This document shows, piece after piece, positions 1-64,000 of a stretch of 64,000 bases of DNA; within the stretch, counting starts at the first letter, position 1, and every line of letters begins with the position of its first letter. Source of the DNA: Methylomusa anaerophila (lineage in GTDB: Bacteria; Bacillota; Negativicutes; Sporomusales; Sporomusaceae); assembly GCF_003966895.1 (NCBI RefSeq), contig NZ_AP018449.1, forward strand, positions 4,419,501-4,483,500, in the 5' to 3' direction. The notes under the pieces were generated by a model. The model saw only the letters and a program-made list of their open reading frames with translations. It was not told the DNA's origin and made no database searches. The translations under genes and the position numbers were made by a program.

Positions 1-358
1 GAGTAAGTTCCAGTTCGGCGCCCAGTGCTTTAAGCAACTTGCGCCGCTCAATGCTCATAGTCTCCGGCATAGTAAGAATCAGTCTGTAACCCCGGGCCGC
101 TGCTACGAAGGCCAAACCGACACCGGTGTTACCGCTGGTAGGTTCGATAATTACGGAATTCTTGTTAATCAACCCTTTGTCTTCCGCAGCTTTGATCATG
201 GCAAGACCAATCCGGTCTTTAACACTGCTCAGCGGGTTAAAGTATTCCAGCTTGGCAATGACCTTGGCGCCTACATTTTTGGCAGCATTATAGTTTTTCA
301 ATTCCAACAGGGGAGTATTTCCGATTAACTCAGTTAAATTTCCGGCAATTTTAGCCAT
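1..358 (-). CDS. cysK: Cysteine synthase (O-acetylserine sulfhydrylase), 5' part only
   Basis: The visible 119 residues are the N-terminus of a PLP-dependent cysteine synthase, which makes cysteine from O-acetylserine and sulfide in the cytoplasm. The protein opens [20 protein letters not shown]. It carries the family's lysine region ([15 protein letters not shown]; the K binds PLP) near residue 43 and the substrate loop [11 protein letters not shown] near residue 70. The gene runs off the left edge. An in-frame ATG lies three codons upstream (365-367), but the AAGGG ribosome site ends right against it and sits about 9 nt before the ATG at 356-358, so I use the latter. It is divergent from the metI-like gene and has its own promoter and a structured leader that recurs before the ABC importer at 41.5 kb. 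Confidence 0.95.
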
Positions 359-431
359 ACTAGTCATCCCTTTCTTAAATAAGCTCGTAGCTATTCACCC
401 TCGAGCTATTATGCCAGTTATCTTCTGTCAG

Positions 432-497
432 GAAACAGCAAGAGGCAATCGTGGCTGTTAAAACAACCGCCGACTGCCTCCGGTTTTCCGGTCAGCA
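432..497 (-). promoter_or_regulatory. Structured leader RNA of cysK, shared with the ABC importer
   Basis: On the minus strand this holds a small CCGG-AAAA-CCGG hairpin (480-491) that runs directly into a long interrupted hairpin (432-480): a lower stem of about 10 bp, an internal loop, an upper stem of 6 bp and a U-rich loop. The same two-hairpin arrangement occurs at 41766-41820 with several changes that keep pairing. Here the 3' side lacks a clean U-run (CTCTTGCTGTTTCC), so it may not be a simple terminator. Function is inferred as sulfur-linked control; I do not recognise it as a named RNA family. Confidence 0.6.
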
Positions 498-514
498 AGA
501 ATTTAATTAACTTT

Positions 515-543
515 AAAGTAACACATAAATTATATTTTGTCAA
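515..543 (-). promoter_or_regulatory. Promoter of cysK (sigma-A type)
   Basis: On the minus strand TTGACA (543-538) is followed after 17 nt by TACTTT (520-515). The context TTGCTTGACA is identical in the promoter at 41841-41869, so the leader and its promoter are shared as a unit. Confidence 0.7.
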
Positions 544-628
544 GCAAAAACTTACCAGCGGCCTTGGTCTTTTTCATGCATCATACAACAATCGTCATAC
601 AACAAACCAAACTTTTTAAATATTTATC

Positions 629-657
629 TTGACACTTACATCCGTCTATGGCAAAAT
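629..657 (+). promoter_or_regulatory. Promoter of the SAM-riboswitch/metI transcript
   Basis: A perfect TTGACA (629-634) and CAAAAT (652-657) are separated by 17 nt. Transcription would start near 664, about 20 nt before the riboswitch. Confidence 0.75.
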
Positions 658-683
658 AAAATGCAATAAACTTAAATAAATAA

Positions 684-776
684 CTTATCAAGAGTGGTCG
701 AGGGACTGGCCCAATGACACCCGGCAACCGGCATATTGCAAGGTGCTAATTCCAGCGGAGCAATCCGAAAGATGAG
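684..776 (+). promoter_or_regulatory. SAM-I (S-box) riboswitch
   Basis: The canonical S-box core is present: P1 5' strand CTTATCAAGAG, then GGGACTGGCCC-ATGA, CACCCGGCAACC, GGTGCTAATTCC, a short CGGA/TCCG hairpin, and the closing GATGAG strand. It binds S-adenosylmethionine and, when bound, favours the terminator just downstream. This fits control of a methionine-synthesis gene. Confidence 0.95.
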
Positions 777-792
777 TTTTCGTGCGCAAGCC

Positions 793-822
793 ACGGTTCT
801 TCTTTCGGGAAGAACCGTTTTT
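793..822 (+). terminator. Riboswitch expression-platform terminator
   Basis: A 10-bp stem (793-802 with 809-818), a 6-nt loop and TTTTT follow the S-box. It lies 52 nt before the metI start and is the expected SAM-dependent off switch. Confidence 0.9.
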
Positions 823-873
823 CTGTAGGCGAAAACCAAAACAAGCCAAAACAAGTAGGGAGGATATCTATTC

Positions 874-2019
874 ATGAAGTTTGCCACCAGAGTAGTTCAG
901 GCCGGTCTAGTTACGGATAAATCCACCGGCGCCATCAGCACCCCTATATATCAAACAGCCACCTTTCGTCATCCGGCTTTAGGCCAAAGTACGGGTTTCG
1001 ATTACTCCCGCACGCAAAACCCAACACGAAAAGCAGTAGAGGAAGCAGTGGCCAATCTGGAAGAAGGACATGCGGGATTTGCTTTCGCGTCAGGCATGGC
1101 CGCCATTACGGCAATTCTTATGTTATATCGCCCCGGCGACCATATTATTCTCACTGAAGACTGCTACGGCGGAACCTACCGGATCCTCGACCAACTCTTT
1201 ACCCAATTGGGCCTTGCTGCAACATTCGTAGATACAGCCAACCTTGAAGAAGTCCGCAGTGCCATCCGCGCCAACACCAGGGCAATCCTTGTTGAAACCC
1301 CCACGAATCCGCTCATGAAGATTGCGGATATCCGGTCTATTGTTTCGATAGCCCGCGAAAACTTCTCACACCCTTTGGATATCATCGTCGACAATACCTT
1401 TTTGTCCCCTTATTTTCAGCGTCCGCTCACTTTGGGCGCCGACATGGTGATACACAGCGGCTCCAAATATCTCTCCGGACACAATGACGTAGTCTGCGGC
1501 ATTGTGGTCACCGGCAAACCCTGTCTGTCGGAACGAATCGGGTTTATACAGAATGCTACGGGATCAATTCTTGGTCCGCAAGACAGCTGGCTGTTGTTAA
1601 GAGGTCTGAAAACGTTGGCGCTACGTATGCGCGAACACCAGGAAAATGCTGCTAAAGTAGCCAACTGGCTAAAAAAGCATCCCCATGTGACCGCTGTTTA
1701 TTATCCCGGTCTGCCGGAGCACCCCGGCAAAGATATTCAGGAAGCTCAGGCATCGGGCTATGGCGGCATGCTTTCGTTTGCAATTGATCATCCCGGTCTG
1801 CCACAGCAAATCCTGCGTAAGGTTAAAGTATTTCAATTTGCCGAAAGCCTGGGAGGAGTAGAATCACTCATAACCTTTCCCTCGGTTCAGACCCATGCCG
1901 ATATGCCTTATGAAATGAGGAAACGGCTGGGGATCAATGAATGCCTGCTGCGAGTATCCGTAGGTATTGAAGACGCCGACGACTTAATCGCCGACTTGGA
2001 ACAAGCTCTAAGTAAATAG
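874..2019 (+). CDS. metI: Cystathionine gamma-synthase / O-acetylhomoserine thiolyase (MetI type)
   Basis: This 381-aa protein belongs to the Cys/Met-metabolism PLP family. It joins an activated homoserine ester to cysteine (or sulfide) on the way to methionine. The PLP lysine lies in IHSGSKYLSGHND near residue 198. Other family marks are DYSRTQNPTR (about 50), FASGMAAI (about 72) and AESLGGVESLITFPS near 325. The STGFDY...NPTRxxVE pattern and overall sequence are closest, from memory, to Bacillus MetI. The start follows an AGGGAGG site about 9 nt upstream. It is a single gene under the SAM riboswitch at 684-776, which supports a synthetic rather than a degradative role; cystathionine gamma-lyase (MccB) is the main alternative. 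Confidence 0.85.
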   Translation: MKFATRVVQAGLVTDKSTGAISTPIYQTATFRHPALGQSTGFDYSRTQNPTRKAVEEAVANLEEGHAGFAFASGMAAITAILMLYRPGDHIILTEDCYGGTYRILDQLFTQLGLAATFVDTANLEEVRSAIRANTRAILVETPTNPLMKIADIRSIVSIARENFSHPLDIIVDNTFLSPYFQRPLTLGADMVIHSGSKYLSGHNDVVCGIVVTGKPCLSERIGFIQNATGSILGPQDSWLLLRGLKTLALRMREHQENAAKVANWLKKHPHVTAVYYPGLPEHPGKDIQEAQASGYGGMLSFAIDHPGLPQQILRKVKVFQFAESLGGVESLITFPSVQTHADMPYEMRKRLGINECLLRVSVGIEDADDLIADLEQALSK

Positions 2020-2040
2020 TAAATAATTTTTTTAAAAAAC

Positions 2041-2066
2041 GAGGGATTGCCCAGCGGGCAATCCCT
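2041..2066. terminator. Bidirectional terminator between metI and the DUF2292 gene
   Basis: An 11-bp GC-rich stem (2042-2052 with 2056-2066) has a 3-nt loop. The minus-strand side is followed by CG-TTTTTT and so is the stronger direction, ending the DUF2292 transcript; the plus side gives only TTCTTAT after metI. Confidence 0.8.
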
Positions 2067-2068
2067 TC

Positions 2069-2449
2069 TTATATTCCGTCGCCGTTGACTCCGGTCATCT
2101 TAGTAAATCTATACTTTTCCGTTTTCTCAACTTGCGTAATTTCTCCGGCTTGAACCTGGATGGTGGCTTTACCGTATTCAAGCCCTCTTACCGCCGACAA
2201 GATACGCATTCTTAAGTCTGTAGTATTACCGGGAGACTTAATCCAGTCCTTGTTTGTTTCAGAATACGTCACCATATCACATACCCGAATCTTTTCGATT
2301 TTTTCAATTTGAATGACTCTTGAATCCTGAACGACCAAGGTGACTGAGCCAAAGTTAATGTCGGTTATGGCTTTTTCAATAAGGGTAAGTACATTGGAAG
2401 GCAAGGTTTTATCTGCTACCTGTTTCACTTTTGCTTCCCTTTGCATCAA
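2069..2449 (-). CDS. Tandem DUF2292 (YezD-like) small protein
   Basis: The 126-aa protein contains two copies of the short DUF2292/YezD unit: residues about 15-60 (IEKAITDINFGSVTLVVQD, then VIQIEKIEKIRV) and about 80-118 (ILSAVRGLEYGKATIQVQAG, then ITQVEKTEKYRF). Family members are usually a single unit of about 55 aa, so this is an internal duplication or fusion. No catalytic motif, signal peptide or membrane segment is visible and the biochemical role is unknown. The start is either TTG at 2449, 9 nt after GGGAGG, or ATG at 2446. The gene has its own promoter (2747-2775), a SAM-type riboswitch and a leader terminator, which ties it to sulfur/methionine status. Confidence 0.8.
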   Translation of the reverse strand: MMQREAKVKQVADKTLPSNVLTLIEKAITDINFGSVTLVVQDSRVIQIEKIEKIRVCDMVTYSETNKDWIKSPGNTTDLRMRILSAVRGLEYGKATIQVQAGEITQVEKTEKYRFTKMTGVNGDGI

Positions 2450-2567
2450 TTGTATTCCCCTCCCTAAGATTGCAATACATCTCTCTAAGCAAGCATATAT
2501 CTGTTTATTTCAACAAAAAAATACAGGCGAAGCCAGTAAACAAGCCGCATCTTTTCCGTAATATTTG

Positions 2568-2597
2568 TAAAAGGAAAATCCCCTCATCCGAGGGGAT
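2568..2597 (-). terminator. Leader terminator before the DUF2292 gene
   Basis: On the minus strand an 8-bp stem ATCCCCTC/GAGGGGAT (2597-2590 with 2585-2578) has a 4-nt loop and is followed by TTTTCCTTTT. It lies between the riboswitch-like element and the ribosome site near 2455, as expected for a transcriptional off switch. Confidence 0.75.
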
Positions 2598-2615
2598 AAC
2601 ATCCCATTCATCCTT

Positions 2616-2703
2616 CGATTCCCAGGATTGATATCCTGTTGGGTTTACACCGCTGCATTTATAACTTCGCTTACCGGGTGTCATCGAGCCATTCCCTCAA
2701 TCG
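2616..2703 (-). promoter_or_regulatory. Variant SAM-clan riboswitch (short P2)
   Basis: The minus strand shows an S-box-like core: P1 CGATT/AATCG (2703-2699 with 2620-2616), then GGAATGGCTCGATGA, CACCCGG, GGTGTAAACCC and a CAGGAT/ATCCTG hairpin before P1 closes. Core blocks align one to one with the bona fide S-box at 684-776. The P2 arm, however, is cut to a GAG/CUC stem and has no room for the usual kink-turn. It could be a SAM-I/IV-type variant. A terminator follows at 2568-2597. Confidence 0.65.
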
Positions 2704-2746
2704 CTTTTGACAAAAATCCAGTTAGCTATATGTTTTATTGACTACA

Positions 2747-2775
2747 ATGATATCCAAATCCCATTTGTTTGTCAA
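2747..2775 (-). promoter_or_regulatory. Promoter of the DUF2292 transcript
   Basis: On the minus strand a perfect TTGACA (2775-2770) is followed after exactly 17 nt by TATCAT (2752-2747). The start would be about 40 nt before the riboswitch. Confidence 0.75.
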
Positions 2776-2784
2776 TACAAAGTT

Positions 2785-2820
2785 AAAGGCTAAGGATTGG
2801 CGATAAAATCCTTAGCCTTT
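2785..2820. terminator. Terminator after the thioesterase PKS gene
   Basis: A 14-bp perfect inverted repeat (2785-2798 with 2807-2820) has an 8-nt loop. It follows the stop of the 3997-aa PKS by about 60 nt on the minus strand and sits just before the DUF2292 promoter. The minus-side tail TTTAACTTTG is only moderately U-rich. Confidence 0.75.
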
Positions 2821-2883
2821 TATGTTTTCAGCCCGGAATACTGCCGCTCGGTCCCCCCTGATTTAAAGCCGTCCGGAGCTGAC

Positions 2884-5800
2884 TTATGACTTATGCTTTT
2901 GGAAGAATGGCTCAAAAAACTCTGGGGTCATGCCTGTTTCCGAATACAATTTTTCGCAAAGTGCCATGATCGGCTCATAGGATTGGGGTTCGGATAACAA
3001 CACCATATGATTGGAAGCATCCACATCCATCATATAGAAATGGGGCATCTCCCGTTCCCATTCTTTCCAGTAGTTTGTATGGGTTAATGAATTTAATGAA
3101 GTTTCGGCAGCGGAAAGATAAGGTTCTAATGCTCCGTAAAATAACCCATTCCTATTACGGAAATAGTAGCACTTTACCGTTTGCGCATCAGGCAGCGGCC
3201 ACACCGAAAAGCTACCCATTTCATAAGCCCTGCGAATGGCCAAATCTTTTTGACTCATGGCGTACAGCTGCGTTTCTGTTTTTTTCAAGCCCCGCTTTTG
3301 GGCAAGCTTAACAACTTGCTTGACCAGTTCTTCCTTATCATCCCCAGTCAAAATTAGTTCATCCCGGTGAATAAATGTTTGGGCAAATTTTTCCGGCTCC
3401 TGCAAAATTGTGTTCATTAACGCGATATTAACTGTCTGCAAAAGTATATCCCGGTCACTAAAGCTAAATTTGCTCAACCCGCTGCCGTCAAATGCATCTA
3501 ACATGACAAGCGTGGCAACGGCTTCTCCCATTTCCTGCAATTGCCGCGTGATTTCATATGCTATGGCACCGCCAAGTGAATATCCACCCAAATCATAAGG
3601 GCCTGACGGTTGTACCGAACGTATTATATTGACATAATACGCCGCCGTCGCTTGAATACCATTTAATGGAACCCTGTCGGTCATCCAGCCCCGGGCTTGA
3701 ATACCATAAAACGGCCGTTGGATTTTCCTCGCAATTCCCTGATATGTTTCTACCCCGCCTATTGCTCCATGAATCCAGAACACGGGCCGCCCCTTAAAAT
3801 TCTCATTGAGATGAATGAGTTCAGGAAATTTTGACCAGTCTTTAGGAATAAACTCGCTGGCTGCCAGAACAGAAACAACGGCTTGCTGTCCCGGCGCTGC
3901 CGGTTTGTCTCCCTTTTCGGGCCGTAAAACAGCAATAATATCCTGAGCGGTTTTAGTTTCCCGCAGTTTATCCAAGGTAAGTGATAAATCTATCTGGGAT
4001 TGCAACCGCTGAAATAATGAAATAAATTGAATTGAATCAAGTCCATATTGATCTAACGGTTTATTAAGATTTAATTCTGCCGCCGTCATTCCCAGCAAAT
4101 TGGCTATGATATTAGCTACCTGGTTATCAAGGTTATCAATGCCGGTGTATTGGGTTCCGGCCGCATTTGGCATACTTGCCGGTTCCTCATTCTCATTTAT
4201 CACCTTGTGTACCTCTTGGGAAGGAATAACTTCAGCAGCCGCGGGGCTGGCAAAGGTGAATTGCTGCCCTGGTGACGGAGGTTTATGGGGTTCAAGCCAA
4301 CAGCGCCGTTTTTCGAAAGGATAAGTGGGTAGGGATATTCTCCGGACTTTTTCGCCTGCATGCAGTGATTCCCAGGGAATCTTTCCTCCCTTTACCCAAT
4401 ACAACGCCAGTTTGTTGAGATCTTTTTCCACCAGAAATACTTGCAGCAACGTCTCGCCGGCTATTCCCGACAGCAAGCTTCTTATCTCCGAATGATCTTC
4501 TTCCGTGTTGCCGCTGAAAACAGGCACAGATGCGGGCAGTTCTTGTCCTGCTTTGATCGCCGCCAGATACTCCCTCATTCCCCGGACCAGTTCCTGCCGG
4601 CTATTTGCCATCATTGCCACCCGGTATTCCATTGCTTCCCGCCCCAACTGGAGTGTATAAGCCAGATCCGGTAAGGAAATATCCTTTTGGACTTCTATAA
4701 AATGAAGCATTTTTTCAATAACTGCCTGTAGCCGTTCAGGGTTTCTCGCCGAGAAGACAATGAGCTGCGGCTTCATTGCCGGAGTATTTTGAATGGGGAC
4801 GGGTTCTTCCTGCGGCGGCACGTATTCTTCGATAATCAGATGGGCATTTGATCCTCCCGCCCCAAATGAACTTACAGTTGCCCGCCGGGGAAATTCCCGT
4901 TCTGCTCCGTTTATTTTTACCAGCGGCCGTTGCCACTCCTGCAGTTCCCGTTGCAGGTAAAAGGGGGTATTATTAAAATCTATGTTGGGATTTGGCGGTT
5001 CCGCCTTGATTGAAGGCACTAAACGCCGATGCTGCAATTGTAAAATAACCTTAGTCAACTGAGTAATTCCCGAAGCGGCTTCGGCGTGGCCGATATTGGA
5101 TTTTACCGACCCAATCGGGCAAAATTGTTGATCGGTTGTAAATTTCTGAAAAGCTTTATTCAACGCCGTAATCTCTATCGCATCCCCTAAAGCGGATCCA
5201 TTGGCGGCCGCTTCCACATAACTGATAGTCCGGGGATCAATCCCTGATTTTATAAAATTGTCTTCAATCAGTTTTGCCTGGGCATTGGGATTGGGAACGG
5301 TAATTCCGCTGGTGTGTCCGCCATGATTAGTGGCTGTGGATTTAATAACAGCTAAAATGGTATCCCCGTCCTGGATTGCCTCAAGGAGGGGTTTCAATAA
5401 TACGGCGCCAACGCATTCCGCCGGCAGATAGCCGTCGCCATCACCAAAACTTCGGCTATTGACATGACTGCCAATCATTTGTCTTTGGCTTAACCCAATG
5501 TACTTTTTCGGATGAATGGAAAGGTTTACGCCGCCGGCTATCACTATCCGGCTCTCCCGCCGCATCAGGCTTTCACAAGCCATATGTATCGCAATGGTAG
5601 AAGAAGAACACATGGTATCGATAGCTATACTGGGGCCCTGGAAATTAAAATAATGGGAAACTCTGTTGGCGATAGAACTGTAGGAAGACAGAGAAATTGC
5701 CGCTTCTTTAACCATATCCGAATCAAAAGCGTGATACTGTTGATACATGGCGCCGACATAGACGCCAACCTTGGCTTCATACTGGCGTTGCAAAGCCTCA

Positions 5801-8800
5801 CGGGTATAGCCCGTGCTTTCCAGCAGATTCCAAACAGTCTCCAGGAAAAGACGGTCCATAGGTTCCATTATTTCCGCCTCGCGGGGCGAAATGTTGAAGA
5901 ACAGGGGATCAAATTGATCCACTTCCTCTAAAAAGCCACCCCACTTGCAATAAGTTTTTTCCGGTGTGTTCTTATTTTCATCAAAAAATAATCTGTGATT
6001 CCAGCGCTCCTGGGGAATTTCGGTGATACAGTCCCTGCCGGCTTGAAGATTTCCCCAAAATTCTTGTATGGTTGCTCCCCCGGGATACCGTCCGGCAAGA
6101 CCAATGATTGCGATATCCCATGCGTCTGTTGCTTTCCGGGCCGGGACTTCAATCTGAATTGAGGCAAAACGCGGACGTTCACGACGCTCGCTGACCGGTA
6201 CCGCCGCCGGCGTCAAACCGGTGTCCTGGGAAGCATCGGCGCTTGCCGCCGTTGTTGCCGCCATTCCCAGAACTTCCAGCAGTTTGCCGCGGTAGGTTGC
6301 CAGGAAATATTCCGCCAAGGCTTGAATGTTTTGGTATTCGAACAGCAAAGTCTTCGATAGCGGGCCGAATATATTTTCTAATTGATTGGTCAATTCCATG
6401 GCCATGATTGAGTCCACGCCATATTTTTCCAGCGAGGCGTCCGCCGCAATCTTCTGCTCCGGCAGCTTAATAACGGCAGAAAACTGCTTTTTGAGGTAAT
6501 TTATTGCCTTTTGCCGCAGTAGATCTTTTTCGATTACCTGCACTCCTGGGATTGCTGCCGGGGGCGAGCTTACCTCCCTCTCCCCTGCCAAAACCCTTAA
6601 TGACAACCCTTTCAGCCGCACCTTGATATTGCCTTGATCATCGTACAAATCAATATCGATCTTCGCAACATTGCCGCCTGCTTGGCTGCCGTGGCTGTAG
6701 CGAAGCAGGGCCCACATTACGGCGGTACATTTGCCGACTATCTCGATTTTTTGCAAAGCGAACGGCAAAAACGGCTGGGGGCGAGCTTCACCGCCGGAGG
6801 GTATTGCATTACCGGACCCCGGCATTAAGCCGATTGACGCTTGCAGGGCCGAATCCAGCAAACTGGGATGCAGGATGAATTGCTCCTTGGTATCGGCAAC
6901 GGCTGCAGGCAAAGACAGCTTTGCCAACACTTGCCCGTGTCCCGCCCATATCTTCTCCACGCCTTGGTGTGACGGGCCATAGTCAATGCCGACGGCGCGG
7001 AAAGCCTCATAGCATTGACCGGCTGAGAAGATCGCCTGATTGCACTTAGACTGCAAAGATTCTATGTCCAAATTTGGCCCTGCGTCAACTGAGCTAAGGC
7101 CGGCCCGGCCTTGGCTGTGCAATACCGGCTCTGAGTCAGACTTTTCAGGCCGGCTGTAAATTTCATAAACTATCTCCCCGTTGGGCTCAGCAAAAAGTTC
7201 AACGTGTACCTGCACTGGCTCAGCCACGATAATAGGCCGTGTCCACACAACGTTTTTAAGTTGAATGCTTTTTTCCTGCCGGACTCCTGCCGAGTACGCC
7301 ACCGCCGTTCGCGCCATCTCCAGATAGGCCGCCCCGGGTAAAACCCGCTGTTCTTTTACAATGTGGTCGGCCAAAAAGAACTCCTGTCCCGTAAAAATGG
7401 TGCTAAATCGCTGCTTTGAGAGGTCGGAGGTATTCTGATGCAGCAACGGATGCAGGTACGCAGGCCTGTCAGGTTGCCGGCAATTGAGCGAATTGTCCGA
7501 TTGAACATTGCGCGGCCAAGACACGCCGGCCGTTTCCTCCCGGTTGGTTTGGTTGGTTTGGTCGGTTTGGTTGTTGCTTGCGGGAATCCAATAGCGTTCC
7601 CTGGCAAAGGGATAGGTTGGGAGACTAATGCGGCGAGGCTTAATGTCTCCGTATAACCTGTTCCAGTCCAAGTTCCAACCGTCAGTCCAGCGTTCCAGCA
7701 GTTTGGCATAATCCCGTTTCGTTATCCAAGCATCAATTGTCGCCGCTGTGTCTGCGCCGGCCGCCACAGCACCAACGTCTTCTTTACTGCCTTTAATCTG
7801 TCCCCGGTATAAATCCGGAATATCATCCTGTCCGTTTAAATAAGCCTGCAGTTTCTCCTCAAGTTCTTGTCCGGATCCCGCCATCAAGCCCAGGCGTTCC
7901 TCCATGGCCTCGCGCCCCACTTGAAGCGTGTAAGCCACATCGGCTAAGCCGGCATCGGACAATTGCCGCTCCTTAACAGCAGTCAATAACTGCTGTGCCT
8001 GGGCGTAGAGCCGTTCCTCATTTTTTGCCGACAATATGATAATGGCCGGCTCCTGAACGGTAACCGCAATTTGCGGCCGCTCCTGCTGCCGGGAGACATA
8101 TTCCTCAATCACCACATGGGCGTTGACACCGCCAAATCCGAAAGAACTCACACCGGCCCGCCGCGGCAGATCCTGGCCGTAACTATCTTGCAAAGCCTTC
8201 CATTCTTTCGTTTCCTGGACGATGTAGAACGGACTGTCCTGAAGCTGAATATAAGGATTAAGGGTACTGCAGTGCAGGCTTCTGGCAAGGGTTTTATGTT
8301 TAAGTTGCAATAAGACTTTGATCACACCGGCGATGCCGGCGGCAACTTCCAAATGCCCAATGTTGCTTTTTACCGAACCCACCCCGCAGTGGCTGCCGGC
8401 AACCCTCGAATTCCCCGCGGCCTGATAGAGATCCTTAAAAGCCGACTTCAGCGCGTTGATTTCAATGGGGTCGCCAAGTTCCGTACCTGTTCCGTGGGCT
8501 TCAATGTAACTGACGGTCCGCGGATCAATCCCCGCCTTTGCATATGCTGCTTTCAACACTGCCGCCTGCGCTTTTGGATTGGGCGCCGTCAGGGAATTGG
8601 CCCGGCCGCCGTGATTCTCGGCTGAGCCGCGGATTACCCCGTAAATATGATCCCCGGCTTTTTCCGCAGCTTGCAATTTTTTCAGGAGAATCATCCCGGC
8701 CCCTTCGCCGCGCACGTAGCCGTCGGCTTGATTGGAAAAAGGCTTGCACTTGCCATCTTCACAGAGCATGCCGGCTTTGTTGAAACTAATATAGCTTTCC

Positions 8801-11800
8801 GGGCTTACCAATATATTAACACCACCGGCAATCGCCATTTCACAGTTCCCGTTCTCAATGGCGTTCACGGCCCGGTGGATGGCCACCAGCGCACTGGAAC
8901 AGGCGGTTTCAATGGGTTCGCTGGGTCCGTGAATATTGAGAAAATAGCTCATTCGATTTGGTCCCACGGAAGGGACCATCCCAGGGTTAAAATATCCTTC
9001 AATAGCTGCATTCGCCTGGCAGATCAAGCCGCTATACCCACTATATATTGTTCCCGCAAAAATGCCGGTATTGGTCCCTGACAAGCTTTGGGGCGAATAG
9101 CCCGCATCTTCAACGGCCTTCCAGACATAGGTCATCAACAGGCGCTGCTGCGGATCCATGAATTGGGCTTCTTTAGGTGAAATGCCAAAAAACAGGGGAT
9201 CAAACTTATCGGCTTCGTCAATAAACGCCCCCCATTTGATATTTGTTTTATTCGTCTCCTTTCTGGGATCACCGTAATATTGCCGCCAATCCCAGCGGCC
9301 GGGGGGAATTTCGGTAATACAGGCTTTCCCCTCGGCAAGGTTTCGCCAAAATTCATCTAAATCCCGGGCCTGGGGAAATATACCGCTCATTCCCACAATC
9401 GCAATGGGTTCAGGCATTGCTGCATCCGGTTTTGGCAGGAACGCTGCCGGCAGTCTCGCCAACCGCGGCTGCCGCCTTTCAGCTGACAAGTTCACACCCG
9501 TTCCCTCTTCCATGGCTTGCCGGGGTATGGGTATTTCAAGTCCGGCTGATATTGTATGCCGTACTGCAACAGCTGCCTGATGTTCCGCCAGCAAATAGCT
9601 GGTGAAATCATGGAGGGTTGAATGTTCGAAAAATATGGTGGGGGCCAGCTCAAGCCTGTATTCTTTATTAAGCTCATTGGCAAATTCAGTAAAGGTAATG
9701 GAATCAAATCCATATTCGCTCAGTTTGGTGTCGGCCTCGATACTATTGGGCTTAACCTTGAGTAATTTGGATACAATTTGCCTCAAGGCCAGCTGTACTT
9801 TGTCCGGCAAGCCGGCTGCAGCCGTCCCCGTTAGCGTGGCGGCAGCCGGGGATTGGTTAGGCTCCGGTGCGGCAACCGCTGTTTGGACCAGCAATTTTTG
9901 CTTGATGCGGGCAGGATTGCCGGCCACCACCATTATCTGGTTGCTGCCGGCGGCTAAGCTTTGATACAACGCGTTAATGCCGGTTGAAGTCCGGAGGGGA
10001 ATGATGCCAAAATTTTGCTGCATCAGCTTTTCGGTTTCCCCATCAACATGCATCCCGCCCTCTTGCCACAGCGGCCAATTGATTGACAGGGTTTGACCCT
10101 GGCGCTGTTTCGCCGCCACCAGTTCGTTGCGATAGCCGGCATAAGCATCCATAAAAGAATTGGCCGTGGCGTAATCGGCCTGGCCCGGATTGCCTAAGCT
10201 TGCTGCTATCGAGGAAAAAAGAATAAAAAAATCAAGACTTAGATCCTTGCTGGCCTGATCCAGATTTACCAGCCCGGTGACCTTAGGCGCCAGGACTTCC
10301 TGCAATTCCGCCTCGCTTTTCCTGAGGATAAAGTTGTCGCGAATTATCCCGGCGCCATGAACGATGCCGTTGAGGCTCCCGTAGTCCCCTTGAATGCTTT
10401 GGATCAGGCCGGCAACCGCCTTCTTGTCGGTTACATCCACTTGCCGGTATTCGATCCGGGCGCCTAAATCCCGCAGTTTCGCAAGTTGGGCTTGCTTGTT
10501 TTTATTAAGGGGCGATCGCCCGGTAAGGATTAGGGTCACATTCTTAGCCTTGGCTGCTATTTCGCCGGCAAAAATAAGCCCCAGGCCGCCGGCGCCGCCG
10601 GTAAGCAGATATATTCCCTGATCCCGCCAGGGAATGCCCGTCCCTTGCCGGTAATTTTCAACTTGCCCCCAGCCGCTGACCCACCTTTTTCCATTTTGAT
10701 ATCGAATGTGATTATTACGGGGACTTTTGCTGTTTTCCTTTATTTTTTCGATAATTCCTGCCGGATCTTCCCCCGGTTCCACTTCGATCAGTTGTCCGAT
10801 AAGTTTTGGGTTTTCAAGTTGAGCGGTTTTCAATAGTCCGGCAAGTCCGCGCCAGAGTTGCCGTTCGCTCCGGGTAGAAACTACAATCTGCAGCAACACC
10901 TTGCCCATGGGTTTACTTTTAATGATGCTTTGGATTTCGTTAAATACCTGGGTTGCGCAGGTCTGAAATCCTTCCGCAATATCTGCAATATCTTCCGGAT
11001 TGGATTGCAGGGTAAGGCAGCGAACTTCGTTTAGCCGGCTTTCAATGCTGTCTTGAGTATTTTTATCCGCCTCGCAGAGGATTACCAAATGCTGATAGTA
11101 GTCAGGCACTGTGGCTCCCTGGATAGTTCCCTGTTCCTGCCAGCAAGGCTGAACCATCAGGACCCCCTCGGTTGCCGCCAATGCCAGGGAACTTTCTTCC
11201 CTCTCCAGCACTTTATACGACAGCCCTTTCAGCCGCACGCAAATCTTTCCCTGCTGGTCGCATAAATCAATATCGAATTTATGCACTTTATCCCCGGCTG
11301 TGTTGTCGTCACTGTAGCGAAGCAGCGACCACATTGTCGCCGTAAAATCCCCGAGGATTTCCAGTTCCTGCAAGGCAAACGGCAACATGGGACTGCTATG
11401 GCGACCCATGCTTAAACCCAGGGGCGACTGCACGGCGCCGTCTATCAGGCTGGGATGCAGGACATATTGATCTTTCAGGCCGGCGACGGCAGCGGGCAAT
11501 GACAGTTTCGTCAATACCCGGCCCGCCCCCACGTATATCCTGTCGATTCCCTGGAGTCCCGGACCAAGGTTGACCCCTATGGCCCGAAAGGCTTCATAAA
11601 ATTGAGCAGCCGAAAAAGTGTTTTGGCTGCACTCCGCCTGTAAAGCCTTAATATCTAAGTCTGGAATTTGGGGAACTTCTTCCGCCGTACTCAGTACGGC
11701 CCTGCCCCGGCTGTGTATTACCGGCGCTGCGCCCGCTGCCGGCGGCTCGCTATAAATTTCATAGTCAATTTCACCGCTGTCTTTGGGATAAAGGCTGATG

Positions 11801-14800
11801 TGCGTCTCAACCGGCTGATCCAATACAACAATAGGGCGGGTCCAAACCACATTTTTAAGGCGAATTCCCGGCCGGCCTTCTTTCAATGCCCCGCCCGCCA
11901 TTTCTACTGCGGCGCGGGCAATTTCAAGATAAGCCACTCCCGGCAGGATCCGCTGACCTTTTATGATATGATCCGCCAGAAAGAACTCCTGCCCGGTAAA
12001 GGTCGAACTAAACCGCTGCACGAACAAATCGGAAGTGTTTTGCTGCAGCAGCGGATGAATTGCCGGGCTGAGGCGATTCATTTCCTTCCTGGCTCTGATA
12101 TTATCCCTTGGCGGCAGCCAATAGCGTTCTTTGGCAAAAGGATAGGCAGGCAGACTGATGCGGCGGGGCTTGCGGTTGCCGTACAGTTGGTTCCAGTCAG
12201 GATTCAAGCCTTTCACCCATAATTCCGCCACTTTATTAAGTTTCTTTTTTTGTAGCCAGGTTTGCAGCAGGAATGCAGCGTCTTCGTCGTCTGCCAGGGC
12301 CATGACTCCCGCCTGGCTTTTTGGCGCCTGCCCGGTTAGTACTCCCGCCGCCGGCTTGTTGTCAATAAACCCCGTTAGTGCTTTAAGCAAGGCCTCCCGC
12401 GAATCTGCCGGGAATGCCAGACGATTATTCATGGCCTCCCTGCCTACCTGTAAGGTGTAGGCCATATCCGCCAAGTTGAGATCTTCCTGTGATTCAATCC
12501 AGTTCCTCATACATTCGGCATAGGCTATCAACTGCTCCGGCCTTTTTGCCGATAGTACAAACAGTATGGGATTATCGGCGCCGGTTAGTATCGGGGTTAT
12601 AGCCGCATCAGGTCCGGGTTGATATTCTTCAATAACAATATGGGCATTAGTCCCGCTGAAGCCGAAGGAACTCACGCAAGCCCGCCGGGGAATGCCGGGG
12701 GAAACTTCCCATGGCTGCAGTTGGGTATTGATATAAAACGGACTATTTTCTAAAAATATATGTTCATTTAAGGCGGCAAAATTAATTGTGGGCGGCAGCA
12801 TCCGGCGCCGCAAGGCCAATAATATTTTAATCACTCCGGATATTCCCGCCGCTGTCAGTAAATGCCCGATATTACTTTTCACCGATCCCAGGGCGCAATA
12901 GTTCTTTTTGTCGGTAAAGGACCGGAATGCGGCGATAAGTGCTTCCACTTCAATGGGATCACCCAGCTTTGTCCCCGTTCCGTGAGCTTCCGCCAGGGAA
13001 ATTGTAGCCGGATTAATGCCAAAATTCCGGTACACCTCCTGCTCCAGGAGAACTTGCGAATTCGCGCTGGGAGCGGTCATACCATTCGTCTTGCCGTCCT
13101 GATTAATCCCCCAGCCGCGAATTACTCCGTAAATTGGGTCCTGATCCCGTACCGCCTCCGAGAACCGTTTTAATAAAATAACTCCAACCCCTTCGCCGGG
13201 AACAAACCCATTGGCGCGATTGTCAAAAGTGAAGCATTTGCCATCCGGGGATAACATGCCTGATTTACTGGTCTTGATATGCATGGCCGGCCCTGCCGCC
13301 ACATATACGCCGCCCGCTAACGCCAAATCACTGGTCTGTAATATCAGACTGTTGCAAGCTTCCGCTACCGCCACCAACGAGGATGAGCAAGCAGTGTCAA
13401 TAGCCAAACACGGCCCTTTTAAATTTAACAGGTAGGAAATCCGGGCGCTTAGAATGGAAATGGCTTCGCCCATAAAGCTTTGCAGGCTTAGTTGTTCCTG
13501 ATCTATGAATTGCCCGTAGTCGCCGGCGCCGCAACCTACAAAAACCCCGCAACGGCTTCCCGATAATGAAGCAAAACTCAGACCGGCATCTTCAAAACAA
13601 TGCCAGCAGTTTTCCAAAAATAGCCGTTGCTGCGGATCCATCAATTCAGCTTCCGCCGGCGATATATTGAAAAACAGCGGATCAAACTTATCCGCATCCT
13701 CCAAGGCCCCCATCCATTTGGAGGAGGTTTTTCCGGGAACTTTCGGATCCGGATCATAGTACTCGTCTATAGACCACCGGGCGACGGGAATTTCGGAAAT
13801 ACAATCCCTGCCCTGAACCAGGTTGTCCCAAAATTCGGCTAAGTTTTTTGCCCGGGGAAATTGCCCCGACATGCCGATAACGGCAATAGAATCGGGAGGC
13901 GGGAGTTCCGCTTTAGCCGCTTGGGCAGGGGTGGAATCCCTCGCCGGAATTTCCGTGTCCGGTTTTAGCCGTAAGGGTTCACCCTGGTTTACTGACTGAT
14001 TGTATAATGATTGAATTCTTTCTTTTACTTCCGGTTGGTTCACAAATGTTATTGCATGCATCTTCAGTTCCTTGTCAATTTTATCAGCTAACCGGCTTTT
14101 AATAGCTTCCGTCATATTATCCTTTAATGCTATTAACGATTCCCGGGGTGACTCGGCTAACTTGCGGGCTAATTGTACCGCATACGGCAATACTTCTTTT
14201 CTTGGTAAAACCGGAAACGGCACTCCTTTTGCCTCCAGCTCTGCTCCGCGAAAATTTCTGCCTGTAAATAATATTTCCTGGGCTAAACTAATCCCGAATT
14301 TTTCCGGGAAAATTAAGGTGGCGCCGGCGCCGGGAGTAAAACCGTAACTCATATAGTTGCTGGCATAAAAACTTTCCCGGCTCATTATTATGAAATCACA
14401 AAACATTCCCATAGACCAGCCGGCGCCGATTCCGTGGCCTTGCATCGCGGCAATTACCGGGATCTTGCAGTCCAATGCCAGGCTGTGGATGTTGCTGTCG
14501 GTAAATTTTGTCCTGCCTTCGTAGATGGACAGTAATGACTCCCGGGTCCCGCCGGCGGCAAAATAGCTGTCGTATCCGGTCAGAATCACAGCCTTGTAAC
14601 CTGGATTGGATTGGATTAATTCAAATGAATGGATCAGGCCGCGGATCAATTCCTGGGAAAATGTATTTTTATTGATCCGGTCCTGCATTGTTAATTGAAC
14701 AATGCAAGGTTCAATTTCCTGTAAATCAACCACCGGGGTTTTTCCGGACAACTCCAACGAAGGAAGGCTTGATGCTTGCTTCTGTTTATCAACGAGCACT

Positions 14801-14877
14801 TTTGATAATTCTCTCTCAGCATCTTCCGAACTTAGTTCTCCGGCTTGCAGGGCTCGGAAAATCTCGTCTGAATTCAT
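2884..14877 (-). CDS. Trans-AT PKS, last protein of line A: ECH-KS-DH-KR-ACP-KS-DH-ACP-KS0-ACP-TE
   Basis: This 3997-aa protein finishes line A. Residues 1-35 are a helical docking tail. Residues 45-300 are a PksI-type enoyl-CoA hydratase domain (KYAVILTGY-like core, DCKIPVIAAMQGHGIGAG), the decarboxylating step of beta-branching, here fused in cis. Module 7: KS about 329-750 ([23 protein letters not shown]), DH about 940-1215 (HIIKGQRILPG, HPSLIDGAVQ), KR about 1420-1600 (GGAGGLG, Tyr in GQADYATAN), ACP Ser near 1724. Module 8: KS 1822-2255, DH 2482-2759 (HIVKEQRVLPG, Gly to Glu in HxxxGxxxxP; Asp kept) and ACP near 2820, with no KR. Module 9: KS 2922-3349 has YVEAAANGS in place of EAHGTGT, so the catalytic His (residue 3224) is Ala and the KS should not condense; ACP near 3610. 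The thioesterase from about 3700 has GYSLGG, LDAFDG and the His in DASNHM. No AT is present. A GGAGG site sits 6 nt before ATG; the gene starts 27 nt after the previous PKS. Confidence 0.95.
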   Translation of the reverse strand: MNSDEIFRALQAGELSSEDAERELSKVLVDKQKQASSLPSLELSGKTPVVDLQEIEPCIVQLTMQDRINKNTFSQELIRGLIHSFELIQSNPGYKAVILTGYDSYFAAGGTRESLLSIYEGRTKFTDSNIHSLALDCKIPVIAAMQGHGIGAGWSMGMFCDFIIMSRESFYASNYMSYGFTPGAGATLIFPEKFGISLAQEILFTGRNFRGAELEAKGVPFPVLPRKEVLPYAVQLARKLAESPRESLIALKDNMTEAIKSRLADKIDKELKMHAITFVNQPEVKERIQSLYNQSVNQGEPLRLKPDTEIPARDSTPAQAAKAELPPPDSIAVIGMSGQFPRAKNLAEFWDNLVQGRDCISEIPVARWSIDEYYDPDPKVPGKTSSKWMGALEDADKFDPLFFNISPAEAELMDPQQRLFLENCWHCFEDAGLSFASLSGSRCGVFVGCGAGDYGQFIDQEQLSLQSFMGEAISILSARISYLLNLKGPCLAIDTACSSSLVAVAEACNSLILQTSDLALAGGVYVAAGPAMHIKTSKSGMLSPDGKCFTFDNRANGFVPGEGVGVILLKRFSEAVRDQDPIYGVIRGWGINQDGKTNGMTAPSANSQVLLEQEVYRNFGINPATISLAEAHGTGTKLGDPIEVEALIAAFRSFTDKKNYCALGSVKSNIGHLLTAAGISGVIKILLALRRRMLPPTINFAALNEHIFLENSPFYINTQLQPWEVSPGIPRRACVSSFGFSGTNAHIVIEEYQPGPDAAITPILTGADNPILFVLSAKRPEQLIAYAECMRNWIESQEDLNLADMAYTLQVGREAMNNRLAFPADSREALLKALTGFIDNKPAAGVLTGQAPKSQAGVMALADDEDAAFLLQTWLQKKKLNKVAELWVKGLNPDWNQLYGNRKPRRISLPAYPFAKERYWLPPRDNIRARKEMNRLSPAIHPLLQQNTSDLFVQRFSSTFTGQEFFLADHIIKGQRILPGVAYLEIARAAVEMAGGALKEGRPGIRLKNVVWTRPIVVLDQPVETHISLYPKDSGEIDYEIYSEPPAAGAAPVIHSRGRAVLSTAEEVPQIPDLDIKALQAECSQNTFSAAQFYEAFRAIGVNLGPGLQGIDRIYVGAGRVLTKLSLPAAVAGLKDQYVLHPSLIDGAVQSPLGLSMGRHSSPMLPFALQELEILGDFTATMWSLLRYSDDNTAGDKVHKFDIDLCDQQGKICVRLKGLSYKVLEREESSLALAATEGVLMVQPCWQEQGTIQGATVPDYYQHLVILCEADKNTQDSIESRLNEVRCLTLQSNPEDIADIAEGFQTCATQVFNEIQSIIKSKPMGKVLLQIVVSTRSERQLWRGLAGLLKTAQLENPKLIGQLIEVEPGEDPAGIIEKIKENSKSPRNNHIRYQNGKRWVSGWGQVENYRQGTGIPWRDQGIYLLTGGAGGLGLIFAGEIAAKAKNVTLILTGRSPLNKNKQAQLAKLRDLGARIEYRQVDVTDKKAVAGLIQSIQGDYGSLNGIVHGAGIIRDNFILRKSEAELQEVLAPKVTGLVNLDQASKDLSLDFFILFSSIAASLGNPGQADYATANSFMDAYAGYRNELVAAKQRQGQTLSINWPLWQEGGMHVDGETEKLMQQNFGIIPLRTSTGINALYQSLAAGSNQIMVVAGNPARIKQKLLVQTAVAAPEPNQSPAAATLTGTAAAGLPDKVQLALRQIVSKLLKVKPNSIEADTKLSEYGFDSITFTEFANELNKEYRLELAPTIFFEHSTLHDFTSYLLAEHQAAVAVRHTISAGLEIPIPRQAMEEGTGVNLSAERRQPRLARLPAAFLPKPDAAMPEPIAIVGMSGIFPQARDLDEFWRNLAEGKACITEIPPGRWDWRQYYGDPRKETNKTNIKWGAFIDEADKFDPLFFGISPKEAQFMDPQQRLLMTYVWKAVEDAGYSPQSLSGTNTGIFAGTIYSGYSGLICQANAAIEGYFNPGMVPSVGPNRMSYFLNIHGPSEPIETACSSALVAIHRAVNAIENGNCEMAIAGGVNILVSPESYISFNKAGMLCEDGKCKPFSNQADGYVRGEGAGMILLKKLQAAEKAGDHIYGVIRGSAENHGGRANSLTAPNPKAQAAVLKAAYAKAGIDPRTVSYIEAHGTGTELGDPIEINALKSAFKDLYQAAGNSRVAGSHCGVGSVKSNIGHLEVAAGIAGVIKVLLQLKHKTLARSLHCSTLNPYIQLQDSPFYIVQETKEWKALQDSYGQDLPRRAGVSSFGFGGVNAHVVIEEYVSRQQERPQIAVTVQEPAIIILSAKNEERLYAQAQQLLTAVKERQLSDAGLADVAYTLQVGREAMEERLGLMAGSGQELEEKLQAYLNGQDDIPDLYRGQIKGSKEDVGAVAAGADTAATIDAWITKRDYAKLLERWTDGWNLDWNRLYGDIKPRRISLPTYPFARERYWIPASNNQTDQTNQTNREETAGVSWPRNVQSDNSLNCRQPDRPAYLHPLLHQNTSDLSKQRFSTIFTGQEFFLADHIVKEQRVLPGAAYLEMARTAVAYSAGVRQEKSIQLKNVVWTRPIIVAEPVQVHVELFAEPNGEIVYEIYSRPEKSDSEPVLHSQGRAGLSSVDAGPNLDIESLQSKCNQAIFSAGQCYEAFRAVGIDYGPSHQGVEKIWAGHGQVLAKLSLPAAVADTKEQFILHPSLLDSALQASIGLMPGSGNAIPSGGEARPQPFLPFALQKIEIVGKCTAVMWALLRYSHGSQAGGNVAKIDIDLYDDQGNIKVRLKGLSLRVLAGEREVSSPPAAIPGVQVIEKDLLRQKAINYLKKQFSAVIKLPEQKIAADASLEKYGVDSIMAMELTNQLENIFGPLSKTLLFEYQNIQALAEYFLATYRGKLLEVLGMAATTAASADASQDTGLTPAAVPVSERRERPRFASIQIEVPARKATDAWDIAIIGLAGRYPGGATIQEFWGNLQAGRDCITEIPQERWNHRLFFDENKNTPEKTYCKWGGFLEEVDQFDPLFFNISPREAEIMEPMDRLFLETVWNLLESTGYTREALQRQYEAKVGVYVGAMYQQYHAFDSDMVKEAAISLSSYSSIANRVSHYFNFQGPSIAIDTMCSSSTIAIHMACESLMRRESRIVIAGGVNLSIHPKKYIGLSQRQMIGSHVNSRSFGDGDGYLPAECVGAVLLKPLLEAIQDGDTILAVIKSTATNHGGHTSGITVPNPNAQAKLIEDNFIKSGIDPRTISYVEAAANGSALGDAIEITALNKAFQKFTTDQQFCPIGSVKSNIGHAEAASGITQLTKVILQLQHRRLVPSIKAEPPNPNIDFNNTPFYLQRELQEWQRPLVKINGAEREFPRRATVSSFGAGGSNAHLIIEEYVPPQEEPVPIQNTPAMKPQLIVFSARNPERLQAVIEKMLHFIEVQKDISLPDLAYTLQLGREAMEYRVAMMANSRQELVRGMREYLAAIKAGQELPASVPVFSGNTEEDHSEIRSLLSGIAGETLLQVFLVEKDLNKLALYWVKGGKIPWESLHAGEKVRRISLPTYPFEKRRCWLEPHKPPSPGQQFTFASPAAAEVIPSQEVHKVINENEEPASMPNAAGTQYTGIDNLDNQVANIIANLLGMTAAELNLNKPLDQYGLDSIQFISLFQRLQSQIDLSLTLDKLRETKTAQDIIAVLRPEKGDKPAAPGQQAVVSVLAASEFIPKDWSKFPELIHLNENFKGRPVFWIHGAIGGVETYQGIARKIQRPFYGIQARGWMTDRVPLNGIQATAAYYVNIIRSVQPSGPYDLGGYSLGGAIAYEITRQLQEMGEAVATLVMLDAFDGSGLSKFSFSDRDILLQTVNIALMNTILQEPEKFAQTFIHRDELILTGDDKEELVKQVVKLAQKRGLKKTETQLYAMSQKDLAIRRAYEMGSFSVWPLPDAQTVKCYYFRNRNGLFYGALEPYLSAAETSLNSLTHTNYWKEWEREMPHFYMMDVDASNHMVLLSEPQSYEPIMALCEKLYSETGMTPEFFEPFFQKHKS

Positions 14878-14904
14878 ATTAACCTCCTGCTAATAATGTC
14901 ATTA

Positions 14905-17900
14905 TCAGTTATGAGTTTCATATAGCTGAATCGTTTGGAATATGTGGTTAGCCTTCTCAATATTTATATCCCCCTGCCGCACCAGTTGTACCAATTCTTG
15001 CAGGGAAGGAACCGGGCTTGATTCCGACGGAGCTTGATCCAACCTTTGTCCGGCTTTATTTAATTCTTTTTCCAGGAAACCGGCAAATTCACGAACAGTT
15101 GGATAATCATAGACCTTAGTTGCTATAATTGAGGTGCCGAATCGGGTATTAATCTCCTGAATCCATTCCACACCCACAATTGAATCCAGTCCTATATCAA
15201 TGAATTTTGCATCTATATCCACATCACTGGGCTTCAGGTCCAAAACCCTGGCCAGGATTGTTGTCAGCTCTGCCTGTAATGACTCAGCCGCAAATGACTC
15301 AGCCGCAATGGAAGCAACGGATGAATGAAACTGCCCTGGGCGCTCATTTGCTTCCGGAAGTGGAGCCACCGCCTCTTTTTCCGGTGCTGGTAATGGTAAT
15401 GGGATGGATTCAAGGGTAATTTTCGCGGGAATCCGGTTTGGGTTTGAAATCGCCGGATTGCTTAAAGTTTGTTTGTCCAACTCCACGGCTCCCGCTTCCA
15501 GAAGCGGGAGTTCCACTTTGGCCGTTTTGGCGGGGGTAAAATTCGCCGCCGAAGTCTCCATGTCCGGCTTTAGACGGTCGGGTTCACTTGCTTCTTGCTG
15601 CAGAAAGCCGGCAAATTCACGAATTGTTGGATAGTCATAAACCTTGGTTGCCGCAATGGAAGTACTGTACTTTGCATTGATCTCCCGAATCCATTCCACA
15701 CCGACAATTGAATCCAGTCCCATATCAATAAATTTTTCGTCTATATCAATATCGCTCACCTTCATGGCTAAAGTCGCGGCCAGGCTTGTTGCCAGTTCTG
15801 CCTGGAATAATTCCGCCGACTTAGCCGGCGGAACACGAGTCATGGGTATAGATTCAGCCTTATCGCCGGACCGGGGCGATGAGACGCCGGGCAACGACAA
15901 GGTTATTGATTGCTGAATTCGACCCGCGGATTCACTTGCAGGCTTATCCAGGGCGGCAACAGCCGGGCTTGCGGTTGTGTTGCCGGCGGCTTTGCTCTCA
16001 GTCATAGGCGCCCAGTAGCGTTCTCGGGCAAAAGGATAAGTGGGCAGGCTGATTCGCCGGGGCTTGATGCCGCCGTAGAGTTTATTCCAATCAATATTCA
16101 AACCCCTGACCCACATATCTATAAGTCCCGTATAGTTTCCCTTAGCCATCCAGGTATCAACTGTTGCCGCCAGCATTTTTACCATATCTTCATTATCTTC
16201 ATTGGCAATAAAAACAGCAAAAGCCTCTTTATTGCGCTTTACCTGCCCCCGGTACAGTTCTTCAACACCATCAGGGCTGTTCCCCAGGCCGTTCAAAAAG
16301 TTGTTCAATTTTTCTCTGAGTTCTTTGATGGATTTGACGATCATACCCAATCGTTCGTCCATAGCTTCTCTTCCCACCTGAAGGGTGTACGCCGCATCGG
16401 CCAGGTTGACATCGGTAAGTTGCTGCCCGTCGATAGCGGCTAACATATTCCGCGCCTGGGCATAGAGCTGATCCTCATTCTTTGCTGATAACACAATTAT
16501 TGCCGGCGTCTGGGTGGTGATTGCAATTGAAGGCCGCTGTTCATCTTCAGTTATGTATTCTTCGATCACCACATGAGCGTTTGACCCGCCGGCGCCAAAG
16601 CTGCTCACACCTGCCCGCCGGGGAATTTCCCGGCCATTGATTAATGGCCGTTGCCATTCCGCATATTCTTGCTGGACGACAAAGGGAGTATTACTGAAAT
16701 CAATGTTGGGATTTAAGGTCTGAGAATGGAGTGAAGGCGCCAGTTGTTGGTACTTTAACTGCAACAATACTTTCGTTACTCCCGAAATGCCTGCCGCACT
16801 CTCACAATGTCCGATATTCGACTTGACCGATCCGATAGCGCAGAACTGTTTGTCTTGGGTGTATTGCCGGAAGGTTTTCGTCAAACCGGCGATTTCGATT
16901 GGATCGCCAAGAGATGTACCGGTGCCATGGGCCTCCAGATAACTAATTGTCCTGGGATCAATCCCCGCCTTGGCAAAAGCTCTGCCAATAACACTGGCCT
17001 GGGCGTTGGGATTGGGCACCGTGTAGCCGTTGGTTTTTCCCCCATGATTGATGGCCGTTCCTTTGATGACGCCATAAATGTGATCCCCGTCGGCAACAGC
17101 TTTTGACAGCGGTTTTAAGAGTACCGCGCCTACGCCTTCTCCCGGTACATAGCCGTCGCCCCCTTGCCCAAAACTTTCGCAGCGCCCTTTGCTCGATATA
17201 AACCGGCCCTGGGCCAGATATAGATATTTGTTAGGATGTATTGAAACATTCACGCCGCCGGCAATGGCCAGCCCGCATTCCCCTTGCCTCAGGCTTTGGC
17301 ATGCCAGGTGAATCGCGGTCAAAGAGGAGGAACACATGGTATCCACAGCCATACTGGGTCCATGGAAATCAAAAAAATAGGAGACCCGGTTAGCTATTGA
17401 TGCTGGACTCCCTGCTAAAGCAACCGGCCTGCCCCGGCTCTGTTCCTGAGCCCCGTAAAGCTGGTATTCCTCGTACATTACCCCCGCATAGACCCCTACA
17501 TTGCCTTCCAGATCAAAACCCCGGCACTGTCCGAGAGTGCCGCGGGTATAGCCGGCATCTTCCAAAGTTTCGTAGACGCATTCCAAGAACAAACGTTCCT
17601 GCGGATCCATAATTTTTGCTTCCCGGGGCGAAATATTAAAGAAGCGAGGATCAAACCGGTCCATACCTTCTAAGAAGCCGCCCCATTTGCTATAGCTTTT
17701 CCCGGCCTTGCCCCTGTCGGCATCGAAGTACAAACCGTAGTCCCAGCGGTCTTGAGGAATTTCAGTGATACAGTCCCTGCCGTCCCGCAGGTTGTGCCAG
17801 AATTCCTGCATATTTTGCGCCCCGGGATATCGTCCGGCCAGACCAATTATGGCGATATCCAAGGCCCTTATTTCCTGTTCCGCCGCCGCAGCAATGGGCG

Positions 17901-18438
17901 GGGCCGGGAAACGGAGTCGCCGCCGGCCCCGGAAGGCCAATTTTTCGACTTCCGTCGCAGCCGCGGGCTCCGGGACATTCCGCCGGGATGCCGCCGCTTT
18001 TTCCTCAATTCCCAGAATATTTATCAGTTGTTCCCGATAGTTTTCGGTAAAATATCTGCTCAGTTCCTGAATATTTTGGTATTCAAAAAGCAGCGTCCTG
18101 GGTAGTGTCCCGAAAGTCTTTTCCAGTTGACCGGTTAATTGAAGGACCATAACCGAATCAACTCCATACTTTTCGAGGGGAGCATCCGCTTCAATTTGCC
18201 GGGCGGACAGCTTAATAACCGCTGCCAGCAGTGTCTTTAAATAACTTGTGGTCCTTGCCCGGAGCAAATCTTCGCCAACTTCCGGCACTGCCTGCTCTTC
18301 CCCGGGGACAGAAGAAGATTGGGAAATGATTTTCTGTTTGCGCTGAGCCTCAAGGAACATAAATTGTTTGGCAGCATCCTGGTGATTTATCTTTCCTGCT
18401 TTTATTTGCTCACATAATATTTTTATTTGATTATCCAT
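14905..18438 (-). CDS. Trans-AT PKS, middle protein of line A: ACP-KS-ACP-ACP
   Basis: The 1177-aa protein starts with a helical docking tail (residues 1-35) and an ACP (YGVDSVMV, Ser near 95) that completes the KR-ending module of the previous protein. A KS follows (about 194-627; [30 protein letters not shown]), all catalytic residues present. After the usual KS-adapter tail ([13 protein letters not shown]) come two very similar ACPs (Ser near 910 and 1085), both GLDSIVGVEWI. A Trp six residues after the phosphopantetheine Ser is the flag of ACPs that receive HMG-synthase beta-branching. The module has no KR or DH, so it presents the beta-ketone that branching needs. The C-terminal helix LQELVQLVRQGDINIEKA should dock to the ECH-containing protein that follows. 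The start has a GGGGGG ribosome site; the gene begins 9 nt after the 6993-aa PKS. Confidence 0.95.
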   Translation of the reverse strand: MDNQIKILCEQIKAGKINHQDAAKQFMFLEAQRKQKIISQSSSVPGEEQAVPEVGEDLLRARTTSYLKTLLAAVIKLSARQIEADAPLEKYGVDSVMVLQLTGQLEKTFGTLPRTLLFEYQNIQELSRYFTENYREQLINILGIEEKAAASRRNVPEPAAATEVEKLAFRGRRRLRFPAPPIAAAAEQEIRALDIAIIGLAGRYPGAQNMQEFWHNLRDGRDCITEIPQDRWDYGLYFDADRGKAGKSYSKWGGFLEGMDRFDPRFFNISPREAKIMDPQERLFLECVYETLEDAGYTRGTLGQCRGFDLEGNVGVYAGVMYEEYQLYGAQEQSRGRPVALAGSPASIANRVSYFFDFHGPSMAVDTMCSSSLTAIHLACQSLRQGECGLAIAGGVNVSIHPNKYLYLAQGRFISSKGRCESFGQGGDGYVPGEGVGAVLLKPLSKAVADGDHIYGVIKGTAINHGGKTNGYTVPNPNAQASVIGRAFAKAGIDPRTISYLEAHGTGTSLGDPIEIAGLTKTFRQYTQDKQFCAIGSVKSNIGHCESAAGISGVTKVLLQLKYQQLAPSLHSQTLNPNIDFSNTPFVVQQEYAEWQRPLINGREIPRRAGVSSFGAGGSNAHVVIEEYITEDEQRPSIAITTQTPAIIVLSAKNEDQLYAQARNMLAAIDGQQLTDVNLADAAYTLQVGREAMDERLGMIVKSIKELREKLNNFLNGLGNSPDGVEELYRGQVKRNKEAFAVFIANEDNEDMVKMLAATVDTWMAKGNYTGLIDMWVRGLNIDWNKLYGGIKPRRISLPTYPFARERYWAPMTESKAAGNTTASPAVAALDKPASESAGRIQQSITLSLPGVSSPRSGDKAESIPMTRVPPAKSAELFQAELATSLAATLAMKVSDIDIDEKFIDMGLDSIVGVEWIREINAKYSTSIAATKVYDYPTIREFAGFLQQEASEPDRLKPDMETSAANFTPAKTAKVELPLLEAGAVELDKQTLSNPAISNPNRIPAKITLESIPLPLPAPEKEAVAPLPEANERPGQFHSSVASIAAESFAAESLQAELTTILARVLDLKPSDVDIDAKFIDIGLDSIVGVEWIQEINTRFGTSIIATKVYDYPTVREFAGFLEKELNKAGQRLDQAPSESSPVPSLQELVQLVRQGDINIEKANHIFQTIQLYETHN

Positions 18439-18447
18439 TCTGCCCCC

Positions 18448-21400
18448 CTAATTTAAAGCCAAAACTATTCTTTCGACTTCGGCATCGGATACTTCGCCAT
18501 TTGATATTCTTGCTGCAAGCCGTAGATAAAAATCATAAGAATCCCCGTTAAATTCTGCAGCTTCATCCTTTGCCATAACATTACCAAATTCCCCGAACGC
18601 CATTGAATTGGAATTGGAAATCGAATTCGATTTCAATCCCATAAAATTTCTTAATTGCATCACGTTGCCTTCCATCACCAGCACCTGCTCCTTGCCGGCG
18701 GCAAAGCCCTGGTATAATGCCTGGATACCGGCGGCGGTCTGCATGGCAACCATCCCTGTGGTTTGTTGCATCAGCTTTGCCCTTTCCGTATCCACATGCA
18801 TCCCGCCCTCTTGCCACAGCGGCCAATTGATGGAAAGCGTCCGGCCCCGCCGTTGGTTCTCCGCTACTAATGCATTGCGATAGCGGACGTAGGCGTCCAT
18901 GAAGGCGTTGGCCGCGGCATAATCGGCTTGGCCGATATTGCCGAAGCTGCCGGCCAGTGAGGAAAAGACGATAAAGAAGTCCAGGTTCAGGTCCCGGCCG
19001 GCTTCATCCAGGTTTACCAGTCCCGCCACCTTCGGCACCAGGACTTCCAGGAACTGCTCCCGGGTCTTTTTTATAATAAAGTTATCACGGATTATGCCTG
19101 CACTGTGAATGATCCCATGGATATCCCCGAATTCCCCTTTAATGCTTTTAATTAAGCCGGCAACGGCCTGCCGGTCGGCCACATCAGCCTGCCGGTAGGC
19201 GACCCTGGCGCCCAATGCCGCCAATTCCTTCAGCTTGCCTTGTTTCTCCTCGCTCAACGGGGACCGGCCGGTGAGGATCAGGGCCGCATCCTTGGTTTTA
19301 TGCGCAATTTCGGCGGCAAATATCAGTCCCAGGCCGCCGGCGCCGCCGGTAATTAAATAAACCCCCTGATCTTTCCAGGGGAGGCTCACTGCTGCCTGGG
19401 AAACTTCCACTTCGCTCCACCCGGCCAGCAAACGTTGGCCGTCCTGGTAGCGAATGTGGCTGTCATTGGGGCTCCGGCTGTTCGCCTCCAGTTTCGCTAT
19501 GATTGCTGCCGGGCCCTCCCCGGGCTCTATTTCAATCAACTGCCCGATAAGTTTAGGATTTTCCAGCCGGGCTGTTTTCAATAGACCGGCCAGGCCGGCG
19601 AAAAGCCGCTGTTCGTCCCGGCTGCCAACGACAATCTGAACCAATACGTTGCCCTGGGGTTTAGCTGTTAGAATTCTTTGGATTTGGGCAAATGCTTGCA
19701 CGGCGCAGGCCTGGAACCGTTCCTTCAGGCCTTTCTGCCCGGACTCCAGAGTGAGGCAACGCACCCCGTTCGTTTGGGCTTCCAAGATTTCCTGGATTTC
19801 CCGGGAAATTTTATCCGATTCACAGAGAATTACCAAATGTCCGGCATAATCCGGGGCTACGGTTCCTTCCCCCGTAGCCTCCTGCCAACTTGGGCTGAGC
19901 AGCAGGGTTCCGGCGGAATCCGCCTCACTTTCCAGTATTCTTGCTATAAACCCTTTCAATTTTACGCAAACGTTGCCTTGCTCATCGCATAAATCGATAT
20001 CAAGGCTTGGTACCCTGTCTTCCGCCTTGCTGCCTTCACTGTACCGGACCAGCGCCCACATTACCGCCGGACATGCACCGAATATCGCCAGTTCCTGCAA
20101 GGCAAAAGGCAGCGCCGGCTGGGGAGGGACTTTACCTCTTTTATCGCCGGCGGCCATCACTAAACCCAGTGACGCCTGGAGGGCTGAATCCAGCAAACCG
20201 GGATGCAGGATAAACCGGTCTTTAGTATCCATGACGGCAGCCGGCAGGGACAGTTTGGCCAATACCTGCTCCTGTCCCGCATACACCATCTCAATTCCCC
20301 GGTGTCCGGGGCCGTAGTCGATCCCCATCGCCCTAAATGCCTCATAGCATTCACCGGCCACAAGAATGCTTTCACTGCATTGAGCTTGCAAGACCTTAAT
20401 GTCCCGGACCGGTACTGCCGCAAGCGGGCTTAGCGCCGCACTGCCCTGGCTGTGTACTATTGGTTCGGCGTCGGCATTTTCCGGCTCACTGTAGATTTCA
20501 TAGGCAATTTCGCCGTTGTCTTCCGGATAGAGGCTGATATGCACCGGCACTGGCTGCTCCCCTACGGCCAGGGGACGAACCCAGACTACGTTTTGCAGCC
20601 GTATCCCGGTCCGTCCTGGTTGGAAGTCCTCTACCGCCTGTTCCACTGCCGCCCGGGCCATTTCCAGATAAGCTGCTCCTGGCAAAACCCGCCGGCCTTT
20701 TATGATATGATCCGCCAGGAAAAACTCCTGCCCGGTAAAGGTTGAACTGAACCGCTGCCCTGAGAAGGTCGAGGTATTTCGCTGCACCAGGGGATGGAGC
20801 ACCGTTTCGATGGTTGGAGCTGTAAGGGCCCCGCCGGCCTTAGTGTCAATCGCCGGCAGCCAGTAGCGTTCCCGGGCAAAAGGATAAGTGGGCAAACTGA
20901 TACGGCGGGGTTTGGTCTCGCCGTAAAGCTTATGCCAATCCACGTTCAACCCCTTGACCCACAGATCAAGTATTTTGGCATATTTCCCTTTGGCCACCCA
21001 GGTTTCCACCGTTTTCATCATATCTTCATCCGCCGTCATACTGTCCAACATCCCTCTATTGGCCTTCACCTGACCCTGATACAGGTCCTCCCTCCCGTCT
21101 TGACCCGCCAGAAAAGCCCCCAGTTTCCTTGCCGCTTCTTCCATCGAGCCCGCCACCAGGCCCAGCCGTTCTTCCATGGCCTCCCGCCCCACCTGGAGGG
21201 TATAGGCCATATCAGCCAGGTCGCCATCGGTCAATGGCCGCTCCTGAATCGCCGCCAGCAATTGCCTCGCCTGCTCCTGCAGCCGCTCTTTATCCTTGGC
21301 CGACAATACAATGACCGCCGGTTTCCGGGGCGTTATCTCGATTACCGGCCGCTCGGCGCCCCGGTATTCTTCCAGCACGACATGGGCGTTGGCTCCTCCC

Positions 21401-24400
21401 GCCCCAAAGGATGAGATCCCGGCAATCCGCGGATATTCCCTGCTTTCCCCGTTGCTTTCCACCACCGGCCGTTTCCATTCCCCCAGTTCCTGCTGCACTA
21501 CAAACGGGGTTTGGGCAAAATTGATATTCGGATTCAGTTCCCGGGCATGCAAACTGGGCACCAGTTTTTGCTGCTGCATTTGCAGCACAATTTTGGTGAT
21601 GCCGGCAATCCCCGCCGCCGCTTCCCCATGGCCGATATTGGATTTTACCGACCCGATGGCGCAGTATCCCGTATCCTGGGTATCCTGGCGAAACGCCTGG
21701 GTAAGTCCGGTGATTTCAATGGGATCCCCCAGTTTGGTCCCCGTGCCGTGGGCCTCGATATAGCTGACGGCCCGCGCGTTTACCCCCGCTTTGTCCAGGG
21801 TCGCCCGGATGAGCTCCCCCTGGGCCTTGGGATTGGGCACCGTATAGCCGTTGGTTTTCCCGCCGTGATTAATCCCTGTCCCCCGGATCAGCGCATATAT
21901 CCGGTCCCCGTCGGCAATGGCCCGGGCCAGCGGTTTTAGGATCACCGCCCCCACGCCTTCTCCCGGCACGAATCCGTCGCCTCCCTGGCCAAAGCTCTGG
22001 CATTGCCCGCTGGCGGACAGCATTTGCTGCCCACATAATCCCACATAGCTGGAGGGATGGAGATACAGGTTCACACCCCCGGCAATCGCCATTTCACATT
22101 CTCCCCGGTACAGATGTTCGCAGGCTTCATGAATGGCGGTCAGGGAGGAGGAACACATGGTATCCACCGGCATGCTCGGCCCTTGTAAATTGAACAGATA
22201 GGAAATGCGATTGGCCACCGAGCTGAAGGACGTGTAGGGGAAGATTTGTTCCCCCTGTTTCCATAGCTCCGGGCCGTATAAATTAAAGCCGGTCTTGGTT
22301 ATGCCGGCAAAAACCCCCACCCGCCGGTTGCAGGTCACAGCCAGTTGCTCCCGGGTATAGCCCGCATCCTCCAGCGCTTCCCAGCAGCTTTCAATGAACA
22401 GTCGCTCTTGCGGATCCATATTGAGGGCTTCCCGCGGCGACATATTGAAAAAGAGCGGATCAAATTCGGCGAATCCGGTCACAAAGCCGCCCCATTTGCT
22501 GTAGCTTCTGCCCTGCGCCGGGGCTGCCTGGGAATCAGGCAGATAGAATCCTTCCAAAGGCCAACGCTCATTGGGAATTTCGGTGATGCAATCCCGGCCG
22601 TTTTGCAAATTCTCCCAATATTCCCGCAGCGTTCCGGCTTGAGGATACCGCCCGCTGATGCCAATAATGGCAATAGGTTCCCGGCTTTCCCGTCCGGGAG
22701 CCGTAACGGCAAAACCCCATACTTTTTTCTTCCTTGTCTTTGTTTTTCCGGCCAGGGAGGTCAGCACCGGCACTTGGCCGGCGCCGGGCAGTCCCGGGGC
22801 GGACTCCGCCGCCGGCAGGGACGCCCCCGGCTCCTCCAGTCCGGTCCACTGCCGGCAAGCTTGCGGATGGTTGGTGCTTAAATATTCGGCTAAGGCCGCC
22901 AGCGTCTGGTATTCATAAAACAGGGTTTTCGACAATTCGCCGAAGACAGCGGCCAGTTTCTGATTGAGACGGGTGATCATCAGCGAATCAATTCCATAGG
23001 CTTCCAACGGTTCATCGGCGTCGATCTGCCCCAATCCCAGCTTGGTGACTTCTCCCAATACCCCTTTGAGTTGATGCAGGGTTTTTTCCCGCAGCGGTTC
23101 CGGCTCCACCGGCGGCAGCGGTTCCCGGCTTGGTTGCCCGTGAGTTTGGGAAAATTCCTGCAGCCCTGCTTCGCCTGCCGGCACCCGGAATGAAAATCCC
23201 TTCATCCGTACACATACATTTCCCTGCTCACCGCATAAATCAATATCGAATCTCCCCCTGCCGTCTGCCGCCCCGTCGGCGCTGCGGCGAATTACGGCCC
23301 ACGCGGCGGGGACGTCATGACTAAATATTTCAAGCTCCCGCAAAGCAAGAGGCAGCAGCGTTTTGCCATCGCCGGCGCCGGTCATAAAATTTGTCAACGC
23401 TTGCAAAGCGGCGCCCATCAAACCCGGATGCAAAACAAATTGACCTTGCGTCTCCGGAACATAAGCCGGCAGGCATAGCTTGGCCAACACTTGATCTGGC
23501 CCCACATACACCTTCTCAAACGTCCCGCATTCCGGTCCATGGTCAGGCTCCATTACTTGAGGACCTTCGCAGCCTTGCCCGGCTGAAAGGATACTTTGGT
23601 TGCACTGAGCTTGCAAGGCCCTGAGATCCAGGGCTGGAACTTCCTTGGCCGAACTTAGCGCCGCAGTGCCTTGGCTGTGGATGATAAGTTCCGTGTCAAC
23701 CTCTCCGGACTCGCTGTAAATTTCATAGGCAATTTCTCCATTGTCTCCGGGAAAAAGGCTAATGTGTACCGGTCCCGGCCGCTCTTCGACAGTAATGGGC
23801 CGGTCCCAAACCACCTGCTTGAGCCGGATGCCCGTTTCCCTTTCTCCCGGAACGCCCGCCGCCCGTTCCACCGCCGCCCGGGCCATCTCCAGACAGGCTA
23901 CCGCCGGCAAGACCCGCCGGCCCGTCATGCCATGATCCGCCAAGAAAAATTCCCGGCCCGTAAAGGTCGAGGTAAACCGCTGCCCGGAAAGGTCGGAAGT
24001 GTTTTGATGCAGCAGCGGATGAAGCGCAGTTGTCAGCATGGCTGTGTTGTCAGCCTTGCTATCGGGTTTGCCCACCCAATAGCGTTCTTTCGCAAAAGGA
24101 TAGGTGGGCAGGCTTATGCGCGAGGGTCTGACATCCCCGTAAAGTTTATCCCAATCAAGACTTAGTCCCTTAACCCAAAAGTCAAGAATTTTCTCATATT
24201 TTCCCTTGCCTATCCAGACATCAATTATGTTTGCCATATCTTCATCCGCTGCAAACTTAGCCAACGTTTCCCTGTCGCGTTTGGCTTGCCCGCGGTACAG
24301 ATCTGCCACACCTTCCCGGCCTGCCGCAAAAGCCTGCAATTTGTCCGCCAGTTCCCGGACGGATTCTACAATTACCCCCAGGCGTTCTTCCATGGCGTCC

Positions 24401-27400
24401 CGCCCCACCTGCAGCGTGTATGCTATGTCGGCTAAACTTATCCCGGCAAATTCTTCTTTCCTGATTGTAGCCAGTAATTGCTGCGCCTGCTCGACAAGCC
24501 GCTCTTCATTCTTCGCCGACAGCACGATAATGGCCGGTTTCCCGGCAGGGACCGGGATGGGCGGCCGGTTTTGCCCCTTCGGCGTATATTCCTCGATCAC
24601 CACATGGGCGTTGACGCCGCCAAAACCAAAGGAGCTTACGCCGGCCCGCCGGGGAATGTCCCGGCCTGCCGCATTTTGCAAAGGCTTCCATTCCTTCGTT
24701 TCCCGCAAGATGTAAAACGGACTGTCCTGCAGCCGGATGTACGGATTCACCGTGTCGCAATGCAGGCTTTTGACCAGGGTTTTATGCTTAAGCTGCAGTA
24801 AGACTTTGATTACACCGGCAATCCCGGCCGCCAGTTCCAGGTGCCCAATATTGGTCTTCACCGATCCCAAGCCGCAATGGGCCTCGGCAACCAGGCTGCC
24901 GCCGGCAGCCTGGTACAGTTCTTTAAAAGCGGTCTTCAACCCGTTGATTTCAATGGGGTCGCCCAGTTCCGTGCCGGTTCCGTGGGCCTCAATGTAACTA
25001 ACGGTCCGTGGATCGATGCCGGCTTTGGTATACGCATCTTTCAGCAGTTCCGCCTGGGCTTTCGGGTTAGGCGCCGTCAGGGAGTTGGCGCGGCCCCCGT
25101 GGTTCTCGGCCGTGGCGCGAATCACGCCGTAGATATGGTCCCCGGCCGCTTCCGCATCCTTTAGCCGCCGGAGGAAAATCATTCCTACTCCTTCGCCGCG
25201 CCCATAGCCGTTGGCTTGATCCGAGAAGGTTTTGCACCGTCCATCTTCGCTAAGCATGCCGGCTTTGTTAAAGCTGATGTGAAAATCCGGCGTCAGGATG
25301 GTATTGACGCCGCCGGCGATCGCCATCTCGCAGCTGCCGTTTTCCAGGGCGCTCACCGCCCGGTGAATGGCTACCAGGGAACTGGAACAGGCGGTTTCAA
25401 TGGGTTCGCTGGGTCCGTGAATATTGAGGAAATAGCTCATCCGGTTCGGTCCCACCGAAGGCACCGTACCGGTGGATGTGTAACCTTCAATCCCGTCGGC
25501 CTGGGAAACCAAGACACGATAGTCGCTGCTCATTGTTCCCGTAAAAATACCGGTCTTCGTTCCCGCCAGGCTTCGCGCCGCATAACCGGCATCTTCCATC
25601 GCCTTCCAAACATAGGTCATCAACAGCCGTTGCTGCGGGTCCATGAGCTGGGCTTCCCGGGGGGAAATGCCGAAGAATAACGGATCGAACTCCGCGACGC
25701 CGTCAATAAAACCGCCCCATTTGACGTTAGTTTTATTTGCCTCGGTTGCCGGATCGCCGTAATACTCCCGCCAATCCCAGCGGTCTGGGGGAATTTCCGT
25801 GATGCAATCCCGGCCGGCAACGAGATTTTCCCAGAATTCGTTCAGGTCTCCGGCCAGCGGGAATTTTCCGCTCATGCCGATAATCGCTATGGGTTCGGAA
25901 ACGGTTGCAGCCGGTTGTGCTGCGGCTAACGCCATCATTTTGTCAAAACGGGAGCACTGTTTCTTGCCGGCCGGCTTTGCTGCTTTCTCTGCTGCAGTTT
26001 CTGTGGCGGCAACAGGAAATTCGGCCGTGGTTTGTGTTTGCAGCCCAAATTGAGCGGCAAACACAGCCTGGTATTCTTCAATTAAATAGGCAACAAAACT
26101 ATTGAGCTGCGGATGTTCAAAAAATATGATGGGAGTCAGCTCAAGTTTATATTCTTCGTTAATTTGATTGGCAAATTCAGTAAAGGTGATCGAATCAAAG
26201 CCATACTCCTTCAGTTCGGTACCGGCATCAATATCTTCAGGCTTTACTTTAAGTAATTCCGATACACTTTGCAGCAGAGCAGCCTGTACTTTGTCCTGCA
26301 GGCTGCCGGTATCAATCCGGCTTGGAGAAGCGGCCGCCGCCGTCGTCGAGAGCAGTTTCTGCTTCATCCGGGCAAGGTTGCCTTCCATCACCATCACCTG
26401 GTCCTTGCCGGAGGCCAGGCCTTGGTACAAAGCCCGGATGCCGGTTGCGGTCCCCATGACGGCCATACCCATGCTTTGCAGCAGCATCTTTTCCGTCCCG
26501 GCGTCAACTTGCATCCCGCCCTCTTGCCATAACGGCCAGTTAATGGACAGCGTTTGGCCGCAACGCTGGTTTGCCGCCGCCAGCGAATTTCGATAGCCGG
26601 CATAGGTGTCCATAAAAGCGTTGGCGGCGGCGTAATCGGCTTGCCCCATATTGCCGACGGCTCCCGCCACCGAGGAAAAACAGATGAAGAAATCCAACGG
26701 CAAATCCCGGCTGGCCTGATCCAAATTGACCAGTCCGCTGACCTTGGGCGCCAGCACTGCCTGCATTTCTTCCCTGCTTTTCTTCAGAATGAAGTTGTCG
26801 CGGATTACTCCCGCGCTGTGGATAATGCCGTTGAGACTGCCGAATTCCTCCCCGATGCTCCGGATTAAGCCGGCAACTTCCTGCTCCCGCGTCACATCCG
26901 CTTGCCGGTAGACAATCTGGGCGCCCGCTGCCGCCAATTGTTTCAGTTGCGCCTCTTTATCCTCATTCAGCGCCGATCTTCCTGTAAGGATCAAGGTTGC
27001 ATCCTTAACCTGCCCCGCAATTTCTTTGGCAAAAATAAGTCCCAGACCGCCGGTGCCGCCGCTGATTAAATAGATACCCCCATCTTTCCAGGGGATCTTC
27101 ACCCGTTCCTCACCGGTTTCCACTTCCCGCCAGCCGGCAACCCAGCGTTTGCCGTCCTGATAGCGAATCCGGTTATCAAGCGGGCTGCGGCTATTCTCTT
27201 GCAGTTTCGCAATGATTCCCGCGGCGTCGTCACCAGCTTCTATTTCAATTAGCTGTCCGATGAGTTTGGGATTTTCCAGCCGCGCGGTTTGCAACAGCCC
27301 GGCAAGGCCGGAAAAAAGTTGGGGAACAACAATCTGAATCAGCACCTTTCCCAAGGGTTTTTCCCGGAGAAGGCGCCGGATTTCTTCCAATGCCTGAATA

Positions 27401-30400
27401 GCATAGGTTTGAAACCGTTCCGCCATGCCTTTTGGCGGCGATTCCAGGGTAAGGCAGCGCACCCCGGTCATCGCGGTTTCAATGCTTTCCCGGAAAACAG
27501 AAGCCCCTTCGCCGAGTATCACCAAATGCTGATCATAACCGGGAAGTATGGCTGCCGGGGCGGCAGATTGCTCTTGCCAGCAAGGATGGAGCAGCAGGGT
27601 GCCGGTATTTGTCCCGGTCTCTGCCGCGCCGGCTTCGTCTGCCAGCCCACGCAAGGATAGTCCTTTCAGCCGTACGCAAATATTCCCTTGCCCGTCGCAT
27701 AAATCTATATCAAGCTTTGGTGCCTTATCCCCGGCTTGGCTGCCGCCGCTGTACCGAACCACGGCCCACATTGCGGCAGGGCATTTGCCGAAGATTTCAA
27801 GCTTTTGCAAGGCAAAAGGCAGGGCCGGCTTGACCTCACCGGGATTCAGCATCAAAGACGCCTGCAAGGCCGCATCCAGCAAGCTGGGATGCAGGACGAA
27901 TCGGTCCTTGGTATCAGCTAAGGCCGCAGGCAAAGACAGCCTGGCCAATACTTGGCCCTGTCCCGCATATACTTTTTCAATCCCCTGTAGTCCCGGACCA
28001 TAAGCGAACCCCACCGTTTTAAAGGCCTCATAGCATTGGCTGGAACTGAAACTGTTTTGACTGCACTCCGCCAGTAAAGCTTTAAGATCCAAGGCGGGAG
28101 CTTCCGCCGGCGGACTCAGCGCCGCACTGCCCCGGCTGTACACTACCGGCTCGGCGTCAGCCGTTTCGGGCCGGCTATAGACTTCATAGGCAATATCGCC
28201 GTTGTCTTCGGGGCAAAGTCCGATGTGGACCGTAAGCGGTTGTTCCCTTATGGCAACCGGTCTGACCCAAACTGTGTTTTTGAGCTGCAGCCCGGCCTGC
28301 TCTTCTCTTAATTCGCCGGCTGCCTGTTCCACTGCTGCCCGGACCATTTCCAGATAAGCCACTCCCGGTAATATCCTCTGCCCGTTTATGACATGATCGG
28401 CCAGGAAAAACTCCCGCCCGGTAAAAGTGGAACTGAACCGCTGGACGGAGAAGTCCGAAGTATTTTGCTGCAATAAAGGATGAATTGCGGCTGGGGCTAA
28501 TGCTGCCCCAACGCTGCCGGCAGATTTGGGTCCGGTTTCAGCTACCCAGTAGCGTTCCCTGGCAAAGGGATAGGTGGGCAGGCTGATGCGTCGGGGTTTG
28601 CTGTCGCCATAAAGCTTGCTCCAGTCAAAAATCAAACCTTTAACCCAGAGAGCCAGAAGTTTCTCATATTTTCCTTTGCCAATCCAGACATCAATTGTCG
28701 TTTGTAAATCTTCATCCCCGGCAAAAACGGCCAGGGTTTCTTTATTATGTTTGGCCTGCCCGCGGTACAGACCTGCCACACCTTCCCGGCCGGCCACAAA
28801 AGCCTGCAATTTTTCCGCCAGTTCCCCGACGGATTCTACAATTACCCCCAGGCGTTCTTCCATGGCGTCCCGCCCCACCTGCAGCGTGTATGCTATGTCG
28901 GCTAAACTTATCCCGGCAAATTCTTCTTTCCTGATTGCAGCCAGTAATTGCTGCGCCTGCTCGACAAGCCGCTCTTCATTCTTCGCCGACAGCACGATAA
29001 TGGCCGGTTTCCCGGCAGGGACCGGGATGGGCGGCCAGTTTTGCCCCTTCGGCGTATATTCCTCGATCACCACATGGGCGTTGACGCCGCCAAAGCCAAA
29101 GGAGCTTACGCCGGCCCGCCGGGGAATGTCCCGGCCTGCCGCATTTTGCAAAGGCTTCCATTCCTTCGTTTCCCCCACGATGTAAAACGGACTGTCCTGC
29201 AGCCGGATGTACGGATTCACCGTGTCGCAATGCAGGCTTTTGACCAGGGTTTTATGCTTAAGCTGCAATAAGACTTTGATTACACCGGCAATCCCGGCCG
29301 CCAGTTCCAGGTGCCCAATATTGGTCTTTACCGATCCCAAGCCGCAATGGGCCTCGGCAACCAGGCTGCCGCCGGCAGCCTGGTACAGTTCTTTAAAAGC
29401 GGTCTTCAACCCGTTGATTTCAATGGGGTCGCCCAGTTCCGTGCCTGTCCCGTGGGCCTCAATGTAACTAACGGTCCGCGGATCGATGCCGGCTTTGGTA
29501 TACGCATCTTTCAGCAGTTCCGCCTGGGCTTTCGGGTTAGGCGCCGTCAAAGAGTTGGCGCGGCCCCCGTGGTTCTCGGCCGTAGCGCGAATCACGCCGT
29601 AGATATGGTCCCCGGCCGCTTCCGCATCCTGCAGCCGCCGGAGAAAGATCATTCCCACGCCTTCGCCGCGCCCATAGCCGTTGGCTTGATCCGAGAAGGT
29701 TTTGCACCGTCCATCTTCGCTAAGCATGCCGGCTTTGTTAAAGCTGATGTGAAAATCCGGCGTCAGGATGGTATTGACGCCGCCGGCGATCGCCATCTCG
29801 CAGCTGCCGTTCTCCAGGGCGCTCACCGCCCGGTGAATGGCTACCAGGGAACTGGAACAGGCGGTTTCAATGGGTTCGCTGGGTCCGTGAATATTGAGGA
29901 AATAGCTCATCCGGTTCGGTCCCACCGAAGGCACCGTACCGGTGGATGTGTAACCTTCAATCCCGTCGGCCTGGGAAACCAAGACACGATAGTCGCTGCT
30001 CATTGTTCCCGTAAAAATACCGGTCTTCGTTCCCGCCAGGCTTCGCGCCGCATAACCGGCATCTTCCATCGCCTTCCAAACATAGGTCATCAACAGCCGC
30101 TGCTGCGGGTCCATGAGCTGGGCTTCCCGGGGGGAAATGCCGAAGAATAACGGATCGAACTCCGCGACGCCGTCAATAAAACCGCCCCATTTGACGTTGG
30201 TTTTATTTGCCTCGGTTGCCGGATCGCCGTAATACTCCCGCCAATCCCAGCGGTCTGGGGGAATTTCCGTGATGCAATCCCGGCCGGCAACGAGATTTTC
30301 CCAGAATTCGCCCAGGTCTCCAGCCAGCGGGAATTTTCCGCTCATGCCGATAATCGCTATGGGTTCGGAAACGGTTGCAGCCGGTTGTGCCGGGAATAAC

Positions 30401-33400
30401 GCCACCCTGCCGGCCAAACGGGAGCGCTGTTTCTTGTCGGCCGGCTTTTCTATTTCCTCTGCTTCCTCTTCTCCGGCCGGCACAGGAGTGTCCCCTCCGG
30501 CCGATACCACGAATTGGACGGCTAGTACAGCCTGATATTCTTCCGTCAGATATTTGGCAAAACTATTGAGATGGGGATGTTCAAAAAATATGGCGGGAGT
30601 CAGCTCAAGTTTATATTCTTCGTTAATTTGATTGGCAAATTCAGTAAAGGTGATCGAATCAAATCCATACTCCTTCAGTTCGGTACCGGCATCAATATCT
30701 TCAGGCTTTACTTTAAGTAATTCCGATACATTTTGCAGCAGAGCAGCCTGTACTTTGTCCTGCAGGCTGCCGGTATCAATCCGGCTTGGAGAAGCGGCCG
30801 CCGCCGTCGTCGAGAGCAGTTTCTGCTTCATCCGGGCAAGGTTGCCTTCCATCACCATCACCTGGTCCTTGCCGGCGGCCAGGCCTTGATACAAAGCCCG
30901 GATGCCGGTTGCGGTCCCCATGGCGGCCATACCCATGCTTTGCAGCAGCATCTTTTCCGTCCCGGCGTCAACTTGCATCCCGCCCTCTTGCCATAACGGC
31001 CAGTTAATGGACAGCGTTTGGCCGCAACGCTGGTTTGCCGCCGCCAGTGAATTTCGATAGCCGGCATAAGCGTCCATAAAAGCGTTGGCGGCGGCGTAAT
31101 CGGCTTGCCCCATATTGCCGACGGCTCCCGCCACCGAGGAAAAGCAGATGAAGAAATCCAGCGGCAAATCCCGGCTGGCCTGATCCAAATTGACCAGTCC
31201 GCTGACCTTGGGCGCCAGCACTGCCTGCATTTCTTCCCTGCTTTTCTTCAGAATGAAGTTGTCGCGGATTACTCCTGCACTGTGGATAATGCCGTTGAGA
31301 CTGCCGAATTCCTTCCCGATGCTCCGGATTAAGCCGGCAACTTCCTGCTCCCGGGTCACATCCGCTTGCCGGTAGACAATCCGTGCGCCCGCTGCCGCCA
31401 ATGGTTTCAGTTGCGCCTCTTTATCCTCATTCAGCGCCGATCTTCCCGTAAGGATCAAGGTTGCATCCTTAGCCTGCCTCGCAATTTCTCTGGCAAAAAT
31501 GAGTCCCAGACCGCCGGCGCCGCCGCTGATTAAATAGATACCCCCATCTTTCCAGGGGATCTTCACCCGTTCCGCAGCCTCCACTTCCCGCCAGCCGGCA
31601 ACCCAGCGTTTGCCGTCCTGATAGCGAATCCGGTTATCAAGCGGGCTGCGGCTATTCTCCTGCAGTTTCGCGATGATTCTTTCGGCATCGTCATCAGCTT
31701 CTATTTCAATTAGCTGTCCGATGAGTTTGGGATTTTCCAGCCGCGCGGTTTGCAACAGCCCGATAAAACCGCTGAACAGTTGTTGTTCCGCCCGTATGGG
31801 AACTACTACTTGAATCAATACCCTGTCAAGAGGTTTATCTTTAAAAACACTTTGAATTTCCGCAAAAATCTCAACCGCGTAGTTTTGAAAACGTTCTTCT
31901 ATACCGTTTTGTTTGGATTGTAAGATAATACAACGCACTCCGTTCATACGGTTTTCGATATTTTTCCGGAGAGTTTCATTGGTCTCACAGAGCATCACCA
32001 GGTGCTTGACATAGCCGGGGACCGTGGCGTTCTGATCAATGGCCCGCTCTTGCCAGACAGGCGCAAGCATCAATGTGCCCAATGTCGCCGGCGATTCTGC
32101 CGCGCCGGCTTCACCTGCCAGCCGGAGTAAGGATAATCCTTTCAGCCGTACATAAACATTCCCTTGCCCGTCGCATAAATCGATATCGAGTTTTTGCACC
32201 TTATCCCCGGCTTGGCTGCCGTCACTGCCGCGAACCACGGCCCACATCGCGGCGGCGCTGCTGCTGAAGATTTCAAGTTCGTCCAGGGCGAAAGGCAACA
32301 TCGGCTTGAGGGGAATTTTACCGGTCATAGCATCAGGGCCTGGCAGAAGAGCCAGCGATGCCTGCAAGGCTGCATCCAGCAAGCTGGGATGCAAGACGAA
32401 TTGGTCCTTAGTATAGGAGACGGAAGCAGGCAGGGACAATTTCGCCAGCACCTGACGCAGACCTATATGTACCGTCTCAACCCCCTGGTGTCCCGGACCA
32501 TAGTCGATTCCCATCGCCTTAAAAGCCTCGTAGCATTGGCCGGAGGTCAGGCTGCTTTGGCTGCACTCAGCCTGTAAGACCTTGAGGTCCAAGGCAGGGA
32601 TTTCCCCCGGTGAGCTAATTACCGCGCTGCCCTGGCTGTGTAAAAGGGGTTCTGCAGTACCTCCCACCGGTTTGCCATAGATTTCATAGGCGACCTCGCC
32701 GTTGTCCTCCGGGAAAAGTCCGATCTGCACCTCAACCGGCTGTTCCCCTACGGCAATGGGCCGGACCCATGTCACATTTTTGAGCCGTATTCTGGTCTGC
32801 TCCGCTTTTAAAATCCCCGTAGCCCGCGCCACTGCCGCCCGGGCCATTTCCAGATAAGCCACTCCGGGCAATATCCTCTGCCCGTTTATGACATGATCGG
32901 CCAGGAAAAACTCCCGCCCGGTAAAAGTGGAACTGAACCGCTGGACGGAGAAGTCCGAAGTATTTTGCTGCAATAAAGGATGAATTGCGGCTGGGGCTAA
33001 TGCTGCCCCAACGCTGCCGGCAGATTTGGGTCCGGTTTCAGCTACCCAGTAGTGTTCCCTGGCGAAGGGATAGGTGGGCAGGCTGATGCGTCGGGGTTTG
33101 CTGTCGCCATAAAGCTTGCTCCAGTCAAAAATCAAACCTTTAACCCAGAGAGCCAGAAGTTTCTCATATTTTCCTTTGCCAATCCAGACATCAATTGTCG
33201 TTTGTAAATCTTCATCCCCGGCAAAAACGGCCAGGGTTTCTTTATTATGTTTGGCCTGCCCGCGGTACAGACCTGCCACACCTTCCCGGCCGGCCACAAA
33301 AGCCTGCAATTTGTCCGCCAGTTCCCGGACGGATCCTACAATTACCCCCAGGCGTTCTTCCATGGCGTCCCGCCCCACCTGCAGCGTGTATGCTATGTCG

Positions 33401-36400
33401 GCTAAGCTTATCCCGGCAAATTCTTCTTCCTCGATTGCAGCCAGTAATTGCTGCGCCTGCTCGACAAGCCGCTCTTCATTCTTCGCCGACAGCACGATAA
33501 TGGCCGGTTTCCCGGCAGGGACCGGGATGGGCGGCCGCCCTTGCTCTCTCGATATATATTCCTCGATCACCACATGGGCGTTGACGCCGCCAAAGCCAAA
33601 GGAGTTTACGCCGGCCCGCCGGGGAATGTCCCGGCCTGCCGCATTTTGCAAAGGCTTCCATTCCTTCGTTTCCCCCACGATGTAAAACGGACTGTCTTGC
33701 AGCCGGATGTACGGATTCACCGTGTCGCAATGCAGGCTTTTGACCAGGGTTTTATGCTTAAGCTGCAGTAAGACTTTGATTACACCGGCAATTCCGGCTG
33801 CAAATTCCAGGTGCCCAATATTGGTCTTCACTGATCCCAAGCCGCAGTGGCTGCCGGCAACCTGACTGTCGCCGGCAGCCTGGTACAGTTCTGTAAAAGC
33901 GGTCTTCAATCCGTTGATTTCAATGGGGTCGCCCAGTTTAGTGCCTGTCCCGTGGGCCTCAATGTAACTAACGGTCCGCGGATCGATGCCGGCTTTGGTA
34001 TACGCGGCTTTCAGCAGCTCCGCCTGAGCTTTCGGGTTAGGGGCTGTCAGGGAAGTGGCGCGGCCCCCGTGGTTCTCGGCCGTAGCGCGAATCACGCCGT
34101 AGATATGGTCCCCGGCCGCTTCCGCATCCTTTAGCCGCCGGAGGAAAATCATTCCTACTCCTTCGCCGCGTCCATAGCCGTTGGCTTGATCCGAGAAGGT
34201 TTTGCACCGTCCATCTTCGCTAAGCATGCCGGCTTTGTTAAAGCTGATGTGAAAATCCGGCGTCAGAATGGTATTGACGCCGCCGGCGATCGCCATCTCG
34301 CAGCTGCCGTTTTCCAGGGCGCTCACCGCCCGGTGAATGGCTACCAGGGAACTGGAACAGGCGGTTTCAATGGGTTCGCTGGGTCCGTGAATATTGAGGA
34401 AATAGCTCATCCGGTTCGGTCCCACCGAAGGCACCGTGCCGGTGGACGTGTAACCTTCAATCGCAATATTGGCTTGCGCAATCAAGCCACTGTAACCACT
34501 GCCGATGGTCCCCACAAAGATACCCGTTTGAGTTCCCGCCAGGCTTCGCGCCGCATAACCGGCATCTTCCATCGCCTTCCAAACATAGGTCATCAACAGC
34601 CGCTGCTGCGGGTCCATGAGCTGGGCTTCCCGGGGGGAAATGCCGAAGAATAACGGATCGAACTCCGCGACGCCGTCAATAAAACCGCCCCATTTGACGT
34701 TGGTTTTATTTGCCTCGGTTGCCGGATCGCCGTAATACTCCCGCCAATCCCAGCGGTCTGGGGGAATTTCCGTGATGCAATCCCGGCCGGCAACGAGATT
34801 TTCCCAGAATTCGTCCAGGTCTCCGGCCAGCGGGAATTTTCCGCTCATGCCAATAATCGCTATGGGTTCGGAAACGGTTGCAGCCGGTTGTGCTGCGGCT
34901 AACGCCACCCTGCCGGCCAAACGGGAACGCTGTTTCTTACCGGCCGGCTTTTCTATTTCCTCTGCTTCCTCTTCTCCGGCCGGTACCGTGAATTGGACGG
35001 CTAGTACAGTCTGATATTCTTCTGTCAGATATTTGGCAAAACTATTGAGATTCGAATGTTCAAAAAATATGGTGGGTGCCAGCTCAAGTTTATATTCTTC
35101 GTTAATTTGATTGGCAAATTCAGTAAAGGTGATCGAATCAAATCCATACTCCTTCAGTTCGGTGTCAACATCAATACTTTCGGGCTTAACTTTGAGTAAT
35201 TTGGCTACAGTTTGCATCAGGGCAGCTTCTATTTTGTTCAATAAGCTGCCGGTATTGATCTTGGTTGGCGAACCGGCTATTTCAGAATCCCGGGGAGATT
35301 GTAAAGCAGCAGGTGGCGTCGTCTGGGAGAACAGTTTCTGCTTCATCCGGGCAAGGTTGCCTTCCATCACCATCACCTGGTCCTTGCCGGCGGCCAGGCC
35401 TTGATACAAAGCCCGGATACCGGTTGCGGTCCCCATAGCGGCCATACCCATGCTTTGCAGCAGCATCTTTTCTGTCCCGGCGTCAACTTGCATCCCGCCC
35501 TCTTGCCATAACGGCCAGTTAATGGACAGCGTTTGGCCGTAACGCTGGTTTGCCGCCGCCAGTGAATTTCGATAGCCGGCATAAGCGTCCATAAAAGCGT
35601 TGGCGGCGGCGTAATCGGCTTGCCCCATATTGCCGACGGCTCCCGCCACCGAGGAAAAGCAGATGAAGAAATCCAGCGGCAAATCCCGGCTGGCCTGATC
35701 CAAATTGACCAGTCCGCTGACCTTGGGCGCCAGCACTGCCTGCATTTCTTCCCTGCTTTTCTTCAGAATGAAGTTGTCGCGGATTACTCCTGCGCTGTGG
35801 ATAATGCCGTTGAGACTGCCGAATTCCTTCCCGATGCTCCGGATTAAGCCGGCAACTTCCTGCTCCCGGGTCACATCCGCTTGCCGGTAGACAATCCGTG
35901 CGCCCGCTGCCGCCAATGGTTTCAGTTGCGCCTCTTTATCCTCATTCAGCGCCGATCTTCCCGTAAGGATCAAGGTTGCATCCTTAACCTGCCTCGCAAT
36001 TTCTCTGACAAAAATGAGTCCCAGACCGCCGGCGCCGCCGCTGATTAAATAGATACCCCCATCTTTCCAGGGGATCTTCACCCGTTCCGCAGCCGTTTCC
36101 ACTTCCCGCCAGCCGGCAACCCAGCGTTTGCCGTCCTGATAGCGAATCCGGTTATCAAGCGGGCTGCGGCTATTCTCTTGCAGTTTCGCGATGATTCCCG
36201 CGGCATCGTCATCAGCTTCTATTTCAATTAGCTGTCCGATGAGTTTGGGATTTTCCAGCCGCGCGGTTTGCAACAGCCCGATAAAACCGCTGAACAGTTG
36301 TTGTTCCGCCCGTATGGGAACTACTATTTGAATCAATACCCTGTCAAGAGGTTTATCTTTAAAAACACTTCGAATTTCCTCAAAAATCTCAACCGCGTAG

Positions 36401-39400
36401 TTTTGAAAACGTTCTTCTATACCGTTTTGTTTGGATTGTAAGGTAATACAACGCACTCCGTTCATACGGTTTTCGATATTTTCCCGGAGAGTTTCACTGG
36501 TCTCACAGAGCATCACCAGGTGCTTGACATAGCCGGGGACCGCGGCGTTCTGATCAATGGCCCGCTCTTGCCACACAGGCGCAAGCATCAATATTCCCAG
36601 TGTCGCCGACGATTCTGCCGCGCCGGCTTCGCCTGCCGGCCCGCGCAAGGATAATCCTTTCAGCCGCACGCAAACATGCCCTTGCCCGTCGCATAAATCG
36701 ATATCAAGCTTTGGTGCCTTATCCCCGGCTTGGCTACCGCCGCTGTACCGAACCACGGCCCACATTGCGGCAGGGCATTTGCCGAAGATTTCAAGCTTTT
36801 GCAAGGCAAAAGGCAGGGCCGGCTTGACCTCACCGGGATTCAGCATCAAAGACGCCTGCAAGGCCGCATCCAGCAAGCTGGGATGCAGGACGAATCGCTC
36901 CTTAGTATCAGCTAAGGCCGCAGGCAAAGACAGCTTGGCCAATACTTGGCCCTGTCCCGCATATACTTTTTCAATCCCCTGCAGTCCCGGACCATAAGCG
37001 AACCCCACCGTTTTAAAGGCCTCATAGCATTGGCTGGAACTGAAACTGTTTTGACTGCACTCCGCCAGTAAAGCTTTAAGATCCAAGGCGGGAGCTTCCG
37101 CCGGCGGACTCAGCGCCGCACTGCCCCGGCTGTACACTACCGGCTCGGCGTCAGCCGTTTCGGGCCGGCTATAGACTTCATAGGCAATATCGCCGTTGTC
37201 TTCGGGGCAAAGTCCGATGTGGACCGTAAGCGGTTGTTCCCTTATGGCAACCGGTCGGACCCAAACTACGTTTTTGAGCTGCAGTCCGGCCTGCTCTTCT
37301 CTTAATTCGCCGGCTGCCTGTTCCACTGCTGCCCGGACCATTTCCAGATAAGCCACTCCCGGTAATATCCTCTGCCCGTTTATGACATGATCGGCCAGAA
37401 AAAACTCCTGTCCGGTAAAGGTAGGACTGAACCGCTGTTCCCAGAAGTCGGATGTATTTTGCTGCAATAAGGGATGAAGGACGGCCGGTGTACCGCATCC
37501 TGTCAGCGGGCCGCACGTCTCAGTGCCGTTGCCGGACAGCCAGTAACGCTCTCTGGCAAAAGGATAGGTTGGGAGGTTGACCCGCCGGATATTGTTTTCA
37601 GGAAAAAGCATCTTCCAGTCCGGATTATATCCATTGGCATATAATTCTGCCAGGGCCATGAGTTTATTGCCGTATTCCTGCTCACCCTTCAATTTATTTG
37701 TACGTAACTCTTTGATAATCTTCTTGCCTAACTCGGTCAGGAGAGGCCGTATTTGTTTCCCTTTTCCCATATCACTTTTGGTAAAATATCCTTCAGCTTC
37801 CCCTTTTTCGAGAACTTGTTTTATTTTTTCCCGGAGTTCCTGCACATCTGTAACCACAAAAGCCGACCTTATCTGAAAATGCTCCCGGCCCATAAGCAAG
37901 GTCGCACTCATATCTATAAGCTTATACTCTTGTCCTTTCTCTTCCAGCCAGTGTTGCAGGTCTTTTTCCTTCTGCCGCAATATTGCTTCGGTTTTGGCCG
38001 ATAAACATATTAAATAATAAGGAAGCTCCTGACCGGCATGTCCGGCAATGACAGGCGCTTCTTCCAGAACCACATGGGAGTTGGTGCCGCCGAAGCCGAA
38101 AGAGCTTACACCTGCTCTTCGCGGAATAGGTTGACTGTTTTTATCTTCCGGCGTTTTCCACGCTTGTAACTGATTTATAAAATAAAACGGGCTGTTCTCA
38201 CTTGTAATACGATGATTTAGCTGTGTGAAATTTTGCAACCCGGGTAACTGTTGGTGCTTCATGGACAATAATACTTTGATTACCCCGGCAATGCCGGCGG
38301 CAGCTTCCAAATGACCTATATTGGTTTTTGCCGATCCCAAACCGCAATAGTTTTTTCTTGCCTTGGGCTCCGCCTGGGAAGAAAAAGCGGCGAATGCCTT
38401 TAACAATCCCTGAAACTCAATGGGATCTCCTTTTGGAGTGCCGGTTCCGTGAGCCTCAATATAGCTGATGCTTTCAGGGGCAACTCTTGCTTGCCGCTGG
38501 GCTTCAACAATTACATCGGCCTGAGCATCGGGATTGGGGTAAGTTAAGGTATGGGTTTTCCCATTGTGATTAACGGCGCTTCCTTTCAGAATCCCGCAAA
38601 TAGGATCTCTATCCTCAATAGCCTTGGCTAAAGGTTTGAGCAAGATTATGCCCGCGCCTTCACTGCGGACATAGCCGTCGGCATTTTCATCAAAGGTTTT
38701 ACACGAACCGGAGGGAGACAACATGCCTGTTTTAGAAAAAGAGATATGGCGGGTGGGAGTCAATAACAGATTAATCCCCCCCGCCAGCGCCATGCTGCAT
38801 TCGCCTAAACGTATGGATTGCATGGCCAAATGAATGGCATTAAGCGAACCGGAACAAGCGGCGTCTATGGGAATGCTCGGTCCTTTAAAATTGAAATAAT
38901 GGGAAATGCGATTAGCAATTACCACTGCCGCAGTGCCGGTGGAATAATAAGTTTCAATTGGGCGAAATTGTCTCTCTTGCAACTCTTTATAGTCAAAATT
39001 AAAGACTCCTAAGTAAACGCCAACTTTTCTTCCTGATAGGCAGGAAGGAACCATCCCCGCATCCTCCAGACACGCCCAGGCAAGTTCCAGCATGATCCTT
39101 TGCTGCGGATCCATGACTTCGGCTTCGCGGGGAGAAAAACTGAAAAAATCCGCATCAAAAGCATCAACATCCGCAATAAATCCTCCCCATTTACTGTTAC
39201 TCTTATTGATTTCACGCGGATCCCCCCAAAAACGCTCCCACTCCCAACGCTCCCGGGGAATTTCCTGAATGCTTGATCGTCCCTGTCTGAGATTGCACCA
39301 AAACTCTTCGTAATTTAAGGCCCCGGGAAAGCGACAGGCCATACCGATAACGGCTATATCAGTTTGTTCCGCCTTCTGCATCTCTTCCTGGTCTTTTCCA

Positions 39401-39429
39401 GGATAAGCTTGAGTTTCGTTAGCTTCCAT
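18448..39429 (-). CDS. Trans-AT PKS, first protein of line A: (KS-DH-KR-ACP)x3-KS-DH0-ACP-KS-DH-KR
   Basis: This 6993-aa protein has five modules and no AT. KS1 (about 24-459) has the unusual active site IDAACSGSLNA and no loading domain before it. Approximate domain starts: DH1 650, KR1 1131, ACP1 1430; KS2 1517, DH2 2149, KR2 2635, ACP2 2925; KS3 3020, DH3 3650, KR3 4123, ACP3 4411; KS4 4515, DH4 5136, ACP4 5480; KS5 5587, DH5 6213, KR5 6695. DH1, 2, 3 and 5 keep HxxxGxxxxP and HPxLLDxALQ. DH4 reads HPGLMGAALQ, its catalytic Asp replaced by Gly (codon 23413-23415), and that module lacks a KR. The KRs keep GGxGGLG and the Tyr of GQADYAAAN; Asp in the IRDN stretch suggests B-type (D-hydroxyl) products. 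The protein stops after KR5 with a docking helix (ARISNGEVSDAEVERIVLAL); its ACP is on the next protein. An earlier ATG (39457-39459) lacks a ribosome site; AAGGAG precedes the ATG used. Confidence 0.94.
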   Translation of the reverse strand: MEANETQAYPGKDQEEMQKAEQTDIAVIGMACRFPGALNYEEFWCNLRQGRSSIQEIPRERWEWERFWGDPREINKSNSKWGGFIADVDAFDADFFSFSPREAEVMDPQQRIMLELAWACLEDAGMVPSCLSGRKVGVYLGVFNFDYKELQERQFRPIETYYSTGTAAVVIANRISHYFNFKGPSIPIDAACSGSLNAIHLAMQSIRLGECSMALAGGINLLLTPTRHISFSKTGMLSPSGSCKTFDENADGYVRSEGAGIILLKPLAKAIEDRDPICGILKGSAVNHNGKTHTLTYPNPDAQADVIVEAQRQARVAPESISYIEAHGTGTPKGDPIEFQGLLKAFAAFSSQAEPKARKNYCGLGSAKTNIGHLEAAAGIAGVIKVLLSMKHQQLPGLQNFTQLNHRITSENSPFYFINQLQAWKTPEDKNSQPIPRRAGVSSFGFGGTNSHVVLEEAPVIAGHAGQELPYYLICLSAKTEAILRQKEKDLQHWLEEKGQEYKLIDMSATLLMGREHFQIRSAFVVTDVQELREKIKQVLEKGEAEGYFTKSDMGKGKQIRPLLTELGKKIIKELRTNKLKGEQEYGNKLMALAELYANGYNPDWKMLFPENNIRRVNLPTYPFARERYWLSGNGTETCGPLTGCGTPAVLHPLLQQNTSDFWEQRFSPTFTGQEFFLADHVINGQRILPGVAYLEMVRAAVEQAAGELREEQAGLQLKNVVWVRPVAIREQPLTVHIGLCPEDNGDIAYEVYSRPETADAEPVVYSRGSAALSPPAEAPALDLKALLAECSQNSFSSSQCYEAFKTVGFAYGPGLQGIEKVYAGQGQVLAKLSLPAALADTKERFVLHPSLLDAALQASLMLNPGEVKPALPFALQKLEIFGKCPAAMWAVVRYSGGSQAGDKAPKLDIDLCDGQGHVCVRLKGLSLRGPAGEAGAAESSATLGILMLAPVWQERAIDQNAAVPGYVKHLVMLCETSETLRENIENRMNGVRCITLQSKQNGIEERFQNYAVEIFEEIRSVFKDKPLDRVLIQIVVPIRAEQQLFSGFIGLLQTARLENPKLIGQLIEIEADDDAAGIIAKLQENSRSPLDNRIRYQDGKRWVAGWREVETAAERVKIPWKDGGIYLISGGAGGLGLIFVREIARQVKDATLILTGRSALNEDKEAQLKPLAAAGARIVYRQADVTREQEVAGLIRSIGKEFGSLNGIIHSAGVIRDNFILKKSREEMQAVLAPKVSGLVNLDQASRDLPLDFFICFSSVAGAVGNMGQADYAAANAFMDAYAGYRNSLAAANQRYGQTLSINWPLWQEGGMQVDAGTEKMLLQSMGMAAMGTATGIRALYQGLAAGKDQVMVMEGNLARMKQKLFSQTTPPAALQSPRDSEIAGSPTKINTGSLLNKIEAALMQTVAKLLKVKPESIDVDTELKEYGFDSITFTEFANQINEEYKLELAPTIFFEHSNLNSFAKYLTEEYQTVLAVQFTVPAGEEEAEEIEKPAGKKQRSRLAGRVALAAAQPAATVSEPIAIIGMSGKFPLAGDLDEFWENLVAGRDCITEIPPDRWDWREYYGDPATEANKTNVKWGGFIDGVAEFDPLFFGISPREAQLMDPQQRLLMTYVWKAMEDAGYAARSLAGTQTGIFVGTIGSGYSGLIAQANIAIEGYTSTGTVPSVGPNRMSYFLNIHGPSEPIETACSSSLVAIHRAVSALENGSCEMAIAGGVNTILTPDFHISFNKAGMLSEDGRCKTFSDQANGYGRGEGVGMIFLRRLKDAEAAGDHIYGVIRATAENHGGRATSLTAPNPKAQAELLKAAYTKAGIDPRTVSYIEAHGTGTKLGDPIEINGLKTAFTELYQAAGDSQVAGSHCGLGSVKTNIGHLEFAAGIAGVIKVLLQLKHKTLVKSLHCDTVNPYIRLQDSPFYIVGETKEWKPLQNAAGRDIPRRAGVNSFGFGGVNAHVVIEEYISREQGRPPIPVPAGKPAIIVLSAKNEERLVEQAQQLLAAIEEEEFAGISLADIAYTLQVGRDAMEERLGVIVGSVRELADKLQAFVAGREGVAGLYRGQAKHNKETLAVFAGDEDLQTTIDVWIGKGKYEKLLALWVKGLIFDWSKLYGDSKPRRISLPTYPFAREHYWVAETGPKSAGSVGAALAPAAIHPLLQQNTSDFSVQRFSSTFTGREFFLADHVINGQRILPGVAYLEMARAAVARATGILKAEQTRIRLKNVTWVRPIAVGEQPVEVQIGLFPEDNGEVAYEIYGKPVGGTAEPLLHSQGSAVISSPGEIPALDLKVLQAECSQSSLTSGQCYEAFKAMGIDYGPGHQGVETVHIGLRQVLAKLSLPASVSYTKDQFVLHPSLLDAALQASLALLPGPDAMTGKIPLKPMLPFALDELEIFSSSAAAMWAVVRGSDGSQAGDKVQKLDIDLCDGQGNVYVRLKGLSLLRLAGEAGAAESPATLGTLMLAPVWQERAIDQNATVPGYVKHLVMLCETNETLRKNIENRMNGVRCIILQSKQNGIEERFQNYAVEIFAEIQSVFKDKPLDRVLIQVVVPIRAEQQLFSGFIGLLQTARLENPKLIGQLIEIEADDDAERIIAKLQENSRSPLDNRIRYQDGKRWVAGWREVEAAERVKIPWKDGGIYLISGGAGGLGLIFAREIARQAKDATLILTGRSALNEDKEAQLKPLAAAGARIVYRQADVTREQEVAGLIRSIGKEFGSLNGIIHSAGVIRDNFILKKSREEMQAVLAPKVSGLVNLDQASRDLPLDFFICFSSVAGAVGNMGQADYAAANAFMDAYAGYRNSLAAANQRCGQTLSINWPLWQEGGMQVDAGTEKMLLQSMGMAAMGTATGIRALYQGLAAGKDQVMVMEGNLARMKQKLLSTTAAAASPSRIDTGSLQDKVQAALLQNVSELLKVKPEDIDAGTELKEYGFDSITFTEFANQINEEYKLELTPAIFFEHPHLNSFAKYLTEEYQAVLAVQFVVSAGGDTPVPAGEEEAEEIEKPADKKQRSRLAGRVALFPAQPAATVSEPIAIIGMSGKFPLAGDLGEFWENLVAGRDCITEIPPDRWDWREYYGDPATEANKTNVKWGGFIDGVAEFDPLFFGISPREAQLMDPQQRLLMTYVWKAMEDAGYAARSLAGTKTGIFTGTMSSDYRVLVSQADGIEGYTSTGTVPSVGPNRMSYFLNIHGPSEPIETACSSSLVAIHRAVSALENGSCEMAIAGGVNTILTPDFHISFNKAGMLSEDGRCKTFSDQANGYGRGEGVGMIFLRRLQDAEAAGDHIYGVIRATAENHGGRANSLTAPNPKAQAELLKDAYTKAGIDPRTVSYIEAHGTGTELGDPIEINGLKTAFKELYQAAGGSLVAEAHCGLGSVKTNIGHLELAAGIAGVIKVLLQLKHKTLVKSLHCDTVNPYIRLQDSPFYIVGETKEWKPLQNAAGRDIPRRAGVSSFGFGGVNAHVVIEEYTPKGQNWPPIPVPAGKPAIIVLSAKNEERLVEQAQQLLAAIRKEEFAGISLADIAYTLQVGRDAMEERLGVIVESVGELAEKLQAFVAGREGVAGLYRGQAKHNKETLAVFAGDEDLQTTIDVWIGKGKYEKLLALWVKGLIFDWSKLYGDSKPRRISLPTYPFARERYWVAETGPKSAGSVGAALAPAAIHPLLQQNTSDFSVQRFSSTFTGREFFLADHVINGQRILPGVAYLEMVRAAVEQAAGELREEQAGLQLKNTVWVRPVAIREQPLTVHIGLCPEDNGDIAYEVYSRPETADAEPVVYSRGSAALSPPAEAPALDLKALLAECSQNSFSSSQCYEAFKTVGFAYGPGLQGIEKVYAGQGQVLARLSLPAALADTKDRFVLHPSLLDAALQASLMLNPGEVKPALPFALQKLEIFGKCPAAMWAVVRYSGGSQAGDKAPKLDIDLCDGQGNICVRLKGLSLRGLADEAGAAETGTNTGTLLLHPCWQEQSAAPAAILPGYDQHLVILGEGASVFRESIETAMTGVRCLTLESPPKGMAERFQTYAIQALEEIRRLLREKPLGKVLIQIVVPQLFSGLAGLLQTARLENPKLIGQLIEIEAGDDAAGIIAKLQENSRSPLDNRIRYQDGKRWVAGWREVETGEERVKIPWKDGGIYLISGGTGGLGLIFAKEIAGQVKDATLILTGRSALNEDKEAQLKQLAAAGAQIVYRQADVTREQEVAGLIRSIGEEFGSLNGIIHSAGVIRDNFILKKSREEMQAVLAPKVSGLVNLDQASRDLPLDFFICFSSVAGAVGNMGQADYAAANAFMDTYAGYRNSLAAANQRCGQTLSINWPLWQEGGMQVDAGTEKMLLQSMGMAVMGTATGIRALYQGLASGKDQVMVMEGNLARMKQKLLSTTAAAASPSRIDTGSLQDKVQAALLQSVSELLKVKPEDIDAGTELKEYGFDSITFTEFANQINEEYKLELTPIIFFEHPQLNSFVAYLIEEYQAVFAAQFGLQTQTTAEFPVAATETAAEKAAKPAGKKQCSRFDKMMALAAAQPAATVSEPIAIIGMSGKFPLAGDLNEFWENLVAGRDCITEIPPDRWDWREYYGDPATEANKTNVKWGGFIDGVAEFDPLFFGISPREAQLMDPQQRLLMTYVWKAMEDAGYAARSLAGTKTGIFTGTMSSDYRVLVSQADGIEGYTSTGTVPSVGPNRMSYFLNIHGPSEPIETACSSSLVAIHRAVSALENGSCEMAIAGGVNTILTPDFHISFNKAGMLSEDGRCKTFSDQANGYGRGEGVGMIFLRRLKDAEAAGDHIYGVIRATAENHGGRANSLTAPNPKAQAELLKDAYTKAGIDPRTVSYIEAHGTGTELGDPIEINGLKTAFKELYQAAGGSLVAEAHCGLGSVKTNIGHLELAAGIAGVIKVLLQLKHKTLVKSLHCDTVNPYIRLQDSPFYILRETKEWKPLQNAAGRDIPRRAGVSSFGFGGVNAHVVIEEYTPKGQNRPPIPVPAGKPAIIVLSAKNEERLVEQAQQLLATIRKEEFAGISLADIAYTLQVGRDAMEERLGVIVESVRELADKLQAFAAGREGVADLYRGQAKRDRETLAKFAADEDMANIIDVWIGKGKYEKILDFWVKGLSLDWDKLYGDVRPSRISLPTYPFAKERYWVGKPDSKADNTAMLTTALHPLLHQNTSDLSGQRFTSTFTGREFFLADHGMTGRRVLPAVACLEMARAAVERAAGVPGERETGIRLKQVVWDRPITVEERPGPVHISLFPGDNGEIAYEIYSESGEVDTELIIHSQGTAALSSAKEVPALDLRALQAQCNQSILSAGQGCEGPQVMEPDHGPECGTFEKVYVGPDQVLAKLCLPAYVPETQGQFVLHPGLMGAALQALTNFMTGAGDGKTLLPLALRELEIFSHDVPAAWAVIRRSADGAADGRGRFDIDLCGEQGNVCVRMKGFSFRVPAGEAGLQEFSQTHGQPSREPLPPVEPEPLREKTLHQLKGVLGEVTKLGLGQIDADEPLEAYGIDSLMITRLNQKLAAVFGELSKTLFYEYQTLAALAEYLSTNHPQACRQWTGLEEPGASLPAAESAPGLPGAGQVPVLTSLAGKTKTRKKKVWGFAVTAPGRESREPIAIIGISGRYPQAGTLREYWENLQNGRDCITEIPNERWPLEGFYLPDSQAAPAQGRSYSKWGGFVTGFAEFDPLFFNMSPREALNMDPQERLFIESCWEALEDAGYTREQLAVTCNRRVGVFAGITKTGFNLYGPELWKQGEQIFPYTSFSSVANRISYLFNLQGPSMPVDTMCSSSLTAIHEACEHLYRGECEMAIAGGVNLYLHPSSYVGLCGQQMLSASGQCQSFGQGGDGFVPGEGVGAVILKPLARAIADGDRIYALIRGTGINHGGKTNGYTVPNPKAQGELIRATLDKAGVNARAVSYIEAHGTGTKLGDPIEITGLTQAFRQDTQDTGYCAIGSVKSNIGHGEAAAGIAGITKIVLQMQQQKLVPSLHARELNPNINFAQTPFVVQQELGEWKRPVVESNGESREYPRIAGISSFGAGGANAHVVLEEYRGAERPVIEITPRKPAVIVLSAKDKERLQEQARQLLAAIQERPLTDGDLADMAYTLQVGREAMEERLGLVAGSMEEAARKLGAFLAGQDGREDLYQGQVKANRGMLDSMTADEDMMKTVETWVAKGKYAKILDLWVKGLNVDWHKLYGETKPRRISLPTYPFARERYWLPAIDTKAGGALTAPTIETVLHPLVQRNTSTFSGQRFSSTFTGQEFFLADHIIKGRRVLPGAAYLEMARAAVEQAVEDFQPGRTGIRLQNVVWVRPLAVGEQPVPVHISLYPEDNGEIAYEIYSEPENADAEPIVHSQGSAALSPLAAVPVRDIKVLQAQCSESILVAGECYEAFRAMGIDYGPGHRGIEMVYAGQEQVLAKLSLPAAVMDTKDRFILHPGLLDSALQASLGLVMAAGDKRGKVPPQPALPFALQELAIFGACPAVMWALVRYSEGSKAEDRVPSLDIDLCDEQGNVCVKLKGFIARILESEADSAGTLLLSPSWQEATGEGTVAPDYAGHLVILCESDKISREIQEILEAQTNGVRCLTLESGQKGLKERFQACAVQAFAQIQRILTAKPQGNVLVQIVVGSRDEQRLFAGLAGLLKTARLENPKLIGQLIEIEPGEGPAAIIAKLEANSRSPNDSHIRYQDGQRLLAGWSEVEVSQAAVSLPWKDQGVYLITGGAGGLGLIFAAEIAHKTKDAALILTGRSPLSEEKQGKLKELAALGARVAYRQADVADRQAVAGLIKSIKGEFGDIHGIIHSAGIIRDNFIIKKTREQFLEVLVPKVAGLVNLDEAGRDLNLDFFIVFSSLAGSFGNIGQADYAAANAFMDAYVRYRNALVAENQRRGRTLSINWPLWQEGGMHVDTERAKLMQQTTGMVAMQTAAGIQALYQGFAAGKEQVLVMEGNVMQLRNFMGLKSNSISNSNSMAFGEFGNVMAKDEAAEFNGDSYDFYLRLAARISNGEVSDAEVERIVLALN
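24360..25925 (-). repeat. Near-identical KS block, copy D (module 4)
   Basis: By eye the KS4-coding DNA matches the blocks at 28381-30375 and 61804-64000 almost base for base over more than 1.4 kb, including the variable stretch that reads NADGIEG-like in the protein. It differs from copy B in that stretch. Confidence 0.8.
26330..27260 (-). repeat. Near-identical KR block, copy 3
   Basis: KR3-coding DNA is nearly identical to 30800-31770 and 35330-36290. It keeps one in-frame difference (GGTGGLG instead of GGAGGLG). Confidence 0.75.
27610..28480 (-). repeat. Near-identical DH block, copy 3
   Basis: DH3-coding DNA matches the DH1 block at 36600-37400 with few changes, while DH2 lying between them is clearly more different. 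The copy order is therefore not simple tandem duplication. Confidence 0.75.
28381..30375 (-). repeat. Near-identical KS block, copy A (module 3)
   Basis: The run from the end of DH2-type sequence through KS3 matches copy B at an offset of exactly 4500 nt over its first 900 nt or so (28381 to 32881 are identical lines), then matches copies C and D better in the middle of the KS. Confidence 0.8.
30800..31770 (-). repeat. Near-identical KR block, copy 2
   Basis: KR2-coding DNA, nearly identical to copies 1 and 3. Its upstream part (31740-32060) is closest to copy 1, whereas copy 3 differs there. Confidence 0.75.
33043..35242 (-). repeat. Near-identical KS-ACP block, copy B (modules 1/2)
   Basis: This spans the end of DH2, KS2 and the ACP1 linker. 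Both ends match copy C (61804-64000) with only a few base changes, yet the internal patches at 33530-33560 and 34450-34520 are copy-B-specific. Confidence 0.8.
35330..36290 (-). repeat. Near-identical KR block, copy 1
   Basis: KR1-coding DNA, nearly identical to 30800-31770 and extending into the same flanking sequence up to about 36560. Confidence 0.75.
36600..37400 (-). repeat. Near-identical DH block, copy 1
   Basis: DH1-coding DNA, matching 27610-28480 in module 3. Confidence 0.75.
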
Positions 39430-39494
39430 AAACTTCTCCTTGTCTGTAATATAGTACATTCTTGCAAGCGCATGATATTATTAAATAGATAGGA

Positions 39495-39531
39495 ACCCCT
39501 CTGTTTATGAAAAAACCTTAAACAGAGAGGT
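39495..39531 (-). promoter_or_regulatory. Long hairpin in the PKS operon leader
   Basis: On the minus strand 13 consecutive pairs (39531-39519 with 39507-39495, one G-U) close an 11-nt loop. It is followed by GGGGTTCC rather than a U-run, so it is not a normal terminator. It lies about 65 nt before the start codon of the 6993-aa PKS. Confidence 0.6.
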
Positions 39532-39574
39532 CCCTCGCTAACCCAGATAAAATCCTTTGGCCAAGGATCAAGAA

Positions 39575-39587
39575 AATCGTTACGATT
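39575..39587. promoter_or_regulatory. Operator-like dyad AATCGT-T-ACGATT
   Basis: A perfect 6-bp inverted repeat around one central base, about 150 nt upstream of the line A operon. It could be a regulator site; no regulator gene is in the window. Confidence 0.35.
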
Positions 39588-39875
39588 GACTTTTTAAATA
39601 CAAAAGCTGTCCTTATAAAAGGATAAAAAGGCAAACAGAAACTGTTGAGACAGAAATACCTCAACTATATCGCCTTATGACTTTTCCTGAGTCTTTCCCT
39701 GCGCCTCCGCAATTGAAATTTCAGAAAAAGTTATAATTCATCCCTGTTGGAGCCCGTTAGCATACATCCCCTATCTTTTGATAGGCTTGTATATATTTTA
39801 CCATCTGGATTATGTTTTTTTGTAAAATTATTGTTATAATAATTAGAATTTATAGCCTGCATGGCTATTATGCAG

Positions 39876-39911
39876 CCAAGTACCCTGGAGAGCAATCTCC
39901 AGGGTACTTGG
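39876..39911. terminator. 16-bp perfect hairpin after the ABC permease gene
   Basis: CCAAGTACCCTGGAGA pairs perfectly with 39896-39911 around a GCAA loop. It begins 32 nt after the permease stop on the minus strand. There is no U-run on either side, so it may act as an RNA-end stabiliser or a weak terminator that separates the importer from the PKS operon. Confidence 0.6.
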
Positions 39912-39942
39912 ATTTGGCTGGATTCGGAATTTTGATATGCTG

Positions 39943-40692
39943 CTATCCTTTTTGCAATTTCCAGCGCAGCAGATATTGCGCCAAACGGTTATAAAAAATC
40001 ATGAGCACAAATACGACTGCGCCCATAACCAATATCCCGGCAACTACCCGGTGATAATCGGCAAAATCCGCAAAATATTTGATATACCACCCCAACCCGC
40101 TGGTAGCGCCTATCATTTCAGCCGCAGCCAACAGGATAAAGGCCATAACCAGACTGATCGTACCGCCGGTAAGAATATGCGGCATAGCGCCGGGCAGCAA
40201 AATGCGCAGCAACATGGTAGAGTAACCGACTCCCAGCGTCCGGGCCGAATTAATTATTCCCTGCTCCACAGCCTGTACGCCGGATACCGTGTTAATAAAC
40301 AACGGCCAGAAGGCGCCGACAAAAATGATAAAAGCGGAAGACATTTTAAAGGTCGGCAGTATGGCCACGGCATAAGGGATATAGACAATAGGCGGTATAG
40401 GCCCGAGAATGTTCATTACCGGTTCAATAAGGGAATAGAGGCGCCTGTTCCACCCCACTATTAATCCTAATGGAATTGCAGTAACCAGCGCCAGCAGACA
40501 ACCGTAAAACAGAAGATTAAACGAGCTAACCAAACTTTTCGTAAAAACGTCCCGGTCTTCAATAATCAGCTTGAAAACTGTTTGCGGCGAAGGATAAAGC
40601 AGAGGATCCAGCAGCTTAAGACCAGTAATGAGTTCCCATAAAGCCAGCACCAGGCCCAATAAGATCAGACGGTCTCTCATTTTTTCCGTCAT
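39943..40692 (-). CDS. ABC importer permease, nitrate/sulfonate/taurine type
   Basis: The 249-aa inner-membrane protein has about six hydrophobic segments and the EAA-type loop SARTLGVGYSTMLLRILLPG near residue 145, which contacts the ATPase. It resembles SsuC/TauC/NrtB permeases that import sulfonates, taurine, nitrate or thiamine precursors. Its ATG overlaps the ATPase stop (ATGA), so the two are translationally coupled. The shared leader with cysK favours a sulfur source as substrate (inference). No substrate-binding protein gene is adjacent. Confidence 0.88.
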   Translation of the reverse strand: MTEKMRDRLILLGLVLALWELITGLKLLDPLLYPSPQTVFKLIIEDRDVFTKSLVSSFNLLFYGCLLALVTAIPLGLIVGWNRRLYSLIEPVMNILGPIPPIVYIPYAVAILPTFKMSSAFIIFVGAFWPLFINTVSGVQAVEQGIINSARTLGVGYSTMLLRILLPGAMPHILTGGTISLVMAFILLAAAEMIGATSGLGWYIKYFADFADYHRVVAGILVMGAVVFVLMIFYNRLAQYLLRWKLQKG

Positions 40693-41483
40693 ATTCCCTC
40701 CCCTCCTTCCACCTTAGCCAATTCTCCAATCAGGTCATCCTGCAGTAAGGACAAGATATCGTTGCGCAGTTCCTGGTATTTTTTATCATGAACAAGGTAG
40801 TTGCGTTTGCGGGGACGGTCAAACGGGACTTCCAGTATTCGCCGCACCTTTCCCGGTCCGGGGGTAAAGATGACAATCCGGTCTGCCAGGTAAATAGCCT
40901 CATCGATATCATGGGTAACCAGAAACACTGTTTTCTTCCCGCCGCCTTCCTGCCATAGCCGCAGCAGCAAGTCCTGCAAGTAGATACGGTTTTTGGCGTC
41001 AACCGCCCCGAAGGGTTCATCCATGAGGTAAACCGGCGCCCCCAGGGCAAAAGCCCTGGCAATGGCTACCCGTTGTTTCATTCCTCCCGACAGTTCACCG
41101 GGATATTTGTGGGCGGCATCGGCGACACCCACCAGTTTCAGATAATCCAAAGCCTGCTTTTTCCCTGCGGCCCCTGCCCGCTTTAGGGCAAATTTAATGT
41201 TATCCAGCGCCGTCATCCAGGGAAACAGGGAATAATCCTGGAATACTACCGCCCGGTCCGGGCCCGGCCCGTGAATTGGTTTACCGTCAAGAAGGACCGT
41301 CCCGCTACTGGGCTCAATCAGCCCGGCCAGCAATGCAATAGTAGAACTTTTACCGCAGCCGCTTGGTCCCACAACAGCAATGAACTCCCCTTCCTGTATT
41401 GTCAAAGAGACGTTATCCAAAGCGGGGCGATTACTTTCCCTAGAGTAACTGAGCGATATTCCTTCCAGAGTTAATAGAGCCAT
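40689..41483 (-). CDS. ABC importer ATP-binding protein, sulfonate/taurine type
   Basis: The 264-aa ATPase has Walker A GPSGCGKSS (near 39), Q-loop VFQDYSLFPW (near 80), signature LSGGMKQR (near 130), Walker B VYLMDEPFGAVD (near 150) and the His switch VTHD (near 185). It belongs to the SsuB/TauB/NrtD branch and would power the adjacent permease. The ATG at 41483 lies 6 nt after a GGGGGG ribosome site; a TTG one codon upstream is less likely. The promoter and leader lie about 280-390 nt upstream. In these operons a periplasmic binding protein is normal; here it is missing. Confidence 0.9.
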   Translation of the reverse strand: MALLTLEGISLSYSRESNRPALDNVSLTIQEGEFIAVVGPSGCGKSSTIALLAGLIEPSSGTVLLDGKPIHGPGPDRAVVFQDYSLFPWMTALDNIKFALKRAGAAGKKQALDYLKLVGVADAAHKYPGELSGGMKQRVAIARAFALGAPVYLMDEPFGAVDAKNRIYLQDLLLRLWQEGGGKKTVFLVTHDIDEAIYLADRIVIFTPGPGKVRRILEVPFDRPRKRNYLVHDKKYQELRNDILSLLQDDLIGELAKVEGGEGI

Positions 41484-41756
41484 CAAGCTCCCCCCTTATA
41501 ATCTGTTTTTCACCTTAAACGGGGAACTTGCTTATAAACGCCATTCCGATGTCCTTGCGGCATGTTTACTTCAACCAAGTGCCCATACGAATGTCTCGTA
41601 GGCGACGGAAGCATCTGACGATTCTAAGCAAACCCCATGCCGCTAATGCGGCACATCAAAAGAACGAAAATTGGTTTATGTCGAATTCCGAATTTGCTGG
41701 CGAGGGTAGGTTGGGTCAACTTGGTGCTTCAAGCCTGCTCATATTATTTTTGGGGA
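41484..41756. other. Intergenic stretch between the leader terminator and the ABC ATPase
   Basis: About 270 nt with no supportable gene. It contains the dyad TGCCGC-TAAT-GCGGCA near 41638-41653. Any transcript from the promoter at 41841-41869 must cross it to reach the ATPase gene. I see no binding-protein remnant. Confidence 0.5.
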
Positions 41757-41805
41757 AAACAAAAAGAGGCAGTCAGGGGCTATAAAAACAGCCACCGACT
41801 GCCTC
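41757..41805 (-). terminator. Leader terminator hairpin of the ABC importer
   Basis: On the minus strand a 9-bp lower stem (GAGGCAGTC with GACTGCCTC), a short internal loop and a 6-bp upper stem are followed by TTTTTGTTTT. This is a good intrinsic terminator placed about 270 nt before the ATPase gene, so the leader can shut the importer off early. Confidence 0.8.
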
Positions 41806-41820
41806 CGGTTTTCCGGTCAG
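41766..41820 (-). promoter_or_regulatory. Structured leader RNA, second copy of the cysK leader
   Basis: A CCGG-AAAA-CCGG hairpin is followed at once by the long hairpin, exactly as at 432-497. Differences keep pairing: a lower-stem G-U in cysK is G-C here, and an upper-stem U-G is C-G. That is modest covariation support for a real RNA structure. The two genes it precedes suggest a sulfur-responsive element. Confidence 0.6.
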
Positions 41821-41840
41821 CAAAACTCCTAATTGTTTTT

Positions 41841-41869
41841 ACGATAACATATGAGTTTCATCCTGTCAA
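41841..41869 (-). promoter_or_regulatory. Promoter of the ABC importer leader
   Basis: On the minus strand TTGACA (41869-41864), a 17-nt spacer and TATCGT (41846-41841). The flanking TTGCTTGACA equals that of the cysK promoter. Confidence 0.7.
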
Positions 41870-42078
41870 GCAAGAACTTATTATCGCGCCTTTTCCTGTT
41901 CCTGCTCACTAATCGATAAATTTTTTTAATGTTTATATTAACACTTGTTCTAACGATATGCGTTTACAGCTTATGCACGGCGCCAAAAATAGTCCTAACA
42001 GAAAAGTCAAATTCATTCCCAGATGTCTTTTTTACTGCCAATATAATATCTTTTCGGCAATTTTGGAGTTACTTAATA
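41870..42078. other. AT-rich gap after the RND gene
   Basis: About 210 nt between the RND stop and the importer promoter. I see no gene and no clear terminator here. Confidence 0.4.
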
Positions 42079-45000
42079 TCAAGCGTCTTTATAATGCATG
42101 AACTGTTTGTTATGCTCCTTATCCATATTGGGATTCACTTTGAACCATGCCGCATACATAGTTGGTAAAACCAACAGCGTCAATAGAGTGGCACCAAATA
42201 AGCCGCCGGCAATGGCGACTGCCATCGGGCCCCAGAAGTTACTCAACGCCAAGGGAACCATCCCGAATATGGCCGCTGCTGCGGTGAGCATAATTGGACG
42301 AAATCTTAATATTGCCGAGTCGATGATGGCATCCCACGGCTTTTCTCCGGCTTTGATATGCTGCTCAATCTGGTCTATCAAGATAACTGAGTTCCGTATA
42401 ATCATGCCACTAAGCGCCAAAATACCAAGCTGAGATACGAAACCCATTGGCCGTTGAGTCAAGAGCATGGTTATACTAACTCCAATAATGCCAAGCGGCG
42501 CAGTCAACACTGTCAAAATCATGAGCGATATTTTCTGAAGCTGAAGTATTAGCAAGGTGAGAATAATGATAATCATGATTGGCACAGGCTGGAGCAGAAA
42601 TTCAATGGATGAACTACTTCTTTCGAGTGAACCTGCAATATCAATACTACAGCCTGAAGGTAAGCTTTTACGCATATCGTTGAGAGCTTCGTATATTTGC
42701 TTTGTTGCATCAACGCCGGTGATTCCCGGCACCACATCGGCCTGTACTGTTATCACCGGTTTAAGATTACGTCGCCAAATTAAGCCTTCTTCCGCCTCAT
42801 AGCTTATTTTGGCAATTTGATCCAATGGTACAAATCTTCCATCACCGATGTGAATGGGAAGATCTTTTACGTCCGTTAGATCTTTCCGGTTTTGATAGTC
42901 CATACGAAACACAATGTCAACCGTCTTATCTTTTGCCCGAAATTGTGCCACCGGCGCACCAGAAAGCTGAGTTTGCAGAGCAAATGCCAAAGTCTGACTG
43001 TTTATTCCAAGCATTCGTGCTTTGTTCTGATCAACATCCAAAAGCATGACTTTATTTTTTTCGTTCCAGTCAAAATTTATATTGAGGAACTTTGGATCGG
43101 CCGCCATAGCGTCACTGACTTGTCTGGCAATTGCTTTGACTTGTTCATGATCGTCTCCGGATACTCTGAGCATGACAGGATAAGGAGCATCAGGGCCGGT
43201 CTGTATTAATTTGACATGTCCACGTATCGCGGCAAATTTTTCAGCTAACAGTGTATTTATTCGCTGAGTCAATTCTACCCGCGTTTTTACATCTTTGGCC
43301 ACAATAATAAACTGGGCAAAATTGGTGGCCGGAAGTCTAGGTTCGAGAGTCAATACAAAACGGGGAGCGCCTTGGCCAACATAGTAGCTATAATTTTCAA
43401 TGTTGGGATCGCCATCAAGATACCCGGCAAATTTTTGAGCTTCCTGTTCAGTCGCTTGGAGGGAAGCCCCTTCCGGCAACGTCATTTCAACAATGAGTTC
43501 CGGACGAGTAGACAGAGGGAAAAATTCTTGTCTTACAAATTGCATTAAACCGATAGCTCCGAGAAAACACGCCATCGTTATACCAAGTACCAGTTTCTGA
43601 TGACACAAACACCAAGTAAGCACCTGTCGAAAAAGTCGGTAGAATTGGGAATCATATACGTTATGCCCCTGTTTTATTTCAGACTTCGTCTTAATCAGTT
43701 TATATCCCAGTACGGGAACTACCAAAATGGATACTAACCATGATATCAGCAAGGCAATGGTAACCACTGTAAAAATACTACCGGTAAAATCCGCAGTGTC
43801 GCCCTTAGCTAGCCATATAGGAATGAAGCCGGCACACGTAATAAGCGTTCCGGTCAGCATAGGAAAAGCAGTAGCTGTATAGGCATAACAGGCAGCTTTA
43901 AACCGGTCCCAGCCTTGCTCAATTTTTACGGACATCATTTCTATGGCAATAATAGCATCGTCTACCAATAATCCTAAGGCAATAATTAATGCTCCCAATG
44001 AAACCTTATGCAAATCCGTTCCTGTCAGTCTCATGCAGGCAAATGTGCCAACAATAACTAGCGGAATGCATAAGGCGACAACAAGTCCCGAACGCATGCC
44101 AAGGCTTAAAAAACTTACAGCAAGGACAATGATTACAGCCTCGCCCAGGGTCTTAATAAATTCGTTGATCGATTCCTCAACCACCTTAGGCTGGTTGGAC
44201 ACTTGGTTAATCGTTAAGCCAAGAGGCAGGTCCTTTTTAACCTGTTCCATAGTCTTTACCAGATCTTCGCCCAACGTTATGATATTACCGCCTTTTTCCA
44301 TCGAAACTGTAAGTCCGATTGCTGGCTGACCATTGAAATACATCTTAGGTCCGATTGGATCAACATAACTTCGCTCTATCTTGGCAATATCAGCTAGCCT
44401 GAAAGTACGGTCATTGGCACGAATAGGTAAGTTGCGGATATTTTCAATGTCTTCAAACATTCCGGTAACGCGTAAGTAAACATTATCAGCTGCTGTTTCG
44501 ATCATTCCGGAGGCATTCATAGCATTTTGCGTTTGTACCGTGTTTACGATTACATTGGGATCAATTCCAAGCTGCGCCAACTTGCTGCTTTCCATTTCAA
44601 TATAGATTTTTTCTGTTTGAACACCAATAAGATCAACCTTCCTAACATTTTTTACACCTAACAAAACCCGCCGTATTTTCTCTGCCCTTTCTCGCATTTC
44701 CTCATAGGTAAATCCGTCGGCAGTCAGTGCATAGATACTGCCAAAAACATCATCGAACCGGTCATTGAAGTATGGCCCGACAACGCCTTGGGGCAGCGTC
44801 TGATTGATATCATTTACCATGTTGCGTACTTCAAGCCAGGTCGCCCGGACATCCTTAGGATTTACGGTTTCCTTTAGAGTAGCATAGATTAAGGATTGCC
44901 CTGGCTGGGAAAAACTTCTGAGGTAGTCTAACCCCGGTGTATCCTGCAGTCTTTTTTCAATTTTATCGGTGACTTGTTCCTCTATCTGGCGAGCGCTGGC

Positions 45001-45168
45001 TCCTGGCCAAGCTACGGAAACAGTCATTGTGCGGATTACAAAATCCGGGTCCTCCATGCGTCCCAATTGAAAATAGGAAATACTGCCTATTAGCAGCGTG
45101 ACCACCATGAAATAATATACCAGTTGTTTATGATTAAGCGCCCATTCGGTTAAATTGATATGTTTCAT
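42079..45168 (-). CDS. RND-family efflux pump, inner-membrane protein
   Basis: The 1029-aa protein is a full-length RND transporter. The N-terminal membrane helix (residues about 14-32) is followed by the periplasmic porter start SVAWPGASARQIEEQVTDKI; the proton-relay Asp pair is in GLLVDDAIIAIEMM (near 405), with the usual second half after about residue 530. It sits in the inner membrane and pumps small molecules through an adaptor and an outer-membrane channel. Its start overlaps the adaptor stop by 4 nt (ATGA). No TolC-type gene is present here. Placed between the two PKS blocks, it is a plausible exporter or self-resistance pump for the polyketide (inference); the sequence does not fix the substrate. 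Confidence 0.93.
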   Translation of the reverse strand: MKHINLTEWALNHKQLVYYFMVVTLLIGSISYFQLGRMEDPDFVIRTMTVSVAWPGASARQIEEQVTDKIEKRLQDTPGLDYLRSFSQPGQSLIYATLKETVNPKDVRATWLEVRNMVNDINQTLPQGVVGPYFNDRFDDVFGSIYALTADGFTYEEMRERAEKIRRVLLGVKNVRKVDLIGVQTEKIYIEMESSKLAQLGIDPNVIVNTVQTQNAMNASGMIETAADNVYLRVTGMFEDIENIRNLPIRANDRTFRLADIAKIERSYVDPIGPKMYFNGQPAIGLTVSMEKGGNIITLGEDLVKTMEQVKKDLPLGLTINQVSNQPKVVEESINEFIKTLGEAVIIVLAVSFLSLGMRSGLVVALCIPLVIVGTFACMRLTGTDLHKVSLGALIIALGLLVDDAIIAIEMMSVKIEQGWDRFKAACYAYTATAFPMLTGTLITCAGFIPIWLAKGDTADFTGSIFTVVTIALLISWLVSILVVPVLGYKLIKTKSEIKQGHNVYDSQFYRLFRQVLTWCLCHQKLVLGITMACFLGAIGLMQFVRQEFFPLSTRPELIVEMTLPEGASLQATEQEAQKFAGYLDGDPNIENYSYYVGQGAPRFVLTLEPRLPATNFAQFIIVAKDVKTRVELTQRINTLLAEKFAAIRGHVKLIQTGPDAPYPVMLRVSGDDHEQVKAIARQVSDAMAADPKFLNINFDWNEKNKVMLLDVDQNKARMLGINSQTLAFALQTQLSGAPVAQFRAKDKTVDIVFRMDYQNRKDLTDVKDLPIHIGDGRFVPLDQIAKISYEAEEGLIWRRNLKPVITVQADVVPGITGVDATKQIYEALNDMRKSLPSGCSIDIAGSLERSSSSIEFLLQPVPIMIIIILTLLILQLQKISLMILTVLTAPLGIIGVSITMLLTQRPMGFVSQLGILALSGMIIRNSVILIDQIEQHIKAGEKPWDAIIDSAILRFRPIMLTAAAAIFGMVPLALSNFWGPMAVAIAGGLFGATLLTLLVLPTMYAAWFKVNPNMDKEHNKQFMHYKDA

Positions 45169-46268
45169 TGAACATCACCCACGATACGCACTCGTTGTCC
45201 TTCGCGCAACTTGTGCACTCCTGACGTAACGATAACATCTCCTGCCAGCAGTCCTTGAAGGACCTGAACTTTCCCGTCACCGAAAGTCCCGATTTTAATG
45301 GGTCTTAAGGTAACCGCTTCGTTCGTAATGACCCAAACGCCAGGTTGTTCCCCTGTCTGATAAATCGCCGCCAGTGGAATATATAACTTTTCTTGACTGT
45401 TGGGATCTTCAATCGTTACATTAGCAGTCATACCCAGCTTAATGTCCTGTGGAGGGTCCACCAAGCTGATACGGGTTTTATATGTACGGGATACCTTATC
45501 GGCCACAGGCGAAATTTCTCTAACTTTTCCGTCCAACACGGTATTCGGTAAAGCCCAAAACGCGACATGAATTTGTTGCGCATTACGAAGTTCTTTAACA
45601 CGATTTTCCGGAATATTGATTTCCACTTCCCGTTCACCGTCCTTAACGAGCGTAATAACGGACTGGCCGGCACTTACTATCTGGCCGATTTCAGCATTGA
45701 CGCTGGAAATTACTCCGGCACTATCTGCAAGAAGCACGCTGTAATTCAGTTGATTAGAGCCTTGGGCATATTGGGCCGAAGCCTGACGAAGAGCGGCTAC
45801 GGCAACATCATAAGCATTTTCATACTGCTCATACTGGGCCCGGCTGACAGCGTTCTGTTCGTATAACTGACGGTAGCGGTTGAGGTTACTTTCCGCAAGT
45901 CTTAATTGTGAGTCAGCAGAGTATACCTGAGCTGAATTAATATTCACAGTCTGTTGAATATCTTTAGGGTCAATTTTCATCAGAACATCACCACGGTTGA
46001 CTACACTACCCAGGTCCACATTGCGTTTAATAATCTTCCCACCAATCTGAAAACCCAACTGGCTTTCGAACCGTCCCCGTACCTCACCGGAATAGCCACT
46101 ATTTGCCTCATGCAAATCTTCTTTTACAACTTGTGTGCGCACTAACGGTATTTCTTCCGTCACAGTCTGTGTTTTAGAACAGCCAATAATAATCATACAT
46201 GTTAACAAAAACAGGCAAATATATGCTTTCGCTATGTTCTTTGATATTTTACCTCCGGATACTTTCAA
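45165..46268 (-). CDS. RND periplasmic adaptor lipoprotein (membrane fusion protein)
   Basis: A 367-aa adaptor with a signal peptide ending in IIIGC-S (lipobox Cys near residue 30), a barrel-sandwich lipoyl half (GSVVNRGDVLMKID), a coiled hairpin (about 85-150; SAQVYSADSQLRLAESNLN) and a beta-barrel/membrane-proximal part with IKLGMTANVTIE. It links the RND pump to an outer-membrane channel. The longest open frame begins at GTG 46277, but that codon lies inside the GAGGTG ribosome site; TTG at 46268 is better spaced. It is the first gene of the two-gene efflux operon and follows a terminator, so it should have its own promoter, which I cannot place with confidence. Confidence 0.88.
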   Translation of the reverse strand: MKVSGGKISKNIAKAYICLFLLTCMIIIGCSKTQTVTEEIPLVRTQVVKEDLHEANSGYSGEVRGRFESQLGFQIGGKIIKRNVDLGSVVNRGDVLMKIDPKDIQQTVNINSAQVYSADSQLRLAESNLNRYRQLYEQNAVSRAQYEQYENAYDVAVAALRQASAQYAQGSNQLNYSVLLADSAGVISSVNAEIGQIVSAGQSVITLVKDGEREVEINIPENRVKELRNAQQIHVAFWALPNTVLDGKVREISPVADKVSRTYKTRISLVDPPQDIKLGMTANVTIEDPNSQEKLYIPLAAIYQTGEQPGVWVITNEAVTLRPIKIGTFGDGKVQVLQGLLAGDVIVTSGVHKLREGQRVRIVGDVQ

Positions 46269-46330
46269 ACAAATCACCTCAGCAATGTATTTTTCATAAA
46301 CTTAGAGGATTTTTTCGTTTTTGAATGCGT

Positions 46331-46358
46331 AAAAAATGAACGTCCGGCTATGCCGGAC
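46331..46358 (-). terminator. Terminator after the activase-related pair
   Basis: On the minus strand the 7-bp stem GTCCGGC/GCCGGAC with a 3-nt loop is followed by GTTCATTTTTT. It is about 50 nt after the stop at 46410 and ends the line B PKS operon before the efflux genes. Confidence 0.85.
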
Positions 46359-46409
46359 ATCAAGATTTCGATATTAAGTTTATTACCTGTTACAGAGCGC
46401 AGGCCTTGT

Positions 46410-47768
46410 TCAAACCGCATTGTTTGCTTCCCGTAAACGTCTCGCTTGGACTGTCACGTTTTCTAATAGTCGATGGTGGTTTGTTGATAACCAGGGTCCT
46501 TCCAATTCCAGACCGACAAAAGGAATATCGTATCGATGGGCTAAAGCTCGAATGACAGCTTGCGCGTTTATTGAGTTTTGACAGGTAAATACTGCTACAT
46601 GGACTAATCCGTCGAAAACTCCCGTTTGCATCGTTTTTAAATACTTCCCTACCGGTATATCAGCTTCATTAAATATATTGGGGTTTATAAACTGGTGGCC
46701 ATCTTTCAGAAGACTTGCCAAAGATACATGTTTATCAAAAAGAAGACCCGATCCTTGAAGTGCTTTTCGAAACCGGTGATTCAAAAAATTAGCAAGATCT
46801 AAAGTCAGACGTGAGGACATGGCAAGTTTTAATTCCCGCAGGTTCAATTGGGAATTAAATAATGACATGATCAGCGATCCCCAATCCAAGTGTTGGTCTA
46901 AATTATCATATCCCCTCTTAAATCCGTAGCGCCTTGCGTATTCGGAAAAAATAGTCAGCAAAAATTCATGAAACTCCACAATCTTGGGAATAACCCCTTG
47001 TTGATAACAATATTCGTTTATAGGTTCCTTTATAAATGGCAAGACCCCCCCCCCAAATATCAAAATCTTAGGAGTCTCCTCCACCGTAGCTTTCAACGGA
47101 ATTTTCCTTATATTATTGGCCCATTCTTTTAAGGACCTCTCAATCGCCAATATTCCCTTATGAAAATTGGAGACTACTTTCATCATTTCTTTATTGAATA
47201 TTTTTAATGCTTCTTCCTTATTTAGCGCGAGGCATCTTAAAGTGCATTCTGCTTCATCGAATAAATCGCCCAGAATGATTGCACTTAGTACTTGTCTGCC
47301 AAACATCATTCCTTGCCCAAGGTAATTATTTTTTAAAGTAAGATTTACCGAATAAATAGCATTAGAGATTCCTAACCTTTCCGTAAGGACCTTCCAAACA
47401 TCAGGCCAAGCGCCACACTGGCAAGGGCCTTCCTGCTCAATCCCCCAATAGACCAATATATCATCCTTGTCATAATTTTCCATGATATCTGTATAGTATA
47501 TTCCTGCCAGGAAATTAAACGACAGGCATTCTCTGCCACTACTCAATTTTTTTACATTATGCAATATTTCATGGGTGTATGGTTTGCAAAGTCTGATACG
47601 CCAACCCTTTTTTTCATGGATGCTTTTAACAAAAGGGGTTGAATTATTTGTAAGCGGCCAGATAAATACCACCCTCCGGTCGTCAGTCTTAATTTTATTA
47701 CTGCAAGCATCAATAACATAGGTAAAATCCTCGGAAAAAGCAGCACTTTTAAAACTTTGCTCAATCAT
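46410..47768 (-). CDS. C-terminal partner of a split 2-hydroxyacyl-CoA dehydratase activase-related protein
   Basis: The 452-aa protein resembles the last third of the long (about 1400 aa) acyl-CoA dehydratase activase-related family, itself related to HgdB-type dehydratase subunits. Family-like marks are SGRECLSFNFLAG (near 78), QEGPCQCGAW (near 110), ILIFGGGVLPFIKEP (near 233) and an ending of the form IPFVGLELEG...RLLENVTVQARRL. Possible metal-ligand Cys residues are in SGREC and CQC. The start at 47768 (MIEQSFKS) has GGAGAG about 9 nt upstream; an open frame to 47954 would overlap the upstream gene by 161 nt without a ribosome site. It follows the activase gene by 25 nt. A run of ten G codes GGG in the GGGVLPF motif. 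The substrate is unknown. Confidence 0.7.
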   Translation of the reverse strand: MIEQSFKSAAFSEDFTYVIDACSNKIKTDDRRVVFIWPLTNNSTPFVKSIHEKKGWRIRLCKPYTHEILHNVKKLSSGRECLSFNFLAGIYYTDIMENYDKDDILVYWGIEQEGPCQCGAWPDVWKVLTERLGISNAIYSVNLTLKNNYLGQGMMFGRQVLSAIILGDLFDEAECTLRCLALNKEEALKIFNKEMMKVVSNFHKGILAIERSLKEWANNIRKIPLKATVEETPKILIFGGGVLPFIKEPINEYCYQQGVIPKIVEFHEFLLTIFSEYARRYGFKRGYDNLDQHLDWGSLIMSLFNSQLNLRELKLAMSSRLTLDLANFLNHRFRKALQGSGLLFDKHVSLASLLKDGHQFINPNIFNEADIPVGKYLKTMQTGVFDGLVHVAVFTCQNSINAQAVIRALAHRYDIPFVGLELEGPWLSTNHHRLLENVTVQARRLREANNAV

Positions 47769-47793
47769 TTTATTTCTCTCTCCAATCTGAATT

Positions 47794-50709
47794 TTAGCTG
47801 ACTCCAGCCATTTGCCGCTCTTTAAGTTCGACAATATCCAAAAAAGCACCAACACGGGTTTCAAAGCCGGCATGAGCAGTTTGTGAATCGATTTCCAAAT
47901 AGCAAAATATTTCGCCTGCCATTTCGCGGCGGAATATATGATACATACTGGCATCAGGTACGCAAGAAAAACAGGATACCATGCAAATATAAACGTTAGG
48001 GTGTTTTTTTACGTAAGCAACCGCATTTTCGATCTGTTGGGTAAAACGCCAAACATTACCGTGGTAATATCCTTTATTTTCTAATTGCGGCAGCATATCA
48101 ACGGGGATTACATTATATCCCCTGCTGGTTATTTTCCGCGGTAACGCCAAATTGGCTTCAGCGGAACCAAATATATAAGGTCTTCCAGCGAGTATTACCG
48201 TCGGCTCTGCAAGTATTTCGTGCAAATTTTCCCTACTAAATTGCATAAATTCCCTTTTGTAAGATTCATAGTGAGTAAACGCACGTTCACCAATTTTTAA
48301 AGCGTTTCTTTTATTGAACCCCAACTGTTCCCCCAACTTTTGGATCTGTTTAAGTGATGTTTCCTTAAGTTCATCGGAAAAACCGATCACGGGATGCAAT
48401 AGCCTGCCACTGTCAATATTAAAAGCAATGCGGATCAAATCCGGGATGACTGTCGCAGAAGGGCAAATATAGCTATGCAAGCTATAATCCGGGTTACCTC
48501 CGTCAACGACATGCGGTAAAAAGATATAATCGACACCTTGATTCAATAAATCATAAACTGCACCGTGTGCGATTTCACACGGATAGCAGATTGATCCTCT
48601 AGTTTTTGAATTTCCTTCTTTCGAAATTTTAGATAAAACGACATTAAAGCCCAATTCGTTGATTAGTTTGGCGTAAAAAGGGTAGAGTTCAAACGTACTT
48701 AAAGCTTGAGGAATGCCTATCGTGCCGCGAGGATGCAATAATGTTTCGGCTCCATACTTTTCAAACATCATTTGATTACGAATCACAGTTAAATCCTGGC
48801 CTTCATTCTTGAACTGCTTTTGCCTGTGCTTCACCTCATACTTGGAACAAAGCCCGCCAAAGGGGATTTCCTTGCCCCGGACTTTAATCTTCTTAATTTC
48901 GCATATATTTTCGCAAGCAGGGCATTTAAATGTTCCCTTGACTTCCATAGTACCTTTGAATAACTCTTTCAAGTCATAGGTTTTTGGCAAGAGATAACCT
49001 TCGTTGATCATATCTTGTGCCATTAGACAGCTACCGACACATCCCATTAACTCCGGGTATTTAGGTACAACTACTTTCCGTTGAGTTAAAGCCGCTATCG
49101 CTAATGCAACCGATTTGTTCAGAGCGACTCCACCTTGAAATAACAATTTGTCTCCTACTGCTCTCACACCGACTATACGTGAAATATAATTCCTGATAAT
49201 TGAGTAAACAAGGCCTGCGATAACGTCCTCCTGCGGCACTCCATGTTGCAAGGCATTTCGCAAATCAGTATTAATGAAAGCAGCACACCTTTCTCCGAAA
49301 CCGACTGGCTGAAGGCTACTCTCGGCCCTATTACTGATTTCGCTAACAGAAATTCCCATATCCACAGAAACTGACTCCTCAAGAAAGCTACCCGTTCCGG
49401 CAGAACAGCCGTCGTTCATTGCGTAGTCAACCGGGATTCCTTTTAAAAACGAAATAAACTTCGAATCCTGCCCGCCAATTTCAAACACAGTATCCACATC
49501 CGGCACTTCCATAACAGCGGCCCTGGCATGAGCTAAAATCTCATTGAAACTTGGACAGTTTTCAAAAAATACCGAAACAATTCCTCTGCCTGACCCTGTA
49601 ACCGCAATTTGAACAACATTGATTTCTTTGTCGTCAACCTGCTCAATCAATTTTTGAAGGCAATTCTTCACCGCCGTCACGGGATTTCCATGCGTCCGCA
49701 AATAGCAGCCTGCATCAACTGTTCCACGTGATTGATTAAAAAGAATTGCCTTAGTAGTAGTCGAGCCGGCGTCGATTCCCATAATATAATCAGCCCCTGC
49801 TATTATTTCCTGGGAATGACGGCCCATTGCCCTATAATCAAGTAGTTTTTCTGCTTCTCGTAAAGGATTCAAAATTCCATAGGGCTCTATGGCCTCTTTA
49901 AAACCGATGCTTGAATAGTAAACAGCTTCCTGGGGAGAGAGACCGGCAGCGAAAAGAGACGCTCCAAAAGCCTCAAAACAAGGACTTTCATCCAAAACTT
50001 TCAGCTCTGAATCCTTAAATAACTCGCCTAAGTGCTCAATAAATGGCTCATTTAATGTAAGTCCTCCTATAACAACAATAGACTTAGATTCCCATTGCGC
50101 CAATTCAACCATTTTATAAACTTTTTTAGCCAGATCATTAATAAGTGATTTGGCGATGTCTGAACGGCTGCATTCTCCTTTATTAAGTTTATGGGTGGCA
50201 TCCGATTTACAGTAAACGGAACAACGGGTAGCCAAGTCGACTAATTTCCCTTTACGGCTCTCCTGAATTCCGCTTTCTAATGTCAAATCCATCCTTTGGA
50301 ACTGTTGGACTATAAACTCTCCTGTTCCCGCAGCACATTTTGATGATGGAATGATATTTCGAATTCGCCCGTTTTTTAATGTGTAAATACTAAACACCTC
50401 TCCACCGAGTGAAAGTAAAATATCTGGCTTTAAAGCAAAATGCGCCAATGCTTTTTCTAAACATTCCGTTTCAGAACGGTACGGCAAATCAAGAACTTCC
50501 TTTGCAGCTTGACCGGTGACCACCATTTTGACCTTTTCTTCAGTAGAGTAGAGCTTAAAAATCTCTTGGACTTTTTCTTTCGGATTTCCTTCATGTCGTG
50601 TTATCCCCATAAAGTGTTTTCCCGAACTTGTCCTGCGGACCCATTTTACCGACACAGAACCTATCTCCAAACCCTCAAAGAAATTCTCTCTTGTAATATT
50701 TTCCATCAT
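47794..50709 (-). CDS. 2-hydroxyacyl-CoA dehydratase activase-like ATPase (two ASKHA domains + DUF2229)
   Basis: The 971-aa protein has two activase (BcrAD/BadFG, HgdC-like) domains. The first (about 10-260) is degenerate at the nucleotide site but keeps CAAGTGEF and RCSVYC. The second (about 310-560) is canonical: IMGIDAGSTTTKAI, EIGGQDSKF, NDGCSAGTGSF and FGERCAAF, whose two Cys bind the 4Fe-4S cluster shared by the dimer. A Cys-rich stretch (CPACENIC, about 600-635) and DUF2229 (ICYPCEIAHG, IFLPHV) follow, ending EIDSQTAHAGFETRVGAFLD. Known activases use ATP to push one electron at very low potential into a dehydratase or reductase. GGAGG precedes two adjacent ATGs (50709, 50706). It starts 16 nt after the PKS reductase gene. 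Together with the next gene (971+452) it matches the length of the usual single-chain protein. Confidence 0.85.
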   Translation of the reverse strand: MMENITRENFFEGLEIGSVSVKWVRRTSSGKHFMGITRHEGNPKEKVQEIFKLYSTEEKVKMVVTGQAAKEVLDLPYRSETECLEKALAHFALKPDILLSLGGEVFSIYTLKNGRIRNIIPSSKCAAGTGEFIVQQFQRMDLTLESGIQESRKGKLVDLATRCSVYCKSDATHKLNKGECSRSDIAKSLINDLAKKVYKMVELAQWESKSIVVIGGLTLNEPFIEHLGELFKDSELKVLDESPCFEAFGASLFAAGLSPQEAVYYSSIGFKEAIEPYGILNPLREAEKLLDYRAMGRHSQEIIAGADYIMGIDAGSTTTKAILFNQSRGTVDAGCYLRTHGNPVTAVKNCLQKLIEQVDDKEINVVQIAVTGSGRGIVSVFFENCPSFNEILAHARAAVMEVPDVDTVFEIGGQDSKFISFLKGIPVDYAMNDGCSAGTGSFLEESVSVDMGISVSEISNRAESSLQPVGFGERCAAFINTDLRNALQHGVPQEDVIAGLVYSIIRNYISRIVGVRAVGDKLLFQGGVALNKSVALAIAALTQRKVVVPKYPELMGCVGSCLMAQDMINEGYLLPKTYDLKELFKGTMEVKGTFKCPACENICEIKKIKVRGKEIPFGGLCSKYEVKHRQKQFKNEGQDLTVIRNQMMFEKYGAETLLHPRGTIGIPQALSTFELYPFYAKLINELGFNVVLSKISKEGNSKTRGSICYPCEIAHGAVYDLLNQGVDYIFLPHVVDGGNPDYSLHSYICPSATVIPDLIRIAFNIDSGRLLHPVIGFSDELKETSLKQIQKLGEQLGFNKRNALKIGERAFTHYESYKREFMQFSRENLHEILAEPTVILAGRPYIFGSAEANLALPRKITSRGYNVIPVDMLPQLENKGYYHGNVWRFTQQIENAVAYVKKHPNVYICMVSCFSCVPDASMYHIFRREMAGEIFCYLEIDSQTAHAGFETRVGAFLDIVELKERQMAGVS

Positions 50710-50725
50710 ATTCCTCCTTTTTTAC

Positions 50726-53700
50726 TCAGCAATACTGGGAAAAAGGACTGGTAGTATTGTTGCCAATTATTTTTTCAACAAAATCATAATTTGTAATATG
50801 CCAGTTCCAAAAAGTATTGGGACTAATACTATTTTCGAGATAACCAATCTTGATGCAATAATCTAAATAGGTCGCAATTAATTTTTCATCAATTTTGGGG
50901 CAATTTATCCCCCCTTGGGCCAATACTTCCGCAGTATAGGTGGTATCGGCGCATGAATTTCCACCTGCTGGTCTCATCGCAGGGTTAAACAACATCAAAT
51001 CTGTTGTAATGGAACGATAATGATTGCTTTCACTGCGTAAAAAGTTCATGTATTCTTCAATACTGACAAATCTTAGCGGATAACCCAACTTGCTAATGAT
51101 AGTGCCAATGTCTTTTAGCGTCGGATAGTCGGGATTTGACAAATGGTATGTTTGATACAAGTCCTTCAAGGATGTAGCAAGCCATACCATGCTCCGGCTA
51201 ACATAATCAATAGGCGTTATATCATAATACCAAGAACTATCTACAACCATTTCTAAATCAATTACTGTTTTTAAAAAATCATAGTATATGCCGGGAACTC
51301 CGGTGATATTAAAAGGATAATATCCCTTCTCGCTATCCCCCATAATATAACCGGACCGCATGATTGTCCATTTTAAACCCTGGGTGGAACGGACTATTTG
51401 TTCCGCTTCAAACTTTGACTTTGCATAGCCTAGGTTTTCGAATTTTTGTCCCAAATCAAAATCTTTTTCTTTAAAAGTTTCACCTGCTTTATACTGGCGA
51501 TCACCCATAACGGCAATGGTGGAGACGTGAATAAAATATTTTTGTTGGGTTCTTAATGTAAAGTTAATCATGTTTTTTGTCCCATCGACATTCACCTCTT
51601 TCACTTCACTATATAATCCGTGAAGACTTGTCTTTCCGGCACTATGAACAACCATGTCGATTATTCTGGTCAATTCTTCATATAGTGCCGGTTGCATTCC
51701 CAAAAGAGATTGAGTTATATCCCCCAAGACCGGGATTACGCGACTGTCAAATTCTGATAATAAGCTATGGTCCGGGTCATGAACCTCCAGCATAGTTTGA
51801 ATCCGGTGCCTTGCTTGTTCAAGATCTTTCGCCCTTACCAGACAATAGAGCATACTATCGGTCATTTCCAGGAAATCTCGAATCAGTCTCCCGCCCAAAA
51901 CACCGGTAACACCGTTTAATAGTATGTTTTTGGTCTTAAGTGCAATAGTTTTATCCGGAAATTTGGCAGCTTGATTTGTTATAGAATTTAATTTTTCTTC
52001 ATTGTTTTGACCTATTTCTTCCTCTTCGTTTCTCATTATCGTTTTATCAACGACACGACCGGCCCGGTCAATTTTTCCTATAATATACTCCGCCAGTTTT
52101 TTAACTGTATTTTGTTCAAAAAAGTCTGTAAGGGAGATTATATCGCCAAATTTTTTTTGCAGATCATTAATTATTCGCATTTGACTCAAGGAGTCGAGAC
52201 CATAGTCAGCAAAATCAGCTTCTATATTCAAATCATTTAGTTCCATGCCTAAATTTTGCGCAATAACCAACCTGATTAAGTCTTGAACTTCGCGAACACT
52301 GGTAGTAGTTTTCTTTTCCATAGCGTATTCCGTAACCGGTACACGCGGCAATGATTTTTCGTCATTCAGTGATCTTGCCATAACATCCGGCTTAAGTTTT
52401 TCATCCTTTTTTGTTTCGCCGGCAATCCAATAAACTTTCCGTTCAAATGGATATGTAGGTAGTGAAATGCGCCGCACCGCATTCCCATAATGAAGCTTTT
52501 CCCATGGTACTGTAATACCTTCAACCCATAAAGTGGCTAATCTTCTTAAATCGCGTTGCTGGAGCAGGCGGTCAAGGACTTCATCCCCGAACTGATCTTT
52601 AAATAGTAGTGATGGTGCTCCGGTTACGCATCCATAAAAGATGGTATCCTGATCAGATGAAGTCTTCGGGCTATTTAAAAATTTTGTTAAGCCATCAATA
52701 AAATCCGCCAAGTTCTTGCCGATAATGGCCATCCTTTCATCCATAGCTTCTCGACCGATTTGCAATGTGTACGCCATGTCTGCGAAATCCAGTTTTTCTT
52801 TTCCCTCTTCACCAATTACGCTGGAACTATTGCAAAAATTGAGTATTCGCCTTGCGTATTCATACAAGCAATCCTTTGTCCGGGCTGAAAGCACCATAAT
52901 TTGTGAAAAAGTGTGTTGAAGTTTATCTGCTTTTATTACACTTTTATACTCTTCCAGTATCATGTGAGCGTTTGCTCCCCCGGCGCCAAAAGAACTCATG
53001 GCAGCTCTTAGGGGAAGCTTTCTGGCAATGCCATTTTCAATTTTTTCTAAGGGACTCCATTCGGCCAACTCTTGCTGTACATAAAACGGTGTGTTAACAA
53101 AATCAATATTCGGATTAAGTTTCCCAGCGTGTAATGAGGGTGCAATTTGTTTATGTTTTAATTGCAGTAGTATTTTGGTTAGACCTGCAATCCCCGCGGC
53201 TGGTTCTAAGTGCCCAATATTGGATTTCACAGATCCGACTGCGCAATATTGCTTATCTTGGGTATATTTACTATAGGCCTTGGTTAAACCATTAATTTCA
53301 ATGGGATCACCCAGTGCTGTACCAGTACCGTGTGTCTCAATATAAGTAACCGTACCGGAGTCAATTTTAGCTTTTTCCAGGCACTCGGCTATAAGATCGG
53401 CTTGGGCATTCAAATTAGGGACTGTATATCCATTGGTCTTGCCGCCATGATTGACAGAAATGTTTTTAATAACAGCATAAATTTGATCTTGATCCACAAT
53501 AGCTTTTGCTAATGGTTTTAACAGAACAGCTCCCACACCCTCACCCGGCACGTACCCATCCCCGCCTTCGCCAAAGCTACGGCAACGACCGTCACCGGAC
53601 AAAAATCTGTTCAGACTTAACTGGACATATTTATTCGGATGTAATGAAAGGTTAACTCCGCCTGCCATCGCCATCTCGCAATCGCCACGGCAAATACTGT

Positions 53701-56700
53701 TGCAGGCTAAATAAATTGCTGTCAACGAAGATGAGCACATTGTATCTAAAGCAATACTCGGACCATGGAAATTGTAAAAATATGAAACGCGATTAGCAAT
53801 CGAGGCAAATGATTGAGCCGGCGGTACAAAATTTTCCCGGATGCCGTCTCCCAGGAGCTGATATTCGCCCCACATAACCCCCACAAACACGCCAACCTTA
53901 GCACTCCTTCCCATTCGGGTCCGGGTATAGCCGGCATCCTCCATAGTCTCCCATACAGTCTCTAAAAAAATCCTTTCCTGAGGATCAATCCCCTGGGCAT
54001 CTCGGGGGGCAATATTAAAAAGTAGTGGATCAAACTTATCAATATCATCCAAGAAACCGCCCCACTTGCTATAGGTCTTGCCGGGCTTGTTTTTATCTTC
54101 ATCAAAATATAAGCTATGGTCCCAACGGTCTTGGGGGATTTCCGTAATTGAGTCCTTGCCGTCCCGTAAGTTTTTCCAAAATTCCCGGATATTCATCGCC
54201 CCGGGATAGCGGCCGGAAACACCGATGATGGCAATATCCAAGGCCGTTTTTTCCTCCTGGGGTCCGATACGAAGGGATGCAAAACGGGAACGCCTGCGGC
54301 TCTTGACGTTTGATTTATAAGATCCCGCCACAACTGACAAATCTTCAGAAATTTTGGCAGTTGCGGCTGCTTTTTCTTGTTTAATGCCCAGTAATGCTAT
54401 CAGTTGGTCCTGATAGCGTTCAACAAAGTAGCCGGTTAGTTCTTGGATAGTTTGGTATTCAAAAAATAACGTTTTAGGCAATGATCCAAATGTTTTTTCC
54501 AATTGATCAGTCAATTGCATGACCATGACCGAATCTATCCCATATTTTTCCATAGGCGTATCCGCTTCGATGCGCTGTACCGGTAGCTTAATGACTGATG
54601 AAAGTAACATTTTCAAGTAATGGGTTGCTTTTTCCCGCAGTATATCTTCTCCAATAGCGGAAACTGTTTTGTTTTCTTCACTGCTAGAAAGCGCTTTTAC
54701 GGCTTCTATACCGGCTGCTTGTCCCAAAAGGGCCGCCTGAAGCCGTTGGCGGTCCCCCTCCACCACCATGACCTGGTCCTGGCCGGAGGCTAAGCTTTGA
54801 TACAAGGCGTAGATGCCGGTCTTGGTCCTCATGGCGATTATGCCCTTGTTTTGCATGATTGTCCTTTCAGTTTCCTGGTCTATATGCATGCCGCCTTCTT
54901 GCCACAGCGGCCAGTTGATTGAGAGCGTTTGACCCTGGCGTTGGTTTGCAGCCGCCAGAGTATTTCGATACTTAGCATAAGCGTCCATAAACGCATTGGC
55001 AGTGGCGTAGTCGGCCTGACCCACATTGCCCATTGCCCCGGCAAAAGAAGAAAACAGGATGAAGAAGTCAAGGGGTATGTCCTTGCTGGCCTGATCCAGA
55101 TTTATCATTCCGGTGACCTTGGGTGCCAGGACTTTTTCCCATTCCTCCTTGGTTTTCTTGATAAGAAAGTTGTCTTTAATCACTCCCGCGGCATGGATTA
55201 TGCCGTGAAGGCTCCCGAATTCCTCCCGGATATTCTGGATTAAGTCGGTAACCGCTTCCTTTTGGGTTACATCCATTTGCCGGTATTCTATCCTGGGGCC
55301 CATGGCCGCCAGTTCCTTCAATTGCTCTTGTTTGTCCTCCCTTAGCGGCGACCGGCCGGTAAGGATCAAAGTTGCATCTTTGACTTTATGCGCAATTTCT
55401 TTGGAAAAAATTAGTCCCAGACCGCCGGCGCCGCCGGTAATTAAATAGACCCCCCGCTCTTTCCAGGGAATTTTCATTGCTTCCCCGACAGTTTCCACTT
55501 CGCTCCAGCCCGCAACATACCGTTTGCCGTCCTGGTAGCGTATCCGGTTATCCAGGGAGTTTCGGCTATTGTCTTTTAGGTTCTCTATAATTTCTTCTGT
55601 ATCTTCACCTGCTTCCACTTCAATCAATTGCCCTATTAGTAAAGGGTTTTCCAATTGAGCTGTTTGCAGGAGTCCGGATAGTCCGGCGAAGAGTTGCTGT
55701 TTGTCCTGGGCGGAAACCACAACCTGGATCAGCACCTTGCCCTTAGGTTTACCTTTAAGAATGCTTTGGATTTCCTCAAAGGCCTGGATGGCATAGGCCC
55801 GGAACCGTTCCGCCAGGCCTTTCTCTTCGGATTGCAGGTTTAAGCAAAGTACTCCGTTCATACGACTTTCGATGCTTTCCCGGGAAATTCCACCTTGTTC
55901 ACAAAGCATCACCAACTGCCGGTAATAGTCAGGGGCTGTGGCTTCTTGGGGAATGGCCCGTTCCTGCCAGCAAGGGGTAAGCAGCAACGTTTCAAGAGCG
56001 GCCGGGACGCCTACCGCATCCATTTCGTCTGCCGGCACCCGCACTGAAAAGCCCTTCATCTTCACACATACATTCCCCTGTTCGTCACAGAGGTCGATAT
56101 CGAGTTTTCGCACCTTATCCCCGGTTTGACTGCCCTCGCTATACCGGACCAGCGCCCACATGACGGGAGTACATTTATTCAGGACTGTGAGTTCTTGCAG
56201 TGCGAAGGGTAGCGCCGGCTTGCGGGGCGCTATGCCGCCTGTATTACTGATATCCATCATTAAACCTATTGATGCCTGCAAGGCTGAATCCATCAAACTG
56301 GGATGGAGGATAAACCGGTCTTGCGTACCGGAGACAGATGAAGGTAAAGACAACTTAGCCAACACTTGATCATAACCCACATACACCTTCTCAATTCCTT
56401 GGTATGCCGGACCATAATCCATCGCCATGGTCTTAAAGGCCTCGTAACATTGAACGGACGAAAGGATCTTGCGGCTGCACTGAGCCTGCAAGGCCTGAAG
56501 GTCCAAGGCCGGGACTTCGTCAACCGCACTGGTCACAGCACTGCCCTGACTGTAAACTACAGTTTCTGCGTCAGCATCTTCTGACCGGCTATAGATTTCA
56601 TAGGCAACCTCTCCGCTGTCTTCCGGAAATAGGCCAATGTGTACCTGTACCGGTTGATCTGCTACAGCAATAGGTCGGGCCCAAATCACATTTTTAAGAC

Positions 56701-57019
56701 ATACCCGGGTCTGGTTCTCTTTCAAAGGCTCGGCTGCCTGTGCCACAGCTGCGCGGGCCATTTCCAGACAGGCCACTCCTGGCAATATTCGCTGTCCTCG
56801 CACTACATGATCCTTCAGGAAAAATTCCTGCCCTGTAAAATTTGAACTGTAGCGTTGCTCGGAAAGGTCGGAGGTGTTTTGCTGAAGCAGGGGATGAAGA
56901 AAATAAGACTTATCGGAAACAATTTTAGTATGAAATTGACGTATCAAATCTATCGCATCTGTTTTCGGTAGTCGTTCACTTTTTATCTCACCCAAAATAT
57001 ATTCTAGAAAATCCTTCAT
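50726..57019 (-). CDS. Trans-AT PKS, last protein of line B: DH-KR-ACP-KS-ACP-thioester reductase
   Basis: The 2097-aa protein starts with a docking helix (1-35) and goes straight into a DH (about 42-322; HVVRGQRILPG, HPSLMDSALQ), so its KS is on the preceding protein. KR (about 525-700; GGAGGLG, GQADYATAN) and ACP (YGIDSVMV, near 829) complete that module. The last module is KS (about 927-1360; [29 protein letters not shown]) and ACP (YGLDSLSQM, near 1609). The C-terminus (from about 1700) is an NAD(P)H-dependent thioester reductase with GVTGVLGG, the Ser/Thr of VSTIAVMG and YAKSK. It should release the chain as an aldehyde, or as an alcohol after a second reduction, instead of hydrolysing it. 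No AT and no C-terminal docking helix. GGGAGG lies 8 nt before ATG. Base composition looks more AT-rich from about 54.3 kb down to 50.7 kb. Confidence 0.95.
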   Translation of the reverse strand: MKDFLEYILGEIKSERLPKTDAIDLIRQFHTKIVSDKSYFLHPLLQQNTSDLSEQRYSSNFTGQEFFLKDHVVRGQRILPGVACLEMARAAVAQAAEPLKENQTRVCLKNVIWARPIAVADQPVQVHIGLFPEDSGEVAYEIYSRSEDADAETVVYSQGSAVTSAVDEVPALDLQALQAQCSRKILSSVQCYEAFKTMAMDYGPAYQGIEKVYVGYDQVLAKLSLPSSVSGTQDRFILHPSLMDSALQASIGLMMDISNTGGIAPRKPALPFALQELTVLNKCTPVMWALVRYSEGSQTGDKVRKLDIDLCDEQGNVCVKMKGFSVRVPADEMDAVGVPAALETLLLTPCWQERAIPQEATAPDYYRQLVMLCEQGGISRESIESRMNGVLCLNLQSEEKGLAERFRAYAIQAFEEIQSILKGKPKGKVLIQVVVSAQDKQQLFAGLSGLLQTAQLENPLLIGQLIEVEAGEDTEEIIENLKDNSRNSLDNRIRYQDGKRYVAGWSEVETVGEAMKIPWKERGVYLITGGAGGLGLIFSKEIAHKVKDATLILTGRSPLREDKQEQLKELAAMGPRIEYRQMDVTQKEAVTDLIQNIREEFGSLHGIIHAAGVIKDNFLIKKTKEEWEKVLAPKVTGMINLDQASKDIPLDFFILFSSFAGAMGNVGQADYATANAFMDAYAKYRNTLAAANQRQGQTLSINWPLWQEGGMHIDQETERTIMQNKGIIAMRTKTGIYALYQSLASGQDQVMVVEGDRQRLQAALLGQAAGIEAVKALSSSEENKTVSAIGEDILREKATHYLKMLLSSVIKLPVQRIEADTPMEKYGIDSVMVMQLTDQLEKTFGSLPKTLFFEYQTIQELTGYFVERYQDQLIALLGIKQEKAAATAKISEDLSVVAGSYKSNVKSRRRSRFASLRIGPQEEKTALDIAIIGVSGRYPGAMNIREFWKNLRDGKDSITEIPQDRWDHSLYFDEDKNKPGKTYSKWGGFLDDIDKFDPLLFNIAPRDAQGIDPQERIFLETVWETMEDAGYTRTRMGRSAKVGVFVGVMWGEYQLLGDGIRENFVPPAQSFASIANRVSYFYNFHGPSIALDTMCSSSLTAIYLACNSICRGDCEMAMAGGVNLSLHPNKYVQLSLNRFLSGDGRCRSFGEGGDGYVPGEGVGAVLLKPLAKAIVDQDQIYAVIKNISVNHGGKTNGYTVPNLNAQADLIAECLEKAKIDSGTVTYIETHGTGTALGDPIEINGLTKAYSKYTQDKQYCAVGSVKSNIGHLEPAAGIAGLTKILLQLKHKQIAPSLHAGKLNPNIDFVNTPFYVQQELAEWSPLEKIENGIARKLPLRAAMSSFGAGGANAHMILEEYKSVIKADKLQHTFSQIMVLSARTKDCLYEYARRILNFCNSSSVIGEEGKEKLDFADMAYTLQIGREAMDERMAIIGKNLADFIDGLTKFLNSPKTSSDQDTIFYGCVTGAPSLLFKDQFGDEVLDRLLQQRDLRRLATLWVEGITVPWEKLHYGNAVRRISLPTYPFERKVYWIAGETKKDEKLKPDVMARSLNDEKSLPRVPVTEYAMEKKTTTSVREVQDLIRLVIAQNLGMELNDLNIEADFADYGLDSLSQMRIINDLQKKFGDIISLTDFFEQNTVKKLAEYIIGKIDRAGRVVDKTIMRNEEEEIGQNNEEKLNSITNQAAKFPDKTIALKTKNILLNGVTGVLGGRLIRDFLEMTDSMLYCLVRAKDLEQARHRIQTMLEVHDPDHSLLSEFDSRVIPVLGDITQSLLGMQPALYEELTRIIDMVVHSAGKTSLHGLYSEVKEVNVDGTKNMINFTLRTQQKYFIHVSTIAVMGDRQYKAGETFKEKDFDLGQKFENLGYAKSKFEAEQIVRSTQGLKWTIMRSGYIMGDSEKGYYPFNITGVPGIYYDFLKTVIDLEMVVDSSWYYDITPIDYVSRSMVWLATSLKDLYQTYHLSNPDYPTLKDIGTIISKLGYPLRFVSIEEYMNFLRSESNHYRSITTDLMLFNPAMRPAGGNSCADTTYTAEVLAQGGINCPKIDEKLIATYLDYCIKIGYLENSISPNTFWNWHITNYDFVEKIIGNNTTSPFSQYC

Positions 57020-57066
57020 ATCATTATCCTCCCAAATATATTTATGAGATCTCCCGTTTTATAGTT

Positions 57067-60000
57067 TTATATTGCAAACACATTTTTCGCCTTTTGAACG
57101 GCAACATCAATACTTATAATGTCATTCATTATTTCATCAATTAGTTTGTCATAAAACGTGACGTCAAATTGAACATTACTTTGAGGAGATAAACAAGTAT
57201 TCTCTTGTTGGGGGCGATCTTCAGACTTGGCGGGAAGAGTGGCGTCAAATAACCAATACCGTTCTTTGGCAAAAGGATAGGTAGGCATGCTGATGCGGCG
57301 CGGCTTGACGTCTCCGTACAGCCGGTTCCAGTCAACAATGAGGCCTTTGACCCAAAGGTCGATAAGCTTTGCATACTTTCCTTTGGTAATCCAGGCAGCG
57401 ACTGTTTTGGCCATATCTTCATCCGCGGCGAAAACATCCAGGGTTTCTTTATTGCGCTTTACCTGTCCCCGGTACACTTCCCCGCCGCCATCCCGGCCAT
57501 CGGCATAACTTTTCAGTTTTTCCGCAAGTTCCCTGACGGATCCCGCCAATACCGCCAGGCGCTCTTCCATGGCCTCCCGGCCTACCTGGAAGGTGTAAGC
57601 CACATCGGCTAAATCATTATCCGTGAATTGCCGCTCCTCAATCGCCGCCAGCAATTGCCGCACCTGCTCCCGCAGCCGTTCTTCATTCTTTGCCGACAGC
57701 ACGATAATGGCCGGATTCCCCGCGTTGACCGCAATCGGCGGCCGGGCCGGGTCCCGGGCTATATATTCTTCGATAACGATGTGAGCGTTTGCCCCGCCCG
57801 CCCCAAAGGACGAGATGCCGGCAATCCGCGGATATTCTTTGCTTTCGCCGCCTTTTTCAACCACCGGCCGCTTCCATTCCGCCAGTTCCTGCTGGACCAC
57901 GAAAGGAGTATTATTAAAATCAATGTTGGGATTTAAGGTCTGAGAATGGAATGAAGGCGCCAGTTGCTGATACTTTAACTGCAGCAGTATTTTCGTTACC
58001 CCGGCAATGCCGGCTGCGCTCTCGCAATGGCCGATGTTGGACTTGGCCGAGCCGATGGCGCAGAACTGCTTGTCCTGGGTGTATGCCTGGAAGGTTTTTG
58101 TCAGGCCGGTGATTTCAATGGGGTCCCCCAGGGAAGTGCCGGTGCCGTGGGCCTCAATATAACTGATGGTCCGGGGATCAATCCCGGCTTCTTGAAAGGC
58201 CCGGCCAATGACACTGGCCTGGGCATTGGGATTGGGAACGGTGTAGCCGTTGGTTTTTCCCCCATGATTGAGGGCGGTCCCTTTGATGATGCCATAGATG
58301 TGGTCGCCGTCGGCAACGGCTTTCGCCAGCGGTTTTAGGAGCACGGCTCCCACGCCTTCTCCCGGCACATAGCCGTCGCCGCCCTGGCCGAAGCTTTCGC
58401 AGCGGCCTTTGCTGGAGGCGAACTTGCCCTGGCTAAGCATCAAGTATTTGTTGGGATGAATGGAAACATTGACGCCGCCCGCAATCGCCGCTTCGCAGTT
58501 ACCCCGCTGCAGGCTCTGACAGGCCAGATGGATGGCGGTCAGAGAAGAGGAGCACATGGTATCCACCGCCAGGCTGGGTCCATGGAAGTTGCAGAAATAG
58601 GATACCCGGTTGGCGATGGACGACGGGTTGCCGGACGCGGCGACCGGCCGGCCCTGGATTTGTTCCTGGGCGCCGTAGAGCTGGTACTCTTCGTACATCA
58701 CCCCGACATATACCCCCACATTGCCCCCCAGGCCAAAGTCCTGACGCAGGCCCAGGGTTTCCCGGGTATAGCCCGCGTCCTCCAGGGTTTCATAGACACA
58801 CTGCAGGAACAACCGCTCCTGGGGATCCATGATTTGGGCTTCCCGCGGTGAAATATTGAAAAACAGCGGATCGAACTGATCCACGCCGTTAATAAAGCCG
58901 CCCCACTTGCTGTAGGCTTTGCCGGGCTTATTTTTATCGGCGTCAAAGTACAGGCTGTGGTCCCAGCGCTCTTTAGGGATTTCGGTGATGCAGTCCTTGC
59001 CGTCCCGCAGGTTTTGCCAGAATTGCCGGATATTATCCGCCTGGGGATAGCGGCCGGCGACCCCAATGACGGCAATGTCCAAGGCCGCTGTTTCTTCCCG
59101 CTTCTCCGGCCGCAGCGAGGCAAAGCGCAGACGCCGGCGGCTGCCGGCGGTCAGTTCCTCGGCCTCGGCCTCGGTCACAGCCGCTAAATTCCGGTAACTG
59201 CCGGCGGGCGCCGCCGCTATATCCTCAATTCCCACTAATTCTGTCAGTTGGCCGCGATAGTTTTCCAGGAAATAGCCGGTTAAATCTTTAATGTTTTGGT
59301 ATTCAAAAAATAATGTTTTCGGCAATAAACCGAATATCTTTTCCAATTGATTGGTCAATTGCATGACCATCATGGAATCAATTCCGTATTTCTCCAGCGG
59401 CGCAGCCGCTTCAATGCGGTGCGCCGGCAGCTTAATGGCGGTGGCAAGCAGTCTTTTGAAGTAATTTACGGCTTTTTCCTGGAATGAATTTTGGTCAATG
59501 GCTGGTACGGCTTTGTTTTCTTCTCTGGTATGAGGGGCATTGGGCGCGTTTATGGCTGCCGTTCCCGTCTGTTCCCCGAGGAATGCCGCCCGCAGCCGCT
59601 TAAGTTCCCCTTCCATCACCAGGACCTGATCCTGGCCGGAGGCCAGGCCCTGATACAGGGCCCGGATGCCGGTTGCTGTCCCCATGGCGACCATACCGGT
59701 GGTTTGCCGCAGCATCTTTTCGGTTTCCGCATCCACACGCATCCCGCCCTCCTGCCACAACGGCCAGTTGACCGACAGGGTTTGACCGCGGCGTTGCTGT
59801 GAGGCCACCAGCGTATTGCGATATCTGGCATAGGCGTCCATAAAGGCGTTGGCGGCTGCATAGTCGGCCTGGCCCGCATTGCCGAAAACTCCCGTTCCGG
59901 ATGAAAAGAGGATGAAAAAGTCCAGCGGCTGATGCTGGCTGGCCTGATCCAGATGCACCAGGCCGGTGACCTTGGGCGCCAGCACTTCCAAGACTTCAGC

Positions 60001-63000
60001 TTTCGTCTTTTTAATAATGAAGTTGTCCTTAATCACACCGGCGCTGTGAATGATGCCATTGAGGCCGCCAAAGTCGGTCTGGATGCTTTGGATTAAGTCG
60101 GCGACTGCTTTCTCCCGGGTCACATCGACTTGCCGGTAGACAATCCGGGCGCCCTGGGCTTCCGCCTGCTTAAGCTTGGCTTGCCTGTCGGCAGTGAGCG
60201 GGGAGCGGCCGGTGAGGATCAGGGTGGTATCCTTGACTTTTTGTGCAATTTCCCGGGCAAAAAGGAGTCCCAGGCCGCCGGCGCCGCCGGTAATTAAATA
60301 GACTCCCTGATCTTTCCAGGGAATTCTTCCTGCTGCCGGTGAGGCTTCCATTTCGCTCAAGGCGGCAACATAGCGCTTGCCGTCCTGGTAGCGAACCTGA
60401 CTATTTATGATGCTTCGGCTGTCCGCCTGCAATTTCTCTATGATTCCTGCCGGATCTTCATCCGGTTCCACTTCAATCAACTGCCCGATAATTTGGGGAT
60501 TTTCCCACCGGGCTGTTTTCAGAAATCCGGCCAGGCCGGTGAACAATTGCTGTTCCTCCCGGTTGGGAACAACGATCTGGAGCAGCACCTTGCCCGCAGG
60601 TTTGCTTTTAAGAATGCTTTGGATTTCTTCAAATACCTGGGCGGCATAGTCGGGAAATTTCTCAATGCCGTCCTGTTCGGACGCCAGCGTGAGGCAACGC
60701 ACCCCGCTCATCCGGGATTCGATGGTTTCCCGGGAAATGTTATTGGGCTCGCAGAGCATCACCACCTGCTGAACATAGGCAGGGGCTGCAGCTTCTTGGG
60801 CAACGGCTTGTTCTTTCCAGCCGGGATAGAGCATCAGCGTGCCGGGAGTCGCCGCCTTCCCTGCCGGACCTACCTCGCCTTCCAGCCCTCGGGACGAGAA
60901 TCCCTTGATCCGCACACAAACATTTCCTTGAGCGTCATAGAGGTCAATATCCAGTTTCTGCACTTTATCCCCGGCTTTACCGCCGTCACTGCGGCGGATC
61001 AGCGCCCACATGGCGGCAGTACAGCCGGCGTGGATTTCAAGCGCCGTAAGCGCAAATGGCAGGAACGGCTTGAGGGCGGCTTTACCTTTTGGATCACCGG
61101 CGCCCAGCAGGAAACCGATTGACGTCTGCAAGGCGGAATCCAGCAAACCGGGGTGCAGGACAAAGTGTTCCAGGGTATCGGCAACAGCGGCCGGCAAAGA
61201 CAATTTCGCCAACACCTGGTCCGCTCCCGCATACAGCATCTCAATCCCCTGGTGTCCCGGGCCATATTGCAGGCCCATGGCTTGAAACGCCTGGTAACAT
61301 TGACTGGCGGAAAAAGTGCTTTGGCTGCATTGAGCCTGTAAGGCCGGCAGATCCGCCGGGGGAATTTTTTCAACCGGACTCAGCACGGCGCTGCCCTGGC
61401 TGTGCACTACCGGTCCGGCGCCGGCCGCTTCCGTATATATTTCAAAAGCAATCTTACCGTTATCTTCCGGGAAGAGCCCAATGTGTACCTGAACTGGCTG
61501 TTCGCCCACGGCAAGGGGCCGGACCCATACTACATTTTCCAGTCGGATCCCGCTCTGACCGGCTTGGAAACTTCCTGTCGCCTGCGCCACTGCCGCCCGG
61601 GCCATTTCCAGATAGGCTACCCCGGGTAAAACCGGCTGCCCCTTTACTACATGATCGGCCAGGAAAAACTCCTGCCCGGTAAAGGTGGAGCTGAACCGCT
61701 GCTCCGAAAGATCGGAGGTGTTTTGATGCAGCAGCGGGTGAAGGGCTGCTGCCGTGACTGCGGCTGCGGCCGAACTGTTGCCGGGTTGAGCGCCGCTGGG
61801 GGATACCCAGTAGTGTTCCCTGGCGAAGGGATAGGTGGGCAAGCTGATGCGCCGGGGTTTGCTGTCGCCATAAAGCTTGCTCCAGTCAAAAATCAAACCT
61901 TTAACCCAGAGAGCCAGAAGTTTCTCATATTTTCCTTTGCCTATCCAGCCATCAATTGCCGTTTGTAAATCTTCCTCCCCGGCAAAAACGGCCAGGGTTT
62001 CTTTATTATGTTTGGCCTGCCCGCGGTACAGACCTGCCACACCTTCCCGGCCGGCCACAAAAGCCTGCAATTTGTCCGCCAGTTCCCGGACGGATCCTAC
62101 AATTACCCCCAGGCGTTCTTCCATGGCGTCCCGCCCCACCTGCAGCGTGTATGCTATGTCGGCTAAGCTTATCCCGGCAAATTCTTCTTCCTCGATTGCA
62201 GCCAGTAATTGCTGCGCCTGCTCGACAAGCCGCTCTTCATTCTTCGCCGACAGCACGATAATGGCCGGTTTCCCGGCAGGGACCGGGATGGGCGGCCAGT
62301 TTTGCCCCTTCGGCGTATATTCCTCGATCACCACATGGGCGTTGACGCCGCCAAAACCAAAGGAGCTTACGCCGGCCCGCCGGGGAATGTCCCGGCCTGC
62401 CGCATTTTGCAAAGGTTTCCATTCCTTCGTTTCCCCCACGATGTAAAACGGACTGTCCTGCAGCCGGATGTACGGATTCACCGTGTCGCAATGCAGGCTT
62501 TTGACCAGGGTTTTATGCTTAAGCTGCAATAAGACTTTGATTACACCGGCAATCCCGGCCGCCAGTTCCAGGTGCCCAATATTGGTCTTTACCGATCCCA
62601 AGCCGCAATGGGCCTCGGCAACCAGGCTGCCGCCGGCAGCCTGGTACAGTTCTGTAAAAGCGGTCTTCAATCCGTTGATTTCAATGGGGTCGCCCAGTTC
62701 CGTGCCTGTCCCGTGGGCCTCAATGTAACTAACGGTCCGCGGATCGATGCCGGCTTTGGTATACACATCTTTCAGCAGTTCCGCCTGGGCTTTCGGGTTA
62801 GGCGCCGTCAAAGAGTTGGCGCGGCCCCCGTGGTTCTCGGCCGTAGCGCGAATCACGCCGTAGATATGGTCCCCGGCCGCTTCCGCATCCTTTAGCCGCC
62901 TGAGGAAAATCATTCCTACTCCTTCGCCGCGTCCATAGCCGTTGGCTTGATCCGAGAAGGTTTTGCACCGTCCATCTTCGCTAAGCATGCCGGCTTTGTT

Positions 63001-64000
63001 AAAGCTGATGTGAAAATCCGGCGTCAGAATGGTATTGACGCCGCCGGCGATCGCCATCTCGCAGCTGCCGTTTTCCAGGGCGCTCACCGCCCGGTGAATG
63101 GCTACCAGGGAACTGGAACAGGCGGTTTCAATGGGTTCGCTGGGTCCGTGAATATTGAGGAAATAGCTCATCCGGTTCGGTCCCACCGAAGGCACCGTGC
63201 CGGTGGATGTGTAACCTTCAATCCCGTCGGCCTGGGAAACCAAGACCCGATAGTCGCTGCTCATTGTTCCCGTAAAAATACCGGTCTTCGTTCCCGCCAG
63301 GCTTCGCGCCGCATAACCGGCATCTTCCATCGCCTTCCAAACATAGGTCATCAACAGCCGCTGCTGCGGGTCCATGAGCTGGGCTTCCCGGGGGGAAATG
63401 CCGAAGAATAACGGATCGAACTCCGCGACGCCGTCAATAAAACCGCCCCATTTGACGTTGGTTTTATTTGCCTCGGTTGCCGGATCGCCGTAATACTCCC
63501 GCCAATCCCAGCGGTCTGGGGGAATTTCCATGATGCAATCCCGGCCGGCAACGAGATTTTCCCAGAATTCGTCCAGGTCTCCGGCCAGCGGGAATTTTCC
63601 ACTCATGCCGATAATCGCTATGGGTTCGGAAACGGTTGCAGCCGGTTGTGCTGCGGCTAACGCCACCCTGCCGGCCAAACGGGAACGCTGTTTCTTACCG
63701 GCCGGCTTTTCTATTTCCTTTGCTTCCTCTTCTCCGGCCGGTACCGTGAATTGGACGGCTAGTACAGTCTGATATTCTTCTGTCAGATATTTGGCAAAAC
63801 TATTGAGATTCGAATGTTCAAAAAATATGGTGGGTGCCAGCTCAAGTTTATATTCTTCGTTAATTCGATTGGAAAATTCAGTAAAGGTGATCGAATCAAA
63901 TCCATACTCCTTCAGTTCGGTGTCGACATCAATACTTTCGGGCTTAACTTTGAGTAATTTGGCTACAGTTTGCATCAGGGCAGCTTCTATTTTGTTCAAT
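57067..64000 (-). CDS. Trans-AT PKS of line B, 3' part: ...ACP-KS-DH-KR-ACP-KS
   Basis: At least 2310 aa; the gene continues past the right edge. Positions are from the edge: ACP ([10 protein letters not shown], about 30), KS (115-540; [19 protein letters not shown]), DH (750-1025; [21 protein letters not shown]), KR (about 1235-1410; [26 protein letters not shown]), ACP (YGIDSMMV, about 1541), KS (1640-2076; [19 protein letters not shown]). After the KS tail it ends in a docking helix ([20 protein letters not shown]) with no DH; the DH begins the next protein, so a module is split between KS and DH. No AT. The edge is inside the ACP linker: in the 6993-aa PKS the same sequence is internal, so the TTG at the edge is not a start. 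The first 2.2 kb is nearly identical to part of line A. Confidence 0.94.
61804..64000 (-). repeat. Near-identical KS-ACP block, copy C (line B)
   Basis: This copy lies in a different assembly line, about 28.8 kb from copy B. Its ends follow copy B (for example 63739-63900 versus 34981-35140), while the middle (62295-62330, 63210-63260) follows copies A and D. It continues past the window edge. Confidence 0.8.

Follow-up and report, generated by a model that had tools for sequence, protein, structure and literature searches.

A putative two-subunit activase/DUF2229 enzyme encoded behind the thioester-reductase end of a trans-AT polyketide synthase in Methylomusa anaerophila and its relatives

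Polyketide synthase (PKS) tailoring is usually seen as NAD(P)H, flavin, SAM or P450 chemistry. The 2-hydroxyacyl-CoA dehydratases have small 2-hydroxyacyl-CoA esters as substrates. In the benzoyl-CoA reductase component BzdO, the open-site catalytic [4Fe-4S] cluster is held by Cys95, Cys128 and Cys380, and the double cubane [8Fe-9S] of BzdN uses six cysteines (36, 73, 100, 263, 293 and 327) (PMC11971306). Proteins of the activase/DUF2229 family were found throughout the class studied here, in very many genomes, as fused chains of 1400-1450 aa beside non-PKS genes, which agrees with the initial annotation of the present locus, where a single protein of about 1400 aa was given as the usual form of the family. 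Each of the four PKS-linked clusters described below has two genes in place of such a single chain.

The window, that is, the whole stretch of DNA analysed here, comprises 64,000 nucleotides (positions 4,419,501 to 4,483,500 of contig NZ_AP018449.1) of Methylomusa anaerophila, whose genome is a single contig of 4.78 Mb and which belongs to the same family as Sporomusa. The features of the locus are as follows:

50726..57019, minus strand: trans-AT PKS, 2097 aa, with the order DH-KR-ACP-KS-ACP-thioester reductase (Pfam, TIGR01746)
47794..50709, minus strand: gene 1, 971 aa, with two actin-like activase ATPase domains, a four-cysteine motif and a DUF2229 core half
49900..50685, minus strand: first ATPase domain of gene 1, aa ~9-270, with Cys125 and Cys163 kept
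49012..49788, minus strand: second ATPase domain of gene 1, aa 308-566 (PF01869, TIGR00241), with DxGS...GGQD motifs and with Cys435 and Cys475 kept
48847..48924, minus strand: motif CX2CX3CX17C of gene 1 (Cys596, 599, 603, 621), invariant in 15/15 family members
47962..48723, minus strand: DUF2229 core half of gene 1 with invariant Cys708, 749 and 916 (PF09989, E 4e-43; family alignment)
47778..47783, minus strand: ribosome-binding site GGAGAG of gene 2, read from the sequence, 9 nt 5' of the ATG
46410..47768, minus strand: gene 2, 452 aa, predicted second core half (family alignment and Foldseek)
46339..46361, minus strand: likely intrinsic terminator 3' of gene 2, a 10-pair stem with a T-rich tail
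45165..46277, minus strand: membrane-fusion (HlyD/RND adaptor) protein, with an orthologue after the pair in both Sporomusa clusters (70-72% identical)
42079..45168, minus strand: RND efflux pump, 1029 aa; both Sporomusa clusters have an orthologue (73% identical over 1024 aa) after the pair

The PKS and the two genes are all on the minus strand, separated by 16 nt between the PKS and gene 1 and by 25 nt between gene 1 and gene 2. These recomputed coordinates match the layout of the initial annotation, which had placed the genes at the same distances behind a reductase PKS and ahead of a terminator. The terminator is graded as likely: the T-tailed 10-pair stem at 46361-46339 is the strongest among 11 terminator-like sites of the region, where about 9 weaker ones are expected by chance. 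Because a GGAGAG ribosome site of its own precedes the ATG of gene 2 by 9 nt, the start of this gene is taken as real and not as a frameshift; an earlier ATG, giving a 514-aa ORF, would overlap gene 1 in a different frame. A frameshifted or otherwise broken gene was ruled out by this separate start, by conservation of the split in four genomes and by the retention of 14 of 14 cysteines.

A Pfam/NCBIfam domain search detected no AT domain in the 2097-aa PKS, and a discrete acyltransferase, accompanied by a PfaD-type enoyl reductase, is encoded upstream of the PKS, beyond the window; the PKS therefore belongs to a trans-AT line. The KS domains of line A (18448-39459) and one KS of line B (57067-63999) are 94-99% identical, pointing to a recent module duplication or gene conversion between both lines. 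Just right of the window, between PKS genes of line B, a segment (L012:3112-10062) encodes a ThiS-like carrier, a ThiF/MoeB-like adenylyltransferase, an enolase-superfamily enzyme, an SDR and a HAD phosphatase, together with two proteins (310 and 527 aa) that gave no Pfam or NCBIfam match. This gene set suggests sulfur insertion into the polyketide product.

Gene 1 was assigned by Pfam to BcrAD_BadFG, in two stretches (E 1e-49), and to DUF2229 (E 4e-43), and this order of two BcrAD_BadFG-type ATPase domains followed by DUF2229 is that of the activase/DUF2229 large-protein family. The second ATPase domain matched PDB entries 4eht, 1hux, 9gai and 7yyl both by sequence and by fold; these structures are activators of 2-hydroxyacyl-CoA dehydratase, benzoyl-CoA reductase and DCCP. 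The CX2CX3CX17C motif of gene 1 likely forms an extra [4Fe-4S] site.

Gene 2 gave no match in Pfam, NCBIfam or the PDB by sequence. It aligns with the C-terminal third of the fused relatives, with three invariant cysteines (81, 116 and 396) retained, and a profile of its orthologues matched the C-terminal part of fused proteins of 1420-1450 aa (E down to about 1e-23) as well as the C-termini of separate proteins of about 370 aa. The predicted structure (mean pLDDT 78, pTM 0.82) yielded eleven Foldseek matches in the PDB with probability 1.00, all of them to DCCP, BzdNO, MbdON or 2-hydroxyisocaproyl-CoA dehydratase (HadBC). The best was 7yyl (DCCP, E 2.7e-5), and 3o3n (dehydratase) was also matched; TM-scores were moderate at about 0.4, a loose fit over the whole length. 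Since its predicted fold matches only the double-cubane/benzoyl-CoA reductase/2-hydroxyacyl-CoA dehydratase family, gene 2 is not an activase, and the model predicts it to be the second half of a catalytic core of dehydratase/reductase type. The original description named two activase domains, DUF2229 and a separate C-terminal partner, all of which were recovered, but the label "activase pair" is imprecise: both activase domains belong to gene 1, and gene 2 would be a core subunit.

To locate conserved cysteines, 15 family members were aligned and each cysteine was scored among the sequences spanning its position. Fourteen cysteines were family-invariant, and all are present in the window pair: 125/163 and 435/475 in the ATPase lobes, 596/599/603/621 at the extra site, 708/749/916 in DUF2229 and 81/116/396 in gene 2. 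Because all 14 are kept across genes 1 and 2, the enzyme appears complete and not broken; alignment and structural model together predict that genes 1 and 2 specify the two subunits of a single enzyme.

We searched 380 genomes of the class and, with profiles, 398 genomes of the phylum. Gene 2 orthologues were found in four of the 380: those of Methylomusa anaerophila, Sporomusa ovata DSM 2662 (G298), Sporomusa sp. KB1 (G300) and a genome from another family (G080). The four span three genera and two families, two of them being close relatives. Gene 1 orthologues occur in the same four genomes, with 75-77% identity to the window protein (59-65% for gene 2), and the next relatives, which are fused, fall to 36-39%. 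The PKS thioester reductase is likewise found in these four of 380 genomes, with 68-72% identity over the matched part, its sole other match below 1e-40 being 29% identical. In each of the four clusters the pair lies directly behind an orthologous KS-ACP-thioester reductase PKS end. Co-occurrence with trans-AT PKS genes had been proposed at the outset as a check on the pair, and the four orthologous pairs all adjoin PKS genes rather than lying mostly beside unrelated genes. All that the phylum-wide profile search returned besides the M. anaerophila orthologue were fused proteins and short core subunits, and a plasmid search gave no match.

The surroundings of the pair vary. In both Sporomusa genomes it is followed by a Nudix gene and then by the adaptor and RND pump (70-74% identical to those of the window); G080 has the Nudix gene after the pair but lacks the pump, so the common core of the clusters consists of the PKS end and the pair. 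The gap between PKS and gene 1 in Sporomusa is about 160 nt and contains inverted repeats, which makes co-transcription of the two less certain there. In Sporomusa sp. KB1 (L018/L028), gene 2 is broken by an in-frame stop or frameshift, representing either a draft error or a pseudogene. The Nudix gene, present after gene 2 in three of the four clusters (L016:493-1350, L017:391-1215, L018:289-1119), encodes a NudC-type hydrolase that is 81% identical between families. NudC as a required part found no support: the window locus lacks it, and the best match elsewhere in the M. anaerophila genome is 44% identical. A polA-fpg-coaE region is found near the PKS cluster in both M. anaerophila (about 56 kb away; L014:4229-10400) and G080 (L032:10380-17054), hinting at a shared insertion neighbourhood.

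Because the pair and the PKS-thioester reductase end share the same four of 380 genomes and are adjacent in all of them, we tie the enzyme to this end of the trans-AT PKS. With moderate confidence, drawing on sequence, structural modelling and comparative genomics, we propose that the pair is a dedicated ATP-driven radical reductase or dehydratase acting on the conserved end of the polyketide, with the following putative substrate and reaction. Electrons from a ferredoxin-type donor would be driven one at a time by ATP hydrolysis, by way of a bridging cluster, onto open-site [4Fe-4S] clusters in the core. There the activated carbonyl at the polyketide end, present as an ACP thioester or as the aldehyde that the reductase sets free, would be reduced to a ketyl-type radical, which could undergo oxygen loss or a net reduction beyond the reach of NAD(P)H-dependent PKS domains. 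In clusters with the neighbouring RND pump, that pump may then export the product.

The PKS itself was compared among the clusters. Relative to the window PKS, the last KS of the other three is 77-80% identical and the thioester reductase 66-69% identical. In Sporomusa the PKS is compact, with three KS domains, two DH-KR modules and then a final KS-ACP-thioester reductase; the Sporomusa ovata cluster has one PKS of 4237 aa and two discrete ATs along with the pair and the RND pump. Its last two KS domains are orthologues of the last two of the window (83% and 80% identical), and its first KS has no match above 52% in the window cluster. As the upstream modules differ and the last two KS are kept, the pair is associated with the terminal part of the line. 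The G080 cluster ends at a contig boundary, so that the comparison covers the PKS end without upstream modules; the last KS of its PKS (L033:3637-8709) carries QGTGT instead of HGTGT, as in non-elongating KS, and the motif is intact in the other three clusters. With the catalytic histidine lost in G080, the end product may differ between clusters.

This comparison bears on whether the pair instead makes or activates a precursor, such as a starter acyl thioester formed by 2-hydroxyacyl dehydration, and leaves the finished chain alone. The small 2-hydroxyacyl-CoA substrates of the known family dehydratases would accord with such a role, but the starter-side modules vary between clusters while the terminal KS-ACP-thioester reductase stays with the pair, which is moreover encoded behind the last PKS gene. 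We therefore judge a precursor role to be clearly improbable.

Whether the enzyme might be a reductase and not a dehydratase is a separate matter. A Birch-like, double-bond or keto reduction of the released or ACP-bound polyketide, in the manner of benzoyl-CoA reductase, would agree with the common fold family, as DCCP, MbdON and BzdNO are among the top Foldseek matches, and with the conjugated, partly unreduced chains that these PKS ends are predicted to make (DH-KR modules, then an unreduced KS-ACP module). Moreover, neither an ER domain nor a trans-ER was detected in the Sporomusa PKS or in the two discrete ATs examined. The window cluster, however, already has a PfaD-type enoyl reductase, and the pair has 3+3 invariant cysteines as opposed to the 6+3 of benzoyl-CoA reductases. 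The spacing of Cys81/116/396 in gene 2 is similar to that of the BzdO cluster ligands, and the six-cysteine double-cubane feature found no support, since each core half of the pair has three invariant cysteines. The 3+3 pattern therefore favours a dehydratase-type site over a double-cubane reductase site; cysteine counts and spacing suggest a dehydratase-type cluster pattern, and an enzyme acting only as a reductase seems possible but rather doubtful.

The proposal of an ATP-driven enzyme dedicated to the polyketide end was also considered against the family tree. The four PKS-linked gene 1 proteins form one clade (support 100/100) on a stem of 1.28 changes per site, separate from a fused clade (fusB), from the canonical fused clade and from an NRPS-linked protein of 1401 aa. 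Within the gene 1 tree, the G080 protein is nested inside Sporomusaceae sequences (100/95), a placement that would fit the PKS end and the pair having been transferred as a single cassette. The clade has its own second-shell residues beside two cluster cysteines (PC-Q for C-R and FTC for PFGC), changes that would be consistent with a new substrate. It is conceivable that the pair is a general redox enzyme carried along with the PKS cassette and working elsewhere in metabolism, as the NudC-type gene also rides along in three of the four clusters without an obvious role and the fused relatives lie beside non-PKS genes in very many genomes of the class. Such a passenger is very unlikely, however, given that a housekeeping-type fused copy is also present in the same genomes as the pair, that no member of the PKS-linked clade was found apart from the PKS and that all catalytic cysteines were kept over the long independent branch.

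Split pairs were also found elsewhere, at L089:2095-6317 (974 and 419 aa), L090:4353-8556 (977 and 418 aa) and L091:6211-10382 (972 and 411 aa), with the genes 13-38 nt apart. They come from another family of the class (f9), fall on the canonical side of the tree and lie beside unrelated genes. Because they branch elsewhere, splitting arose independently, and the split alone was ruled out as proof of a new system. The initial proposal that an ATP-driven low-potential enzyme works in a PKS pathway finds partial support: four of four orthologous pairs lie behind the thioester-reductase PKS end, and the split is not diagnostic.

The M. anaerophila genome has a second assembly-line setting for the family, a fused member of 1401 aa encoded within an NRPS/PKS operon (L010:5946-10151 = C1:107945-112150), to which it belongs because its gene overlaps its neighbours. 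The operon (L010/L100) encodes a KS-containing PKS, an NRPS with condensation, A and TE domains, a separate TE, a hexapeptide acyltransferase, two ABC exporters, a methyltransferase and a likely TonB-type receptor.

In the open literature, limited to open papers, we found no description of such a pair in a PKS cluster, as the initial annotation had also held, and nothing relevant on this enzyme family in PKS clusters or on a Sporomusa polyketide of this type. We suggest, tentatively and at somewhat less than even confidence, that the pair represents a tailoring-enzyme class not described before, an ATP-powered two-subunit iron-sulfur radical enzyme with which strict anaerobes would modify a polyketide at its carbonyl end, and that the homologue in the NRPS operon reflects recruitment of the family more than once. 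If so, anaerobes would have, in an ATP-driven enzyme able to reach benzoyl-CoA reduction potentials, a means of bond reduction or deoxygenation of polyketides that to our knowledge no described PKS domain provides, and the large activase/DUF2229 family of proteins without known function, present in most genomes of the class, would gain its first pathway context. Sporomusa ovata is a cultured acetogen with a compact cluster, so the claim is directly testable.

The pair can finally be set beside the known systems. The fused activase/DUF2229 proteins of COG1924 type, which include a 1415-aa paralogue (L009) and the 1437-1453-aa fusB proteins (G068, G289-G292), have the same domain order and the 14 cysteines, and gene 1 is 36-39% identical to fusB and about 27-31% identical to canonical members; they differ in being one chain, in having no PKS beside them in the neighbourhoods read and in forming separate clades with full support. 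With the 2-hydroxyacyl-CoA dehydratases (HgdAB/HadBC with HgdC/HadI), the pair shares an actin-like activator with bridging-cluster cysteines and would share two core halves, each putative half having three invariant cysteines; a fold match was found for gene 2 and an activator match for gene 1. It is unlike them in carrying both activator lobes and one core half on a single chain, in its extra four-cysteine site and in its PKS context, and core sequence identity to HgdAB/HadBC is very low (about 10%). Class I benzoyl-CoA reductases (BzdNOPQ, MbdONPQ) share the folds of gene 2 and of the ATPase domains, but the pair lacks the six-cysteine site of BzdN, and no aromatic degradation genes lie nearby. 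DCCP/DCCP-R provides the best Foldseek match of gene 2 and the same ATP-driven design, and differs by a double-cubane [8Fe-9S] in each monomer, compared with three invariant cysteines per core half in the pair. The fused 1401-aa protein is likewise embedded in an assembly-line operon and shares the domain layout and the cysteines, whereas it is a single chain on a very long separate branch (2.06) and its setting is an NRPS with metallophore-like neighbours.
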